In this document: one piece after another, positions 1-64,000 of the stretch
How the letters are laid out: each line of letters opens with the position of its first letter
How positions within the stretch are numbered: the stretch's first letter is position 1
NCBI GenBank assembly: GCA_903813345.2
Contig: CAIIXF020000001.1
Location: 3,100,001 to 3,164,000 of the forward strand
Direction: 5' to 3'
DNA from: Owenia fusiformis
Lineage: Eukaryota; Annelida; Polychaeta; Sabellida; Oweniidae
DNA: 64,000 nucleotides
The notes under the pieces: model-generated
The model's database searches: none
What the model was told of the DNA's origin: nothing
What the model saw: only the letters and a program-made list of their open reading frames with translations
Program-made: the position numbers and the translations under genes

Positions 1-315
1 TAAACCTGGAATAATTTTTATACAACCCGGATATAACCCGTATTTTTTTTTAAAAATCAGCCCGGAATTTCAAATTCTTAAAGTTGTACTAAAACCATTT
101 TAGTCGATTTGGAGATATTTATGCTATCATACCGTATAAAAGCCACAGGTCAAAATAACAAAAGGGGTGCTATTTGTGCTAAAAACAAGATAATATGGGA
201 TTCTTTAATTGGTTTTGGTACAACTTTAAGTTGAGAAGTTTGAAATTTTGAAAAATATAAAAAATTACAAATTATAGTATCGATTTACGGTTACAAGTCT
301 ATATCGGGAATCTGT
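1..315 (+). repeat. Dispersed repeat, copy at window start (cut by window edge)
   Basis: Outside the TTAA MITE, bases 1-315 match 6,955-7,130 in the same orientation (ATACAACCCGG, AGCCCGGAATTTC, ATCGATTTACGGT and TATCGGGAATCTGTTGTCG segments). Confidence 0.7.
82..225. mobile_element. 144-bp MITE with TTAA duplication
   Basis: Ends AGTTGTACTAAAACCA and TGGTTTTGGTACAACT, flanked by TTAA (78-81 and 226-229). A direct copy of the surrounding sequence at about 6,960-7,135 has a single TTAA at 7,035-7,038 and no insert, giving filled and empty sites. TTAA targeting is typical of piggyBac and Kolobok relatives. Confidence 0.8.
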
Positions 316-340
316 TGTCGCTAAAGGAGTGGTATCGATA

Positions 341-1072
341 TGGAGAACTGAATTCAACAATGTTTTTCTCTTAAACCAATCCTTGAAAACATTCTGTAAA
401 ACACGGTATTTTATGTAATGTTGACTGATTGACAACAATTTAATGCGAAAACTATTTAGAAATATTTTATATAACTGTTTTTGTTAACATTTTTTGTTTT
501 TTTAATGCAATTGTTTTTGCTCCTTTCTACCAATTCTTGAGAATGAAATAAAATGTCTCCGAACCTCGTTGGAACAAAACATGTTTTTAGACCATGTAAT
601 AACATGTTTTAAACATGTAACAACATGTTTATAGACCTCTCAATATTATAGTTATACAAACGAATTTTTGGTTGATTTTAAAATTTTTAAAAAGTATTCA
701 AAAAATTAAAACAGAATCCCCCCATTATAGATAAAAATCAAGATAAACCTTTTATTTCATTAACAAGATACTTATTTAAAATCAACCAAAATTTCCTTTG
801 TACAATCACAATATTGAGAGGCCTAAACATGTTGTGTTTATGTCGTTTTGTTCCAATGAGGTTCGGAAAGATGTTTCATTTCACTCTGGAAACATGATAC
901 CAAGAACAAAACAAGTGTTTGGTGAGTTTTCTAAAACAATATAGATGAAAGTATATATATATATTTCAAATTATATTGTAACCATTCAAAAGAGGATCAT
1001 TAAATTGAGGATGTGTTTTTTTAGATTTTTTTGACTGGTTTAAGAGAAACGTATGTTTAAAAAGTTCTCCAC
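341..1072. mobile_element. Inverted-repeat element with TGGAGAACT ends
   Basis: TGGAGAACT and TTTCTCTTAAACCA near 341-385 pair with 1,030-1,072. A longer inner pair (535-690 with 765-895) holds CCGAACCTCRTTGGAACAAA. AT-rich and non-coding. Confidence 0.55.
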
Positions 1073-1127
1073 ATTAGGTACACTTTACAAAACATTGCAT
1101 TTTAAATTGAAGTTCCTAACAAGCATG

Positions 1128-1226
1128 TCACTTCATTAAATGCTCAAAATATTCTCCTTTATACTGGATGCATAGTTTCTGGAGCTTCACCCATTCTTCG
1201 TATTGAGCCCTAAAGCCACAAGGGAA
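1128..1226 (-). pseudogene. Possible mariner transposase C-terminal relic
   Basis: A minus-strand stretch reads AQYEEWVKLQKLCIQYKGEY, then FEHLMK and TGA, resembling the W-x-K-C-I-x-x-x-G-D-Y-F-E tail of mariner transposases. No upstream catalytic region or terminal repeats were found, so this is tentative. Confidence 0.3.
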
Positions 1227-1653
1227 TTAAGTGTTAAATTATGGGACTTTGAAAACTTAATCACATAATCATCATTTGAGATTTAGAAACGTTTAAAACA
1301 ATGTAATATTGCTGCAACGAATTTTGAGACAAATTAATAGCTTGTTATAATTTCATAATGTAGGCCTTTACTAAAAAATAAGTACTGCATTGATCCTCGA
1401 GAACTTTTTGCTTTTTAATTCCCTTTGATTTCAGATTAACCTAAACATTTCTGAGTAAGTCCCTGGTAGATCATAATGCAGTGTCTGCAAAGTGACCTTC
1501 TTAAAGTTTATAAATTATGCTGTTTGACAAAGTGATCAATATATGCCAGAGCTAATGGCATAATCAAGAGCCAGGTGCTTATTTTGCTGACCTTACTTAC
1601 CAGTGCGTCGCATAAAATAAATACAGAGATCATTATATCAGACAAAAGACAAA

Positions 1654-1659
1654 TTTATT
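1654..1659 (-). promoter_or_regulatory. Candidate polyadenylation signal for the distal last exon
   Basis: AATAAA on the minus strand about 175 nt past the TAG of the distal chitin-binding exon, followed by a T-rich stretch. Spacing suits a short 3'UTR. AT-rich DNA makes chance hexamers common. Confidence 0.4.
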
Positions 1660-1831
1660 CCGATGAATTATATCAATAACAATTTCATAATGAAAGAAAC
1701 GTCTGAAATGAATTAAATCAATGTTTAATTCACCTAGATGTACAAGTAAATACAGTAGAAGTGTTATCCCAGACATGTGTGTAATTGGTGGTCGGCCCTA
1801 TATATTTGGTCAGTCGATCCTATAGGTCCTA

Positions 1832-2007
1832 CTAACATGGTACTGGTACCATAATTGCGGGTAAACATCTCTGTTCCTCAGCACTAAACAGCAATCCCCG
1901 CTGACACTCCTTGTGTGTGATCCTGTTGTTAAAACACTCAATATATTTTCTACAAGTTGGGTCTGTTGTGTCTGCGATCAAAATCTTTGAATTGGAACAT
2001 GAGATAC
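1832..2007 (-). CDS. Gene A exon 23, distal copy: type-2 chitin-binding domain and stop
   Basis: The paralogous last exon: TTTCAG acceptor, two phase bases, 57 codons and TAG. Spacing is C-x14-C-x5-C-x9-C-x12-C-x9-C, with two extra residues (VP) before the last cysteine compared with the proximal copy. Segments are [19 protein letters not shown] and CLPAIMVP. Unlike the proximal copy it keeps its own downstream flank, with an AATAAA about 175 nt past the stop, so it is probably the ancestral terminal exon. Both copies are open with changed residues, suggesting neither is a fresh pseudogene. Confidence 0.72.
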
Positions 2008-5000
2008 CTGAAAATATATGTAAAAGCAGTCATTATCAGAGACATGTAGACATGCAGAGTGACATGAATATAACTCACATTGTGAGGCCATATATTATCA
2101 GCGTTGTACTTAAAATACGTTAACCTGGTAGACGACAGGCGTTGGTTGCATTCGCGAATACAAGCTTATATTTGGACTCTTTCAAATTCGGATCCATATT
2201 TGGGTTTCATATAAAATCCTAGATACCCGTTCAATTCTTCAACCCTAATGTCTGTGGAGGGGTCAATCCGACCCCCCTCGCTCTCGAATTTTTCAGTGCA
2301 ACCTTGTCCTCCTTCATTTTTTAGCTTGAGCCACTACTACAAGACACTTTTTGCGTAAAAACCAAGGTGATTGGGGTAGAGAGGTAAAGTTATGATAGTT
2401 GGAACTTGAAGCAGGTTTTAAACATATAATGATAAAATTGAAATTCATAAAATATTGATTGTTACTTTGTTTCTTATTCTCTTGAAAATACCAGAAAGAA
2501 GATTATTGCTTTGTTTGATAGGCTTAGAAAATAATTTAGCATATTGCATTTTCTTTCCAGTATGCTTTATTTCATGAAAATCAAGCCGAAACAACTGGTC
2601 GTGAAACGCGTTCTCTTCACGAATTTGCGAGAAAAACGGATTTTTGAAATACTACTCCATGAATACCTTTGAATTGCTTTGGCATATTACTAAAGGTTTA
2701 TGCACACTACGGTATCAGAATTATGATGATACCTTTTCCCAACCTTTAGATATAATTTTTTATCCCCCGTACCCCCAATTTTTCAATTTCGCTATTTCAA
2801 TGTTTGTGCCGTTGCCAGGTGGTTGCTAGGCAACATTATGGACGGAAATTATATTGAAACAATACCAATCCATACATTCATACATCTGCATACTAAACCA
2901 CTGATTGGCATTTGTTGTAAATCTTGAAATATACAGGGTGGTCCAAAAAAATTGGAACATTTGATAATTGAACTCAAAATCGTTATTTTTTCTCTACAAT
3001 GCACCAGAATTTTACTGAGTATTTGTTCAATCACTTATTTATCTGATGTAAAGTTTATAGGTGCAAACAACAAAGTTAATCCATTAAACTAGAAAATGTT
3101 TGATATGACCCCTTTTCTCCCGAATTACAAGTTGAAGTCTGGGACTCAGTTTTGAAATGATCCATTCACTTTGCTGTTCGTTTGATTTTGTCCAAGCCAT
3201 CTTGATTAAAATTCAGCTTAAACAAACGGACCGAACAAACTACTTATATGTTAGCCTTGGAAGATCAAATATATGAACATATTCAACATTTCTTTACCCA
3301 AATTGATGGGTATCAAGCATATTTTGATGGCTATTGTTAGATATATTACTGATTGAATATTCTCCAGGGCAGTCTGTTTTGACTGGTAAATGAACCCCCT
3401 CTCCTTTCTTGTTCTAATATGAAATTCAATAATATTCATTGAATATATCAATATATGTATATCAATATCATAAAGCAGTTTCCCAGAACACAAATGATAT
3501 ATTATATTATGTGTGCTTAGAGGTGGTCTTTAATAAAGCCTTGTAAATAACTAGTCAGTTTCCCCTCTACTGAAAATTGGGAACAATGATTTTGTCAGTT
3601 TAGTAGCTGTATGGGTTATGCAACCACTCACCTCTGACACGTTCGTTCTTTCCTACTCTTAAATAAAAATAATGATTTGGGGTATTCTTAAGTTGACAAT
3701 AGTTTTCCAATAAACCATAGATGTTAATACCTCATGTCAACCAAATATGATTTTATAAAATGTGTATAACAATCAACATGTTCATGAAAGTTTTGAAATA
3801 AAGAATACTTGAAAAAGTAGCTGCGAAATTGACAAGTGTATATTTAAGAATAGGGGGTCATATCAAACATTGACTAGTTTAATGCATTAACTTTGTGGAT
3901 TGCACCTATAAACTTTACATCAGAGAGATAAGTGACTGAACTATGCTCAGTGAAATTTTGATGCATTTTAGAAGAAAAATAAAGGTTTTGTGTTCAATTA
4001 ACAAATGTTCCAATTTTTGGACCACCCTGTATATATGCTAAAGACAATATGGTTAAAGAAAGCTTTGTCTCCATCTGATCTGATCTTCGTTGAATTTTTA
4101 AAAAGTCTCGACCTGGAAATGAATTTCAACGCCATCAAAAGTAAAGCCATTGAATTCGCGAATCTCAAAAATGTGAATTCAAAGTTCAACTAATCGTCAC
4201 GGACGGAGAGACGCCTAGAAGATTACACATGCTCACTGCTGCGTGAGCCAATACTAGCTTTTAACGAGTAGGAAACAAACCATTCATATCTCCCTTGAAG
4301 TTTTACAAACTTTCAAATGTATACTAAGTTTATTAGATTCCTCCGTTAAGACAACGAACTTCATCGGATGGAACTTCAAAAAATCGGTTAAGACCAGGTT
4401 CCGTTTAGGTAATAATAGTGAGGTATCATATCAATGATTCTGTTTGACCTATTTGTTCGCAAATTTAAAGGTCCTACTAACATGGTACCATGATTGCAAG
4501 TAAACATCTCTTATCCTCAGCACTATACCGCAATCCCCACTGACACTCCCTATGTGTGATCTTATTGTTAAAACACTCAATATATTTTCTACAAGTTGGG
4601 TCTGTTGTGTCTGCGATTGAAACCTTTGATTCGGAGCATTGGATACCTGAAAATATATGTTAAAGCAGTCATTATCAGAGACATGTAGACATGCAGAGTG
4701 ACATGAATATAACTCACATTGTGAGCCGAAAAAACTGGTCGTGAAACGCGTTTTCTTCACGAATTTGCGAGAAAAACGAATTTTTGAAATACTACTCCAT
4801 GAATACCTTTGAATTGTTTTGGCATATTCCTAAAGGTTTATGCACACTACGGTATCAGAATTATGATGATACCTTTTTCCAAACTTTAGATATAATTTTT
4901 TATCCCCCGTACCCCCAATTTTTCAATTTCGCTATTTCAATGTTTGTGCCGTTGCCAGGTGGTTGCTAGGCAACATTATGGACGGAAATTATATTGAAAC

Positions 5001-8000
5001 AATACCAATCCATACATTCATACATCTGCATACTAAATCACTGATTGGCATTTGTTGTAAATCTTGAAATATACAGGGTGGTCCAAAAAAAATTGGAACG
5101 TTTGATAATTGAACTCAAAAAATTTTCTCTACAATGCACAAGAATTTTACTGAGTATTTGTTCAATCACTTATTTATCTGATGTAAAGTTTATAGGTGCA
5201 AACAACAAAGTTAATCCATTAAACTAGAAAATGTTTGATATGACCCCTTTTCTCCTGAATCACAAGTTGAAGCCTGGGACTCAGTTTTGAAATGATTCAT
5301 TCACTTTGCTGTTCGTTTGATTTTGTCCAAGCAATCTTGATTAAAAATTCAGCTTGAACAAACGGACCGCACAAACTACTTATATGTTTGCCTTGGAAGA
5401 TCAAATATATAAACATATTCAACATTTCTTTACCCAAATTAATGGGTATCAAGCATATTTTGATGGCTATTGTTGGATATATTACTGATTGAATATTCTC
5501 CAGAAAGAGGTCAGGGCAGTCTGTTTTGACTGGTAAATGAACCCCCTCCCCTTTCTTGTTCTAATATGAAATTCAATAATATTCATTGAATATATCAATA
5601 TATGTGTATCAATATCATAAAGGAGTTTCCCAGAACACAAATGATATATTATATTATGTGTGCTTAGAGGTGGTCTTTAATAAAGCCTTGTAAATAACTA
5701 GTCAGTTTCCCCTCTACTGAAAATTGGAAACAATGATTTTGTCAGTTTAGTAGCTGTATGGGTTATGCAACCACGCACCTCTGACATGTTCGTTCTTTCC
5801 TACTCTTAAATAAAAATAATGATTTGGGGTATTATTAAGTTGACAATAGTTTTCCAATAAACCATAGATGTTAATACCTCATGTCAACCAAATATGATTT
5901 TATAAAATGTGTATAGCAATCAACATGTTCATGAAAGTTTTGAAATAAAGAATACTTGAAAAAGTAGCTGCGAAATTGACAAGTGTATATTTAAGAATAG
6001 GGGGTCATATCAAACATTGACTAGTTTAATGCATTAACTTTGTGGATTGCACCTATAAACTTTACATCAGAGAGATAAGTGACTGAACTATGCTCAGTGA
6101 AATTTTGATGCATTTTAGAGGAAAAATAAAGGTTTTGTGTTCAATTAACAAATGTTCCAATTTTTTGGACCACCCTGTATATATGCTAAAGACAATATGG
6201 TTAAAGAAAGCTTTATCTCCATCTGATCTGATCTTCGTTGAATTTTTAAAAAGTCTCAGACCTGGAAATGAATTTCAAGGCCACAAAAAGTAAAGCCATT
6301 GAATTCGCGAATCTCAAAAATGTGAATTCAAAGTTCAACTAATCGTCACGGACGGAGAGACGCCTAGAATATTACACATGCTCACTGCTGCGTGAGCCAA
6401 TACTAGCTTTTAACGATTAGGAAACAAACCATTCATATCTCCCTTGAAGTTTTACAAACTTTCAAATGTATATTAAGTTTATTAGATTCCTCCGTTAAGA
6501 CAACGAACTTCATCGGATGGAACTTCAAAAAATCGGTTAAGACCAGGTTCCGTTTAGGTAATAATAGTGAGGTATCATATCAATGATTCTGTTTGAACTA
6601 TTTGTTCGCAAATTTAAAACTGCTATTCCTATTAAGTCATATCCACATTCATTTTATGTATAACCAAAGTGCCTAATTAACATGCAATCACCATTACCTA
6701 ATTTCGCCCGTTCCGGGAAATTGCCGATTTTGACGTAAAAATACAATTCACATTATGACTACAGGGTCTTGGATCATTTATTTTTATATTTAATGTCTTT
6801 GTATTAAACTTTTGTACTCTAAAAAATAAAAAAATGAGGATTTGAAAAACCGACGATGCTACATGTATCGTTTATTCATCAAAATACCAATCAGGAAAAA
6901 ACGGATTTTTCTAGTCAAACTCAACCCAAAAACGGAAATATTAATGAAAATTGAACGTGGATTAAACCAAAAATATTTTTATACAACCCGGAGAACCCGG
7001 ATTTTTTTAAATCAGCCCGGAATTTCAAAAATTCTTAAGTTGAGAAGTATGAAATTTTGAAAAATATATAAATTACTTATTATAGTATCGATTTACGGTA
7101 ACAAGTTTATATCGGGAATCTGTTGTCGCGAAATTTGCAACAATCCTAGCTATCTATCAATAGACTTCTTTACGTAAATGAACATACTTAAACATTTATC
7201 ATAGTGTTGCACGATCCTTTGATGAAAAAAACTAATTTACTTTTAAAATTTTCACAAATGGCTTCCTCTCCAGTCCATTTTCCTTCTTTTGTACAAATCC
7301 TTACTGCGTCTCCTTTGAGGACATATCCAGGGTTACACCTATATTTCATGTTCATACCAATATAGCCTCCAAAGCCAGTCACTATTCCATTGCTGGGGTT
7401 CTTCAGGGTCGGACACTTCTTAGATTCTGAAAATGACAATTGTGAAGATTTTGCTTTTGCATGAATTTGAAGTATGATGACACTACAGGGTGTTCCAAAA
7501 GTAACAGGACTGGTGCTGGCATTTTGTCGAATATGCACCAATCGTCTTCAAAATTTTACATAATGTACTTCCATGTATTGTAACTAAGACTGCCAAGTTT
7601 TGACAAAAATTATGAAACTGGGGTAGAGTTATGGTTGCTATGGCAACATGACATCACAATACCCGGGGCAACATTCCACACAGAAAGTTACAGAGACTTT
7701 AAGCATTTTGTACATCCCATAGCAAAGTTAGAATCCAACAACTGGTGGGAATTACATTTGCTAAATACATTATTTGATATTCCTCTTTGGTCAGTCCAAG
7801 AGTAGCACTCAGTATCCATGACTCAAACACATGAGTGAACCCATTTGATGACATGTCACGCAGGGTCGATAGGACAACTTGGAGAAGGTCATTCTCATCT
7901 TTAAAGGTCTTACCGCGCTGATTAGCATTCCATTACCCATATAAAAGTAAAAATTAGATATTGCATGATCAGAAGAGTATGATGCATGGTCTTAGATCTC

Positions 8001-11000
8001 AAGATCTAGCTCCGCTATAGCTGCAGTGGTCTTTAATGCTGACTTGCGGGCAGACGCCTTATCAAGGTGGATGACTGGCTTCAAATTGGGTCTTTTCAAA
8101 AACTCAACAATGAATTGTGCAGACTGTTATACATAATAATATTTTAGGAAATTGAATAAATATTATTATTTTGAAATCATGCTTGAATCTGAGTTGTATA
8201 GCAACCCCATAACTATAAAGCAACTAATAAAACAAACAAGAACTTTTGTATTGTAATAGGCGAATTAGATACTTTCTTCAGTCATATAAAAATGTTAGAT
8301 ATTACATTTTCATGAAAAAGTTGCCCCGGGTATTGTGATGTCACGTTACTATAGTAACCATAACTTTACCCGCATTTTATCATTTTTTCTGAAACTTTGC
8401 AATTTTAGTTGCACTACTTCAAAGTACAATTTGTGAGAATTTGAACATACTTGGTGCAGAATTGACAAAATGCCAGCACCAGTCCTGTTACTTTTGGAAC
8501 ACCATGTATATGAAGTATACAGTATGAAGTATGACGATACAAATGAAAAGTTGAAAGTTGGACATTATAACTAATTTTCATTGAATCCTGGTGATCAGAC
8601 CAATAATCAGTCATCTGGAAAAAAAGTAATTCGAATTACATCAAGTGACATTCAAACGGTAACATTTTAAGCCACATTCGGGCAGTGGGTGAAGAGTAAA
8701 TACAATTGTATAAGGTATTTTCATGAATCCTCTGAGCTTGGAATTTTATTATCTTAAAAAAGAATAAAATCAGTTTATGCTGTGGCTTAAGACTCACGGT
8801 AATCTGATTGTTTGCTACATTTAGGAGGAACGCCTGAGTAATCGCCACCTAATTTGCACCACCTAGATCTTGAGCCTTCAAGGGTCTCCCCCTCCTTGCA
8901 ATTATAGCGTACTACAGAATTCAAGTATCCATTGGATACTACCTCCTCAATAACTCCAGATGGAGTCCTGGGTGGAACACACACTGAAAATAATTATGTT
9001 CCATCATATACTAAGGGTAAATCCTGTCGAGGCTGTAGAATCTGGGAAGGTAAAATGCTGAAAATTATTTACAATACACCAGAAAACATTTGGTCATTTT
9101 GGAGTTATTACACCAAAAGTAGAGACTTTTATTAATTTCGTCAAAATGTCGCATTTGTTACAAAATGGAAAATTTTGATTACAGACCAATCAAAATAAAA
9201 TGTTTCCCTATATTTAACAAATAAATTATAATCAAAACCAATGAAATTCTATGTTAGGCTTTTTAGGAATGTGCATGCAAAATGTGGTGACTTAACTCTT
9301 AAAAGTGAAGAAATGAGAGTAAATTTACAGACTTGGGACTTGTGTTGTCTCGGCTACTAACTAAGTTCATTAAATGGTAAAATCCATTCCTTTCATGAAC
9401 AGGACGGGTGTAAGATAAATTCAGTTCAGTTAAGCCAGATTACAAGAATTCTGAGCAATTTTTGGGGAATACGAAGGTCAGTGAAAGTCCTCCATCATAT
9501 CCATCCATCATGAAACCTAGATCAGTATGTAACTAGTTGACTGAGAAATCATAACCATTATTAAAGGTGGTGCAAAGTAAGCATTCAAAGTTGTACTGAC
9601 ACAGTGAATGTTCAAAACATTATTAATGTTCAAGTTCAAATTTGTTCTATTTTCTTCATAATTGTGCACATTTTTCCATATGGTCCTTTTTGCTGCAACC
9701 CTCTCCCGGGAAATTGGATCCCAAAAGCCTCTTGAACAGCAATGAAACTTATAGTTTTTTGATACCATTTATCCAGTTTTTTCAGTCAGTCTTTGTCAGT
9801 TGAACCATGTTTTGCCTTATGTGTACATCTACAGGGTGTCAAATAAGTCCCGTCCCCCCTCTACAGGCAACACCAAGATATTTGGTACCAAGTGTGATAT
9901 ATCATTGGAAAGGTCTTCCAAAGTTATACGTTGATTGGCATATATCTGACACATGTCAATCAATCTCACAAATTTTTACATTGTATCAATTGAGGTGACC
10001 ACAGGCCTAGAAACATGGCAATTTTGGCGTATTTGGCAGGATTTTAAGAATCGGGTATAAGAAAGGTCAAAGGACCAAAATATGACTTAATATGTATATG
10101 GCAATGAATTGAACCAATTGCTGGATAGGGTTAGATGTGCAGAAAATAGAGATGCAAGGAAAGTGGTGAAAACCTTTTTATGTAACAAGTGGAATGCGAA
10201 AAAGATTAACTTTTTGACGTTTTTCACTGACACAGTGAATGTTCAAAACATTATTAATGTTCAAGTTCAAATTTGTTCCATTTTCTTCATAATTGTGCAC
10301 ATTTTTCCATATGGTCCTTTTTGCTGCAACCCTCTCCCAGGAAATTGGATCCCAAAAGCCTCTTGAACAGCAATGAAACTTATAGTTTTTTGATACCATT
10401 TAACCAGTTTTTTCAGTCAGTCTTTGTCAGTTGAACCATGTTTTGCCTTATGTGTACATCTACAGTGTGTCAAATAAGTCCCGTCCCCCTCTACAGGCAA
10501 CACCAAGATATTTGGTACCAAGTGTGATATATCACTGGAAAGGTCTTCCAAAGTTACGTTGATTGGCATATATGTGACACATGTCAATCAATCTCACAAA
10601 TTTTTACATTGTATCAATTGAGGTGACCACAGGCCTAGAAACATGGCAATTTGGCGTATTTGGCAGGATTTTAAGAATCGGGTATAAGAAAGGTCAAAGG
10701 ACCAAAATATGACTTAATTTGTATATGGCAATGAATTGAACCAATTGCTGGATAGGGTTAGATGTGCAGAAAATAGAGATGCAAGGAAAGTGGTGAAAAC
10801 CTTTTTATGTAACAAGTGGAATGCGAAAAAGATTAACTTTTTGACGTTTTTCAGAGGTCATATCCTTGTCATTTTGACGCAAAAAGCTGATTAAATGAGG
10901 GCATGTTAACAATAAAGGACATCATGAAAATATAGGTAAATTTCATCCAAAATACTTGAAAGTTGGTGTGTTGACATAACTTTGGATGATCTTTCCAATG

Positions 11001-14000
11001 GTATATCACACAAGATACCATATATTAAGGTTTTAGCTATAGAAGGGGGACGGGACTTATTTGACACCCTGTATATATGTTAATATGTCTGTAACAACAT
11101 AGTTCCCATGTCATCTAAGTCTGATATGGTTGAAATAATATAGCATAACGTCAACTTTAAAATAGATTAATTCAATGAAAACTAAAAATATCGAAATCGA
11201 CAAATACCGTTCACCATCTTAGATGCGAAGGTCACAGTCGTTACTTTCGCTTGATACTTACCAGTGGCTTATAAGTCATCATGTATGAACAAAATCACTC
11301 TATTACATTTCGTGTTATAGTAAAAAACATAAATGACATCCGACATTGACAGTGTGCCATGATTATAAGTCATCATATACTAAATATGAACAAAATCGCT
11401 TCACTGCTTTTCAAATAATAGCAAATGTAGTTAAATAGCATGTAAGGCCGGCCGTTTTCCAAGATGACTGCCATGTGTTTCTTAAATATCTACATTTCGA
11501 CCTTCATTAATGTCTTATCAAACTTTTTTACCTCAAAAACATAAACAATATTACAGTTTCACATACATTTCGTAGTATCGTAGAAAACATAAATGACACG
11601 TGTAAAATGTCAGCCATTTTCAAAATGGCCGCTTAAAAGCCAAAGTGTCAAAGACAATGCCCAATGCTTATAGGTCACCACATATTAAATAAGAATAAGA
11701 GTAACAAAATTTCTCCACTACTTTTGAAGTTATAGCAAAAAATATTAGTTTTAGACTTGTAAAAATCTGCACTAAAATAACCGTCATTTTAATAAGAGCG
11801 GCCATTTTAAAATCGACTTTTGAGCATAACTTCTACTGGGCACATATGAATAAAATATGAACTGGTCAGCGGTATTTGAGTTAGCGCCCGGACAGACGGA
11901 TGTACGGATGGACCGAGGCGTTCTCTAAATCCCTCAAAACTTCGTTTGATTGAATAATTATGCATTAGTATAGAGGGATTTTTCGAAAATAAAATTGACA
12001 AGGATATCAATTGAGCCCATTATATTATCGAGCCCATTTTATTAAATCGGGACGTTTTCTTGCGAAAGTTACTCTCTAGATCTCATATCATCCACTGGCT
12101 CTATCTTTAACATAACCTACGAGTATACTCTAAATATAGAAGTAGATTTCATTTTAACATAGGCATTCAGTTTTTTATTATATATGTTGGATTACCTTCC
12201 TGGCAGAGATCTCCTTTAATACCACTAGGACAAGAGCATTTGAAGCCTGGCTTAGTATTGACACATTTACCATCGTTCCAACAAGGGTTGGTTGGCTTAC
12301 ACTCATCAATATCTGGAATATAGTGTAGGCTATGATTTATCAGTTTCTGTCACCATTTTGTATATGTTAATAACAAAAAAATATTTGTCTATACAGTATT
12401 TGTAGCAGTTTATGTCAATAGTTGTTGCCATATCAATATCTGTAGTACTATGTGTCAATATGTACACCACTATATGTCAATATATGTTGCATAATGTGTC
12501 AGTTTCTGTTACCATACATATATGATATATGTCATTATCCATGATTGAAAGGATTTAGATCAAATGATGATATATTTGATATCTGGATCAATGTATCATA
12601 TTTTAGCCAAAATCCCCAAACTATAAAATATTACTTCTTAAAAAACAGAGGATATTCCTATAATATCTGTAGTACTGTATGTCAATATTTATTCCATGAT
12701 GGTAAAATTCCCTGCAATCTGATTGGTCCACGTGACTTAAATATATCCTGTATTTACACGCAAATTCCACTGAGCGTTGGATACAGAGTGAAAATTTTGC
12801 AGCGTTGGGATACGGTCCAGTATCCCAACGCCCCAGATTTCCATCAAGGATATGACTATTACTGAAAAAATCAACGCATGCTAATATTTGCATTTTGCTA
12901 CAAATATCTGATTTGAATATCAGGAAATGATACGGTGATCATCACACTTTATAATTTTAGGATAAAACACGCATCGGTGAATATAACAAAAAATCAATAT
13001 GAAGCATGAACATTGTTTTCATGAACAAGTAAAAATCCAATATGGCAACGAAAGTCGAAAAAACGTTTCGCTACACTGCACTTCCAGTTGATGAAATTGA
13101 AGAAAAAATAAATGAAATCAAACTTATAATACAATAAAAGCAACCAAGGCCGAAAGGATTTGAAGGAATTTCGATGTAAAATATCTTTGAGGTGAGAAGG
13201 TTGATCTGTTTCTCCGGTCCCAAGCCAAGGAAATGGACTTGATTAAGGGGAGTTTTATCTGAGTAATCATGGAATAAAAACGTTATTCAATGATTTCTCG
13301 TAAAATACAAAAAATATTCTTCCCTTGAAGGTCTGTATTTCACTCTGCTAGCGCATCGTGAAATACGACCTTCTCGGGAAGAATGTTTTCTGTATTTTAC
13401 TCGAATCATTGAATAACTTATATTATTATATCATTGCTAGAATTTGTGTCCTTTGATTGGCTGATTCAGTACCATGTGATCAAAAATACCAAAGCGTATT
13501 TCACACCTCCCTTAATTTTGGAATAATAAAAGACGTATTGCCCGGCGTATTGCCCGCCCGGGAATTCTGAATCGTCCCGTTTCGTCCAGTACAGTTGTGA
13601 CGTGCATCAAAATGGCAGACAGAAAAAGATTTAAAAGTCTGAATTCCGATGAAAAGAACGACATCTTGAGGGATGTGCATTCTAAAAACACCATTAAATC
13701 AACGGAATGACATCTAATGTCTTAGAACATTTTCAAGTGTTATGTGGACGAAATAGACGTTAAATCTATCGATAAAATCGTTCTGGATGGAATTTTAGAG
13801 TTTTTTTTGGAACTGCGAACGAAGGATGGGGAATATTACAAGAGTGCCAGTCTGCAAAGTAAGCGAATGTCTAGCAATGATATAATAAAACAAATATTTC
13901 ATTCTATGTTCGGGCAATACCTGTTGCACTTTCAATGATTTTTGCAGCATGTATTTCCCTCGCACTTCGGGCTGCGGGCAATACATGCTGCAAAAATCAT

Positions 14001-17000
14001 TGAAAGATGAACAGGTATTGCCCTCCATAGAATGAAATATTTGCTTAGTATTGTATTGTATTGTTTTGAGTGATAGGATATCACAAACCAACAAGTTTAT
14101 ATCAATATCAGAACAAGTGAATATAACTTTAACAATTAATATTGAGTCCAATGAACTGATTAAGATAATTTTTCCGTACCTGTTTCACAATGCTCACCAG
14201 TCCATCCTTTCTCACACACGCAGTTTACTCCATTTACTGCATCAATACATGTGCCGCCATTCTCGCAAGGTTTTGGACCACATTCATCAATATCTATAGT
14301 GGATAAAACGTCAAAGGGGTGATAAACCTAATGTCATATTGCCATGTGGGATTAAATTAATATATAAAAAACTTAGTCATAGCTTAAAATGATGTCCAGA
14401 ACTTCCCAATAATTTCAATTAAAGACAGCAACTCTAATAACATCTCAAAGAATCCCTTGTAAATTCAATTGTCCAAAGAATAATAGTATTTAGTGTATGT
14501 CTCAGAGAGTTCCAATGTAATTCATATTGCATAAATGCTTTCTCTGAACTTACCTGTTTCACAGTACATCCCTGTAAATCCTACTGGACAGTGACATTCA
14601 AAGCTGTCAGCCCCATCCACACAAGTAGCAAAGTTTCTGCAAGGTCTGGATAAGCATTCATCGATATCTGAAAATAAATATCTTAAGTCTTTATTCAGAT
14701 GTATAAAATATAAAAACATATGCAATACATTTCAAACTTTCCAAGATACGTTTGGTAAGGAAATAAATACGAGTATTGTAGCATTCCTGCATGAGATTCT
14801 TTAAGTTAGTCTTCCCACTGTCTACATATGAGAAGAGCAATAGATAATGGGACCCAGAGGCTTGATGCAAGACTGGATTTAGAAATGTAAAGCATACCTC
14901 TTTCACAGTCATACCCAACAAAACCTTTAGGGCAGTCACACTCATAAATGAGTAGTAGGTCACGACAGCTTCCACCATGGAAGCATGGATCACTAGCGCA
15001 ATAGTCAATATCTGAACAAAAGCAAATGGTGTTGAAGATTTATTAACTAGCAGTAAGGTAATCTTTAATTTCAAGATGTATTTATTCAAAATGATGTCAA
15101 GAGCTGAGACTAAATGGACCGATGGAGCAAATGGACCGATTTTCACACAAGCCTTTTATGTGAGCCGATTTAATGGATATAAGACACACTAATCACATTA
15201 ATCTTCTTACCTTCATCACAGGTATCCCCAGTGAACCCAGGCATACAGTCACATGAAAAGCTTGCTATCATATTATGACAGGTTCCACCATTCCTACATG
15301 GCTTCTCAGCACACTCATCAATATCTGCAATAAAAAGGACAACATAATTATTATGCTTTATTTTATGTTGTTTTGTGTTATACCTACATACGACCTTCTA
15401 CATTCTAGTCAATCTACTGATAGTCAATAGATAATTGAGAGAGAATTAAAAAGATATACATGGTTATTTCTGGTTTTGAAGATGACAGCCACTACATTTA
15501 CATTACTTATATGAAGATGTACCTTGTTCACAGTCCTTCCCTGCATAACCTGGCTGACAGGCGCATCTATAGTCCTTCTCCATATCTATACACGTTCCAT
15601 TATTCCTGCATGGATACGGGAAACAGTCATCCTCAAGATCTTAAATGAATGTGTGAACAAAAATGTATTCTCAGAAAACATATATAATATTACTATTTGA
15701 CATAATAATTGGCAAATAACAAATTGAAGACGCATTAACATGAAACTGTCACAATCTGGTATATAATTGAACATGAAAGTCATTCAGTTTGGCTACATGC
15801 AACAAAAGCCAACAATAACTGCTGATCACTGATTTCAAAAATGTTGGCTATAACAATATGCCTCAACTTCTTAAGTTTTACCATTTTCACACTGTGGTCC
15901 ACTGAATCCTTCTCTACATGCGCAGTAAAATCTATCCGGCAAATTCTCACAAGTTGCACCATTGAGGCATGGGTCACTTTCACACTCATCAATATCTAAT
16001 TTTGCAAAGAAAAGCTATCTACATATATCATTAAAACATTTTTATAGTAAAACAATATAAAAATTTAAAAAACGAGTCTTATCTGCTGTAATGCGAATGA
16101 TTATGAATACACACAATGACATTGATTAGCTACATGTATGTTTGAACTTATAATGAACATATTCACACACGCAATTAGCTTAACTGTCCTTAAGATTCCA
16201 GAGCGGATTATTAAAGGTCATATTGTTTATCTAACAGTAAAGATAACGTATACAGTATTTACCAATATTGCATGTTGATCCTAAAAACCCTTGAGTGCAA
16301 TTACAGGTGTATTTTCCTACGAGATCTATACAGGTGGCATTATTGAGACAAGGGCCTGAAGCACACTCATCAGTCTCTGTAAGAAAATGTGCATTCCTTC
16401 GAGTCATATATACAGATTTGTTATATCAGAGACCATTGTTAGTCTCAGGTTATATGTAATTTTTGATGTACCACATAATTAATTTGCTCCAAAAAACAAG
16501 AAATAGTCTGTGATCAAAACATTACTGACTGGGGGTTTTCATTGGACGAGCAAACCCTAAAATATGCTAAATGGAGAACAAATATACAAGACAATAAAAA
16601 ATAATTACATATTTAGGACCACAATCACAGAGACTATCCTTTTAAATAAGCAATACGAATGCATACCTGTTTCACAATTTTTGCCAGAGTACCCACGTGG
16701 GCAGCTGCAGCTATAGTCAGCAACCAAGTCCCTACACCTGGCACCTCTCTGGCATTTATTTGGTAGACAGTCATTAATATCTAAAATCAAATCAAAGTGT
16801 ATGTTCATTGAAGTCATATATCTCTCTATGTGTACAAAGCGAACAAAATAACAGCAGTGTCAGTATCGCCATGAAAGGTGGGTCGACATTCTTTTTCAAT
16901 ATGTTTGTAACGTTAATCGAGTATACGGACGAACACTAAAAGTTAATTATTTTTTCTTCATAAATCTACGAAAAACAATGATTATTCAGTGAGTGGTCCA

Positions 17001-20000
17001 TGATCACATGAGAACAAATATCATTGGAGACATGTGGCTTCGTAAATGAAATTGATGTTGAAATTACACATAGTCCTTTTAGTCCGTCGTGTGTTCATAT
17101 TCCCGTACGATTATTTATATTCTATAATTCATATTCGGACTTACTAGTTTCACAATGTTTTCCAGTGAACCCTTTAGGACATTGACAGGAGTAGCTCCCC
17201 GGTTTGCTCACACACGTGCCCTTATTTCTACACGGATTGGGTTTTCTCTTTCCAAAGGTATCCTGGGTACAAAGGTCGAGTGTGTCTATAGCTATAGCGA
17301 GAAATTAAAAATCGTTTTGGCTAAGACAAGTGCAGATACACGCATTTCAATATATCATCAATCTACCTAGTATATTATAACGTCTTTGATATACTGAAAG
17401 GTTTCAGAGTTTATTGGGGAATATATATTGAGCCATTTTGTAAAACTTATCCTACATAACTTGATATCAAAGCTTGGGTCTAAACGTCTATAGAATCGTA
17501 TAAGCAAAATAAATTTTTTTGTTTCTACCAATACAAGTTTACAAGTTCTAGTTTTGTCTCCTTTCTCAAGTTCTATCAAAGCACATTGGAACAAAACAGA
17601 TATCAAGATCCCAAACTCCTTTGGTATGTATGTGGTTAACACCCATGACAAAACCCTTGTAAGACAAGAAAGGGTTCTACTTACATATCTCACATGTTAG
17701 TCCTCCCCATTGTGATGTACATGTACACTTAAAGTTTCCTGGTAAATCTTCGCACTGACCACGATTTAGACATGGGTTGGGTGAGCATTCATTTAGAACA
17801 TCTATGATCATGGAATAACTTTTAGTGAATGTCATTACTATACTACTTAGAACAACGATAACCTTATAAAACAAGCTGCTATGGGGTAAAACTCATATTG
17901 AACAAAAAGTAGCAGTTTAAAACCCAACAATGTATAACAGTGAAACGGTTTTGAAAAGTGTAAAGGGGCATTACCTCGTTCACAGTGAGTACCAGAGACA
18001 CCTGGAGGACAAGTACAAGTATACCTGTTTATCCCATCAACACAGTCAGCATCATTTTGACATGGGTTGCTCTTACATTCATTGATATCTGAAAATTATG
18101 GAACCTGTTTTGTTAACGCAGACGTCAGGGTTCCAAACTAAAAAGGACCTTTGATGTTAAAAATACTAATTTTGGGAAAACGAAAATGCAGTTCATATTT
18201 TGAGTGTATTCTCTATACCATAGCAACTGAGAACCAACATACTGAAGTTACGTAGTATTTCTTTGACATATTAATTAAAATGTGACTTTTTGTTTATTTT
18301 GGATATGTATGTCTATTGATCTCATCTCATAGAGGCATCTTTGCGTGGCATCGTCGATATTTCTATTATAATACTCATGTTCTGTCAAAACGTCGAAATC
18401 AATGAGTACACTACACATTTTGCTCTAAATTTAAGTCGTAGACGTTTGTACAACGTGTTGAGATTGTCTGATTTCTACGAAGCTTTATAAGGGACATGAA
18501 TTTTTTCGGAATAAAGAATTTTCGTTTTTTTTATTATTTTTTTGATTTTTGAATAAGATTTTTTTATTCTATTTTTACCTCGGTGGAAATTAATTCCCAC
18601 CGCGGTGTAAATTAGGCGTGTCATGGCCTAATTTCCAGACGAAACAGACGGCCATGACAAAACAACCCAAGTAAAAAAATTCTAATTTAGACCTACTTTA
18701 GACCTAGTACCGCTCTAATGCCGCTCAAATCCTTCTAAATTACTGGGCGGCATTGGAACGGTATTAAAATCTGTTAATACCGACTAGTATAGCCGGTACT
18801 AGACTTATATTGCATCGGTGTTAAATCTGTTAATACCGACTAGTCGGTACTAGAGTTATATTACAGCGGTGTTAACTTATATTTAATCTTGTTGATACAG
18901 ACTGAGCGGTATAAGAGCGGTATTACGTTATAAAAAATTAGGACATCTATACTAGATCGGTGTTAAACTTCCCGCTCTTTTTAAACCAAAAGAAAATGGC
19001 TGACAAAGAATGTTCAACTGTAAGAGATTTGGGTAATTTCATGATTTTATAACAATAGTATGAAAATGACCAATCAAATATAGATTCAGAAGTTACTGAC
19101 ATACTTGAACATTCTGCATGTCTATTTTGTGAGGGGTAAAATGTAAGTATTGCTGTGTTATTCCAATTTAGATGGGCAAATCTTCTTTTCTTTGTGAATT
19201 TATCAAGGCCAAATTTTAATTCTATTCATTATACATACAGTCAAAGTGGTCAAGCATAAATGTGTTGTGTATGACCAATTGTACCATGCAGTAAATATAT
19301 AAGGTATTTTATAAAAACGTAAATACTGCTGGAGGCCTAGAGGTCCTTCAATAACTGTGAGCCTTCTTGCCTTCAGGACAATTCTGAATGGGTAAAATTA
19401 CCAGTGATGTAACATAATAATTGCTTATATATCATCTTACATACCCAGGGCCAACCTAAAATGAACAATTTGCGTTATATTTAAAAAAAATTGTGGTACT
19501 TTTACGGGAGATTTTTCCAAAATCTGGTAGTTTTTACGGGAGGTTTTTAAAAAAATTGGTAGTTTTTGTGGTAGATTTTTAAAAATCAGGAGTTTTTTAG
19601 GTAAATTTTGAAACAACTGGAGTTTTTATGGTGAAATAAAACAAAAAAGTGGATTATCTCCAGTTTTTTTCTAATAAAAGCAATAGTTTTTGCGGTAAAT
19701 TCTGCAAAAAGTGGTAGTTTTGCGGGAGATTTTTGACAAAATCTGTAGTTTTTGCGAGAATTTTGAAAAAACTTTGGACTTTGCATGTGAATTAATTAAT
19801 ACATGTAATAGGCCAGAACCAGATTTGGTCTTGAGCACTTCAGTACTACATCACTAAATAACAAACAGTCATTTGGAGCTTTTAGGTGTTCTATAGTTTG
19901 AGCTACTGCATGTCTGTTGACATACATCATATCATTATATTAATTTTGATCAGAAGGCAAAAGGCTGAAACAGAAGCATTGTCATAAGATCTGTGTTACT

Positions 20001-23000
20001 AGCTGTATTTAAATATGATATTGATTATTCCCATTATTCCCATTTCGCCCCTTCCCACTTCGCCCCTTCCCATTTTGCCTCTCATTTATTCCCATTTTGC
20101 CCCTTTCCCAATACGCCCTTTTCCCATCTCGCCCCTTCCCATTTTGCCCCTTTGCCATTTCACCCCTTTCCCATGTCCCATATCGCCCCTTTCCCTTATC
20201 GCCCCTTCCCATTTCGCCCCTTCCCATGTCGCCCCTTCCCATTTCGCCCATTCCCAGTTTAGATCAATAACAGGTTTTATTCAAATATTATTCAATTATT
20301 CAGGGGCAAAATGGGAAGGGTGAAATGGGAATAAATGAGGGGCGAAATGGGAAAGAGGACAATTGGGAAGGGGCGAAGGGGGAATGATAGGAGGCTGTGA
20401 TATCTCACGAAATGGGAAGGGGGCTGAATGGGACAGGGGTGAAATGGAAGAGGGGCAAAATGGGTAAGGGGCAATTTGGGAAAGGGGCGAAATGGGAAGG
20501 GAGAAAAGTGGGAAGGGGCGAAATGGGAAGACACCGGATTTTATCTGTATTTAATCAATATTGGAGCTGTACTAGAGCGGTATTAAATATCCCTGTCCAA
20601 TACCGATGCATCGGTATTTGATCGGTATTTGATCGGTACTTCGTCGGTACTTCATCGGTATTGGAGTTTCACTAAAGCCATATTAAATAGCATAGTCCTA
20701 TACCGGTGCATCGTTATTAGAGCTATATAAGATCGGTACTAGATCGGTACTAGGTCGGTATTTGGTCGGTATTTGGTTAAAGCTGATTGGCTGACAGGAC
20801 TTCTAAATTAGCTCATTTGCATGATAAATTTTAGAAGGATTTCATCGGTATTAGTTGGGTATTAGACAACTACATTAGGTCGGTATAAGGTCGGCATTTA
20901 ATATGCAACGTCCATTGGATTTTTTCACTTGGGAATGTCTAAATACCGAGACAAATTCGTGTTGTCTTATTTTAATGACGGGTTTACGTACAATAGGGTG
21001 GCTCAAAATAGTTTTTTTTTGGAAATGTTATGCTCCCTACGTGAATCGAGTTGCATTTTGGGGTAAATATCACCTGTGATTTTTTTCAAATTTTTTAGTC
21101 AACTTTTAGGGGTCCCCCACAGCCTCTAAAGTTTGCCCATAGGCTTAACATTAGTGGGTGTTGCCCAAAATTGTACTTTGTACAAGCTTTTTTTCTAGTG
21201 ATTTATTTATGTTGTTTGAAGAAAACCAACATTGTATATGATATGATTAGATGTTTAAATCATCATATTACACTGTTTCATCATGTTAATTAACTTATAT
21301 AAAAGGTTATACTTACAATGTCCTATTAACAAAATATCAGGTACATTCGACCAGTATAATTATTTGAACAAGTACAGTTTTAGAGAATCATGTCTCATAT
21401 ATGATTTGGTATTATCATTATAATGGTTTAAACTGTAAAAGGTATATTCATTCTTGACATTTAATGTTTTAAACATGGTTCAGATCAGCTTTTCTTATAT
21501 GTGACAATCTTCCTCTCTGATCTGAGTGTACAACACATACATTGTCACGGTGCGCCGCATCACGGGTCATTTGAGAGCATTCCTGTACCAGCTTCACTGC
21601 TTGTTCAGCTGGATCATTAACAGAATGCAGGTCTTGACAGAAATTCTATCACCAGTACGACCCTGATATAGCAAACGCAGCTCTTCACAGTGTAAGACAC
21701 CATCTATGGTACCTCTGCCCTGAATTAGTTGTTTTGTCCCTATTCGACGAATACATTGCCAGAGAGGAGAAGCAGGAGCTTGCTAAAGCACTGCTCAACA
21801 TCCCACGGCCTGTACAATTTGCAACTGGCAAACCAGTACAGCCTGACTACAACCCAGTTGCTGCTCACTTAGGCAATGTTAAACCATCACTAGCAATGTT
21901 TGTAACTGAGAGATCATGGCTCTTATTTCACCTCCTGGAATCAGGTCCAATTATATGGCTTCAAGAGAATCCAGCTGCATGGCATACATATCCAACTTAT
22001 ATTCAAACCCAGAATTTTTGAAGATTGTCACATATAAGAAAAGCTGATCTGAACCATGTTTAAAACATTAAATGTCAAGAATGAATATACCTTTTACAGT
22101 TTTTAGTTTTTATGGTTCATTTATTGAAATCATATATATATAATACATAAACAGGGCCTAGGCGAAAGCATTATTGGCCCTGTGAGAATACAACATACAA
22201 ATTATTACAGATGGCTTTTTGTTGAAACAACTGATTAAATGTTATAAATTGATAATTCAAATAATTTCCATTATTTTACAGAGAAAGTTAGTAAAAATCT
22301 TAAATACACAACCTTTGATTTTGTTATTCACTAAATTATCTCCAAACAAAAGTGTATTGGTCTTTTGTTCTAAAGTGCATCCAATTAAAAAGAAATGGTT
22401 CAGTTCTGGCATCACCCTAAGCTCCCCCCAAAGTTCTTCTCTTTCTTTAACTAACAGCGGGCAATTGAAGATAAGGTGTTTTGAAGTTTGTTCTCTGTAG
22501 CCACATAAGCATTTTGGACTTTCTACATCTCTAAAATTATGTAAGAAAAAATGGCCAGAGAAAATAAAATCACATCTAATACGATTTAAGAATATTTCAC
22601 TCTTTCGTAATAGTTCTAACTGAGATGTAGGTAATGGTAAATTTTTATCTTTAAGATGAGTTTTGACACTTCTCTTAAAACTAGCAAAACTTTTACTTTC
22701 TTTTTGATCAGTTGGGAGCTTTTCCCATAAACGTATTGCTCTAGTAACTGGGGATTTGGAAAAGGAGCCAATTGGCTTTGGGGCAGTAAAATGTCTAATC
22801 CTTCTAAGGTTCACATTTTGTACCGGATTTCTATGCTGGTCAAAAATTCTTTGAAGGTATGAGGGGACAGTCTTGTTTTTAACCTGGTACATTAACTTTA
22901 AATATTTTTCATCTGTTCTAGTAGGCAGTTCATTCCAATTCAATGATTTAAATAATTTAGTTTTTGAGGTTCCTTGGATACACCCACTTATTAATAAGGC

Positions 23001-26000
23001 AGCTCTATAATGCACCTGATCAAGTTTAGCAAGGTCATATTTAGTCGCTTTTTCAAATAAAATACTTCCATATTCCATTTTGGGGAGTATAAATGACAGA
23101 TACATTTTTTTCTAAATGTTTTGATCTTATTTTGTTTTTTAGAGCTTTCAAAGGATTTAACATTGTGTTACATTTATCAATAGTTTCTAGTATATGAGGC
23201 CTAAAAGATAAGTGTTCATCTAATATTATTCCTAAGTGTTTGTGGTCACTTGATCTGTTAATTTTTTCATTGCTTAAAAAGACAGGCGGGTGTTGAAGGT
23301 ATTTCCTTCTTGATCCCTTAAAAATAATTTCTACACTTTTTGAGGGTTTAAAAATTGACTTCCATTTAAGGGACCATTCTGAAAGTTTATCTATGTCAGA
23401 TTGAAAATTTCTGTGGAGATCAAAAATATTTTTGTTTCTGTCACAAGGAAAAAAGATGGAGCTGTCGTCAGCATAAAGATATAATTGGCTATGATTAAGA
23501 ACCTCATTAAGGTCATTTATGTACAGGAGGAAGCAAAGTGGTCCAATTATTGATCCTTGAGGTATTGAACTGTTGATAAAAGCATCTGGGGAACGTTCTG
23601 AGAACTCCCCATTTACTTTGACTTGGAGACATCTATTTGTCAAGTAAGACTTAATCAGGTTAATAATGGTATCAGAAAAACCATATGATTTTAACTTTTT
23701 TAACAGCAAATAATGCGGAACAGCGTCATACGCAGATTCTATATCTAAAAAATTCCTCTGACGTCACAGTTATTATCTATTTGCTCATCAATCATGTTTA
23801 CTATTGTTATTAATTGTTTTTCAGTACTATGACCCGGAAGAAACCCGGATTGATTTTGATAGATCAGATTGTTTTCAATGACATATTTGAACATATTGTT
23901 GTATATCAATCGTTCAAATATTTTTGAAACATTGTTTAACAGAGTAATTGGTCTGTAATTTTTGGGGTCACATTTGGAACCTTTATTTTTGAAAATTGGA
24001 ACGACAGTTCCTAGTTTCCAGGAACTTGGAAACGTGTTAAATTCTATAACTTTTTTGAAAAGATCAAATAATGGTTGGTCTATACTGTCGCAACACATTT
24101 TCAACATTTTATTTGTTATTCCGTCTGGTCCACCTTGCTTGGTAGTATTAAGGTCACACAAAATTTTATTAACATCTTGTTTTGAAAAGTCAATACTTTC
24201 TAAGATTTGATCTGTTTTTGATGGAATATTTGGAGAGTTAAGTTCATCAAAATTGTGATGGAATTTGGTCAGAAATTGTTGCAAAAGTAAATCTGCATTT
24301 TCTTTGTTGTTTTTTGCCAAAATGTCCGTTTTTGTCAACATAGGAATATCTGAACAAAACTTTTTACCAAGTAATTTCTTGATTGCGATCCAATAAAATT
24401 TACTATTTGATGAGTTTGCTTCCAAGTTAGTACAAATAGATTCATGATAGGACAATTTGGCTTTTGTGATTGCATTACTAACTACATCTGATTGGATTTT
24501 GAATTTTTCATAATTTTCAGTTGTGTGGTCAGTTTTTAGTTTCCTATAGAGCTTATCACGTTTATTAATTGAACTCTTGACTTCCTTTGTAAGCCAAGGC
24601 ATATCTTTGCTTTTTAAAACTTTTATTTTCCTGGGAATATGATCACTAAATATTGATAAAACAGTTGATGTAAAAATCTCAGTCATATTATCTATGTCTG
24701 TTAAAGCAAAGATGTTTTCCCAGTTATACTGAGATATTGCTCTATTAAGATGAAACACATTGCAATCCTGATATTGCCAAGTTGTTCTAACAGTATTTGA
24801 ATCAGTGTTTGCAGTTTTGAGATTTAGTTTGCTGTAAATGCAAGAATGGTCAGATCCTATAGGCGATTTAGTACAAGTTTCCAAGACATATCCTGGAGAG
24901 TCACAGAAAAATAAGTCCAAGCATGAACGACTATTTTTCACACATCTAGTTGGTTCTTTCACTAATTGAGAGAGAGAGTTCTCGACTGAAATATCATAAA
25001 GCCTTGTTCCTTCAGTGGTATTTATGTCTTTTTCCCACCAGTGGGTACTACGAGCATTAAAATCACCTGTACAGAATATCCCATCTGATTTAACTTTAGT
25101 CGCCTTATTTATATTATTGTTAAGGTAATTAAAATAGTTGTCGCGATTTCTGGCATTTTGTGATGGCGACCGATAGAATGTTCCATACAAAAAGGACTTA
25201 TTTTCAACAGTGACTTCAATCCACCGGCACTCGATATTTGGATCATTTAAATCATCTCTGACTTTAAATTTCAAAGAGTCCTTTATATAGACAATAATGC
25301 CACGACCTTTAGAATCATACAGTGACTGATCTAATTTATGAAAGCCTATTATATCATATTTTGATATATCTAATTTGTTACCAGTTTCACACAGACTCAC
25401 AATTGAAATATTTTCTTGTTTAACCAATAACTTAAGACTTTCAAACCTGTTTCCATTGTCGGCTGAGAGACTGTTAATATTTGTAAACAGAATATTCACA
25501 TTTTCGGTATAATTGTTTGGGCCTGGATTTGGTTTTATATCAAATGCTAATAGGAGAAGTTGTCTTAACACATCTTCATGAAATGCTAGATTTAGAAAAA
25601 TTGAACTTCCTGGTATTAATAGAAAACAACTCATTGTGAAAACAAACATGCATATAGACCTTGGATTAATTTGATGTTTTGAAGGTAATTGTACAACCCA
25701 GAGTGCTATCAATGGTGTTACAAAAGATAACATTTTTGCAATTATAAAGATGGCAAATAGTATTTCCAAATGCATATTTAAAAGCAAGTGTTGAAAGAAG
25801 CTACATATTAAGATTATAAGAGGAAGATTACAACAATTGCTGGAAATATGCAACATACTAATAATGAGCCAATTTGAAAATAATGTGTTCACTCTAGGGC
25901 TGTTTCCTATTTTGTTGACATGGTTAAATCCAAGATAATTAAATGCACCTATTCTTCCCCGCCAAAGGGTTAATTCAATGCACATCAAAGATGTAGTTTG

Positions 26001-29000
26001 TGGGAACCCAGGATAATGCCAGACTGAAGTAATTTTCTACATGGATGCTTTTACAGTTTAAACCATTATAATGACAATACCAAATCATATATGAGACATG
26101 ATTCTCTAAAACTGTACTTGTTCAAATAATTATACTGGTCGAATGTACCTGATATTTTGTTAATAGGATATTGTAAGTATAACCTTTTATATAAGTTCAC
26201 ATGATGAAACAGAGTTATATTATGATTTAAACATCTAATCATATCATATACAATGTTGGTTTTCTTCAAACAACATAAATAAATCACTAGAAAAAAAGCT
26301 TCTATAAAGTACGATTTTGGGCGACGCCCACTAATGTTAAACCTATGGGCAAACTTCAAAGGCTGTGGGGGACCCCTAAAAGTTTACTAAAAAATTTGAA
26401 AAAAAGCACACGTCATATTTACCCCAAAATGCAACTCGATTCACGTAGGGAGCATAACATTTCCAAAAAAAATTATTTTGAGCCACCCTAACGTACAAGG
26501 AGATTACTCATCTTCTTGGCTTTCCACAGTCTTCATTTTGATTTCAGATTTATACCGAATGGCTTAGCATATGTTTCTCCAATTTTGAAGAGCTCTGTAA
26601 TAAGGTCATGACACACACAATTTCCACCTCGGTGGAAATTAATTTAACCGCGGTGAAAATAATTTCCATCGCGGTGAAAATTATTTTTTAAGCGTAGTAA
26701 ATAGTTTCTACCGAGGTGGAAATTAATTTCCAAAGCAGTGAAAATAATTTCCACCGCGGTGAAAATAATTTCCACCGGTGGAAATAATTTCCACCGGTGG
26801 AAATTATTTTTACGCGCGGTGGAAATTTTTTTCACTGCTTTGGAAATAGCTTCTACCGAGGTGGAAATAATTTTCACCAAGGTGAAAATTCATGTAAAAT
26901 TTTAAATTAAAAAAATAAATTATTCGAGGAAATTTTTTAATTAAAACTAAAATTCTTAATTACGAAAAAAATTCATGTCCCTTATAAGGCTTCGTAGATT
27001 TCAATAATGTTGGTATTGTTGTAAATCTTTATTCAATACAATCTTCAAAAACGTATTTTACTTTTTAAAATAGTTGGTCAACAACGGTCAAATCGACTTA
27101 GGGTGTACTTTAACAAACTCACGCCCGGTGATCGTACAAAAATGATGGAGGGGGGATTAGGCGATTTCTGCAAGAAAACTCAACAAATTTGGAAGATTTA
27201 TTTTTCAATTGTCACAACACTTATGACATTGCTCACTTTTTAAAGTTAGTTTCCATGCGTTATACAAAAAATAATCGAAATAAATTAATTTTGGATGGAG
27301 GGGGGATCGGATGGAGGGGGGATTTATATATCTTTACGATGGAACAAATTCACAAGAACTCGTGTATTTGAAAAAACCAAATTCAGTAGCCCAGTAAGAA
27401 ACTGGATATCATATCTCTGGAGAATGAAAAATGGGAAAATTTGGAGTCATAAGAATAAATTCAAGTAGCATGTCTTATCATGTATTATATACACGTGATC
27501 CCACCCCTCCATCCGATCCCCCCTCCATCCCAAATTAATACATTTCGATTATTTTTTGTATAACGCATGAAAACTAACTCTAATAGACCATTGTTGCCCG
27601 ATTTATAGCAAAAACATTGACTTTTGCACGTTGGTGATGATGCGCCTTTTTTAATAGATCTCATATCTTAGAAGGGTATCAGTTCAAAAAAATACGAGAT
27701 GACCTAACATATTTTGCCATACATTGCGCCTATTCATTTGGCAATTCAGTTGCAAATTTTCTCTTGAAAAAATAAATCTTCCATTTGTTGAGTCTTCTTG
27801 CAGAAATCGCCTAATCCCCCCCTCCATCATTTTTTTACGATCACCGGGCGTGAAACTGTCAATTTCAAAATGATTGTCGGTGCCATAAACGCTACGCTTC
27901 TTAAAATAATATTGTATCTTTCAAATAAAACTAAGATCAAGGTAAACGCTTTTCTATAGCTGAACCTATGCACTTTCAAAGATAGCAGGTATCACGAAAT
28001 ACCATTGAGACCAATGTAACGCGTTATTGAATTATCAACAATTTTAAGTTCAACTTGTTTTGTCCTTAGCATTCATATTTTTAGATGTGCAATAAATACC
28101 AACCATCTATTATCTACTTTATGTCATTGTTTATGTTATGTAAAATAACCAAAAGCTGAATAAAGACTATTTTAAAAGAAAAAAAAAATACCAACCAGTG
28201 ATTTAGTGAGAAAATAGATCAATGCTCGACGTTGTGTTACTTCAATATACTTCAGGTCTATGCTTTGCCTAATGCCTACGGTATACATCAAGCAGTTTTT
28301 CTCAAATTCGTGAAAAGAACGCAATTCGTGAATATAGGCGATTAACTGTTTTTACCTTTAAAAATTCATAACATAGTCAATAGTGGCTCAATGTTCATGA
28401 AATAAAGCATATTGAAAAAAATAATTAAGTAGTCAAAATGATTATTTGTCAAACATAGCAATAACCATCACTGCATATTCTAGAGTATGGGAAACAAGGT
28501 AAGTATCAATATTTTATGAATTTCAAATTTATTGGCATCAAATTCTAACTATCATAACTTTGCCCTTCTACCCGCTCCAGCGAAAAAAATAACGGAGACA
28601 CAATAAAAATGCAAAAAGTACTATTAACAATCGAGGAGGTCCCCCTTGCAGTCATTGGGGTACGGTTAGGCTACTCTGTTGTATGGGCCTTATTACCATC
28701 TGGTATTCACATCAAATGATGGACTTACATGTACGTGCATTCATTAAAGAAATTGCACATTTAATTAAATACTATTCTTAAATAGAATTTATATTTCTTA
28801 CTCGCAGAGCAGGTTGTCCCTCCAAATCCTGGTACACAAGTGCAGCTAAACGACCCATCTGTATTTTCACATTTTGCACCATTCAGACACCTTCTAAGAA
28901 GACATTCATTCACATCTACAATATAAAGATCACATTGGTCAAATCATTTTGATATTAAATTGAAATTTGTAAGGAAGTTGACTCAATGTTTCTAACAATG

Positions 29001-32000
29001 TAAAGATGTATGCGCAAGTGTCAACGATGAATCAATGATGTGCAAAATATGTATTTGAAAATATCAATGTGAACTGAAAGTACCAAAAATGGTTACAGAA
29101 CACAGCAAGGAAAAGAAAACATCTAAGAGTATACCAGTCATAAGGGAAACGAATCTCAACTGCCCTTAATCATAATCCAACGTGAGAAGAAACAGTATCT
29201 AATCCCCCTCCCGACCATGACAATCCGAGACCATATATTATCAAGGAGCATTTTATTAATACTGAACTCTACAATTCATATTGAAAATAAATTTGAAAGT
29301 GATAGCAAATACTCGTAACATCAAAAATAGTTCATACGCGATAAAGCATCCAGTCTCAAATGATTTGGGACAGCGCAAAGTCGACGCTATAATCCATAAA
29401 AAACAATATTTCACAATGGTCATCAGGAGAAAACTTTGGCTGCTTTTAATCCCTAACTTTAACCAATAATGTAACAGCCCGGATTCACCTAATAAGGTGC
29501 CTAGTGGAAAAGGCTTGTACATTTCGGCAAAGCCAAGAATGTACCTCCGAGTTTCTTCAAGCAAAACCCTTGCCAAGGAGCGTTATCACCAAAACACCAT
29601 GTTGCGACTAAAAACCTAAATATTTTGAGCACGCCCTGTCAAATCAAAGAAGCTGGGACACCAGTTCCAACACGTTGGGCATAAATGTGCTATCCAAATG
29701 TGGAAACCCCACAATATCAAAACCTAAGTTGTCTTCCCCTATACACATGTGTATATCTTGCTTTTCACAAATATTATCTAATATATAAAATGTAAATGCA
29801 AAAATGTTAACATCGACTCTATTGTATTGTACCTTTTTCACATAGCGAGCCCTCCCAACCAGAAGGACATACACAGGAAAAGCTGTTGACACCATCTTTA
29901 CACCGACCTCGATTTTTGCAGGGATTCGGTAGACAGTCATTGATATCTAAAACCACACATATACAATTATAGAACACTCTCTGCAAGAGCAATGTACTAA
30001 CATAAATTATTACCACCTTGCCGGGCCAGTTTTAGTGCTAGTTTAGAAGGCATTCATTTTACTATATCGACCTGAGCAATATGTGACGTCATCGTGGTGG
30101 TCCATAATGGCAGTCAATAATGTAATTAATGACCGACAACTTTCCCCGGGAAATTAGATATCGTTCAGTGCGGCGTAAGATTTTCTTGCTATTTCAGCCC
30201 TTGTCGTTAACCTGGTAATAATCGGTCCAAATTTTACTATATTGCCCGCAGAAATGACGTTATTTTATTAGTATTGCATTCATAAATTTGTAATCGAACC
30301 CGAGTGCAAATATAGTCCTTATTTTGCCCTAGTTCTGCATAATTAAAAGGATTTATGATGGCAATAACATATGATGATTTGACACCAACTACATACTGAT
30401 TTTTGACACCTACTTGTTGCACAAGTTGATCCAGTGTAACCAGTCTTACAACGACAAGTAAATCCACCATCCTTGGCAGATCCAGTGTTAGTGCATGTTC
30501 CATCAAACTTACAAGGATTTGGATGGCAATCATCTCTGGCTATAACAAAGAGACGATGTTTATCAAAACATTATTTCAATTCGCATTGAAAAATTGTATA
30601 AGCATAGACTTAATTTTCATAATGGAAGAACTTTTAAATCAAACACTAGAGATGCACAGAAGTGAGCTCCAAAAGCTAATTGCAATTTTCAGCCTCAATG
30701 TGACATAACACCATATTAACATTTTGTTTTCAGGAGTAGGCAGTTTGATCATATTTACGTAGCCTTTACAATATAGACTTAAACATTGTTGCTAATTCTT
30801 GCAGCCATGTTCGAAATGACTTTAATATCAAAGATCCTATTTCAATAAGACGTATAGGGTTAACATTTGGACAGGTTTTAACTTTTAAGTTGTGTACCAA
30901 TCTGAAAACTGGTATTTGAGTTATATAAAATTATATTTCTTACAGAAAGTGGTGAGGATCGGTACATAAAATGTGTGTACTGGTATTTGAGTGATGAAAA
31001 ATTATATTATTCACAAAAAGTGGTTGCCTATCCGATAACTGGTTTTCAAGCGATCAATATACGAGGGTTGATCCAAAAGTTCCGAACCGTTTGCTCTAAA
31101 AATCTTAATACTTTATGAATATTGTTCACATTTGGCCACAACCATCCCATACATAGTAGTTTCATTTTGTGTAAAAATAAGCAATAAATTTGTCCAGCAA
31201 CATAGGTGTCTGGTTACCATAGCAACATGACAACAGGGTAGGTGGAGCAAGAGTACGACACAGTTATCCTGGTTCATCGCCACCGCCAATGGACCTTATT
31301 ATTCAAATGTCAGTTACAAAACCTTAACAGTAACACTCATTTATAAAGTTGTTAACTAGATTATTTTTATGAGGAATGTTGATCTGTTTTGAGTCAATCA
31401 ATTAGGTATGACACTTACTCAGTTAAAAATGTGTTCGAAGTGCTGAAGAAAGATCTTAAAGATGCTATGAGAAAAAATGACAAGATCTCCTTTGGAACTT
31501 CTACTTTCACCTTGATAATCCCCAAGCCCACAGAGCCAATGTTACAATAGAGGCAAAACACTAGTGCTTGCAGGCCCAACTACAGCCCCATCCGCCATAT
31601 TCTCCTGATATTGCACCATGTAACTTTCATATGTTTCCTGAGGCCAAGAAACCAATGCGTGGTATCTATTTCGATGACGAAGCTGACCTTATCCAGGCAT
31701 TTACTAAAAGCGTTAATGCTACAGCTAAAGGTGAACTTCATCATATGTATTTCACGACTAGTTGAAACGCTGTAAGAAATGTGTAGCACATGGTGGTGAC
31801 TATTTTGAAGGCGAATGAACTTATGAACTATAATTACCTATTGTATGAGATTTTATGGGGGAGAAACTCCATGAATTGAAATGATCTGAAATAGCTGTAA
31901 TTCGGAATAAAGTAAAAATTGTTCCAGCTCCACCTACCCTGTTGTCATGTTGCTATGGTAACCAGACACATATGTTGCTAGTCAAATTTATTGTTTATTT

Positions 32001-35000
32001 TTACACAAAATGAAACTACTATATATGGGGTGGTTGTGGCCAAATATGAACAATATTCATAAAATATTAAGATTTTTAGAGCAAACGGTTCGGAACTTTT
32101 GGATCAACCCTCGTACATTGTTGAACTTGTTTTTTCATGAAAATAAACAGCATATTAAATATAAATAATCAATATACAGTATACCCAGTAATATACATAC
32201 GCTGTTCACATAGATCACCAACAAATTGGGCAGTGCATGTACAGATTGGTTTCCCAGGTCCATCAGCACACCGTCCACCATTTTTACATGGATTCTGATT
32301 ACATTCATTCAGATTGTCTAAACATAACAAAATAAATATTCAGAAGAATAAGAAGTAGTAGCTCGAATGCAATGAATTAAAATTAACTTATGGGTGCGGT
32401 CTGGCCATTACTGGTCGCCCATATATTTGACTCAGTGACTCTAAGTGGTCACCAAGTAATAAAGTAGAAGTTCATACTTCAATGTATAGATGTCAAAAAT
32501 GATACCAAAATTGAATAATACCCTGACACTGTACTTTTCAAGAAAAATGATTTTTTGGAAATGTCATCATATAGAGATCATATAAAGTTGCAATGAAGAC
32601 CCGTGTAATGTTATGACCTCTGTCTATTGAAAGATTCCCCCTTGCAGTGATAATTGAGTAAATCTAGTTATGTTTTAAGGTTATTTATGTATCAACATCG
32701 AAACAGAAAAACAAACAATCTTGGACCTATATAATAATGTTTTGCACGCTTCTACATTATCATAATTTATAATCAGTTATCAATCATAGTTTCAGGGGTT
32801 TCAGGGGTTCAGATTCAATGTCACTCAATTAAAGGACTGCTATAACAACATGAGGCTGTAAGTCTCAAGATTTCTCGAGATTAAAGTTTCAGAGGACAGA
32901 AAAAGTGTTCATAAATGGTGGTCAAAGTTCTTGGTATATTTCAATAATGACATTGATATTGCCCCATTATTCCATGACTTTTGAGTGAAATTGATTGTGA
33001 AATATCTGCCCCACATTCTGATAATCGGAATTTTGACATGTGAAGGTCATATATTTTGAATCAATTATAAATAATTGTAAAGACACACCGGAACACCCAT
33101 CCTTCGAACACAGGCCTCCAGAACTCGTACCTCCTTGAAGGAACTTTGTGGATGATGTCTGGAACCCTGCGTTCGGAGGATGCGGAACACCCTGACAATG
33201 ATAACGTCAGATACCGTTGGCACAAATGTTGGACGACAAACTGTCGCTTCAACTCTTTAATCAATTACTAATCATTTCATGGGACCTTATCGTCGCTAAT
33301 TCAGTGCATGTATTAAGCTCTTGTGATGTTGTATATATGAAATCCCAATTTCGATCAAATATGGTCGTGAATCGACACAATTCACCGTGTTCCATATCGT
33401 CAATGACAACGGAATCTGAATTTGAAATAATTTACAAAGACAATGGCACATGGTAAGATGTGATAACGGCCTATGGTGGATGTTGTCATCTATACAGCAT
33501 CCGTTGTCCTGTGTCATATTTTGATCTGTATATTTAACTATACGATGAATAGAAAGACACTTTGATTGATTCTTATACCAAACGAATTTGATCTAGGTGC
33601 TCTTTTAAACATGCAATTAATGAAAATCGAATCGAATGCGAACCTGTGGCCGCCGTTTGTGACAACGATATCTGACTTTTGTCATGGTGTTCCGATGTGA
33701 TATATTGAAATTTTGAGAGTAAAAATGCAATTTTTTGTTCAGATGATATTGCCTTAGAGTGCTTTTTAAATATATTAAGCTAAAGCGGTCAGATAGTTAG
33801 CTTGCTTACAAAGTATATTAAATGCACCTATGAATTGATTGAACTGTAATTACATTATGCAGTAACTGTCACGTTCTCAATTAAAAAATCAATACTCACC
33901 AAATTGACAAAAGTCTCCAGTCAAACCAGTAGGGCATTTACAGAGTGCCCTGCCAATAGAATCAATACACTCAGATCCATATTTACATGGATTCCGTTCA
34001 CATTCATTTTTATCTGAAAGAATATATGTTATTAGTTTAATTTAAATTCATTCTTCTTTGTTCAGACAAGTTTGTTTGTGCGTTATGTAATTCTGGGTGT
34101 TTGACTGAGTGGTTCACGACTCGTATAAAAGGCTGTGGTGTGTACCTGTATGTCTGTGTACCTGTGCACATAAAAGAACACAGGGCTCCTCCAAGGAGGG
34201 GTTTCTGGCTCTGTCTTCGAGTGTAAAATACGTAAAATACGGAATATACCAATGAGGTATTGGCGGTAACCAATATATAATATAATAATATAACACAAGT
34301 TATCAGTTTCTTCTTTTTGATTTTCCAATGTTCTATTGGATCGCCTTTCTGGAATTTAATCTCTGCTACCTTTATGGATTATATTCATACCTAAAGGCAC
34401 AGTATTCAACAATAGTTGATTCTATTTGAAGGCAGTGTATTAATCGAAAATCAAGATAAATATTAAAAGATAATACCGACTTGGGCAACGCTAAACAATC
34501 CCTAATGTTTACACGTTTCTGATTTATTCATGCTGATTCAAGACAATTCAGTCATCGCAATTTTTAGTCTTGTGGGCTGAATCCCGCATCGTTATGGTCC
34601 TGCACATATGATTATACTACAATCATTACAATCATTAGCTGAGAATTTCGATGATTCCATCTTGCGATCTGAATCATACATTGTGATAATTAAGCGATTC
34701 TTGTGAATATCATCTAAATGTTTGACTGGATAAAATCAGAACGGGCAAAATCTTAATACCAGAATTGTTCTTAAATCGTTAATTCTGTATGGTTAAGCAA
34801 AAAAGTGGCACGTGTTAAGATTGTGATGTATATTCTCAAAATCAAAGAATCGCTCTGAATTAATCTGAACTGTTCATTATAGCTGCATCTGAACAAGCGC
34901 GGCTATTGTTAAGATTACACAAGTGCTCTGAATGGTAATACATATGGATTGCTTAATCATAAAATTTGCACTATTGTTGAATACTGCCCCTTTCTCTAAA

Positions 35001-36260
35001 GTATTACATGTTACCTTCTTCACAGTTGGGGCCTATGTATCCCCGAACACATCTACATACGTATTTATTGAGGCCATCGATACAACTTGCCCCATTCTGA
35101 CACGGTCTAGATTTACAATCATCCGGGTCTGAAAGCGTATGTTTATTGGGAATTACATATTTGCAAAAGTATTTACATGGAACGTGAAGGTTGAAAGGTG
35201 TTGTGATTATCATACTATAAGAACAATTGTATTTTCTAATTGAAAATAGACATACTTATTTCACATCTTTCCCCGGAAGTCCCAGCAGGACATGTGCAAG
35301 TGACTTTACCGGTTGCCATAGAACATCTTCCTCTGTACTTACACGTATTAGTTCGACAACTTTCTACATCCTCCTGTCCTACAATAGAATAATTCAAGAT
35401 TTGTCTTACATTTTAGATCAATACGATTTTGAACAATAATTTTTTGGTTAACATCCACGTCATAGTAGAACGGATCATAATTCCCATTTCACAGGTAAGA
35501 TAATAATATGGCAATATAATGTCATGATCAAACATATTATTCATCAATAGTAGACACGATTGATTTTAATTGTTTTATCGATTAGTATATCTTTCAAATG
35601 GCTGCAAACAATGTTGTTTATAAATTATGATAATGAAGAAAATTGTTTGTTACAAATGTGACAACTTGAAATACACACTAATGAATATGCTTTTGATATG
35701 ACATCATATTATTGAGCTAGGTGCACAACTTCATTTTTGGTGCAATGTCTGGCAAATATCAATCAGAGTGTTGGTACTATAGCAGTGAAATAATAGTTAA
35801 TTTATCTTCATACCATATGTTTAAGTAAGAGTATTCACTCACAGAACAGTATGTCACCTAAGTGGGTGTAACTGAATCTACTTTATCTCTTTTTAATACG
35901 CCTATGTTCTTCAATGTTGCCCTTGCACCTTGCGTTTAATCATCGGATTTAAATGTTGATGCAAAATATGATTTATTTCTTGATTATATTTCAACCTTGA
36001 CATTTTTCAACCATAGAACAACCAATTTCAAGATCTCTTCTTTTATGAGAGTAATGTATTCACCATCACTTACTTTCCTGGCAAATATCACCACTGTATT
36101 CTTGAGGGCAGTCACATATGGACACATCGTTGCTAACACGACATGTACCTCCATTGAGACATTTGTTAACAGCACATCCTTCCGAAATCCGTGTTTTGAC
36201 CACTTTATTGTCAAAAAGTAGAACGAATGTACACATAAATGCAAATAACAGCTTTAACAT
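1832..36260 (-). CDS. Gene A: secreted EGF(20)-sushi(2)-chitin-binding protein, 23 coding exons including two alternative last exons
   Basis: Read on the minus strand, a candidate signal-peptide exon (36,260) is followed by 19 more EGF exons, two sushi/CCP exons and a terminal type-2 chitin-binding exon. Every internal exon begins after AG with two bases before the first codon and ends one base into a codon before GT, so all joints are phase 1. Exon lengths sum to 2,949 nt with the proximal last exon (982 residues plus stop) or 2,955 nt with the distal one (984 residues). EGF and CCP modules are extracellular protein- and calcium-binding modules, and the six-cysteine terminal domain is the peritrophin-A fold that binds chitin. 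A secreted matrix, cuticle or shell-associated role is inference. I do not recognise a named orthologue. Exons could be missing inside the large introns, and gene B could be an upstream part of the same gene. Confidence 0.7.
2083..2583. other. 500-bp segment present in only one duplicate copy
   Basis: Non-coding. Bases 2,270-2,640 resemble 28,290-28,640 in inverted orientation (AAAGTTATGATAGTT, AAATTCATAAAATATTGAT and TATGCTTTATTTCATGAA), so it is part of a dispersed repeat. Confidence 0.6.
2934..4029. mobile_element. Mariner-type element, copy 1 (about 180-bp inverted ends)
   Basis: Ends CAGGGTGGTCCAAAAAAAT and complement, flanked by TA. Inverted homology extends about 180 bp inward (CTTTACATCAGA, ATATGACCCCT). 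No transposase is recognisable. Confidence 0.75.
4329..4334 (-). promoter_or_regulatory. Possible cryptic polyadenylation signal for the proximal last exon
   Basis: AATAAA on the minus strand about 145 nt past the proximal TAG. The same sequence recurs near 6,478 in the other duplicate copy, so it is originally intronic and could only be a newly recruited signal. Confidence 0.25.
4477..4646 (-). CDS. Gene A exon 23, proximal copy: type-2 chitin-binding (peritrophin-A) domain and stop
   Basis: After a TTTCAG acceptor and two phase bases, 55 codons and TAG encode one domain with spacing C-x14-C-x5-C-x9-C-x12-C-x7-C, the sixth cysteine directly before the stop. Key segments are [19 protein letters not shown] and a terminal MVPC. 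This is the CBM14 layout. The exon starts the 4,469-6,618 copy of a tandem duplication. The duplication breakpoint is only about 8 nt past the stop, so this copy has intron-derived sequence where its 3'UTR should be. Confidence 0.72.
5074..6177. mobile_element. Mariner-type element, copy 2
   Basis: The duplicate of the 2,934-4,029 element, made by the tandem duplication and not by transposition, since the flanks match as well. Same TA sites. Confidence 0.75.
6955..7130 (+). repeat. Dispersed repeat, second copy (empty site)
   Basis: Direct copy of 1-315 without the MITE. It lies just downstream of gene A's second sushi exon, outside the tandem duplication of the terminal exon. Confidence 0.7.
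7241..7426 (-). CDS. Gene A exon 22: sushi/CCP domain 2
   Basis: A 186-nt phase 1-1 exon, the same length as the preceding sushi exon. It encodes [34 protein letters not shown] and EAICEN, a textbook CCP with Y-x-C-x-x-G-Y and W before the last cysteine. The donor is GTAAAT. A decayed mariner-like element starts 60 bp away in the upstream intron. Confidence 0.85.
7486..8506. mobile_element. Mariner-type element with decayed transposase
   Basis: Ends CAGGGTGTTCCAAAAGTAAC (left) and CATGGTGTTCC (right, complement), flanked by TA. The inverted ends cover about 45 bp (GGACTGGTGCTGGCATTTTG). It lies in the intron between the two sushi exons. Confidence 0.75.
7715..8105 (-). pseudogene. Mariner transposase relic
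   Basis: On the minus strand [14 protein letters not shown] aligns with the H-x-D-N-A second catalytic aspartate box. After one stop, [17 protein letters not shown] aligns with the S-P-D-L-A-P-S-D-Y-x-F third aspartate box, then [14 protein letters not shown] and [10 protein letters not shown]. Stops interrupt it. Confidence 0.55.
8798..8983 (-). CDS. Gene A exon 21: sushi/CCP domain 1
   Basis: A 186-nt phase 1-1 exon (TTTCAG acceptor, GTGAGT donor). It begins CVPPRTPSG, then has [21 protein letters not shown] and VPPKC, the four-cysteine CCP layout with the tryptophan next to the third cysteine rather than before the fourth. Sushi modules mediate extracellular protein or carbohydrate contacts. 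Confidence 0.8.
9000..9594. other. Gene A intron stretch: nothing recognised
   Basis: AT-rich intronic sequence upstream of the sushi exon at 8,798. No exon, repeat array or element end seen. Confidence 0.5.
9595..10852 (+). repeat. Direct tandem duplication, 631-bp unit
   Basis: 9,595-10,225 and 10,226-10,852 are near-identical. The unit takes in 235 bp of flank and the first half of the mariner-type element, so the inner copy of the element's end (ACAGTGTGTCAAATAAG, about 10,463) is a mutated internal tip. Confidence 0.85.
9832..11071. mobile_element. Mariner-type element enlarged by internal duplication
   Basis: Ends CAGGGTGTCAAATAAGTCCC and complement, flanked by TA (9,830-9,831 and 11,072-11,073). 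Without the duplicate unit it would be about 0.6 kb. No transposase seen. Confidence 0.72.
11360..11960 (+). repeat. GGCNGCCATTTT / GGACGGAC dispersed repeat, copy 1
   Basis: Spaced AAAATGGCCGC and GCGGCCATTTTAAAA motifs lead to a tail of GGACAGACGGATGTACGG and ATGGACCGAGGCG. The same layout in the same orientation recurs at 47.6-47.8 and 51.6-52.4 kb. Confidence 0.55.
12196..12312 (-). CDS. Gene A exon 20: last EGF domain
   Basis: A 117-nt phase 1-1 exon encoding [29 protein letters not shown] and GDLCQE. It is the EGF nearest the sushi exons. The 3.2-kb intron after it holds a duplicated mariner-like element. Confidence 0.85.
12313..13281. other. Gene A intron stretch with degenerate TATGTCAATAT repeats
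   Basis: 12,410-12,510 has about three loose units of TATGTCAATATNTGT. A 12-bp-arm hairpin follows at 12,802. Otherwise no gene or element was recognised. Confidence 0.45.
12802..12831. repeat. Perfect 12-bp-arm hairpin
   Basis: GCGTTGGGATAC, a 6-base loop GGTCCA, then GTATCCCAACGC. It sits in an intron of gene A, in a GC-richer patch than its surroundings. Confidence 0.6.
13282..13417. repeat. Foldback hairpin with GTTATTCAATGATT tips
   Basis: Near-complementary arms of about 60 bp around a TCTGCTAGCGCATC loop. The tips resemble those of the hairpin at 63,476-63,617. Confidence 0.75.
13612..13869 (+). pseudogene. Crypton/DUF3504-like recombinase N-terminal relic
   Basis: From the ATG at 13,612 one frame reads [20 protein letters not shown], then [14 protein letters not shown], a [35 protein letters not shown] and KSASLQSKR. 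This matches from memory the N-terminal helical region of KIAA1958/DUF3504-type tyrosine recombinase proteins (Crypton-derived): N-T-x-K-S-T-E, then L-E-x-F-x-x-E-L-R-x-K-D-G-x-x-Y-x-x-x-S-L. The frame is kept but has two nonsense codons and stops at the hairpin at 13,893. The catalytic region is absent. Confidence 0.55.
13893..14043. repeat. Foldback hairpin next to the Crypton-like relic
   Basis: AATATTTCATTCTATG and GGGCAATACCTGTT arms pair with 13,990-14,043 around a CGCACTTCGGGCTGC loop; arms about 68 bp. It begins 24 bp after the recognisable coding relic. Confidence 0.8.
14180..14293 (-). CDS. Gene A exon 19: EGF domain
   Basis: A 114-nt phase 1-1 exon encoding [28 protein letters not shown] and GEHCET. 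Valine replaces the aromatic residue of the calcium-binding motif. Confidence 0.85.
14554..14667 (-). CDS. Gene A exon 18: calcium-binding-type EGF
   Basis: A 114-nt phase 1-1 exon (TTTCAG acceptor, GTAAGT donor) encoding [28 protein letters not shown] and GMYCET. Confidence 0.86.
14898..15011 (-). CDS. Gene A exon 17: EGF domain
   Basis: A 114-nt phase 1-1 exon encoding [28 protein letters not shown] and GYDCER. The usual glutamate before the first cysteine is tyrosine, which may weaken calcium binding. Confidence 0.84.
15211..15324 (-). CDS. Gene A exon 16: calcium-binding-type EGF
   Basis: A 114-nt phase 1-1 exon (TTGCAG acceptor, GTAAGA donor) encoding [28 protein letters not shown] and GDTCDE. 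Confidence 0.85.
15523..15639 (-). CDS. Gene A exon 15: EGF domain
   Basis: A 117-nt phase 1-1 exon encoding [29 protein letters not shown] and GKDCEQ. The acceptor is TTTAAG and the donor GTACAT. The lead is one residue longer than DIDEC. Confidence 0.83.
15882..15995 (-). CDS. Gene A exon 14: calcium-binding-type EGF
   Basis: A 114-nt phase 1-1 exon encoding [28 protein letters not shown] and GPQCEN. Confidence 0.85.
16263..16376 (-). CDS. Gene A exon 13: calcium-binding-type EGF
   Basis: A 114-nt phase 1-1 exon (TTACAG acceptor, GTAAAT donor) encoding [27 protein letters not shown] and GSTCNI. Confidence 0.85.
16667..16780 (-). CDS. Gene A exon 12: calcium-binding-type EGF
   Basis: A 114-nt phase 1-1 exon encoding [28 protein letters not shown] and GKNCET, with both calcium-binding signatures. 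Confidence 0.85.
17145..17285 (-). CDS. Gene A exon 11: EGF domain with an extended first loop
   Basis: A 141-nt exon, the longest EGF exon of gene A. The C1-C2 loop is about 12 residues ([11 protein letters not shown] region) instead of 3 to 5. It then has [19 protein letters not shown] and GKHCET. A TAG acceptor and GTAAGT donor preserve phase 1. Confidence 0.78.
17685..17801 (-). CDS. Gene A exon 10: EGF domain
   Basis: A 117-nt phase 1-1 exon encoding [29 protein letters not shown] and GLTCEI. It follows exon 9 after a 173-bp intron, the shortest in gene A. Confidence 0.84.
17975..18088 (-). CDS. Gene A exon 9: calcium-binding-type EGF
   Basis: A 114-nt phase 1-1 exon (TTTTCAG acceptor, GTAATG donor) encoding [28 protein letters not shown] and GTHCER. 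It is the first exon after the nested-transposon intron, and frame and phase are kept across it. Confidence 0.85.
18089..18473. other. Gene A intron between exon 9 and the transposon nest: nothing recognised
   Basis: Unique-looking AT-rich intron sequence; no exon signals. Confidence 0.45.
18690..18960. repeat. CGGTATT-type subterminal repeats, left
   Basis: Repeated ATACCG, GGTACTAGA and CTGTTAATACCGACTAG units fill the left subterminal part of the CCCAAGT-ended element and reappear at 20,570-20,890. Such clustered subterminal motifs are typical transposase-binding regions (inference). Confidence 0.5.
19490..19790. repeat. Degenerate tandem repeat, about 37 bp
   Basis: Seven or so units of the form GGTAGTTTTTRCGGGAGATT followed by a T/A tract. 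Unit length and sequence drift. Confidence 0.6.
20030..20530. repeat. Palindromic minisatellite of 15-bp units
   Basis: The left arm (20,030-20,256) is about 15 units of TTCCCATTTCGCCCC. After a 46-bp spacer the right arm (20,303-20,530) is the complementary GGGGCGAAATGGGAA. Units vary at one or two bases and both strands stay open as ORFs because 15 is a multiple of three. The two arms can pair into a 230-bp hairpin, and the G-rich strand has many GGG runs. Confidence 0.85.
20570..20890. repeat. CGGTATT-type subterminal repeats, right
   Basis: ATCGGTATTTG and TCGGTACTTC units of about 11-12 bp repeat in series, in opposite orientation to the left cluster. Confidence 0.55.
21447..21660 (-). 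pseudogene. Transposase-like C-terminal fragment, minus strand (inverted)
   Basis: On the minus strand an open stretch reads [20 protein letters not shown], then [10 protein letters not shown] and [17 protein letters not shown] before TAA. This looks like the missing downstream part of the plus-strand fragment, lying in opposite orientation. Its last codons and 3' flank form the left inverted arm. No function beyond a transposon origin is proposed. Confidence 0.4.
21725..22021 (+). pseudogene. Transposase-like protein fragment, plus strand
   Basis: About 98 open codons containing [44 protein letters not shown] and [13 protein letters not shown], then TGA. The W-LLFHLL motif resembles uncharacterised transposon-borne proteins of marine invertebrates as I remember them, not checked here. 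It runs straight into the right arm of the hAT-like foldback, whose first bases repeat the C-terminal codons found on the other strand. Confidence 0.45.
22257..23105 (-). CDS. LINE polyprotein part 3: RT thumb and C-terminal zinc-knuckle-like region
   Basis: The 282-codon continuation starts with the RT thumb segment [14 protein letters not shown] and the [10 protein letters not shown] helix. Near its C-terminus it has [17 protein letters not shown], a C-x-C-x7-H-x4-C pattern common in APE-type LINEs. It ends about 150 bp before the element's 3' end. Confidence 0.8.
   Translation of the reverse strand: MYLSFILPKMEYGSILFEKATKYDLAKLDQVHYRAALLISGCIQGTSKTKLFKSLNWNELPTRTDEKYLKLMYQVKNKTVPSYLQRIFDQHRNPVQNVNLRRIRHFTAPKPIGSFSKSPVTRAIRLWEKLPTDQKESKSFASFKRSVKTHLKDKNLPLPTSQLELLRKSEIFLNRIRCDFIFSGHFFLHNFRDVESPKCLCGYREQTSKHLIFNCPLLVKEREELWGELRVMPELNHFFLIGCTLEQKTNTLLFGDNLVNNKIKGCVFKIFTNFLCKIMEII
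23053..23709 (-). CDS. LINE polyprotein part 2: RT palm with YADD
   Basis: This frame (218 codons as an ORF, entered by a one-base shift from part 1) carries [18 protein letters not shown] and the RT active-site box YADD at residues 79-82 of the segment (23,464-23,475). It ends where a run of seven T on the plus strand (23,105-23,111) carries one extra base relative to the open alternative. The initial methionine is not a real start. Confidence 0.8.
   Translation of the reverse strand: MLLKKLKSYGFSDTIINLIKSYLTNRCLQVKVNGEFSERSPDAFINSSIPQGSIIGPLCFLLYINDLNEVLNHSQLYLYADDSSIFFPCDRNKNIFDLHRNFQSDIDKLSEWSLKWKSIFKPSKSVEIIFKGSRRKYLQHPPVFLSNEKINRSSDHKHLGIILDEHLSFRPHILETIDKCNTMLNPLKALKNKIRSKHLEKNVSVIYTPQNGIWKYFI
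23745..25988 (-). CDS. LINE polyprotein part 1: hydrophobic leader, 2A-like motif, APE endonuclease, RT start
   Basis: An open frame of 747 codons. Residues about 40-135 contain several hydrophobic stretches. Residues 150-157 are DIKPNPGP, a 2A-like motif. The endonuclease follows: [11 protein letters not shown] (165-175), catalytic-type E201 in CETG, YRSPSQ (272-277), GDFNAR (308-313) and GSDHS (378-382), the expected APE order. RT motifs begin at GGPDGI (619-624), then [12 protein letters not shown] and [10 protein letters not shown] (near 676-685). The frame ends at GIF where an A6 run on the plus strand (23,747-23,752) is one base short of an open frame. The true initiator is uncertain. 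Confidence 0.85.
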   Translation of the reverse strand: MMCIELTLWRGRIGAFNYLGFNHVNKIGNSPRVNTLFSNWLIISMLHISSNCCNLPLIILICSFFQHLLLNMHLEILFAIFIIAKMLSFVTPLIALWVVQLPSKHQINPRSICMFVFTMSCFLLIPGSSIFLNLAFHEDVLRQLLLLAFDIKPNPGPNNYTENVNILFTNINSLSADNGNRFESLKLLVKQENISIVSLCETGNKLDISKYDIIGFHKLDQSLYDSKGRGIIVYIKDSLKFKVRDDLNDPNIECRWIEVTVENKSFLYGTFYRSPSQNARNRDNYFNYLNNNINKATKVKSDGIFCTGDFNARSTHWWEKDINTTEGTRLYDISVENSLSQLVKEPTRCVKNSRSCLDLFFCDSPGYVLETCTKSPIGSDHSCIYSKLNLKTANTDSNTVRTTWQYQDCNVFHLNRAISQYNWENIFALTDIDNMTEIFTSTVLSIFSDHIPRKIKVLKSKDMPWLTKEVKSSINKRDKLYRKLKTDHTTENYEKFKIQSDVVSNAITKAKLSYHESICTNLEANSSNSKFYWIAIKKLLGKKFCSDIPMLTKTDILAKNNKENADLLLQQFLTKFHHNFDELNSPNIPSKTDQILESIDFSKQDVNKILCDLNTTKQGGPDGITNKMLKMCCDSIDQPLFDLFKKVIEFNTFPSSWKLGTVVPIFKNKGSKCDPKNYRPITLLNNVSKIFERLIYNNMFKYVIENNLIYQNQSGFLPGHSTEKQLITIVNMIDEQIDNNCDVRGIF
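26610..26885. repeat. Array of short palindromic CCACCGCGGTGG repeats
   Basis: About 13 units of CCACCGCGGTGGAAATAATTT (roughly 21 bp), each centred on a near-perfect 12-bp palindrome. Two more units sit near 18,580-18,612 at the other end of the outer element, so the array expanded on one side only. Confidence 0.75.
27117..27855. mobile_element. 0.74-kb inverted-repeat MITE with TCACGCCCGGTGATCGT ends
   Basis: Ends TCACGCCCGGTGATCGTA pair over about 85 bp, including ATGATGGAGGGGGGATTAGG and CGATTTCTGCAAG segments. A second inner pair of GGATGGAGGGGGGATCGGAT sits at 27,290-27,330 and 27,500-27,540. Confidence 0.7.
27860..28280. other. Gene A intron stretch: nothing recognised
   Basis: AT-rich, with an A-rich tract near 28,170 (AAAAGAAAAAAAAAATACC) that could be the tail of an old retroposed copy. 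Confidence 0.35.
28280..28640. repeat. Dispersed repeat related to 2.27-2.64 kb (inverted)
   Basis: Matches 2,270-2,640 in opposite orientation, including ATCAATATTTTATGAATTTC and TTCATGAAATAAAGCATA. It shows that the 500-bp segment missing from one duplicate copy is ancestral. Confidence 0.6.
28802..28915 (-). CDS. Gene A exon 8: calcium-binding-type EGF
   Basis: A 114-nt phase 1-1 exon (TTGTAG acceptor, GTAAGA donor) encoding [28 protein letters not shown] and GFGGTTC. It is the last exon before the 10.7-kb intron that carries the 18.5-27.9 kb transposon nest. Confidence 0.85.
28916..29832. other. Gene A intron 7: nothing recognised
   Basis: About 0.9 kb without exon signals or clear element ends. 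Short open frames on both strands here lack codon or domain support. Confidence 0.45.
29833..29946 (-). CDS. Gene A exon 7: calcium-binding-type EGF
   Basis: A 114-nt phase 1-1 exon encoding [28 protein letters not shown] and GWEGSLCEK. Both the D-I-N-D lead and the C-x-D-x4-F motif are present, so calcium binding is likely. Confidence 0.85.
30045..30262. mobile_element. CAATATAGT/AATGACGT MITE family, copy 1
   Basis: CGGTCCAAATTTTACTATAT followed by TGCCCGCAGAAATGACGTTA near 30,220-30,260, and an inverted partner with ACTATATCGACC near 30,060. Related to 54,335-54,790. Confidence 0.5.
30414..30533 (-). CDS. Gene A exon 6: EGF domain with a long third loop
   Basis: A 120-nt exon encoding [14 protein letters not shown] and a C3-C4 spacer of about 13 residues with a GSAKDGG stretch, longer than the usual 8. 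The in-frame acceptor is the second AG of CCAGAG, giving the standard phase 1. The donor is GTAGGT. Confidence 0.72.
31062..32113 (+). mobile_element. Mariner element with transposase relic
   Basis: Ends CGAGGGTTGATCCAAAAGTT and complement, extending to about 45 bp, flanked by TA (31,060-31,061 and 32,114-32,115). The arms also share AGGTGTCTGGTTACCATAGC. At 1,052 bp it is shorter than an intact mariner (about 1.3 kb). Confidence 0.8.
31480..31765 (+). pseudogene. Mariner transposase C-terminal relic
   Basis: [14 protein letters not shown] (second aspartate box) is followed, after a stop, by [16 protein letters not shown], the mariner S-P-D third aspartate box, then [16 protein letters not shown]. 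The N-terminal DNA-binding part is missing. Confidence 0.7.
32201..32317 (-). CDS. Gene A exon 5: EGF domain
   Basis: A 117-nt phase 1-1 exon (TTTAG acceptor, GTATGT donor). It encodes [16 protein letters not shown], then [12 protein letters not shown] and DLCEQ. The mariner-like element at 31,062-32,113 lies in the next intron, about 90 bp downstream. Confidence 0.8.
32318..33899. other. Gene A intron 4: one small imperfect palindrome
   Basis: 33,088-33,113 (GGAACACCCATCCTTCGAAC) pairs loosely with 33,162-33,192 (TTCGGAGGATGCGGAACACC). No gene or element was recognised in the rest. Confidence 0.4.
33900..34013 (-). CDS. Gene A exon 4: EGF domain
   Basis: A 114-nt phase 1-1 exon (TTTCAG acceptor, GTGAGT donor). 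It encodes [16 protein letters not shown], then [12 protein letters not shown] and a C-terminal DFCQF. The aromatic residue of the calcium-binding consensus is replaced by alanine. Confidence 0.8.
34014..35014. other. Gene A intron 3: nothing recognised
   Basis: About 1 kb of AT-rich sequence. Overlapping short open frames near 34.1-34.3 kb on the minus strand look like chance. Confidence 0.4.
35015..35128 (-). CDS. Gene A exon 3: calcium-binding-type EGF
   Basis: A 114-nt phase 1-1 exon (CAG acceptor, GTAAC donor). It begins PDDC and carries [12 protein letters not shown], matching the C-x-D-x4-Y-x-C-x-C consensus of calcium-binding EGF domains. All six cysteines are present. Confidence 0.8.
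35256..35378 (-). CDS. Gene A exon 2: EGF domain
   Basis: A 123-nt phase 1-1 exon between TAG and GTATGT. It encodes a lead QEDVESC and the pattern C-x4-C-x5-C-x8-C-x-C-x8-C. It lacks the hydroxylation-type C-x-D/N-x4-F/Y motif (it reads [10 protein letters not shown]), so calcium binding is unlikely. Confidence 0.72.
35379..36073. other. Gene A intron 1: nothing recognised
   Basis: About 0.7 kb between exon 1 and exon 2, very AT-rich, without element ends. Confidence 0.45.
36074..36260 (-). CDS. Gene A exon 1: start codon, candidate signal peptide and EGF 1
   Basis: The ATG at 36,258-36,260 opens [17 protein letters not shown], a short basic start plus a hydrophobic core typical of a signal peptide. 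Six cysteines of an EGF follow (GC..NKC..GGTC..ICDC..ICQ), then a good GTAAGT donor. The exon is 187 nt (62 codons plus one base), which fits the phase-1 chain. The stretch before the first cysteine is longer than in the other EGF exons, which argues for a first coding exon. An AG 12 nt upstream of the ATG (TGTCAG) could be the acceptor of a 5'UTR intron. The tip of the 10.3-kb element lies 33 bp upstream. The alternative, an internal exon with an acceptor at AAAG before TGGTC, is less likely. Confidence 0.62.
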
Positions 36261-36293
36261 GCAATTATTAAGCTGACATTGCTAAACAGCATG

Positions 36294-36800
36294 CACAGCA
36301 AAAAATGTGAATCAAACCACTGAATCCTGGAGTCAGGATTCATACAGGATTCATATGCACATATGAATCCTGTATGAATCCTGCCTCCAGGATTCATACA
36401 GGATTCGCTGTTTAAATAGTTTACAAATGAATCCTGCCTTCAGGAATCATACAGGATTCATATGCAATATAGTTTACAAATGAATCCAGCCTTCAGGATT
36501 CGTACAGGATTCATATAGAAGGTAGTTTGCAAATGAATCCTGCCTTCAGGAATCATACAGGATTCATATGCAATATAGTTTACAAATGAATCCAGCCTTC
36601 AGGATTCGTACAGGATTCATATAGAAGGTAGTTTGCAAATGAATCCTGCCTTCAGGAATCATACAGGATTCATATGCAATATAGTTTACAAATGAATCCA
36701 GCCTCCAGGAATCATACAGGATTCATATGCAATATAGTTTACAAATGAATCCTGCCTTCCTGAAGGCAGGATTCATTTGCAAACTACCTTCTATATGAAT
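36294..36800 (+). repeat. Left terminal repeat with 53-bp tandem units
   Basis: Beyond the CACAG tip, units of about 53 bp alternate between type A (CCTGCCTTCAGGAATCATAC...TGCAATATAGTTTACAAA) and type B (CCAGCCTTCAGGATTCGTAC...TAGAAGGTAGTTTGCAAA), a 106-bp dimer. Each unit holds internal inverted GAATCCTG motifs. The innermost unit (36,745-36,800) is inverted. Confidence 0.8.
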
Positions 36801-39800
36801 CCTTACATCGTACGTATCTGGATTTCGTTCATAATTGATTAATCTGTTAATGCGTTCCTCTAAGTAAATGAAACAATCATCACATCGTGTTTATAAGTGT
36901 AATTCAAGGGCGTATAATCTAACATGTCTAATGCTACTCATTTCATGGTATTACTTTCCGATCATTTGATAAAATAGAATACAATCAACATGTGGAAATC
37001 ACGGATGACGGGAAAAACAATATTGTATAAATAGAATATATTTTAATAAGAGATTCGTAATGTAAGAGATTCGATATTTAACAGATATTTAGAATGAATT
37101 GCGACATTATATTCCAAATTCATGAATAAACTGTACGTATCTGGATTTCGTTCATAATTGTTTAATGGTTCCTCATAGATAGTAATAAAGTCATCACATC
37201 GTGTTCATTAGTGTTAATTCGAGGTTGGATAATGTTTTTATAATATGATGTTATAATTTTACATTTTATTTGTGTGTCTGAGTGAGGCTAAATTGAAAGT
37301 AAAACCTGTATAATCAGACGGGCAAATCACGATGAGGACAAATAATTATTTAAATTAGTAAGATAAGTCTGTACATGTAGATTGTTCGTTGAAGTTGGAC
37401 CGTCGGTGACTTTTATTCCTAGATTTCGTATCCCTCTCAAACAAATAAGTCAAAGCCAAATATAGTTGAACTGTTTTCGGGATTATTATTCATTTGTTGT
37501 AATACAGATTGACTTATAGACTGATATTGTAATGGGTTGTGCTTGGGATTCACAGAATTATTCTATGATAGTCTCAGGATATATTGAAATGCGGATGTTT
37601 ACATTAAAGATCTTGCTTTCAAACAAAAATATTGAAGTACTAAGATCGGATATTAGCGTACCCCAGTGGAAAAGAATCAAAAGATATTCCAATTTAACGC
37701 ACTGCACAATAATTTGTCATTTTGGAAATTCGTCAATATGACCTTACCATTTTGATCTTAATAATTTAAAATTTAAACAAGCGCTACCCCCCCCCCCCCC
37801 CCAGAACTAGCCTTCCCGGTAAAGCCAATACGACAGATATCTAAGGAAAGTTTCATTTTTATTCTTGATTTCTCTGACTCGGAATAGTTGAAATGATAAA
37901 CATAAATTGCAATTATTATTACTTTGCTCTTTCATTTTGCTCAGTCATGATCAACGCCTTCCTTAAATTTTCTGTCAGATCATCGATCCCAGACTTCAGC
38001 AAATATTCCAATCATATTTTGCGTTTTATCGTCTTTCCCAAAAGCTATACGAATATGGTACTACAACTACTTAATGACAGTGGTTTATCGTTATTTTTGC
38101 AAATATGGATGTTTACACTGCTTGAATCTTATTCTAGGAAGTTTTATAGAGACGGGACTTCCTTTTCACAATGCAATTATATCTGTTTTGTAGGTTCCCG
38201 TGGGTAAGATACACACAAGAACAATACGGCCCATCCAAAAGGGACAGATCCGTCAGTGGCGTTCTTCAAATTATAGCCCGTGGAGATATAGTTTATGAAT
38301 CTTGCCTCAAGTGACGTGTTAAATCCCATATTGGGTTTGAGAAAGGGCCCGTATACACAGCCCGATACACAGTTGCTCGATACAAGTGCAAACTATAAAA
38401 TAACCATAATATAACAATTATAGATAAATGTTTGGCATGCATTGTTTCTGTTTAATTGTTAAATTATTTGATAACTTATAATAAGCAGATAAGTTGCTTT
38501 TCAGGTATTAAGCGGCGATTAAGGACTGAAAACCAGCGTCACACATTTCTTCGGATATTCCTCCATAAGCAGATATACCTGTTTGCATGTTTTAATTTTG
38601 ATTTGATTTGATTGTTTGAATTAGATAAAGTCTTTAAAATGTTACTAGTGTTTGGGGGGGGGGGCTGAGATTTCATGTAGGAATTAAAATTAGAATAAGA
38701 TTTAAATACGATCTGTTTTGTTTGCATCGTTGTATAACGTTGATAAAACACAAAGGGCAGCATTGGAATTACAAAATTGTGCGATTCCCTACCTCCCAAA
38801 ATTATTCAAAATTATATTTCTGTCATTCTGATTTCCGTGTCGGGACATTCTGATCTATTAGAGTCTCACTTTATCTAACGCTTTGGTATTCCAAAGGATT
38901 GTACTTGCCCGGGAGTACTTGCTGTATATCACGTCGGGAGATTAAACCTCCTGGATTAAACCAGTGAATGTTCCGATCGTCGTAACATTCGATACACCGA
39001 GAGATTTCCCAGATTCATACATGCATACTGTATATTCAGCAGGAATTTTACATACTTTATCATTCCATTCTTAATATATCGTATAATATTTGTATTCTGT
39101 TTCACAGATTCCCCTTGAAATACAAGGTAGACTAGATGCGAGTAGAAATAATTTTGATTTACGTCATTAAATATTCAAAATTCAGTCAAAGTGATGTCAT
39201 AATTTGAAATCTACATGAAAAAGTACATCTAAAAATACGGTTTCGAAAATTGTTTATCAAATTTGAAAATTACGACAACACGGGCAATATATGGCAGGTT
39301 AAATGAGTCGTCAAGATTATAACACGCCGGTCTTTATGTTACAGTTGATGAAAGTACAATGTCAAAATCTCATGATGATTTCTTCCGACCTGTGTTTACT
39401 GACAAGAGAGGGGTGCGCAGTTGTTGAAGCGAGTATAAACTAAGAAAAATCCAAAGTCCGATAATTAATTAATTGGCATGGATCTGCTAATTGTTTTCGT
39501 TATTGTTACTTGTTCTATCTAGACGGTTTTATCTGCATCGATATGGCTGATTATAAGGCATGAACATTTTTCCCAGTTGTGTTAATTGTTATTCTTTAAT
39601 AAGCGGATTTATATGTTTGAAATATTTATTATCCATTTTTCATTTTGATATACTTTTCAAAGGACTTTTTGTTCTATCTATGTGTTTTGTCTATACTAAT
39701 CTTTAACAGGAGTTAGCTTATTCCATATAGCCTACAATTGATTTTAATTCATAAAGTTTGCTGATAATTGACTTAAGTATGGTAAAGCTCTCGAAGAGAG

Positions 39801-42800
39801 CATGTGCATGATCGCCAATAAAATTGCATTCTTTGTTTTGTTTTGACAGTTAGTTTAGAACTTTAGCCACGCGAAGTATACACGCAAACGCTTGTGTACT
39901 TTTGAAACATTAACTTGCAAGGCTCAAAGTCATTTCCATCTCCTCCGGTGTTATTTCTGTGGTAGAGGTTTTTCAAAAATAATTTAAAACTTTTGAGACC
40001 TTTGGGGTATAGGATATACGATCAAATCACATGTCCTTCTATTTTTAGTTTTTTTCCTGAGGGATAAGAAAATAAAAATCAAACATAGAGAGGCAAAGAC
40101 GTAAAAATGTGGGGAAGTTATTTAATTTATGCTTTTCTATGAATATAATTGCGACCTCCATGACATTTGACAAAGTCAGACCCCTAGTCAGAGAAGGGGG
40201 TGGGGGGGGGTTCAAGAACGCCTTTCTCCAAAATTTATTTAAAATCGTGCAGTTTTTCATCATTCTGAGCTTTTTTTTAAACTTAAGTGATGACCAATTT
40301 TGTTTAATGTGAACCCCCTGCCCCCATCACTCTGGAAGTGATCATGATACACTCAATCCACAAGGTGGGTCTAAAGATGAAAACCTAGACGATCTCTGTA
40401 ATCAAAGGCTAAGACGATATTTTCTATAATCAGAGTCCTAGACGACTTCTGCTGCAATCAGAGTCCTGGATGATGTTCAGACTTTTCTGTAATCAAAGTA
40501 GCCAAACATCCGCAGAGCACGGAAATTGATGGATAAGTGAATGGTCTTTTGTTTGTTTTCTTAACTATTGTAAGGAATAAAATTAAGATTTAAATGTTCA
40601 CCCCCCCCCCCCCTCCTCCGTTTAATTTCGATTCAAACAAAATCAAACGGGAATGATTATCTTACAAGGTACGCTGAGACTTAAGACAATAAAAGACGAT
40701 AATTAACCTGATTGGATCCTGTGTCTTATTAGCGTCTGTTATTTATTACTGTTGACCAGTACCAGGCTGATTGCGTATTGATAATCAAACCGGTCGTGGG
40801 ATGCAATGATATATCTAAATTTATCCCATGATACTACTTCCCGATGAATAACACCTTGGAATATTTTTGATTTTGAAAGAAAATCGTATTGTCCCGCCAA
40901 ATCCCGCTCACGAAAATGATATACTCCCATTTGAAAATTAAGAGATTTTGAGACGTAAGGAGTATGAAGCCGCCTATTAAGCATAGTGTAATTGTAATTT
41001 CATGCTCTGACATAGCATACCAGTGTATTCCTTCAGTCATACAATATTGTAATACCTTGATGGATCAAGATGCTTATAAGACAGTTAAAGTCGTAGAAAC
41101 CTTAGCAATAGCGAATGTGTTTGAATATTGTTACAATATAACTGTATTGAATTTTTCTATGTTGATGTGTTTATGTTATATATCTACAATAAAATTTTTA
41201 TATTTCAAAATTCCATACAGCTAAGTCACCGGACATTTTGTAGACTAATAATATAACAGACTTCTGGTTTTGTTCCATACACAATTTAGATAAGGATTGT
41301 GAACTTAAGATTTTATGAAGAGAGTTATTTATATCTATATAATTACGTTTTGAGTTGGAGGAAACTTACTCAATATCACTTTGATGTCTCGGTCACCTGG
41401 CCATAAAAGGCATTTGCTTAATATGATATTTATTTTTTACAGGTTGTTTCCATTAACGGGGTGATACAGGCATGTGAAGTGTTTGGCTATGCATGGACCT
41501 CAAGGATGACACGGGGTGGAAGAGGGGCAAGGGTTGGTGCAAGTCCCGGGGTGCAAGTCTGCACTCCCAGACTCCAGATAGGAGTGAAACGCATCATGGG
41601 ATTAAATGCATTCGTTGAAGTTTACAGAAACAGTTGAATATAATTCAGAATTTAAGTGAATCCACATGATCATTTGCGTTCAACAATGCGTTTATAGAGA
41701 GGTTTCGCAAGTTTTTGGCTCAATGTGTTGTGTTCACCAGATTTATTACCCTTTACATTCGACTTCACTTCTTAATTAAAAGAGAGCTTCATCTTCTGTA
41801 GTTTATTTCTAGGCCTCTGCGCGTAGGGTACAGCACTTAAACGAGTTGAGGTTAATCCATTGTGCGAAACCTCTCTAATACCAGAGGGGTTATTCATCAA
41901 GCTAAATGACCCCTCGAGGCGATATATGTGTTATGTTACAGTTACATGTTACAGTTACATGTTAAATTGTTAAGACTTGAAAGTTAATAATTAAGTTTTT
42001 TTGCGTTATCTTTCAGATACTTATAATTAGTACACGTTGCTCTCTATGTTGGCGGTGATGACACGTTCTGCTTTCTTTTCAAGAAGCTGCAGTCTAATCT
42101 TTAAATGTTACATTCATAATTTAAAAAAAGCTTTGTTTTGATTTATTATTTAAAAAAATATTGTGGCTTGCTAATCGCACCCCCACCCCATTCTGACTGA
42201 AAATCGAATTTTTAAGGGGCAATCGCATCCCCCCTGACTGAAAGTTGACTACGCCCCTGTGTTTCCCTTTGTCCCCTTTCATTTATCTTCTGTAAACTTG
42301 TTTGAACAAATTAATACTAGTACTACAAAGATAACTTCATTCGAAACGCATGCAATTCACTCCAATATTATATTTATTCATGTATTTGCATTAGTGAGGG
42401 AAAGGGATTTGATTATAAAATTGACGGTGGTTGCGAAGTTGTGATTTGGGAGGGAGGGGTATACTATACTAAGGTGTTATAAGACCCAATAATTAATATA
42501 AACAACTGAGCGCCTTCCTGATTGCATCCCAGCTCATCCTGTCCGCCAGTCTATCTCGATCGCATTTGATCAATGAATTCCTGATTAAACTGACTCTTGA
42601 TTTTAAAATAGGAATTCTAAATCTGTTACTAGGATTTAAAAGTTGGTGTCTATTATGATACTGGAAATTGGAATACTATATTTTGTATTACTATTCTATC
42701 TCGATCTATAGTATATAAATATGAATTTCTAGGTCTACAGTCCCACATGGGCTTCATTGAAACATACGACAAAGTTTATCCATTTCAAACAAGCCAGGAA

Positions 42801-45800
42801 AACAGATAACTAGTCTTGCATCAGGCCCCGCAAATGTCCAATTTTCTCTCGGGAAATACATAAATATCAGAGACATATTTCATAGCCAGAGGCCAAAAAT
42901 GTCAAAATCGATATAAAATCTAAAAAGGATAAAATGTCCCCTCGAATACGGTACCTAGGTAATTAAATCTAATATTTCATAGTTCCCGCATAATAAGCAT
43001 AAAACTTTCATTTACCGCTGTATCGAAATTCACGTGATCCCTTATTGAAGTTTTACTAAATAATTGAGTTTGATCATTTAATGCTGTTGGATAGAATATT
43101 AGGCTGAAAAGAATCAAAATTTTAGCCCATGTCTAAGCGAATGGTATAAATTCACATAATTCTGATTACAATGAGAATGCTAAAAAAAAATCCTGGCATT
43201 TCCTTTACTCTACGTTTATAATCACGTATCATGCTTATTAACTAGATCAATACAGACTCGATTTCCTTTGCCCACCTTCAACATTGTTATGTAATGACGG
43301 GAAACAGTCACTGTAATCTTCTAATCAGCCGTTTGTTTTTATTGTAATTAGGAAACTAATCAATTTTGATTTCGTATTGTTTCAATGAACAAAAAGCACA
43401 TTAGTTCAGCATTTCAAGGAAGGGGGGGGGGTGTAAACAATTACTGACTGTCAAGTACATGTATCTCTCACGAGGCCCTATTTCCACAACCCTCCACTCA
43501 TGCATACGCCTATCATATAATGGATAGGGAAATATATAACATTCCAACAGATACTGTCTTGACCTCCTACCCTTTTACACCGGGTCTCTTCTTGAACCCC
43601 TCCCATATTCTAATGTTTCTCGAAACTGCTCATGTTAACTTTGTAAGGCAATGTAGGGTTTGCTACGGGTGTGACTTGCAATGTATAACTTACTTGTACT
43701 TGTATAAGAAATAAAAACAAATAAACAAACATAAAAACTTGTGCTCATAATTAATACGGTGATAAGCAACAAAAGGTTAAAATAAAAATTTTCAAAAACA
43801 GCCATGCACTACCCTGCATTTTAGCTGAAATTAAGTTTATTCCAAATAACTTATGTAACGAAATGGAAATGATTCGAAAAATAACAATTCGATGAACATT
43901 TCACAATGAAGCAAACAAAACCAGATAGTAAAGAATTATTCTAATTTAAACCGACGTGAATCCTCAACCCTAAAGAGTTTTCGTTTTCGGTCAGGGGGGG
44001 GGGTGCGATTTTGCCATAAGCAACACAAAAAATTAAGTTTTCTTTTGAATTTTACAAAAATTGATGCAACTTCCTTCAAAATTGAGCTAGAAGCTTCAAA
44101 TAAAAAGCATTTTAAAGCTCTTTTCTACCTCTATCCAATGGTCATATTTTCAAAGGTTATGGGGGGGGGGGGTGCGATCGCACCCATCGCACCCCCCCTG
44201 GCTACGCCCATGCTGGTGACATTTGAAAGACTAATTTCTTAATCTAATTTCAACAAAACAAATCAAAACCTAAACAGGTTGACGGTCGTTGTAGATTATA
44301 GACCATGCTAACAAAGTTTAAACATTTTATTTACGGCTTATTTAAAACATGCAAACGGGTGTATTTACTGAAGGAATATGTTAGGAAATATATTTAAAGT
44401 GTATTCATGCCTGCAATCATCGCTGGTCACACCTGAAAAACAACTTCTTAAAATACAAACATAATTCACTGCACTGCTGTATACGTCTACCTGCTCTCAA
44501 ATCTAATAATGAAACGAAAAAAAATAATGCATGCCAAACTTTTATCTATTGTAATATTATCTATGGTTATTTCAAAGTTTTACTCTTGCATCAAGCAACT
44601 GTGCCATTTCCCCAACAGTCCTGTCTTTAAGGACTAACACTTTACTTGAGGCAAGATGCATAAACTTGAACTCCCTGGGCTATAACTCAATTGTCACTGC
44701 TTGTGTGTCATACTCATTGGCACCTGCAAAACAGAATAATATAATAAGAATAACATCATGATGATATCAGATATCATATTTCATTTGGAGCCTTAAATAT
44801 TAAACAAGGCATAAACATGAAAAATGTCACCACCCGCCATTTGTTACAGACGCTGAACGCCGACCCCAGACGCTAAACACCGTACATAAAAAAGTTGGAG
44901 ACTTTAACAATATGTGACCACTTTTGGTGGTGACATAAAAAGGGGAAGTCCCGTCTTAATAAAACTCCTGATTTCCAGTTTTTTGTAAACATACACCATT
45001 GCATGTTGATGGTTCGCATGACCTGCAGGTCACGATGACAAATGAATGTTACGTTGTCAATAGAATGTAGGCTAACTAACTTTCACGTAAGGTAGATTCC
45101 CCGGGTAGATTGTGATTATTCCCCCGGGATTAGGCTATTCCAAAGCAAACACCAAAGATACCAAATCGAACTCCCAATGAATTATTGATCGTATCTATCC
45201 TAGGGCCTATCATTTCAATGTAATTTAAAGGCTTACAGGGGTGCTTCAAAATCATCCCTGCGGCCCAAGAGTAATTCATTGCATTGTGACATTCATGAGC
45301 TGCTATGAAAGCAGTGAAGGACCGATCTTGAAGGATGCTTCAAAATCGGGTTCAAATTGTAATATTGAGGCCTACTAATCTTTCATAACACGTGACGCAT
45401 TCTATATTAGCATTAAGAAATGAGAAATGGGCGTAGGAGCGGAGTAAGAGACCCAGGATAAGAAGAACCATTGGGCAAGATGGCCCACCAAGTTTGTTTA
45501 TCATCAAATATACATCGCCTGATATTATCTCCTGACAGGGACAGCATCGATCTCAATGGCCATTGCACTTTGTTTCATTTAGGCGGCACCTTCTCCAAGA
45601 AGAAACTCTTTTAACGGCACCACTTCTGTAAGTCTGTGGTAAAAAACCTCCCGTCCGAAGAAGTTATCTTACAGAACGGCCCCTTTTGACCCTCGGGGGC
45701 CCTTCTTGCCCTGCCATGGCCACACAAAACCATTTCCAGTAGTGACATTTGCGAGTTAATACCAATAAGAATAAAACGGACCGAATAAAACCAATGTCCT

Positions 45801-46030
45801 TTTTTCAATAAACATGGCTACATGTATATTTAAAGTTTATATACCCATTCGGGGAAGACAATATAAATAAAACAATGTATTTTAAATTAGCACACAGAAC
45901 AACTTTTAAATAATTACACATTTTTATTAAATTTTTCGAATTCATTTGGTTCGCCTGTGCGCATTTGGCGTAATATATGCGATACGCCAATGTGAGTGTT
46001 AGAATAGAAACATACACATCAATTCCAATT
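36800..46030. other. Interior of the 10.3-kb element: no gene recognised
   Basis: No coding region was recognised. Visible structure: a direct repeat of about 110 bp (36,803-36,925 and 37,128-37,240); an inverted similarity between 38,270-38,450 and 44,527-44,690; a TGTCACCACC-ended repeat at 44,824-44,938; a TACCCT-ended small repeat near 41,748-41,832; and seven G or C runs of nine or more. Open frames near 40.74-41.04 kb (minus) are unrecognised and probably chance. Confidence 0.6.
44824..44938. mobile_element. TGTCACCACC-ended MITE-like repeat
   Basis: About 115 bp with ATGTCACCACC at one end and its complement GGTGGTGACAT at the other. A relative in opposite orientation lies at 50,057-50,205, sharing the CTGTAACAAATGGC and ACGGTGTT segments. 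Confidence 0.55.
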
Positions 46031-46574
46031 TTCGTTTGATTCCTGTATGATTCCTGAAGGCTGGATTCATTTGTAAACTATATTGCATATGAATCCTGCT
46101 TGAATCCTGGCTACAGGATTCATTTGCAAACTACCTTCTATATGAATCCTGTACGAATCCTGAAGGCTGGATTCATTTGTAAACTATATTGCATATGAAT
46201 CCTGTATGATTCCTGAAGGCAGGATTCATTTGCAAACTACCTTCTATATGAATCCTGTACGAATCCCGAAGGCTGGATTCATTTGTAAACTATATTGCAT
46301 ATGAATCCTGTATGATTCCTGAAGGCAGGATTCATTTGCAAACTACCTTCTATATGAATCCTGTACGAATCCTGAAGGCTGGATTCATTTGTAAACTATA
46401 TTGCATATGAATCCTGTATGATTCCTGAAGGCAGGATTCATTTGTAAACTATTTAAACAGCGAATCCTGTATGAATCCTGGAGGCAGGATTCATACAGGA
46501 TTCATATGTGCATATGAATCCTGTATGAATCCTGACTCCAGGATTCAGTGGTTTGATTCACATTTTTTGCTGTG
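46030..46574 (-). repeat. Right terminal repeat with 53-bp tandem units
   Basis: The reverse complement of the left terminal repeat, with the same alternating A and B units and the same CACAG tip. It has slightly more units than the left side. Confidence 0.8.
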
Positions 46575-46904
46575 ATGTATTATGGTGAAAGCATGCATTT
46601 TAAAGATGTTATATACCCATTTTACTCGATTTAGATTACGTTTATACTATCTTACTTTATGAAGGCTACTCTTAACGATGGTGAACCAGCAACCCTTCCA
46701 AAAGGTCATGATATCTGAGACATAAAGTCAACACCTGACTGTTTTCGCGCAAAACTGATTTCCTTTTCAGAGCAGAAATTTTACGTCACGTGACACGATT
46801 ATCAAATGAGCTCGATTTGCAGCGAAATACAATTTTAAAAAATAAAACACTGGGCTCAAAAAGAGTTGTTTACTCTTACATTGGACCAATATTGCATGAC
46901 TTAC

Positions 46905-47017
46905 GGCTATTTTAGTTCCTATCCACGCAGGTTTGTAAGTGCATTTCAATTTAGTTGCTCCCACTTTTGCCCATATATCAAAACTCTTACATGGCTTTGA
47001 TATGAAGGGTTTTGTTA
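46905..47017 (-). pseudogene. Decayed EGF exon of the C-LPNPCQN type
   Basis: Splice signals remain (TTATAG acceptor, GTAAGT donor) and the backbone aligns with the 55.1/55.9-kb exons (VGATKLKCT, KPAWIGTK), but four of six cysteines are replaced and the exon is 113 nt, so phase 1 is lost. The exon could not fold as an EGF. It sits 330 bp outside the 10.3-kb element. Confidence 0.7.
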
Positions 47018-47600
47018 CTATAAAATGTTAAAACTAAGTTTCCAAATAACAGGATTCCAACTAGAAATTGGATGACTATTTGCGAGAATCAAATGCTCAA
47101 ATCACGAAGACAATACAATATTTTCAATCGAATGTAGTGTAATGTAACCATGCATTAAAGAGATCAATGAACCGAAGCAAATTCCAAATTCAGGCAGCCA
47201 TTTGCATTTTCTGAAGCACAAATCAGATAAACGACATCATATTTGTGAACTCTTCTAAAATGAGTATAATATAGCCATACTTTGAAGAGATTGGGAAACT
47301 ATTGCGAAATTCCCACATAATTCAACAATTTTGAATTCCCCACCCGAGGTCCAAATCAGGAAAATGATACAATATTTGCAATCTACTCTTAATTGCCTTT
47401 CAATTGAGTATAATAAAGCTACTTCAGAAAGATCTCAAAACAAACGAAAATTTGCTCCCAATACACGGCCCTTCGGAGTCGGACTAAAAACGCAGAATAT
47501 ATGTGAAAGAAAATGTAGTGAATATACATCCAAAATTTCAAACAGTAATATTCATTACTTTTATTGAAAATGAAAAACTCAGATTCTTGAGAAAAATTCC
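47018..47600. other. Flank of the decayed EGF exon: nothing recognised
   Basis: Non-coding stretch between the dead EGF exon and the GGACGGAC repeat. Loose repeats of CAAATTCAGG and AATCAGATAAACGAC type suggest another old repeat. Confidence 0.35.
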
Positions 47601-47790
47601 AGTAAATTTTAATGCGGAGGCCATCTTGGATTTTTTGCTTAAAACTATTCACCGATATCCATTTTCAAGCATATATGGAAGAAATCAGGCAATTAGTATT
47701 CTAGTTATCTTCCAGACGAAGCATACTGACGGATGGACGGATAGACGGAGGGCTTCACTATATTCCTACCTAACTTCGTTCGTTGGGATA
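47600..47790 (+). repeat. GGCNGCCATTTT / GGACGGAC dispersed repeat, copy 2
   Basis: GCGGAGGCCATCTTGGATTT is followed by TGACGGATGGACGGATAGAC and a CTTCGTTCGTTGGGATA end. Shorter than the other copies. Confidence 0.5.
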
Positions 47791-49491
47791 ACTATAGGCA
47801 TACCTGTCAAAACTTACTGCCAATACGTAATACACCATTGCTATTTATGTCTAAAGATTGGTGTCATATGGTATTAATATAATGGCAAATGCCTTATGTT
47901 ATATTGTCTCTCATTTTTCAAATTAATTAAAGAATTGAATTTTATCTTGTGGTATCTTGTTTCAATATGCAACACCATGTGATGACTAAACCTATTTCTC
48001 AATTGTCGCTTTATATTATGACCAGATGCAAGTAGAAATGATCTTAATTCATGAAATATTCAATATCTAATCGAATTTATATTTTAAAATCTACTGAAAT
48101 CTGTAAAATATCATCTATAAATGAGGTTTTACATGCTTGCAGATAGGTATATCAAAAATAATGGACTAGAAGTTTATTTCAATTGTGGCACCATTCTCAG
48201 TAAAGGAGGGCGAGTTGTTTGTAGAATGAATCGGGGGATTTTTTTCATGAATTTCGCTTATGTTTTTCATCTAAAAAACATCAATACACTTTAAAACATT
48301 TTGTTTACTTTAAGATTACACCATGTAATCCAAAAATATATTTCTCGTTTTCAAAGATAATCCATGGATTAACACCCAGGTATTTTTATTTTTCAAACTT
48401 CAGAGGGCTGGGAATCATTGATGCTCAACGCTTTTGAATATGATAAATGCTGTTTTAAATAGGTTTTACGTATGCCATTAATTTCTCAAATTATGTAAGC
48501 TGAATGCGCCCTAGAATATTCTCTTGGAGGAATCCAATGGTAATCCAATGGTAGTTCCAAGCAGATTTTTAGATGGCAGGTAAGTAAATTCTTTAGTACT
48601 CGCCTTATTGGGTTGAGTTAGTTTATATTCAAAAATTATATATGATTCTGTAAAGATGTCAGTGTGGATGCTATATAGATTGCACACGTATGGTAAGCTG
48701 TATAATCCTATATTATGTAACACGAGTACAGTTTTGGTTGACATGATTGTGACTGAGTGAGAGATTAAACTCTTTAAGGTAGTTCTGCATGTTGATAATT
48801 TTTACTAATTTTGGTGATGAATAAATTATCTGATATTTATAAATTGGGCAAAATTTTTTACATTTTAAGTGGATATAAAGAATTATGGTAACATACACAT
48901 GGACCATGCATACACATACAATTACAAATGTGAAAATATTGTCCCTTTCATTGATTATCGGTATTTATAATCATGAAAATTATTGAAAAATATCGAGACA
49001 TGTCTACCTTAAAATCAAATTGGCTTACAAGTACCCTAAGCTATTTTTACATTTTTATTGCAAGAAAATCTTTTTGCAAGGGTAACAAAGGTTGAAATAT
49101 TGTGGTGGCTCTATTTGGCTGGAGTTTAATATTCAGACCTAGCTATAGGTATTATTACATTTATATGTACACTAGTATCTTGTTGACCTATATTCAGCAC
49201 TGTATTGATGAATGGGCCACTTATTAGGGCCAATATTCAATCATAAAGTGTACAGGGGTAGAGATGCCAAACCAAAAAGTCTTTTTGTGTCTGTCAAAAT
49301 CCATTTGCATCCTACACATCCCAACATATTATCCAAATATGTTATTAATTAATGAAACATAACAGTATAATCTTTGGATTTAGAAAGTTGTATGGGATTT
49401 CATTAGTATAAAAGTTGCTTTTGAAGCATTTTTCTATAGCCATTTTGTAGGAAAAAATGATGGAAAAAATGTATAATCTTTTAATTTGAAG

Positions 49492-49594
49492 TATGACCTG
49501 AATCGATTGCAAACTTTATATTTGCACATCTGATGTGATATACCATTTGTGTCATACTGTGAAATTATTTAATTTGCAATCGATTCAGGTCATA
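49492..49594. repeat. Perfect 22-bp-arm hairpin
   Basis: TATGACCTGAATCGATTGC and three more bases at 49,492-49,513 are matched exactly in inverse at 49,573-49,594, with a 59-bp loop. It is probably a tiny MITE. Confidence 0.55.
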
Positions 49595-50056
49595 GTGTAT
49601 TTTAGGTATTTTTGTGAAAATCAATAGAAACCAATGGCCTCAATTGGAATTGATGATATCCACATGTTAAGTCAATGGAGCCCATTCAATGGCAAGTCAA
49701 TACACCCTTGCTGAACTAAATGACCTCAACCTCAGCCCATGTGGGTCCAAACGCCCAAATATTTTCCACAGTATTATGTGACATTGAATTCTTTATGTTA
49801 CACCTAAAAATGATTCATTTTGTTCATGGGGATATCATAATGGAAAGTGCACTAGACCCTTATTGTAATTGTATGATATCGTATTTGTGATTTGAATATA
49901 CACTGTGATATTTGAGAAAAAGAATGTTTTGTTTAAGTTTCATTGCAATTTATAACCCTAATATCCTTCCCAGAATCCTTCCTTGTCTTCCAATTTTCTA
50001 ATAACCTCAGAAGTTCCTACTTTTTAAAAAAAATGCAATTTTCCATGATCATTTTT

Positions 50057-50205
50057 ATGTCACCACCACAAGTGGTGACATATTGTTATGGTCTCAAACT
50101 ATTTTGTGGACGGTGTTCAGTGGTTGGTGTTTATCATTTGGCAGTTGGTGTTTGGCAGTTGGTGTCTGTAACAAATGGCAGGTGTTGACATTTTGCATGT
50201 GAATG
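50057..50205. mobile_element. TGTCACCACC-ended repeat, second copy
   Basis: Related in inverted orientation to the 44.8-kb copy. It has an expanded internal run of GCAGTTGGTGTTTG-like units and lies inside the 48.2-51.0 kb element. Confidence 0.5.
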
Positions 50206-51039
50206 CCTTGTCTTATAATGTAGCCAACTGCAATGGATGTAAAACGGATACAGTTAACTAATACATTTCTTGGCATCAATTCAAATCATATGCTAATTTT
50301 AAATGAAAATGCTTTTTTTCATGTTTTACCACTCATAAATGCCATAATATCTCGATGTCACATTCAGGAAAATATGGCTATCAACAAGTTTTGAATTCTT
50401 ACAATCCTGGAAGTTGTACATGTAAGCGTGCACATCTGTCAGTTCAGTTTATGTGTAAAAGTTAATCCCCTAAGCCTTAATACCTGATGCATGAAATATT
50501 ATGAATAAGTTACATAATATGTACTCGTGCTATTTAGGTAAATGTTGTGCTGTTTCACCAGATTTGACTGACATCTTTAAATAACAACAATTTGATTTGA
50601 TGATCAGACAGCAACAAAACATATTAAGTGGCCAAGACAAAAGAATGTTATTATGATAGGCATTCTAGGGATTAAGGAATGCATTCAGCTTACATAATTT
50701 GAGAAATTATTGGCATACGTAAAACCTATTTAAAACAGCATTTATCGTATTCAAAAGCGTTGAGCATCATTGATTCCCAGCCCTCTGAAGATTGAAAAAT
50801 AAAAATACCTGGGTGTTAATCCCTGGATTATCTTTGAAAATGAGAAATATATTTTTGGATTACATGGTGTAATCTTAAAGTAAACAAAATGTTTTAAAGT
50901 GTATTGATGTTTTTTGGATGAAAAACATAAGCAAAATTCATGAAAAAAATCCCCCGATTCATTCTACAAACAACTCGCCCTCCTTTCGATGAACATGCGA
51001 ATTGTGTATTTTTGGCGCAGTAACTGTGCAGTAACTGTG

Positions 51040-51157
51040 ACGCAGTAACTAGCGCTGATAACGATTTTATTACAATAACGCTTTGCTTTCTGGCATAAAA
51101 TTGTACAAGACATAATTTTTTACATGGATTTGGGCACTCATTTGTTAGTAGCGCCAT
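51040..51157 (-). pseudogene. Decayed EGF exon of the gene B array
   Basis: After a matching intron tail and TTGCAG acceptor at about 51,158, the sequence resembles TNKC-PNPCK but reads in frame into TGA and needs a shift to show TNECPNPCKK. Later cysteines are not recoverable. The flanking intron (51,168-51,290) is a copy of the array intron, confirming a dead unit. The low boundary is approximate. Confidence 0.55.
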
Positions 51158-51291
51158 CTGCAATATATACTTCAAAATATATTGGTCATCACTGAAGAAG
51201 TGAGGCAAGATTATCATAATAGTGCTATGCATTAATGTAAAATATGTAGGATAAAACTATGTCAATGACCAATTTTCATTAAATGACCAAC

Positions 51292-51417
51292 CTGCCTTCT
51301 GTTCACATGTTCGACCACTCAAGCCTTGAGCGCATTTGCATGTAAAACCTGTTTGTGTGGCTGTGCATTTTCCACCATATTTGCATGGATTCGGTACACA
51401 TTTGTTGGTGGTAATAG
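51292..51417 (-). CDS. Gene B array exon, single EGF (divergent)
   Basis: A 126-nt exon encoding ITTNKCVPNPCKYGGKC, CTATQTGFTCKC and GRTCEQKA. It is the most divergent intact array member and the last one before the decayed unit. GTTGGT donor. Confidence 0.72.
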
Positions 51418-54400
51418 CTGAAACACATTTATATTAAAAGATATATTTGGCCATCACTGAAGAAGTACGGATAATATAACCATAATAGTGTTATGCATTA
51501 TGTAGAATATGTAGGTGAAAGTGGAATACATGTCTATGACCAATTTACATTAAACTAGATGAAACAGCAACTCCAACAGAACATATTTTGATAATTTGTG
51601 GCCATCCACTGGAATTTGATATTATATTTTTTCCAAATAATGGCAGCCATTTTGAAATTCAGCTGCCATGTTCAAATTTCTTCTTGGACAATGAAAATAT
51701 TTTCTTGAGCAGACCTTAGATAAAGTTAGTTATCAAAGATTACGTTTATAACAAAAAGGCAGCCAATTTGAAATTTAAGTGTCATCTTGAACTTTATTTG
51801 ACCCAAATCCAAATAGGATAGGAAGCCGTTATTCAAACTCGATACTCCGACTAGAACTGCTGAGGAAGCTTGAATACTACCAAAATATTCTTAATGGCCA
51901 TCTTTCAATGAAATACTTGGTCCAGAGAGAACCTTATAGAAATATTTTTACTAAATTGTTCCACTGCAGGCAACGGAGTATCGAGTTTGAATAATGGCTG
52001 CCAATCCTCCTTGAACCACATCCGTTCACTGGTATTGAGTAATCATAAATAATGTTTTTTTCACGAAAAATGGCGGCCATTTTAATATTCAGCGGACTTC
52101 TTCAAAATAACTTCTTGAGCAAAGCTCTTGGCATCAGAATATAGAATTTGAACCAAATCCATCAACTAGTACTGAGTTATCTAAGATTACATGTTTTACG
52201 AAAATTGCAGCCATATTGAATTGAGCGCGATATTGAAAATTCCTTCTCGAGTAGAAGTCCTATATCTCATATATAAGGCATAAGCCTATAAAATTTCAAT
52301 CAAATCCGACAACCGGTATTAAAGTTATCGCCTGGACAGACGGACGGACGAACGGACGTACAGACGGATTTCCTATATCCCCCTCGAACGTCATTCCTTG
52401 GTATAATAACCAACCTGCTCTCTGTTCACATGTTCGACCACTCCAGCCCGAAGCACATTTGCATGTAAAACCTGTTTGGGTGGCTATGCATGTTCCTCGA
52501 TTTTTACATGGATTGGGTGAACATTTATTCTGTGTACATGTTGAACCACTCCAGCCCAAAGCACATTTGCATGTGAAACCTGTCCTTGTGGCTGTGCATG
52601 TTCCTCGATTTTTACATGGATTGGGTGAACATTTGTTGGTAGTAATAGCTGCAATAATTTCATACTACAAAATATATTGGTCATCACTGAAGAAGTGGGT
52701 CAAAAGTACCATTCTAGAGCTATGTGGTAATGTAGAATAATTATGTAGGATAAAACTAGAATAAATGTCAAATACCAAATTTACATGACATGACCAACCT
52801 GCTCTCTGGACACATGTTGGGCCTTTCCAGGCTGGAGCGCATTTGCATGTAAAACCTGTTCGTGTGGCTGTGCATGTACCACGATTTTTACATGGATTGG
52901 GAGAACATTTGTTGGCGGTAATAGCTGCAATACATTTATACTACAAAATATGTTGGCCATCATTAAATAAGTGAGTTAAAATTACCATTCAAGGGCCATG
53001 CCTTAATGTAGAATATGTAGGATAAAACTAGAATACATGTCAATGACCAATTAACATTACATGACCAACCTGCTCTCTGGACACATGTTGGACCTTTCCA
53101 GCCTGTAGCGCATTTGCATGTAAAACCTGTTCGTGTGGCTGCGCATATTCCACGATTTTTACATGGATTGGGAGAACATTTGTTGGTGGTAATAGCTGCA
53201 ATACATTTATACTACAAAATATGTTGGCCATCATTAAATAAGTGAGTTAAAATTACCATTCAAGGGCCATGCCTTAATGTAGAATATGTAGGATAAAACT
53301 AGAATACATGTCAATGACCAATTTACATTACATGACCAACCTGCTCTCTGGACACATGTTGGACCTTTCCAGCCTGTAGCGCATTTGCATGTAAAACCTG
53401 TTCGTGTGGCTGTGCATATTCCACGATTTTTACATGGATTGGGAGAACATTTGTTGGTAGTAATAGCTGCAATACATATATACAAAAAATATATCGGTCA
53501 TCATTAAATAAGTGAGTTAAAATTACCATTCTAGGGCCATGCCTCAATGTACAATATGTAGGATAAAACTAGAATACATGTCAATGACCAATTTACATTA
53601 CATGACCAACCTGCTCTCTGGACACATGTTGGACCTTTCCAGCCTGTAGCGCATTTGCATGCAAAACCTGTTTGGGTGGCTGTGCATGTTCCTCGATTTT
53701 TACATGGATTGGGTGAACATTTGTTCTGTGTACATGTTGAACCAGTCCAGGCCAAAGCGCATTTGCATGTAAAACCTGTTCGTGTGGCTGTACATATTCC
53801 ACGATTTTTACATGGATTGGGAGAACATTTGTTGGTGGTAATAGCTGCAATACATTTATACTACAAAATATGTTGGCCATCATTAAATATATAAGTGAGT
53901 TAAAATTACCATTCTAGGGCCATGCCTTAATGTAGAATATGTAGGATAAAACTAGAATACATGTCAATGACCAATTTACATTAAATGAACAACCTGCTCT
54001 CTGGACACATGTTGGACCTTTCCAGCCTGTAGCGCATTTGCATGTAAAACCTATTCGTGTGGCTGTACATGTTCCACGATTTTTACATGGATTGGATGAG
54101 CATTTGTTAGTAGTAATAACTTTCTGTTCACATGTTCGACCACTCCAGCCCGAAGCACATTCACATGTAAAACCCGTTCGTATTGCTGTGCATGTACCAC
54201 GATTGTTACATGGATTGGGAGAACATTTGTTGGTAGTAATAGCTGCAATACATATATACAAAATATATCGGTCATCATTGAAGAAGTGAGTTAAAATTAC
54301 AATTCTAGAGCTATGGATCAAAAGTACAATAGTACAATAACGTCATTCTGAAGGGCAATATAGTGAAATATTGGACCGAGGGCCATATTTACTAACTGAT

Positions 54401-56030
54401 TTATCCTATACTTAGTAGATTATGAGAATTAAATATGCATTGAATGTTAGGGAACCCTACTGTAATTATCGTTTGTGATTTTTAAATAAAAAATCATCAA
54501 AACATGAATAATATTTTATCTCAATTTAAAGTCCTCAACAATATTTTCACATTCAACAGTGTGTGAAATTAATATTTATCAAATAGAGCCAAAGTATATC
54601 CCGGGAATTCAAAAAAGCGCCGAAAGAAATTCCCGGGGATCGCTGATGAGCGGGTGATATATATGTATATCTCCCGCTCACCCTAGCGGGAGATATATAT
54701 ATTACCCAATCACCTCAGATATCGATTATATTCCAGTATGTTATTTACCTATAACACTACTAAGTATGGAATAATTCACTATATTGCTCGCAACTAAATA
54801 GTGATATGAAGGATTAAATATATAACCAAAAAAGTAGAGGACCAAAAAGCAGCTCTATTTCTGTAGGATTTCAACCATAACTGATAAAGCCTAATTTGTC
54901 ATGAAATGCTAGATTTATTGCAGCATTCACTAGTTCCAGTTGCAGATTCATCATTTCAACTTGCAGAAAACTGCTGTATTGAGTCGATTAACTCATTAGG
55001 GTAATAGCCAGGGACAACCGCATAAGGATACAATTGGATATATTGTAGACTATTATATTATTATTGAATAATCTTTAATCTAATTTGATTAGAATAAAGC
55101 ATATCATTTACCCTTTGTGTTACATGTAGTTCCTGTCCATGCATTTCTACACGTGCATTTAAATTTAGTTCCCACGGTTGAACATCTACCAAAGTTCTGA
55201 CATGGGTTTGGTAGGCAGGGTTTTACTAAAACATGTTAAAAACTAATAAGTATCAAAGCCTCGTTTGTTATAAAAACGCAAAATATATCTCACAGAATTA
55301 TTGCGGCATTTGCAGAATTCATCATTTTGACTCTCAAAGATGTATTGACATATTGACAACTTACTGCAAAAGGATACAAAGTACTTTTCAGTAATATCAT
55401 GTCATGTCATGGATAGACACATTCAAATGGTATAACAATGATCTGACGACTAGAAAAGATTTGACAGGACTGAATGATAAAACATTGATACCATTTAATA
55501 GATAATCTTCTACTTGATTTAAAGGGGCAATAAGGACTGTAGAGAAAATATGAAAGTTTTTTCATTTTTTCTGAGCTATCAAGGCAACATTTGGTTTAAC
55601 ATCTTCTTTGACATACCTATTTTCTTAAAATGTATGGATAAATTATCAATTTCAACATTAAGAAGTGTAAATTCAGTTCAAAGCTTCAAAAAGGGGACTT
55701 CCACTTTTATATTTTTAATATCCACCATGTTTCAAGAGGAATATCAGCTAAAATAATGTTTATCTAGGGGGTTTCTTTGTAGATAATAAAAATAGATGTT
55801 AGTCTGATGAAATATCCAAACTTAAATATATTTTGACACTGGTCCATGATCATTGAATGACCCCTCTGCACTAATTATTGCACCTTTAATTAGGAATATA
55901 GCATATAACTTACATTTTGTCTCACATATAGTTCCTGTCGATCCAGCTTTGCAAATGCATTTAAAGTTAGTTCCCAGTTTTGCACATCTACCAGCGTTCT
56001 GACATGGGTTTGGTAAGCATGGGTTTTTTA
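51292..56030 (-). CDS. Gene B: partial multi-EGF gene, 12 EGF domains on nine exons
   Basis: Nine phase 1-1 exons on the minus strand encode only EGF domains: two related C-LPNPCQN modules (56.0 and 55.2 kb), then seven exons of a [10 protein letters not shown] family in a tandem array. No start, signal peptide or stop was found. The 5' side runs into the 56.46-62.2 kb transposon, the 3' side into decayed exons and the 48.2-51.0 kb element. The repeated [11 protein letters not shown] modules lack the D-x-D-E lead and calcium-binding aspartate, so these EGFs probably do not bind calcium. It may be a separate EGF-array protein, or upstream exons of gene A with the 10.3-kb element in the joining intron. 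Confidence 0.6.
51560..52395 (+). repeat. GGCNGCCATTTT / GGACGGAC dispersed repeat, copy 3
   Basis: Three or four diverged modules with GCAGCCATTTTGAAATTCAG, then GGACAGACGGACGGACGAAC and TATATCCCCCTCGAACG. It fills the gene B intron between 51,417 and 52,415. Each GCAGCCAT-type module also has a CTTCTTGAGCA-like segment. Confidence 0.55.
52415..52648 (-). CDS. Gene B array exon with two EGF domains
   Basis: A 234-nt exon with the same TQNKC fusion joint as the 53.6-kb double exon: first module ending GWSGSTCTQ, second ending GWSGRTCEQRA. The second module matches the EQK/EQR type of the 54.1-kb exon rather than the VQRA type, so modules have been shuffled. The donor is GTTGGT. Confidence 0.75.
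52799..52924 (-). CDS. Gene B array exon, single EGF
   Basis: A 126-nt exon encoding [17 protein letters not shown] and CKCAPAWKGPTC. Alanine replaces threonine in the lead and AP replaces TG in the last loop. It is the 3' member of the three near-identical single-EGF units. GTTGGT donor. Confidence 0.75.
53070..53195 (-). CDS. Gene B array exon, single EGF
   Basis: A 126-nt exon, 271 bp from its neighbour at 53,341. It differs from that exon by only a few bases; the GGT-GGT before the acceptor side and a GCGCATATT segment are typical differences. GTTGGT donor. Confidence 0.75.
53341..53466 (-). CDS. Gene B array exon, single EGF
   Basis: A 126-nt exon encoding [17 protein letters not shown]...GFTCKCATGWKGPTC. 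It is near-identical to the next two exons, and the introns are near-identical too. GTTGGT donor. Confidence 0.75.
53611..53844 (-). CDS. Gene B array exon with two EGF domains
   Basis: A 234-nt exon: [16 protein letters not shown]...AWTGSTCTQ joined directly to [14 protein letters not shown]...GPTCVQRA. The joint (TQNKC) is 15 nt shorter than in the 54.0-kb double exon, so the two double exons formed separately or one was trimmed. The donor is GTTGGT. Confidence 0.75.
53994..54242 (-). CDS. Gene B array exon with two EGF domains
   Basis: A 249-nt exon encoding two EGFs back to back with no intron: TTNKCSPNPCNNRGTC...GRTCEQK, then VITTNKCSSNPCKNRGTC...GPTCVQRA. The second repeats the ITTNKC lead that normally follows a splice acceptor, so the double exon looks like a fusion that removed an intron. 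The donor is GTTGTT. Confidence 0.75.
54335..54790. mobile_element. CAATATAGT/AATGACGT MITE family, copy 2, with hairpin
   Basis: AACGTCATTCTGAAGGGCAA and TATAGTGAAATATTGGACCG at the left match the right end of the 30.2-kb copy in inverse. The right end carries ACTACTAAGTATGGAATAAT and TTCACTATATTG. It includes the hairpin TATATCTCCCGCT-CACCCT-AGCGGGAGATATA near 54,670-54,705. Confidence 0.5.
54800..55111. other. Gene B intron stretch: nothing recognised
   Basis: AT-rich intron between the EGF array and the 55.1-kb exon; no element ends seen. Confidence 0.4.
55112..55225 (-). CDS. Gene B EGF exon (C-LPNPCQN type)
   Basis: A 114-nt phase 1-1 exon (TTTAG acceptor, GTAAAT donor) encoding KPCLPNPCQNFGRC, CSTVGTKFKCTC and GTTCNT. 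It is a close sister of the 55.9-kb exon and of the decayed exon at 46.9 kb. Confidence 0.78.
55226..55913. other. Gene B intron: nothing recognised
   Basis: About 0.7 kb between the two C-LPNPCQN exons. Both flanks share GATAAAGCCT-like and TTGCGGCATTTGCAGAATTC segments with 54.9 kb, hinting that the exon and its intron were duplicated together. Confidence 0.4.
55914..56030 (-). CDS. Gene B EGF exon (C-LPNPCQN type)
   Basis: A 117-nt phase 1-1 exon (TATAG acceptor, GTAAGT donor) encoding KNPCLPNPCQNAGRC, CAKLGTNFKCIC and GTICET. All six cysteines are present. Confidence 0.75.
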
Positions 56031-56249
56031 CTATAAAATGTAAAAACTAGTATTAAAACAACAGAAACAGCAACCATTCGCATTCCTCAAGGCCAATTTT
56101 ACTGGAATTAGGCAACACCTCATTTCTATTGAAGCCTTAAGATCCAAGTTACACTATATTGAAATAATGGTAAAATAATGCCACGTTTGTGTTAGTTTGG
56201 CTGTCATTTTTGATATACTGTAAAACATAATAAAGACCAGAGGCCTCAT

Positions 56250-56440
56250 TATCATCTGGTCGCAACGCAAAATCGCATGCGAATCGCATCGCAAGACATC
56301 GCAACGCAACTATTTCCCAAAAATGTTATTATCATTCCATCGCATCGCAAGTCTGACGCAAAGTTATCGATTTTCTGATCGCAACTAAACAAAAAGTTGC
56401 GACGACGTTTACCCTGTCGCAAATCAAATCGAATATCTAG
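56250..56440. repeat. Cluster of CGCAAC/CGCATC motifs
   Basis: About a dozen CGCAAC, CGCATC or CGCAAA hexamers in 190 bp, including ATCGCATGCGAATCGCATCG. It lies immediately outside the left tip of the 5.8-kb element. Confidence 0.5.
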
Positions 56441-56999
56441 TTCATCTTTGAGCGTTATACTCAAGGGGCGAGGAGGAAAATTCTCAATAAATGGTGTATA
56501 GTTGGTTTGGCAGCATTTTCAGTTAGGGGAGAGTCTTGGATGAAACTTCCACCTAGGTGATAGCTTCACAGAGTGGTAGGAAGTTCTTTTTTTGAGGAGT
56601 TAGCCCCCCATCCCCTGAAAACACCCCACCCGGGGAAAAAAATTGTTCACAGTGAATAACCTTAGATATTTTGATGTTTGTAAGTGACATACATAGATAT
56701 TATATATATGAATCACTTGCAGTATAATTGATGCTGATTGCTCCTAAAGAAATTGAATATTAGTACAAAGTGTGTACCCCAGGGGGCAAATTTGTGACTC
56801 ATTTTCTTACTATTTTGATCCTAACTTTTCAATTAGACATTGTAAGAGGTTGAAAAAATTCATGGGAAGTACCCAATAGGAAGTACCCAATAGCAGGGTT
56901 AGTAAAACTGAAAGATGCAAAGCCATTAAAAAGGTAGGAGCTGAGAAAAAAATTGTTGATTTTTCGAAAAATTTGACATTTTTGACAGTTGGATTTTGT

Positions 57000-57740
57000 G
57001 AATGACTATAGCTGACCCCTATAGTTTCTAGATCCATCCCTCTATAGTGATATTTATGGTTTTATAGTGTGGAACTAAGATGTAAAACATAATTTAGATG
57101 GGTTTTAAGGAAGTTAAAGGTTTTAAACAAGTCCAAAATTTGAAAAATTGTAAATATAAGGTTTCAAATTTACATATTCCAGGTATAGCCATGGCGGACC
57201 CCTATAGTTTCTAGATCCATCCCTCTATGATGATATTTATGGTTTTGCCATGTGGAACTAATATGTAAAACACAATTTAGATGGGTTTTAAGAAAGTGTA
57301 AGGTTTTAAACAAGTCCAAAATATGAAAAATTGTGAATATAAGGTTTCAAATTTACGAATTTCAGGTATAGCCACGGCTGACCCTTATGATTTTTACATC
57401 CATACCTCTATGATTAAATATACAGTTTTAGAGTGTGGGACTAAGATTTAACATATCCAAAATGAATTTTAAGGAAGTTTAAGGTTTTAAACAAGTCCAA
57501 AATTTGAAGAATTGTAAATGTTAGGTTTCAAATTTATGAATTTCAAGTATAGCCAAAGATGACCCTTATGGTTTTTACATCTATACCTCAGGGATGAAAT
57601 ATATAGTTTTAAGAGTATTTAATTAAAATGTAAAAGATACCTAAGATGAGTTTGAAGGAAGTTCAAGGTTTTAAACAAGTGCAAAATTTGAAAAATTGAT
57701 CTCAAAATTGGTCTCAAATTCACGCTATTCAGGTACAGAG
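57000..57740 (+). repeat. 183-bp tandem repeats, left arm
   Basis: Four copies, starting with GACCCCTATAGTTTCTAG-type sequence at about 57,014, 57,197, 57,380 and 57,561, growing more divergent inward. Each includes GGTTTTAAACAAGTCCAAAA. Confidence 0.85.
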
Positions 57741-58197
57741 TTGAATTTGCCCTGATAATTGAAGGTTATGAGCATAATAGTATCAACTATGATATCATAG
57801 CTTAGAGACCAGGTGTAGAATATATACCTGTTGCAGCAGTTAGTCTGCTGCATATAGATGGAGTGAAAAGTCGTGAATTACAGTAAAATCTCTCTAATCT
57901 GAATGCTACTGGTATTTGGACCAGCTAAAAGCATTCTAATTAGGAGTGTTTTGAGGTTTTTACATTTACAATACAAGTTCTGGATTTTGAAGAAATATGA
58001 ATGCATTCTCAATGAAAAATATTAATAATACGAGGGATGATCCAAAAGTCTTGGACGGCCTGATCTAATTTTGTTGGTTTTTGATAAAATTACTTTAAAC
58101 TTCCCAATAATAAAGACCAACAACTGAACGACTTTGTGTATTAATTTCATGGAGAAATGATATATTTTATGTAGTTTTCTAAATAGTTTTTAATATA

Positions 58198-59110
58198 GGG
58201 ACCCTGCCACCCGGAACGGTATTCACACATGGCAACTTTCAGCCTTAAATGTTGCCGCCATTTGACTTGTTTCGCAAGTCTTGATCACTATCTTATTTTG
58301 AATTTTGAATGTTAAAGGAATATTCCTTGCCAAACCATCTCTCTCCTCATATGGTAGCCATAACCGTATATATGCTTGCCATGTTTAGCAAAACACGCAA
58401 AAATGTTTTGATATGGTCAAATTTGATCACTTAGAAATGTGATGCTCAATTCCAGTAAGCTAGAGTAGAGTTGATGACATCACTTCCTTCAAGAAATTTT
58501 AAAAGATGGCAGCTCACTGGAAATAAGCACTAGATTTTTAAATGATCAATATTGACCATATTAAAACATTTTCCCATGTTTTGCTAAATATGGAAACTAT
58601 ATATATGATTATAGCTACCATATCAAGAGAGAACATGCAGAACATGAAAGAAATCAAGGTGGAACAAAGAATACTACAAAGATATTCTCACTACTACTGA
58701 CCTTGAGTAGCAACCATATGCACGATGTAGTCTAGATATGGCTCCGTGAGATTTTCTTCCTTTTCTCCAAGTTGAAAAGGAGGGTTGGAAGAAACTGTTT
58801 TTATTCATTTGATAAGGTTTAGAGTGGCACTCCAGCAGCGTTTGTATCATATAAGCAATGGCAGTTTCATAAATATCTTCCATTCATTGGTAAAGACTTT
58901 GTGTTCAAATTCGTTTAAAACATTAGAAAAGTAGGTATTAATATGTGACGATGATGATGACAGATGACAATTAGATTGAAAATCTGAAATTCTCTCATAT
59001 CATGACCAGTATTATAAGGCTGTGCACCTGCACCTAAAGTATTTGCCATATTAACCGTAGGTGTGACGTGCTTTGCTATATTTAAATACCGTTCCGGGTG
59101 GCAGGGACCC
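58198..59110. mobile_element. GGGACCCTGCCACC-ended element nested in the mariner-type element
   Basis: GGGACCCTGCCACCCGGAAC at 58,198 is matched by its complement ending 59,110 with one mismatch in the first bases. About 913 bp. No coding region was recognised. It contains a further hairpin at 58,330-58,640. Confidence 0.65.
58330..58640. repeat. Inverted repeat with about 100-bp arms
   Basis: 58,330-58,425 and 58,545-58,640 are diverged inverted copies (ATATGGTAGC, TTTAGCAAAACA and TTTTRATATGGTCAA segments pair). It is the innermost layer of the nest. Confidence 0.6.
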
Positions 59111-59485
59111 GGTATTTAAAAATATTTAGAAAAGTAGCTAAAATATATTATTTTCTGTTGAAACTCATACACAAAATTGTTAAGATGTTGATCTTTATTA
59201 TCTGAAAGTTTCATGTAATTATATTAGAAAATAGCAAAGTTCAAGCAATGCGTCCAAGACTTTTGGATCACCCCTCGTATTTATACTGACATCATAAATG
59301 ACACTGATATTCTAATTTTATGACTATCATTTCAATAAATGTAAAAAATTCTTCAACTGCTAGAAAATGTCATCTGCAAAGTCAGTATGTAAACATTTTC
59401 TACAATGTCTGTTTGTTTGAAACATATTGATCATGTATATCACCATATATACTTTTTTGATCTACATGAAGATTTTAGTGTGAAA

Positions 59486-59905
59486 AGACCCTTTTACCCT
59501 GGAGTTCCTAATCTCATTGCACTAACGGGAGTTTCTAGGCCAAGCGGGGTATGATCCTTATAATCCTTATTTTCCCAAATAATTACTGTTGCCTGATGAC
59601 AAGTTGTTTTATTGGGAGTGTAGTGATTATAATTTGATAATTTATAATAATAATATTTTGTATTAGGAGATGCATAACAAAATATAGAGAAATCATGTAG
59701 AACATTACATCGAACATGTTGATGTGAAAAAGTAAAAATGCTATATCACATAATAAATATCATCAAATAATAATTAATTAGTTATAATCCATTTAATCAA
59801 TCAATTTCTACACTGTATACGATATCCCTAAGAGCAGTTACACTTTAGGGGGGGGGTGGATTTATTAACCTCTCACCCCCTTAGGAACTCTAGGGTAAGG
59901 TCCTC
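59486..59905. mobile_element. ACCCT-GAGTTCCTAA MITE-like element
   Basis: TACCCTGGAGTTCCTAA near 59,495 and its complement near 59,885 form imperfect inverted ends of a 0.4-kb AT-rich insert with a G10 run. No duplication is obvious. Confidence 0.45.
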
Positions 59906-60039
59906 AACTCTAATGATTTTTCTTTTAACAATACTAGTAACATGGATCAAACCTGACCACAATATTTTCAACATCTAATTTCTAAGCTAAAAAGTCATAC
60001 ATTCAAAAAAGAGACATCCAAGGCAATACCTGAAATCGT

Positions 60040-60787
60040 AAAGGAGGACTGAAAGTATCGCAACAGATTTAGGACAGTTACATGTTGGATTTTTGCTATT
60101 TTCTGAGTATTTAAGGAGGTGCATATGTTAGGCCAATGCATTTCCTCCAGGAAAAGCACTCATAGAGTACCCTTTGCATTCGTTTGACTTCACTTCTTAA
60201 AAGAGAGCTGCGTCTGTAGTTTAACTAGACTCTGCAGGCAGGGTACTCATAGAGATGATAAAATAATTTCTATTTGAGACAGGGTGCAAACATAACCAAC
60301 CCACATGCATCAATATGTTGTGTTTTGACACAGTTAACCCTTTAAAGAAATAATGCATTCCATCAGGGGTTTAAAAGATATCAAATATGGGTGACCAAAA
60401 TTAAGCTCAAAGTAATGGAGCACATGAGTTTTCCCTATGGGAAAATAACAGGAAAATATTGTTTTCTGCTTTATCTAAAAGAAATTTATTATTCCTTTTT
60501 ATGGGTTAACTATGTCTCAAAATCGCAACATATTGATGCAACAAAAATTTAAAAAGCAGGGGTGAAAGGGCGTGAAAATCAGGACAACATTTCCGAAAAA
60601 ACATGTTGTTGGATTGTTTGCACCTTCGATGTCTCAAAGTCCAAACTATTTTATCATCTCTGAGAGTTCTTTTCCTGTAGGTAATGCAATGGCCTATCAT
60701 ATGCACCTGGTTAAGTCCTCAGGAAACAGACGAAATCTAACATATGACTGTCTGAAATATGTTGCGATACTTTCCGTGCTCCTTTGA
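60040..60787. repeat. Inner inverted repeat of the 5.8-kb element
   Basis: 60,040-60,330 and about 60,580-60,787 are diverged inverted copies (AAAGTATCGCAACA, GGTGCATATG and GATGATAAAATA segments pair). The left arm carries the 78-bp insertion described separately; the right arm lacks it. Confidence 0.65.
60168..60245. mobile_element. 78-bp MITE with 9-bp target duplication
   Basis: Ends TACCC and GGGTA, flanked by exact CTCATAGAG at 60,159-60,167 and 60,246-60,254. The inverted partner arm shows the uninterrupted site near 60,655-60,665. A related copy lies near 41,748-41,832. A duplication of 8-9 bp fits hAT or Mutator-type elements. Confidence 0.7.
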
Positions 60788-60839
60788 GACCTGATATTTC
60801 TCAATTTTTCAAACATTGCACTTGTTAAAATTCTTAAAC

Positions 60840-61680
60840 TTCCTTAAATTCATCTTCGGTATGTTTTACTTCTTAGTTTCACACTCTAAAAATATATGTT
60901 TCATCATAGAGGTATGGATGAAAAAGCCATAAGGGTCATCCATGGCTATACCTAACATTCGTAAATTTGAAACCTTATATTTACAATTTTTAAAATTTTG
61001 GACTTGTTTAAAATCTTTAACTTCCTTAAAAAACATCTAAATTATGTTCTACATCTTTAGTTCCATACTACAAAACCATAAATATCACCAAAGAGGGATG
61101 GATTTAGAAACTATAGGGGTCGGCCATGGCTATACCTTGAATTCGTAAATTTGAAACCTTATATTTACAATTTTTCAAATTTTGGACTTGTTTAAAACCT
61201 TTAACTTCCTTAAAACCCATCTAAACTATGTTTTACATCATAGAGCCACACTATAAAACCAAAAATATCATCATAGAGGGATGGATCTAGAACCTATAGG
61301 GGTCAGCCATGGCTATACCTGGGATTCGTAAATATGAAACCTTATATTTACAATTTTTCAAATTTTGGACTTGTTTAAAACCTTTAACTTCCTTAAAACC
61401 CATCTAAATTATGTTTTACTTCTTAGTTTCACACTATAAAACCATAAATATCATCATAGAGGGATGGATCTAGAAACTAAAGGGGTCAGCCATGGCTATA
61501 CCTGGAATTCGTAAATTTGAAACCTTATATTTACAATTTTTCAAATTTTGGACTTGTTTAAAACCTTTAACTTCCTTAAAACCCATCTAAATTATGTTTT
61601 ACATCTTAGTTTCACACAATAAAACCATAAATATCATCATAGAGGGATGGATCTAGAAATTATAAGGGTCAGCTATAGTC
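60840..61680 (-). repeat. 183-bp tandem repeats, right arm
   Basis: About five copies of the same unit in opposite orientation to the left arm, again with the outermost copies most alike. Confidence 0.85.
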
Positions 61681-62216
61681 ATACACAAAATCCAGCTGAC
61701 AAAAATGTCAAATTTTTCGAAAAATCAACAATTTTTTTCTCAGCTCCTACCTCTTCCATGGCTTTGCATCTTTCAGGGTTACTAACCCTGCTATTGGGCA
61801 CTTCACATGAATTTTTCCAACCTCTTACAGTGTCTAATTGAAAAGTTAGAATCAAAATAGTAAGAAAATGAGTCACAAATTTGCCCCCTGGGGTACATAC
61901 TTTGTACTAATTTTCAAATTCTTTAGGAGTTATCAGCATCAATTATACTGCAAGTGATTCATATATATAATATCTATGTATGTCACTTACAAACATCAAA
62001 ATATCTAAGGTTATTTAGTGTGAACAATTTTTTCCCCCAAGGTGGGGTGTTTTTGGGGGGTGGGGGGCTAACTCCTCAAAAAAAGAACTTCCTACCACTC
62101 TGTGAAGCTATCACCTAGGTGGAAGTTTCATCCAAGACTCTCCCCTAACTGAAAATGCTGCCAAACCAACTATACACCATTTATTGAGAATTTTCCTCCT
62201 CGCCCCTTGAGTATTA

Positions 62217-63475
62217 TTTTATCTATGTTAATGGATATTTTGTGGTGTTTTATATCGGTCATTTCACTACCTGTTAAGTATTAATCAATAGTATCGAAGA
62301 AATTGTTCAATTTTATTTATCTAATATGATTAAAATTGAACATTTAATTGAGCCTGTAAATCCTTAAAAATCACGTTTGTTTCTAAATATTGCGAACGCA
62401 TCACATACTGTATACGTCTTAGATTGGTGCCTGCAATATTTCGTGCTCTTTGAAGCATAGGATTTTCGCCAATTAAATATTTATCTAGCTAATAAAGCTT
62501 GTTTGGTGAATTAATCTTGGCACTACTACACTAATGTTCTGAGTATTCCTAGTGTATATGTACCTCACCTACATCGTCTGCAAAAGTGCAAGAACACCAA
62601 GATGTTTCATTTCATTCTGGATCACCACAATCGTATTGGCCGAAGAGCATTTCGAGATAGGTTTAACCATGTTCCCAGATATAGATTAAATATTAAAGAC
62701 ATTTTATTTGATCGAGTTTGAATATGAATAGAAACGTTGTTAATTCTACATAATAGAATAAATGCACATCACTGCAATTACTAAGTTGTTAAATTTAATA
62801 GTTTAAAAATGAAAAAGCACGATTTTCTTTTTTACATAGACATGTACTCTGTATCTGTTGTTCGAGCATCACCCATCGCATTGAAGTTGACTCGTCAGAA
62901 AGAGTTAGATTTTCAATTTGAAATGAGAGTTCGTCTCAAAATTGTAGATTTTCACATTTTCATCCCGACCCTGATTCAAACATGATTTGCTTTGATCACA
63001 ATGCAAAAGACGTGTTTCATATTTTGTTCCAAAGGAAAATAAATGCAATACACTGGAGACATATTTAAACATATATCGATATGGAACCCACAACTTGCAA
63101 TTTTCTTGCATGTGTATAAAATGTAAAATATACACCACCAAATAGAAAACTCATTAGCTGTTATCGTTTCATTGTCTGTTGAAAAATTATGTTGACGGAT
63201 TTTAGATAGAAGCATTGTAGAACACATACAACAACGGCCAAAAGTTCATTTTATTTCAGTTAGTTTCAGTAACATGACAACTTCCCGTTTTAACAGTTAT
63301 TTATTTTCAGTGATGTGTGACATACATAACGTTTTTTCTAGTCCTCATTTTCACACCAAGTGAACTTATTTTTTCAGCTACCCTTGCCCAGCAACTATCC
63401 TGTGACTGTATTGTTATTTGACAGCTATGTGGTGCCAAAAGAATATTTGCATCCTTCTCAATGAGAGATACTATA
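62217..63475. other. Stretch after the 5.8-kb element: no gene recognised
   Basis: No EGF exon, start exon or element end was found. If gene B is complete, its 5' exons lie beyond the window or were missed here. Confidence 0.4.
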
Positions 63476-63617
63476 AGTTATTGAATGATTTGAAGTGCAA
63501 TACAGGATATATTCTGATCGAGAAATTCCGTATTGGAACGAGACGAAGTCGAGTGCCAATACAGAATATCGAGACAGAATATATCCTGTATTGCACTTCA
63601 AATCATTCAATAACGTT
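63476..63617. repeat. Foldback hairpin with GTTATTGAATGATT tips
   Basis: Almost perfect arms of about 65-70 bp (AATGATTTGAAGTGCAATAC, AGGATATATTCTG) around an ACGAGACGAAGTCGAG centre. Confidence 0.8.
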
Positions 63618-63636
63618 TTTATCGTGTGGTCCTCTG

Positions 63637-63715
63637 TATTGCTACTGAGATCGTCCCCTCCGTACCAATATTTTCTGTATTGCGACGGAGATGATTAACG
63701 GGAACAATCTCAGTA
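63637..63715. repeat. Small imperfect hairpin
   Basis: GCTACTGAGAT and ATCTCAGTAGC pair outside, TCCGT and ACGGA inside, around AATATTTTCTGTATT. It lies 20 bp from the larger hairpin and may be the same repeat complex. Confidence 0.5.
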
Positions 63716-64000
63716 GCTTTACAGATTGGTACAGCACAAGAACTGACCGATCAGAGGTCTTCATTTTACAGATCATACGATAAAAATAATTCTTGTTCAT
63801 CATTTGTCCAATTCCTTGCCCTCGACATGTTTCTTGACTACCGTCTGTTCAATGTAAATCGATTTGCATTTTGGCGCACTTATGTCTTGCACAAGTGTAA
63901 TGCATGCGCAACCAATCAAATCATATCAATTATTGGATTTTTATCAATTTCAATCAATCAATGTCAAAAACTAGCGCCAGTGTCCTTTTAAATTTCGCGC

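Follow-up and report, generated by a model that had tools for sequence, protein, structure and literature searches.

The last coding exon of an apparent animal gene on the minus strand, from the polychaete Owenia fusiformis, with many EGF exons, two Sushi exons and two CBM_14 last exons, lies together with part of the last intron in a tandem duplication. We favour, with a confidence that falls just short of even, the explanation that this duplication is real and that the two copies of the exon, called A and B, would serve as two alternative last exons. All the positions refer to the window, by which we mean the whole stretch of 64,000 nt that was analysed (positions 3,100,001 to 3,164,000, forward strand, of contig CAIIXF020000001.1 in assembly GCA_903813345.2). 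Tandem-duplicated alternative last exons are a known way to vary the end of a protein, and we consider the arrangement to be of this known kind, notable for an unusual divergence peak in the coding exon. The duplication looks young: its non-coding flanks are still 98% alike, the coding exon being the sole exception.

By self-alignment, the duplication is direct and its ends are clean. Unit A (1825..4469), which contains the final coding exon with a portion of the intron that precedes it, abuts unit B (4470..6618) without any gap, and there is no N in the window; the tandem duplication at 1825-6618 proposed in the original prediction coincides in its outer coordinates with the two units taken together. 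The aligned non-coding parts of unit B are 97.9% identical to those of unit A (41 of 1964 aligned bases differ, gaps being left out of the count). The units are unequal in length, a stretch of 499 bp (2085..2583) being present in A and absent from B, in whose intron the absence begins about 77 nt before the acceptor of exon B. A repeat at 28573-28295 matches unit A to 4 nt past the edge of the 499 bp, with a second match of 30 bases beyond it (E 9e-5). Because this related repeat seems to cross the edge, the comparison suggests that the 499 bp were lost, probably by deletion, from B; their insertion into A is disfavoured on the same evidence, which is modest. Each unit also carries a copy of an inverted-repeat element with CAGGGTGG ends flanked by TA, recognised by sequence comparison at 2936..4033 in A and at 5076..6181 in B, which we take from its resemblance to be mariner-like. 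A tblastn search for a third CBM_14 copy within the window gave only A and B as significant, the next match having E 2.4.

Exon A (1832..2007, minus strand) and exon B (4477..4646, minus strand), the latter being the earlier of the two in the transcript, were each defined by Pfam, open reading frame and acceptor. Both show the acceptor ATATTTTCAG|GTATC, nearly the same in the two copies, an open reading frame, six cysteines and a TAG stop, and the acceptors (at 4646 and 2007), the cysteines and the stops are as the original prediction had them. Exon A is followed by what is likely the original 3′ UTR. The CBM_14 domain (PF01607) has six cysteines in peritrophin spacing, and the spacing in both exons fits this rule. 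The Pfam scores of A and B (36.9 and 30.4 bits, respectively) are both above the curated cut-off of 22.1 bits. At its donor at 7241 the upstream Sushi exon stops in phase 1, its final base being A, and both CBM_14 exons begin with GT, so that either junction gives an AGT codon (Ser) in frame. At the protein level 12 amino acids differ between A and B, in addition to an indel of two residues; the last two cysteines have 9 residues between them in A and 7 in B, because a repeated GTACCA differs by 6 nt between the copies. The anticipated differences in residues and in the spacing before the last cysteine were both found in this way.

The encoded protein would be of the secreted, chitin-binding type. 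The best sequence relatives of exon A in the PDB are a 25 kDa polyphenol-binding protein (8in3, E 4e-8, a value summed over three weak stretches each of which alone has E of at least 0.09) and the chitin binding beak protein 3 (7bwe, E 3e-4), both presumably of mollusc origin and both different in architecture from the gene considered here. Solved members of CBM_14 have a beta-sheet fold. The AlphaFold models of A and B, in disagreement with it, are mostly helix and of low confidence (mean pLDDT 66.4 and 66.7, respectively), hence of insufficient quality for locating the residues that differ.

Upstream, on the minus strand, EGF-like exons are spread between about 56 kb and 12.2 kb of the window, and we infer that they all belong to one gene. 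They are followed by two Sushi exons, recognised by Pfam, at 8798..8983 and at 7241..7426 (both on the minus strand), the second of which lies directly upstream of the CBM_14 exons and has the phase-1 donor at 7241 and a start that was read by eye. We considered 27 upstream exons whose ends came from exon prediction or were read by eye: 22 were open with a length that is a multiple of 3, at least one of which (54242-54132) ends before its last cysteine, and the remaining 5 failed this check, including the Sushi exon when started at 7430. Wrong acceptors are probably behind these five failures, and the start of the Sushi exon was read as 7426. Three more EGF candidates have no placed position. 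A Pfam scan of the joined protein of 574 residues listed EGF families and neither Sushi nor CBM_14, both of which were detected by Pfam when scanned alone or in short joins. In the 1.8 kb of the window that remain downstream of exon A, a search limited to coding patterns gave no more EGF-, Sushi- or CBM_14-like ones. Mutually exclusive cassette exons of the classic sort continue into a common downstream exon; A and B both end in TAG, and such an exon could still be non-coding or lie outside the window. As to relatives, one scan of viral contigs with the Sushi exon and exon A as query gave 8 pattern matches, none of them confirmed.

In the comparison of the two exons with their surroundings, 20 of the 170 aligned bases differ between exons A and B, against 41 of 1964 in the rest of the unit (Fisher p 1e-8), which makes the exon divergence about five times the flank divergence. 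The differences between the exons comprise 6 silent changes over 33.7 sites (dS 0.20) and 14 replacement changes over 134.3 sites (dN 0.11), and each class of sites is above the non-coding rate when taken alone (p 1e-4 for silent and p 4e-6 for replacement). The ratio of codon substitutions, which had been proposed as a check on the two copies, was 0.55, and there was no excess of replacement over silent changes (one-sided p 0.92). It gives no sign of positive selection, and the silent excess points to another explanation, namely that the exon versions A and B look older than the DNA that flanks them.

The raised divergence is sharply bounded. In a scan of blocks of up to 600 bases, the best block was 1853-2002 of A (20/150), which lies entirely within the exon and whose score was matched by 1 of 2000 shuffles; the exon also contains an identical run of 53 bases (permutation p 0.007), and the divergence falls sharply from the exon to the adjoining intron. 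The flanks are evenly diverged at 2.1% (1/76, 8/352, 24/1092 and 8/436 by segment), and no patchiness was found in the non-coding divergence, either by the longest identical run (203 bases, p 0.39) or by a second measure (p 0.53). As a control we considered three upstream tandem EGF units, for which the three pairs gave, in exon versus intron, 2/126 versus 4/145, 7/126 versus 21/140 and 7/126 versus 19/140. The exons of these units differ less than the introns, which is the usual direction, and the pairs are not independent of one another.

We also simulated 20 random substitutions on either exon, with the observed 14:6 ratio of transitions to transversions and 50000 runs each. No stop and all six cysteines kept were obtained in 9.2% of the runs on A and in 7.6% of those on B, and in 4.1% and 3.2%, respectively, when at most 12 amino-acid changes were allowed as well. 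These simulations are a weak test, and they mildly favour selective constraint on the exons.

Two histories could have left exons older than their flanks. Unequal exchange would have set divergent alleles side by side; alternatively, conversion would level the introns while selection holds the exons apart. The even flank divergence, devoid of patchiness, does not favour repeated conversion in our reading, and it would equally fit one dated event, either a duplication between haplotypes whose exons already differed or an assembler joining two haplotypes.

In this last case, A and B would be the alleles of one and the same last exon, which the assembly had placed one after the other, the 2.1% would be ordinary heterozygosity and the exon pair would simply be unusually divergent. 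False haplotype duplications are a recognised assembly problem (PMC9516828), and the evenness of the non-coding divergence along the unit would agree with one. We consider this explanation doubtful, although it is the competitor that we take most seriously: the junction has neither N nor gap, the duplicated unit is short, tandem duplications of similar identity occur elsewhere in the same stretch of DNA (where they may themselves be artefacts), and the divergence of the exon is left unexplained.

If the duplication is real, as we favour, the next question is which of the exons is used. We considered as alternative last exons any exons having an acceptor of the right phase and a stop of their own, and both A and B have them; it is plausible that they are alternative last exons, for which two poly(A) sites would be required. 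If the Sushi donor at 7241 is spliced to B and the transcript is cleaved beyond that exon, one C-terminal CBM_14 domain would result, and if B is skipped and 7241 is joined to A, the other would result; the choice between the two would presumably be made by competition between splice sites and between poly(A) sites. For exon A, an AATAAA (1654..1659, minus strand) lies 172 nt after the stop, is followed by U-rich sequence and is likely the original poly(A) signal. For exon B, the duplication breakpoint is 7 nt past the stop, so B keeps just 7 nt of the 3′ UTR of A, and the sequence beyond them is intron in the other copy; its 3′ UTR would therefore be former intron, brought there by the duplication. 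An AATAAA is found in this sequence as well (4329..4334, minus strand), 142 nt after the stop of B, and may be there by chance, since by arithmetic the hexamer should turn up roughly once in 700 nt at this base composition. The prediction of two alternative C-termini stands in part. The exons look intact, their junctions are in frame and two C-termini are the natural reading of this anatomy, but B could be silent.

It is unlikely, in our judgement, that B goes unused in a real duplication, being skipped or giving unstable transcripts, so that A with its likely original poly(A) signal alone would end the mRNA. The short remnant of 3′ UTR after the stop of B, its lower CBM_14 score and the lack of 499 bp in the intron close to its acceptor would all suit an idle exon; on the other hand, B has retained frame, six cysteines, TAG and acceptor despite the 20 substitutions that separate it from A, and the donor is closer to its acceptor than to that of A.

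The favoured explanation, of a real duplication with two alternative last exons, takes the repeat as real in the animal, both exons as used and the exon versions as older than their flanks. We counted for it the gapless unit, the intact exons, the exon divergence peak and the mild constraint, and against it the position of the nearest poly(A) signal of B in a former intron, the weakness of the constraint test and a flank pattern that would be the same for two haplotypes. A bolder version of it, which we consider improbable, holds that A and B are long-kept alleles of a chitin-recognition domain, that is, a balanced polymorphism with a footprint of about the size of the exon, juxtaposed by unequal exchange between haplotypes, so that each chromosome would carry both and would pick one by the use of alternative last exons. 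Were A and B instead alleles that the assembler had wrongly joined, the splicing story would fall and the balanced polymorphism would stand.

Very improbable, in comparison, is a fast divergence in place, by positive selection or by a mutational burst close to the breakpoint after the duplication. The raised divergence is indeed confined to the exon and lies within 180 nt of the junction. However, the rise at silent sites is as great as that at replacement sites (6/33.7 versus 14/134.3), so amino-acid selection after the duplication fails to explain the pattern and positive selection was ruled out as its sole cause; against a burst of mutation, the DNA across the junction shows no such rise (8/436) and all six cysteines were kept.

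The original prediction had also held that, owing to the stops, only one of the exons can be used per transcript. This is too strong, since a transcript could extend past B into A, and B could also be spliced to A from a possible in-phase donor, T|GTTAGT, which overlaps the stop of B (4476..4482, minus strand; identified by motif and a simple donor score). That such a join is what the gene makes, with two consecutive CBM_14 domains in the product, is very improbable: splicing from 4482 to 2007 would preserve the reading frame, would restore the last cysteine of B through T|GT and would yield two complete six-cysteine domains, but the donor is a weak one (with a score of 0.2 and T at +3, although a few of the donors picked for EGF exons score as low) and the same motif is present in A without a known partner.

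Alternative exons in Dscam are internal cassettes. The two terminal exons considered here resemble that system in that tandem duplicated exons would give alternative versions of a domain, and differ from its dozens of duplicated exons in number; for Dscam, no signs of conversion between paralogous exons are reported (PMC3236188). For the insect serpin PpSerpin-1, a venom paper describes an exon duplication that gives alternative products and reports roles of the isoforms (PMC12758981); duplicated exons could likewise give alternative product versions in our case, which is known from the sequence alone. The closest likeness is with the primate L/M opsin genes, for which a study of gibbons (PMC3213168) and a review (PMC3924837) describe exons that diverge more than introns at both silent and replacement sites, dN being not significantly greater than dS, and explain the pattern by gene conversion that homogenises introns together with selection against conversion in exons. 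The tandem copies described here share the excess of exon over flank divergence at both classes of sites; unlike those accounts, which concern whole genes of known function in population samples, ours concerns one exon pair in one sequence, with a non-coding divergence that is not patchy and a sharp fall at the exon edge, both of which speak against simply carrying the opsin account over. A literature search on last or tandem exons with chitin-binding or sushi domains returned no matching paper, from which we do not claim absence in print.

Provided that the duplication is real and that both forms are made, the locus would offer a test of how a new terminal exon acquires a poly(A) site from an intron, and of how a binding domain can exist in two versions that stay distinct amid surroundings that are nearly identical.

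At 52536-53725 there is a tandem repeat with a period of 271 bp, in which the repeated piece consists of an EGF exon and an intron. When three units of this repeat were compared, the divergence of the exon was lower than that of the intron. Besides the duplication of units A and B, each with one CBM_14 exon, a further tandem duplication was observed in the window at 9595-10853, with units of about 628 bp (98.3% identity); the EGF series ends at the exon at 12196 on one side of it, and the first Sushi exon (8983) lies on the other. The intron between both Sushi exons hosts an element (7484-8508) with inverted ends of 192 bp that are 81% complementary.

Three mutually overlapping ORFs were found on the minus strand at 22260-26036, two of which carry endonuclease and/or reverse transcriptase domains; together they are a LINE-like element split among several frames. 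Tandem arrays with 53-bp units are present at 36321-36809 and 46037-46547, and the units of both include GGATTCAT- and TGAATCC-type motifs. A period of 183 bp is common to two other arrays (57011-57698 and 60783-61673).

Approximately 230 nt past the TAG of the terminal CBM_14 exon A, and downstream of the AATAAA of this exon, there is a strong donor-like sequence, CTG|GTAAGTAAG (1591-1603, minus strand), which may be due to chance or may be the sign of another exon beyond the window edge.
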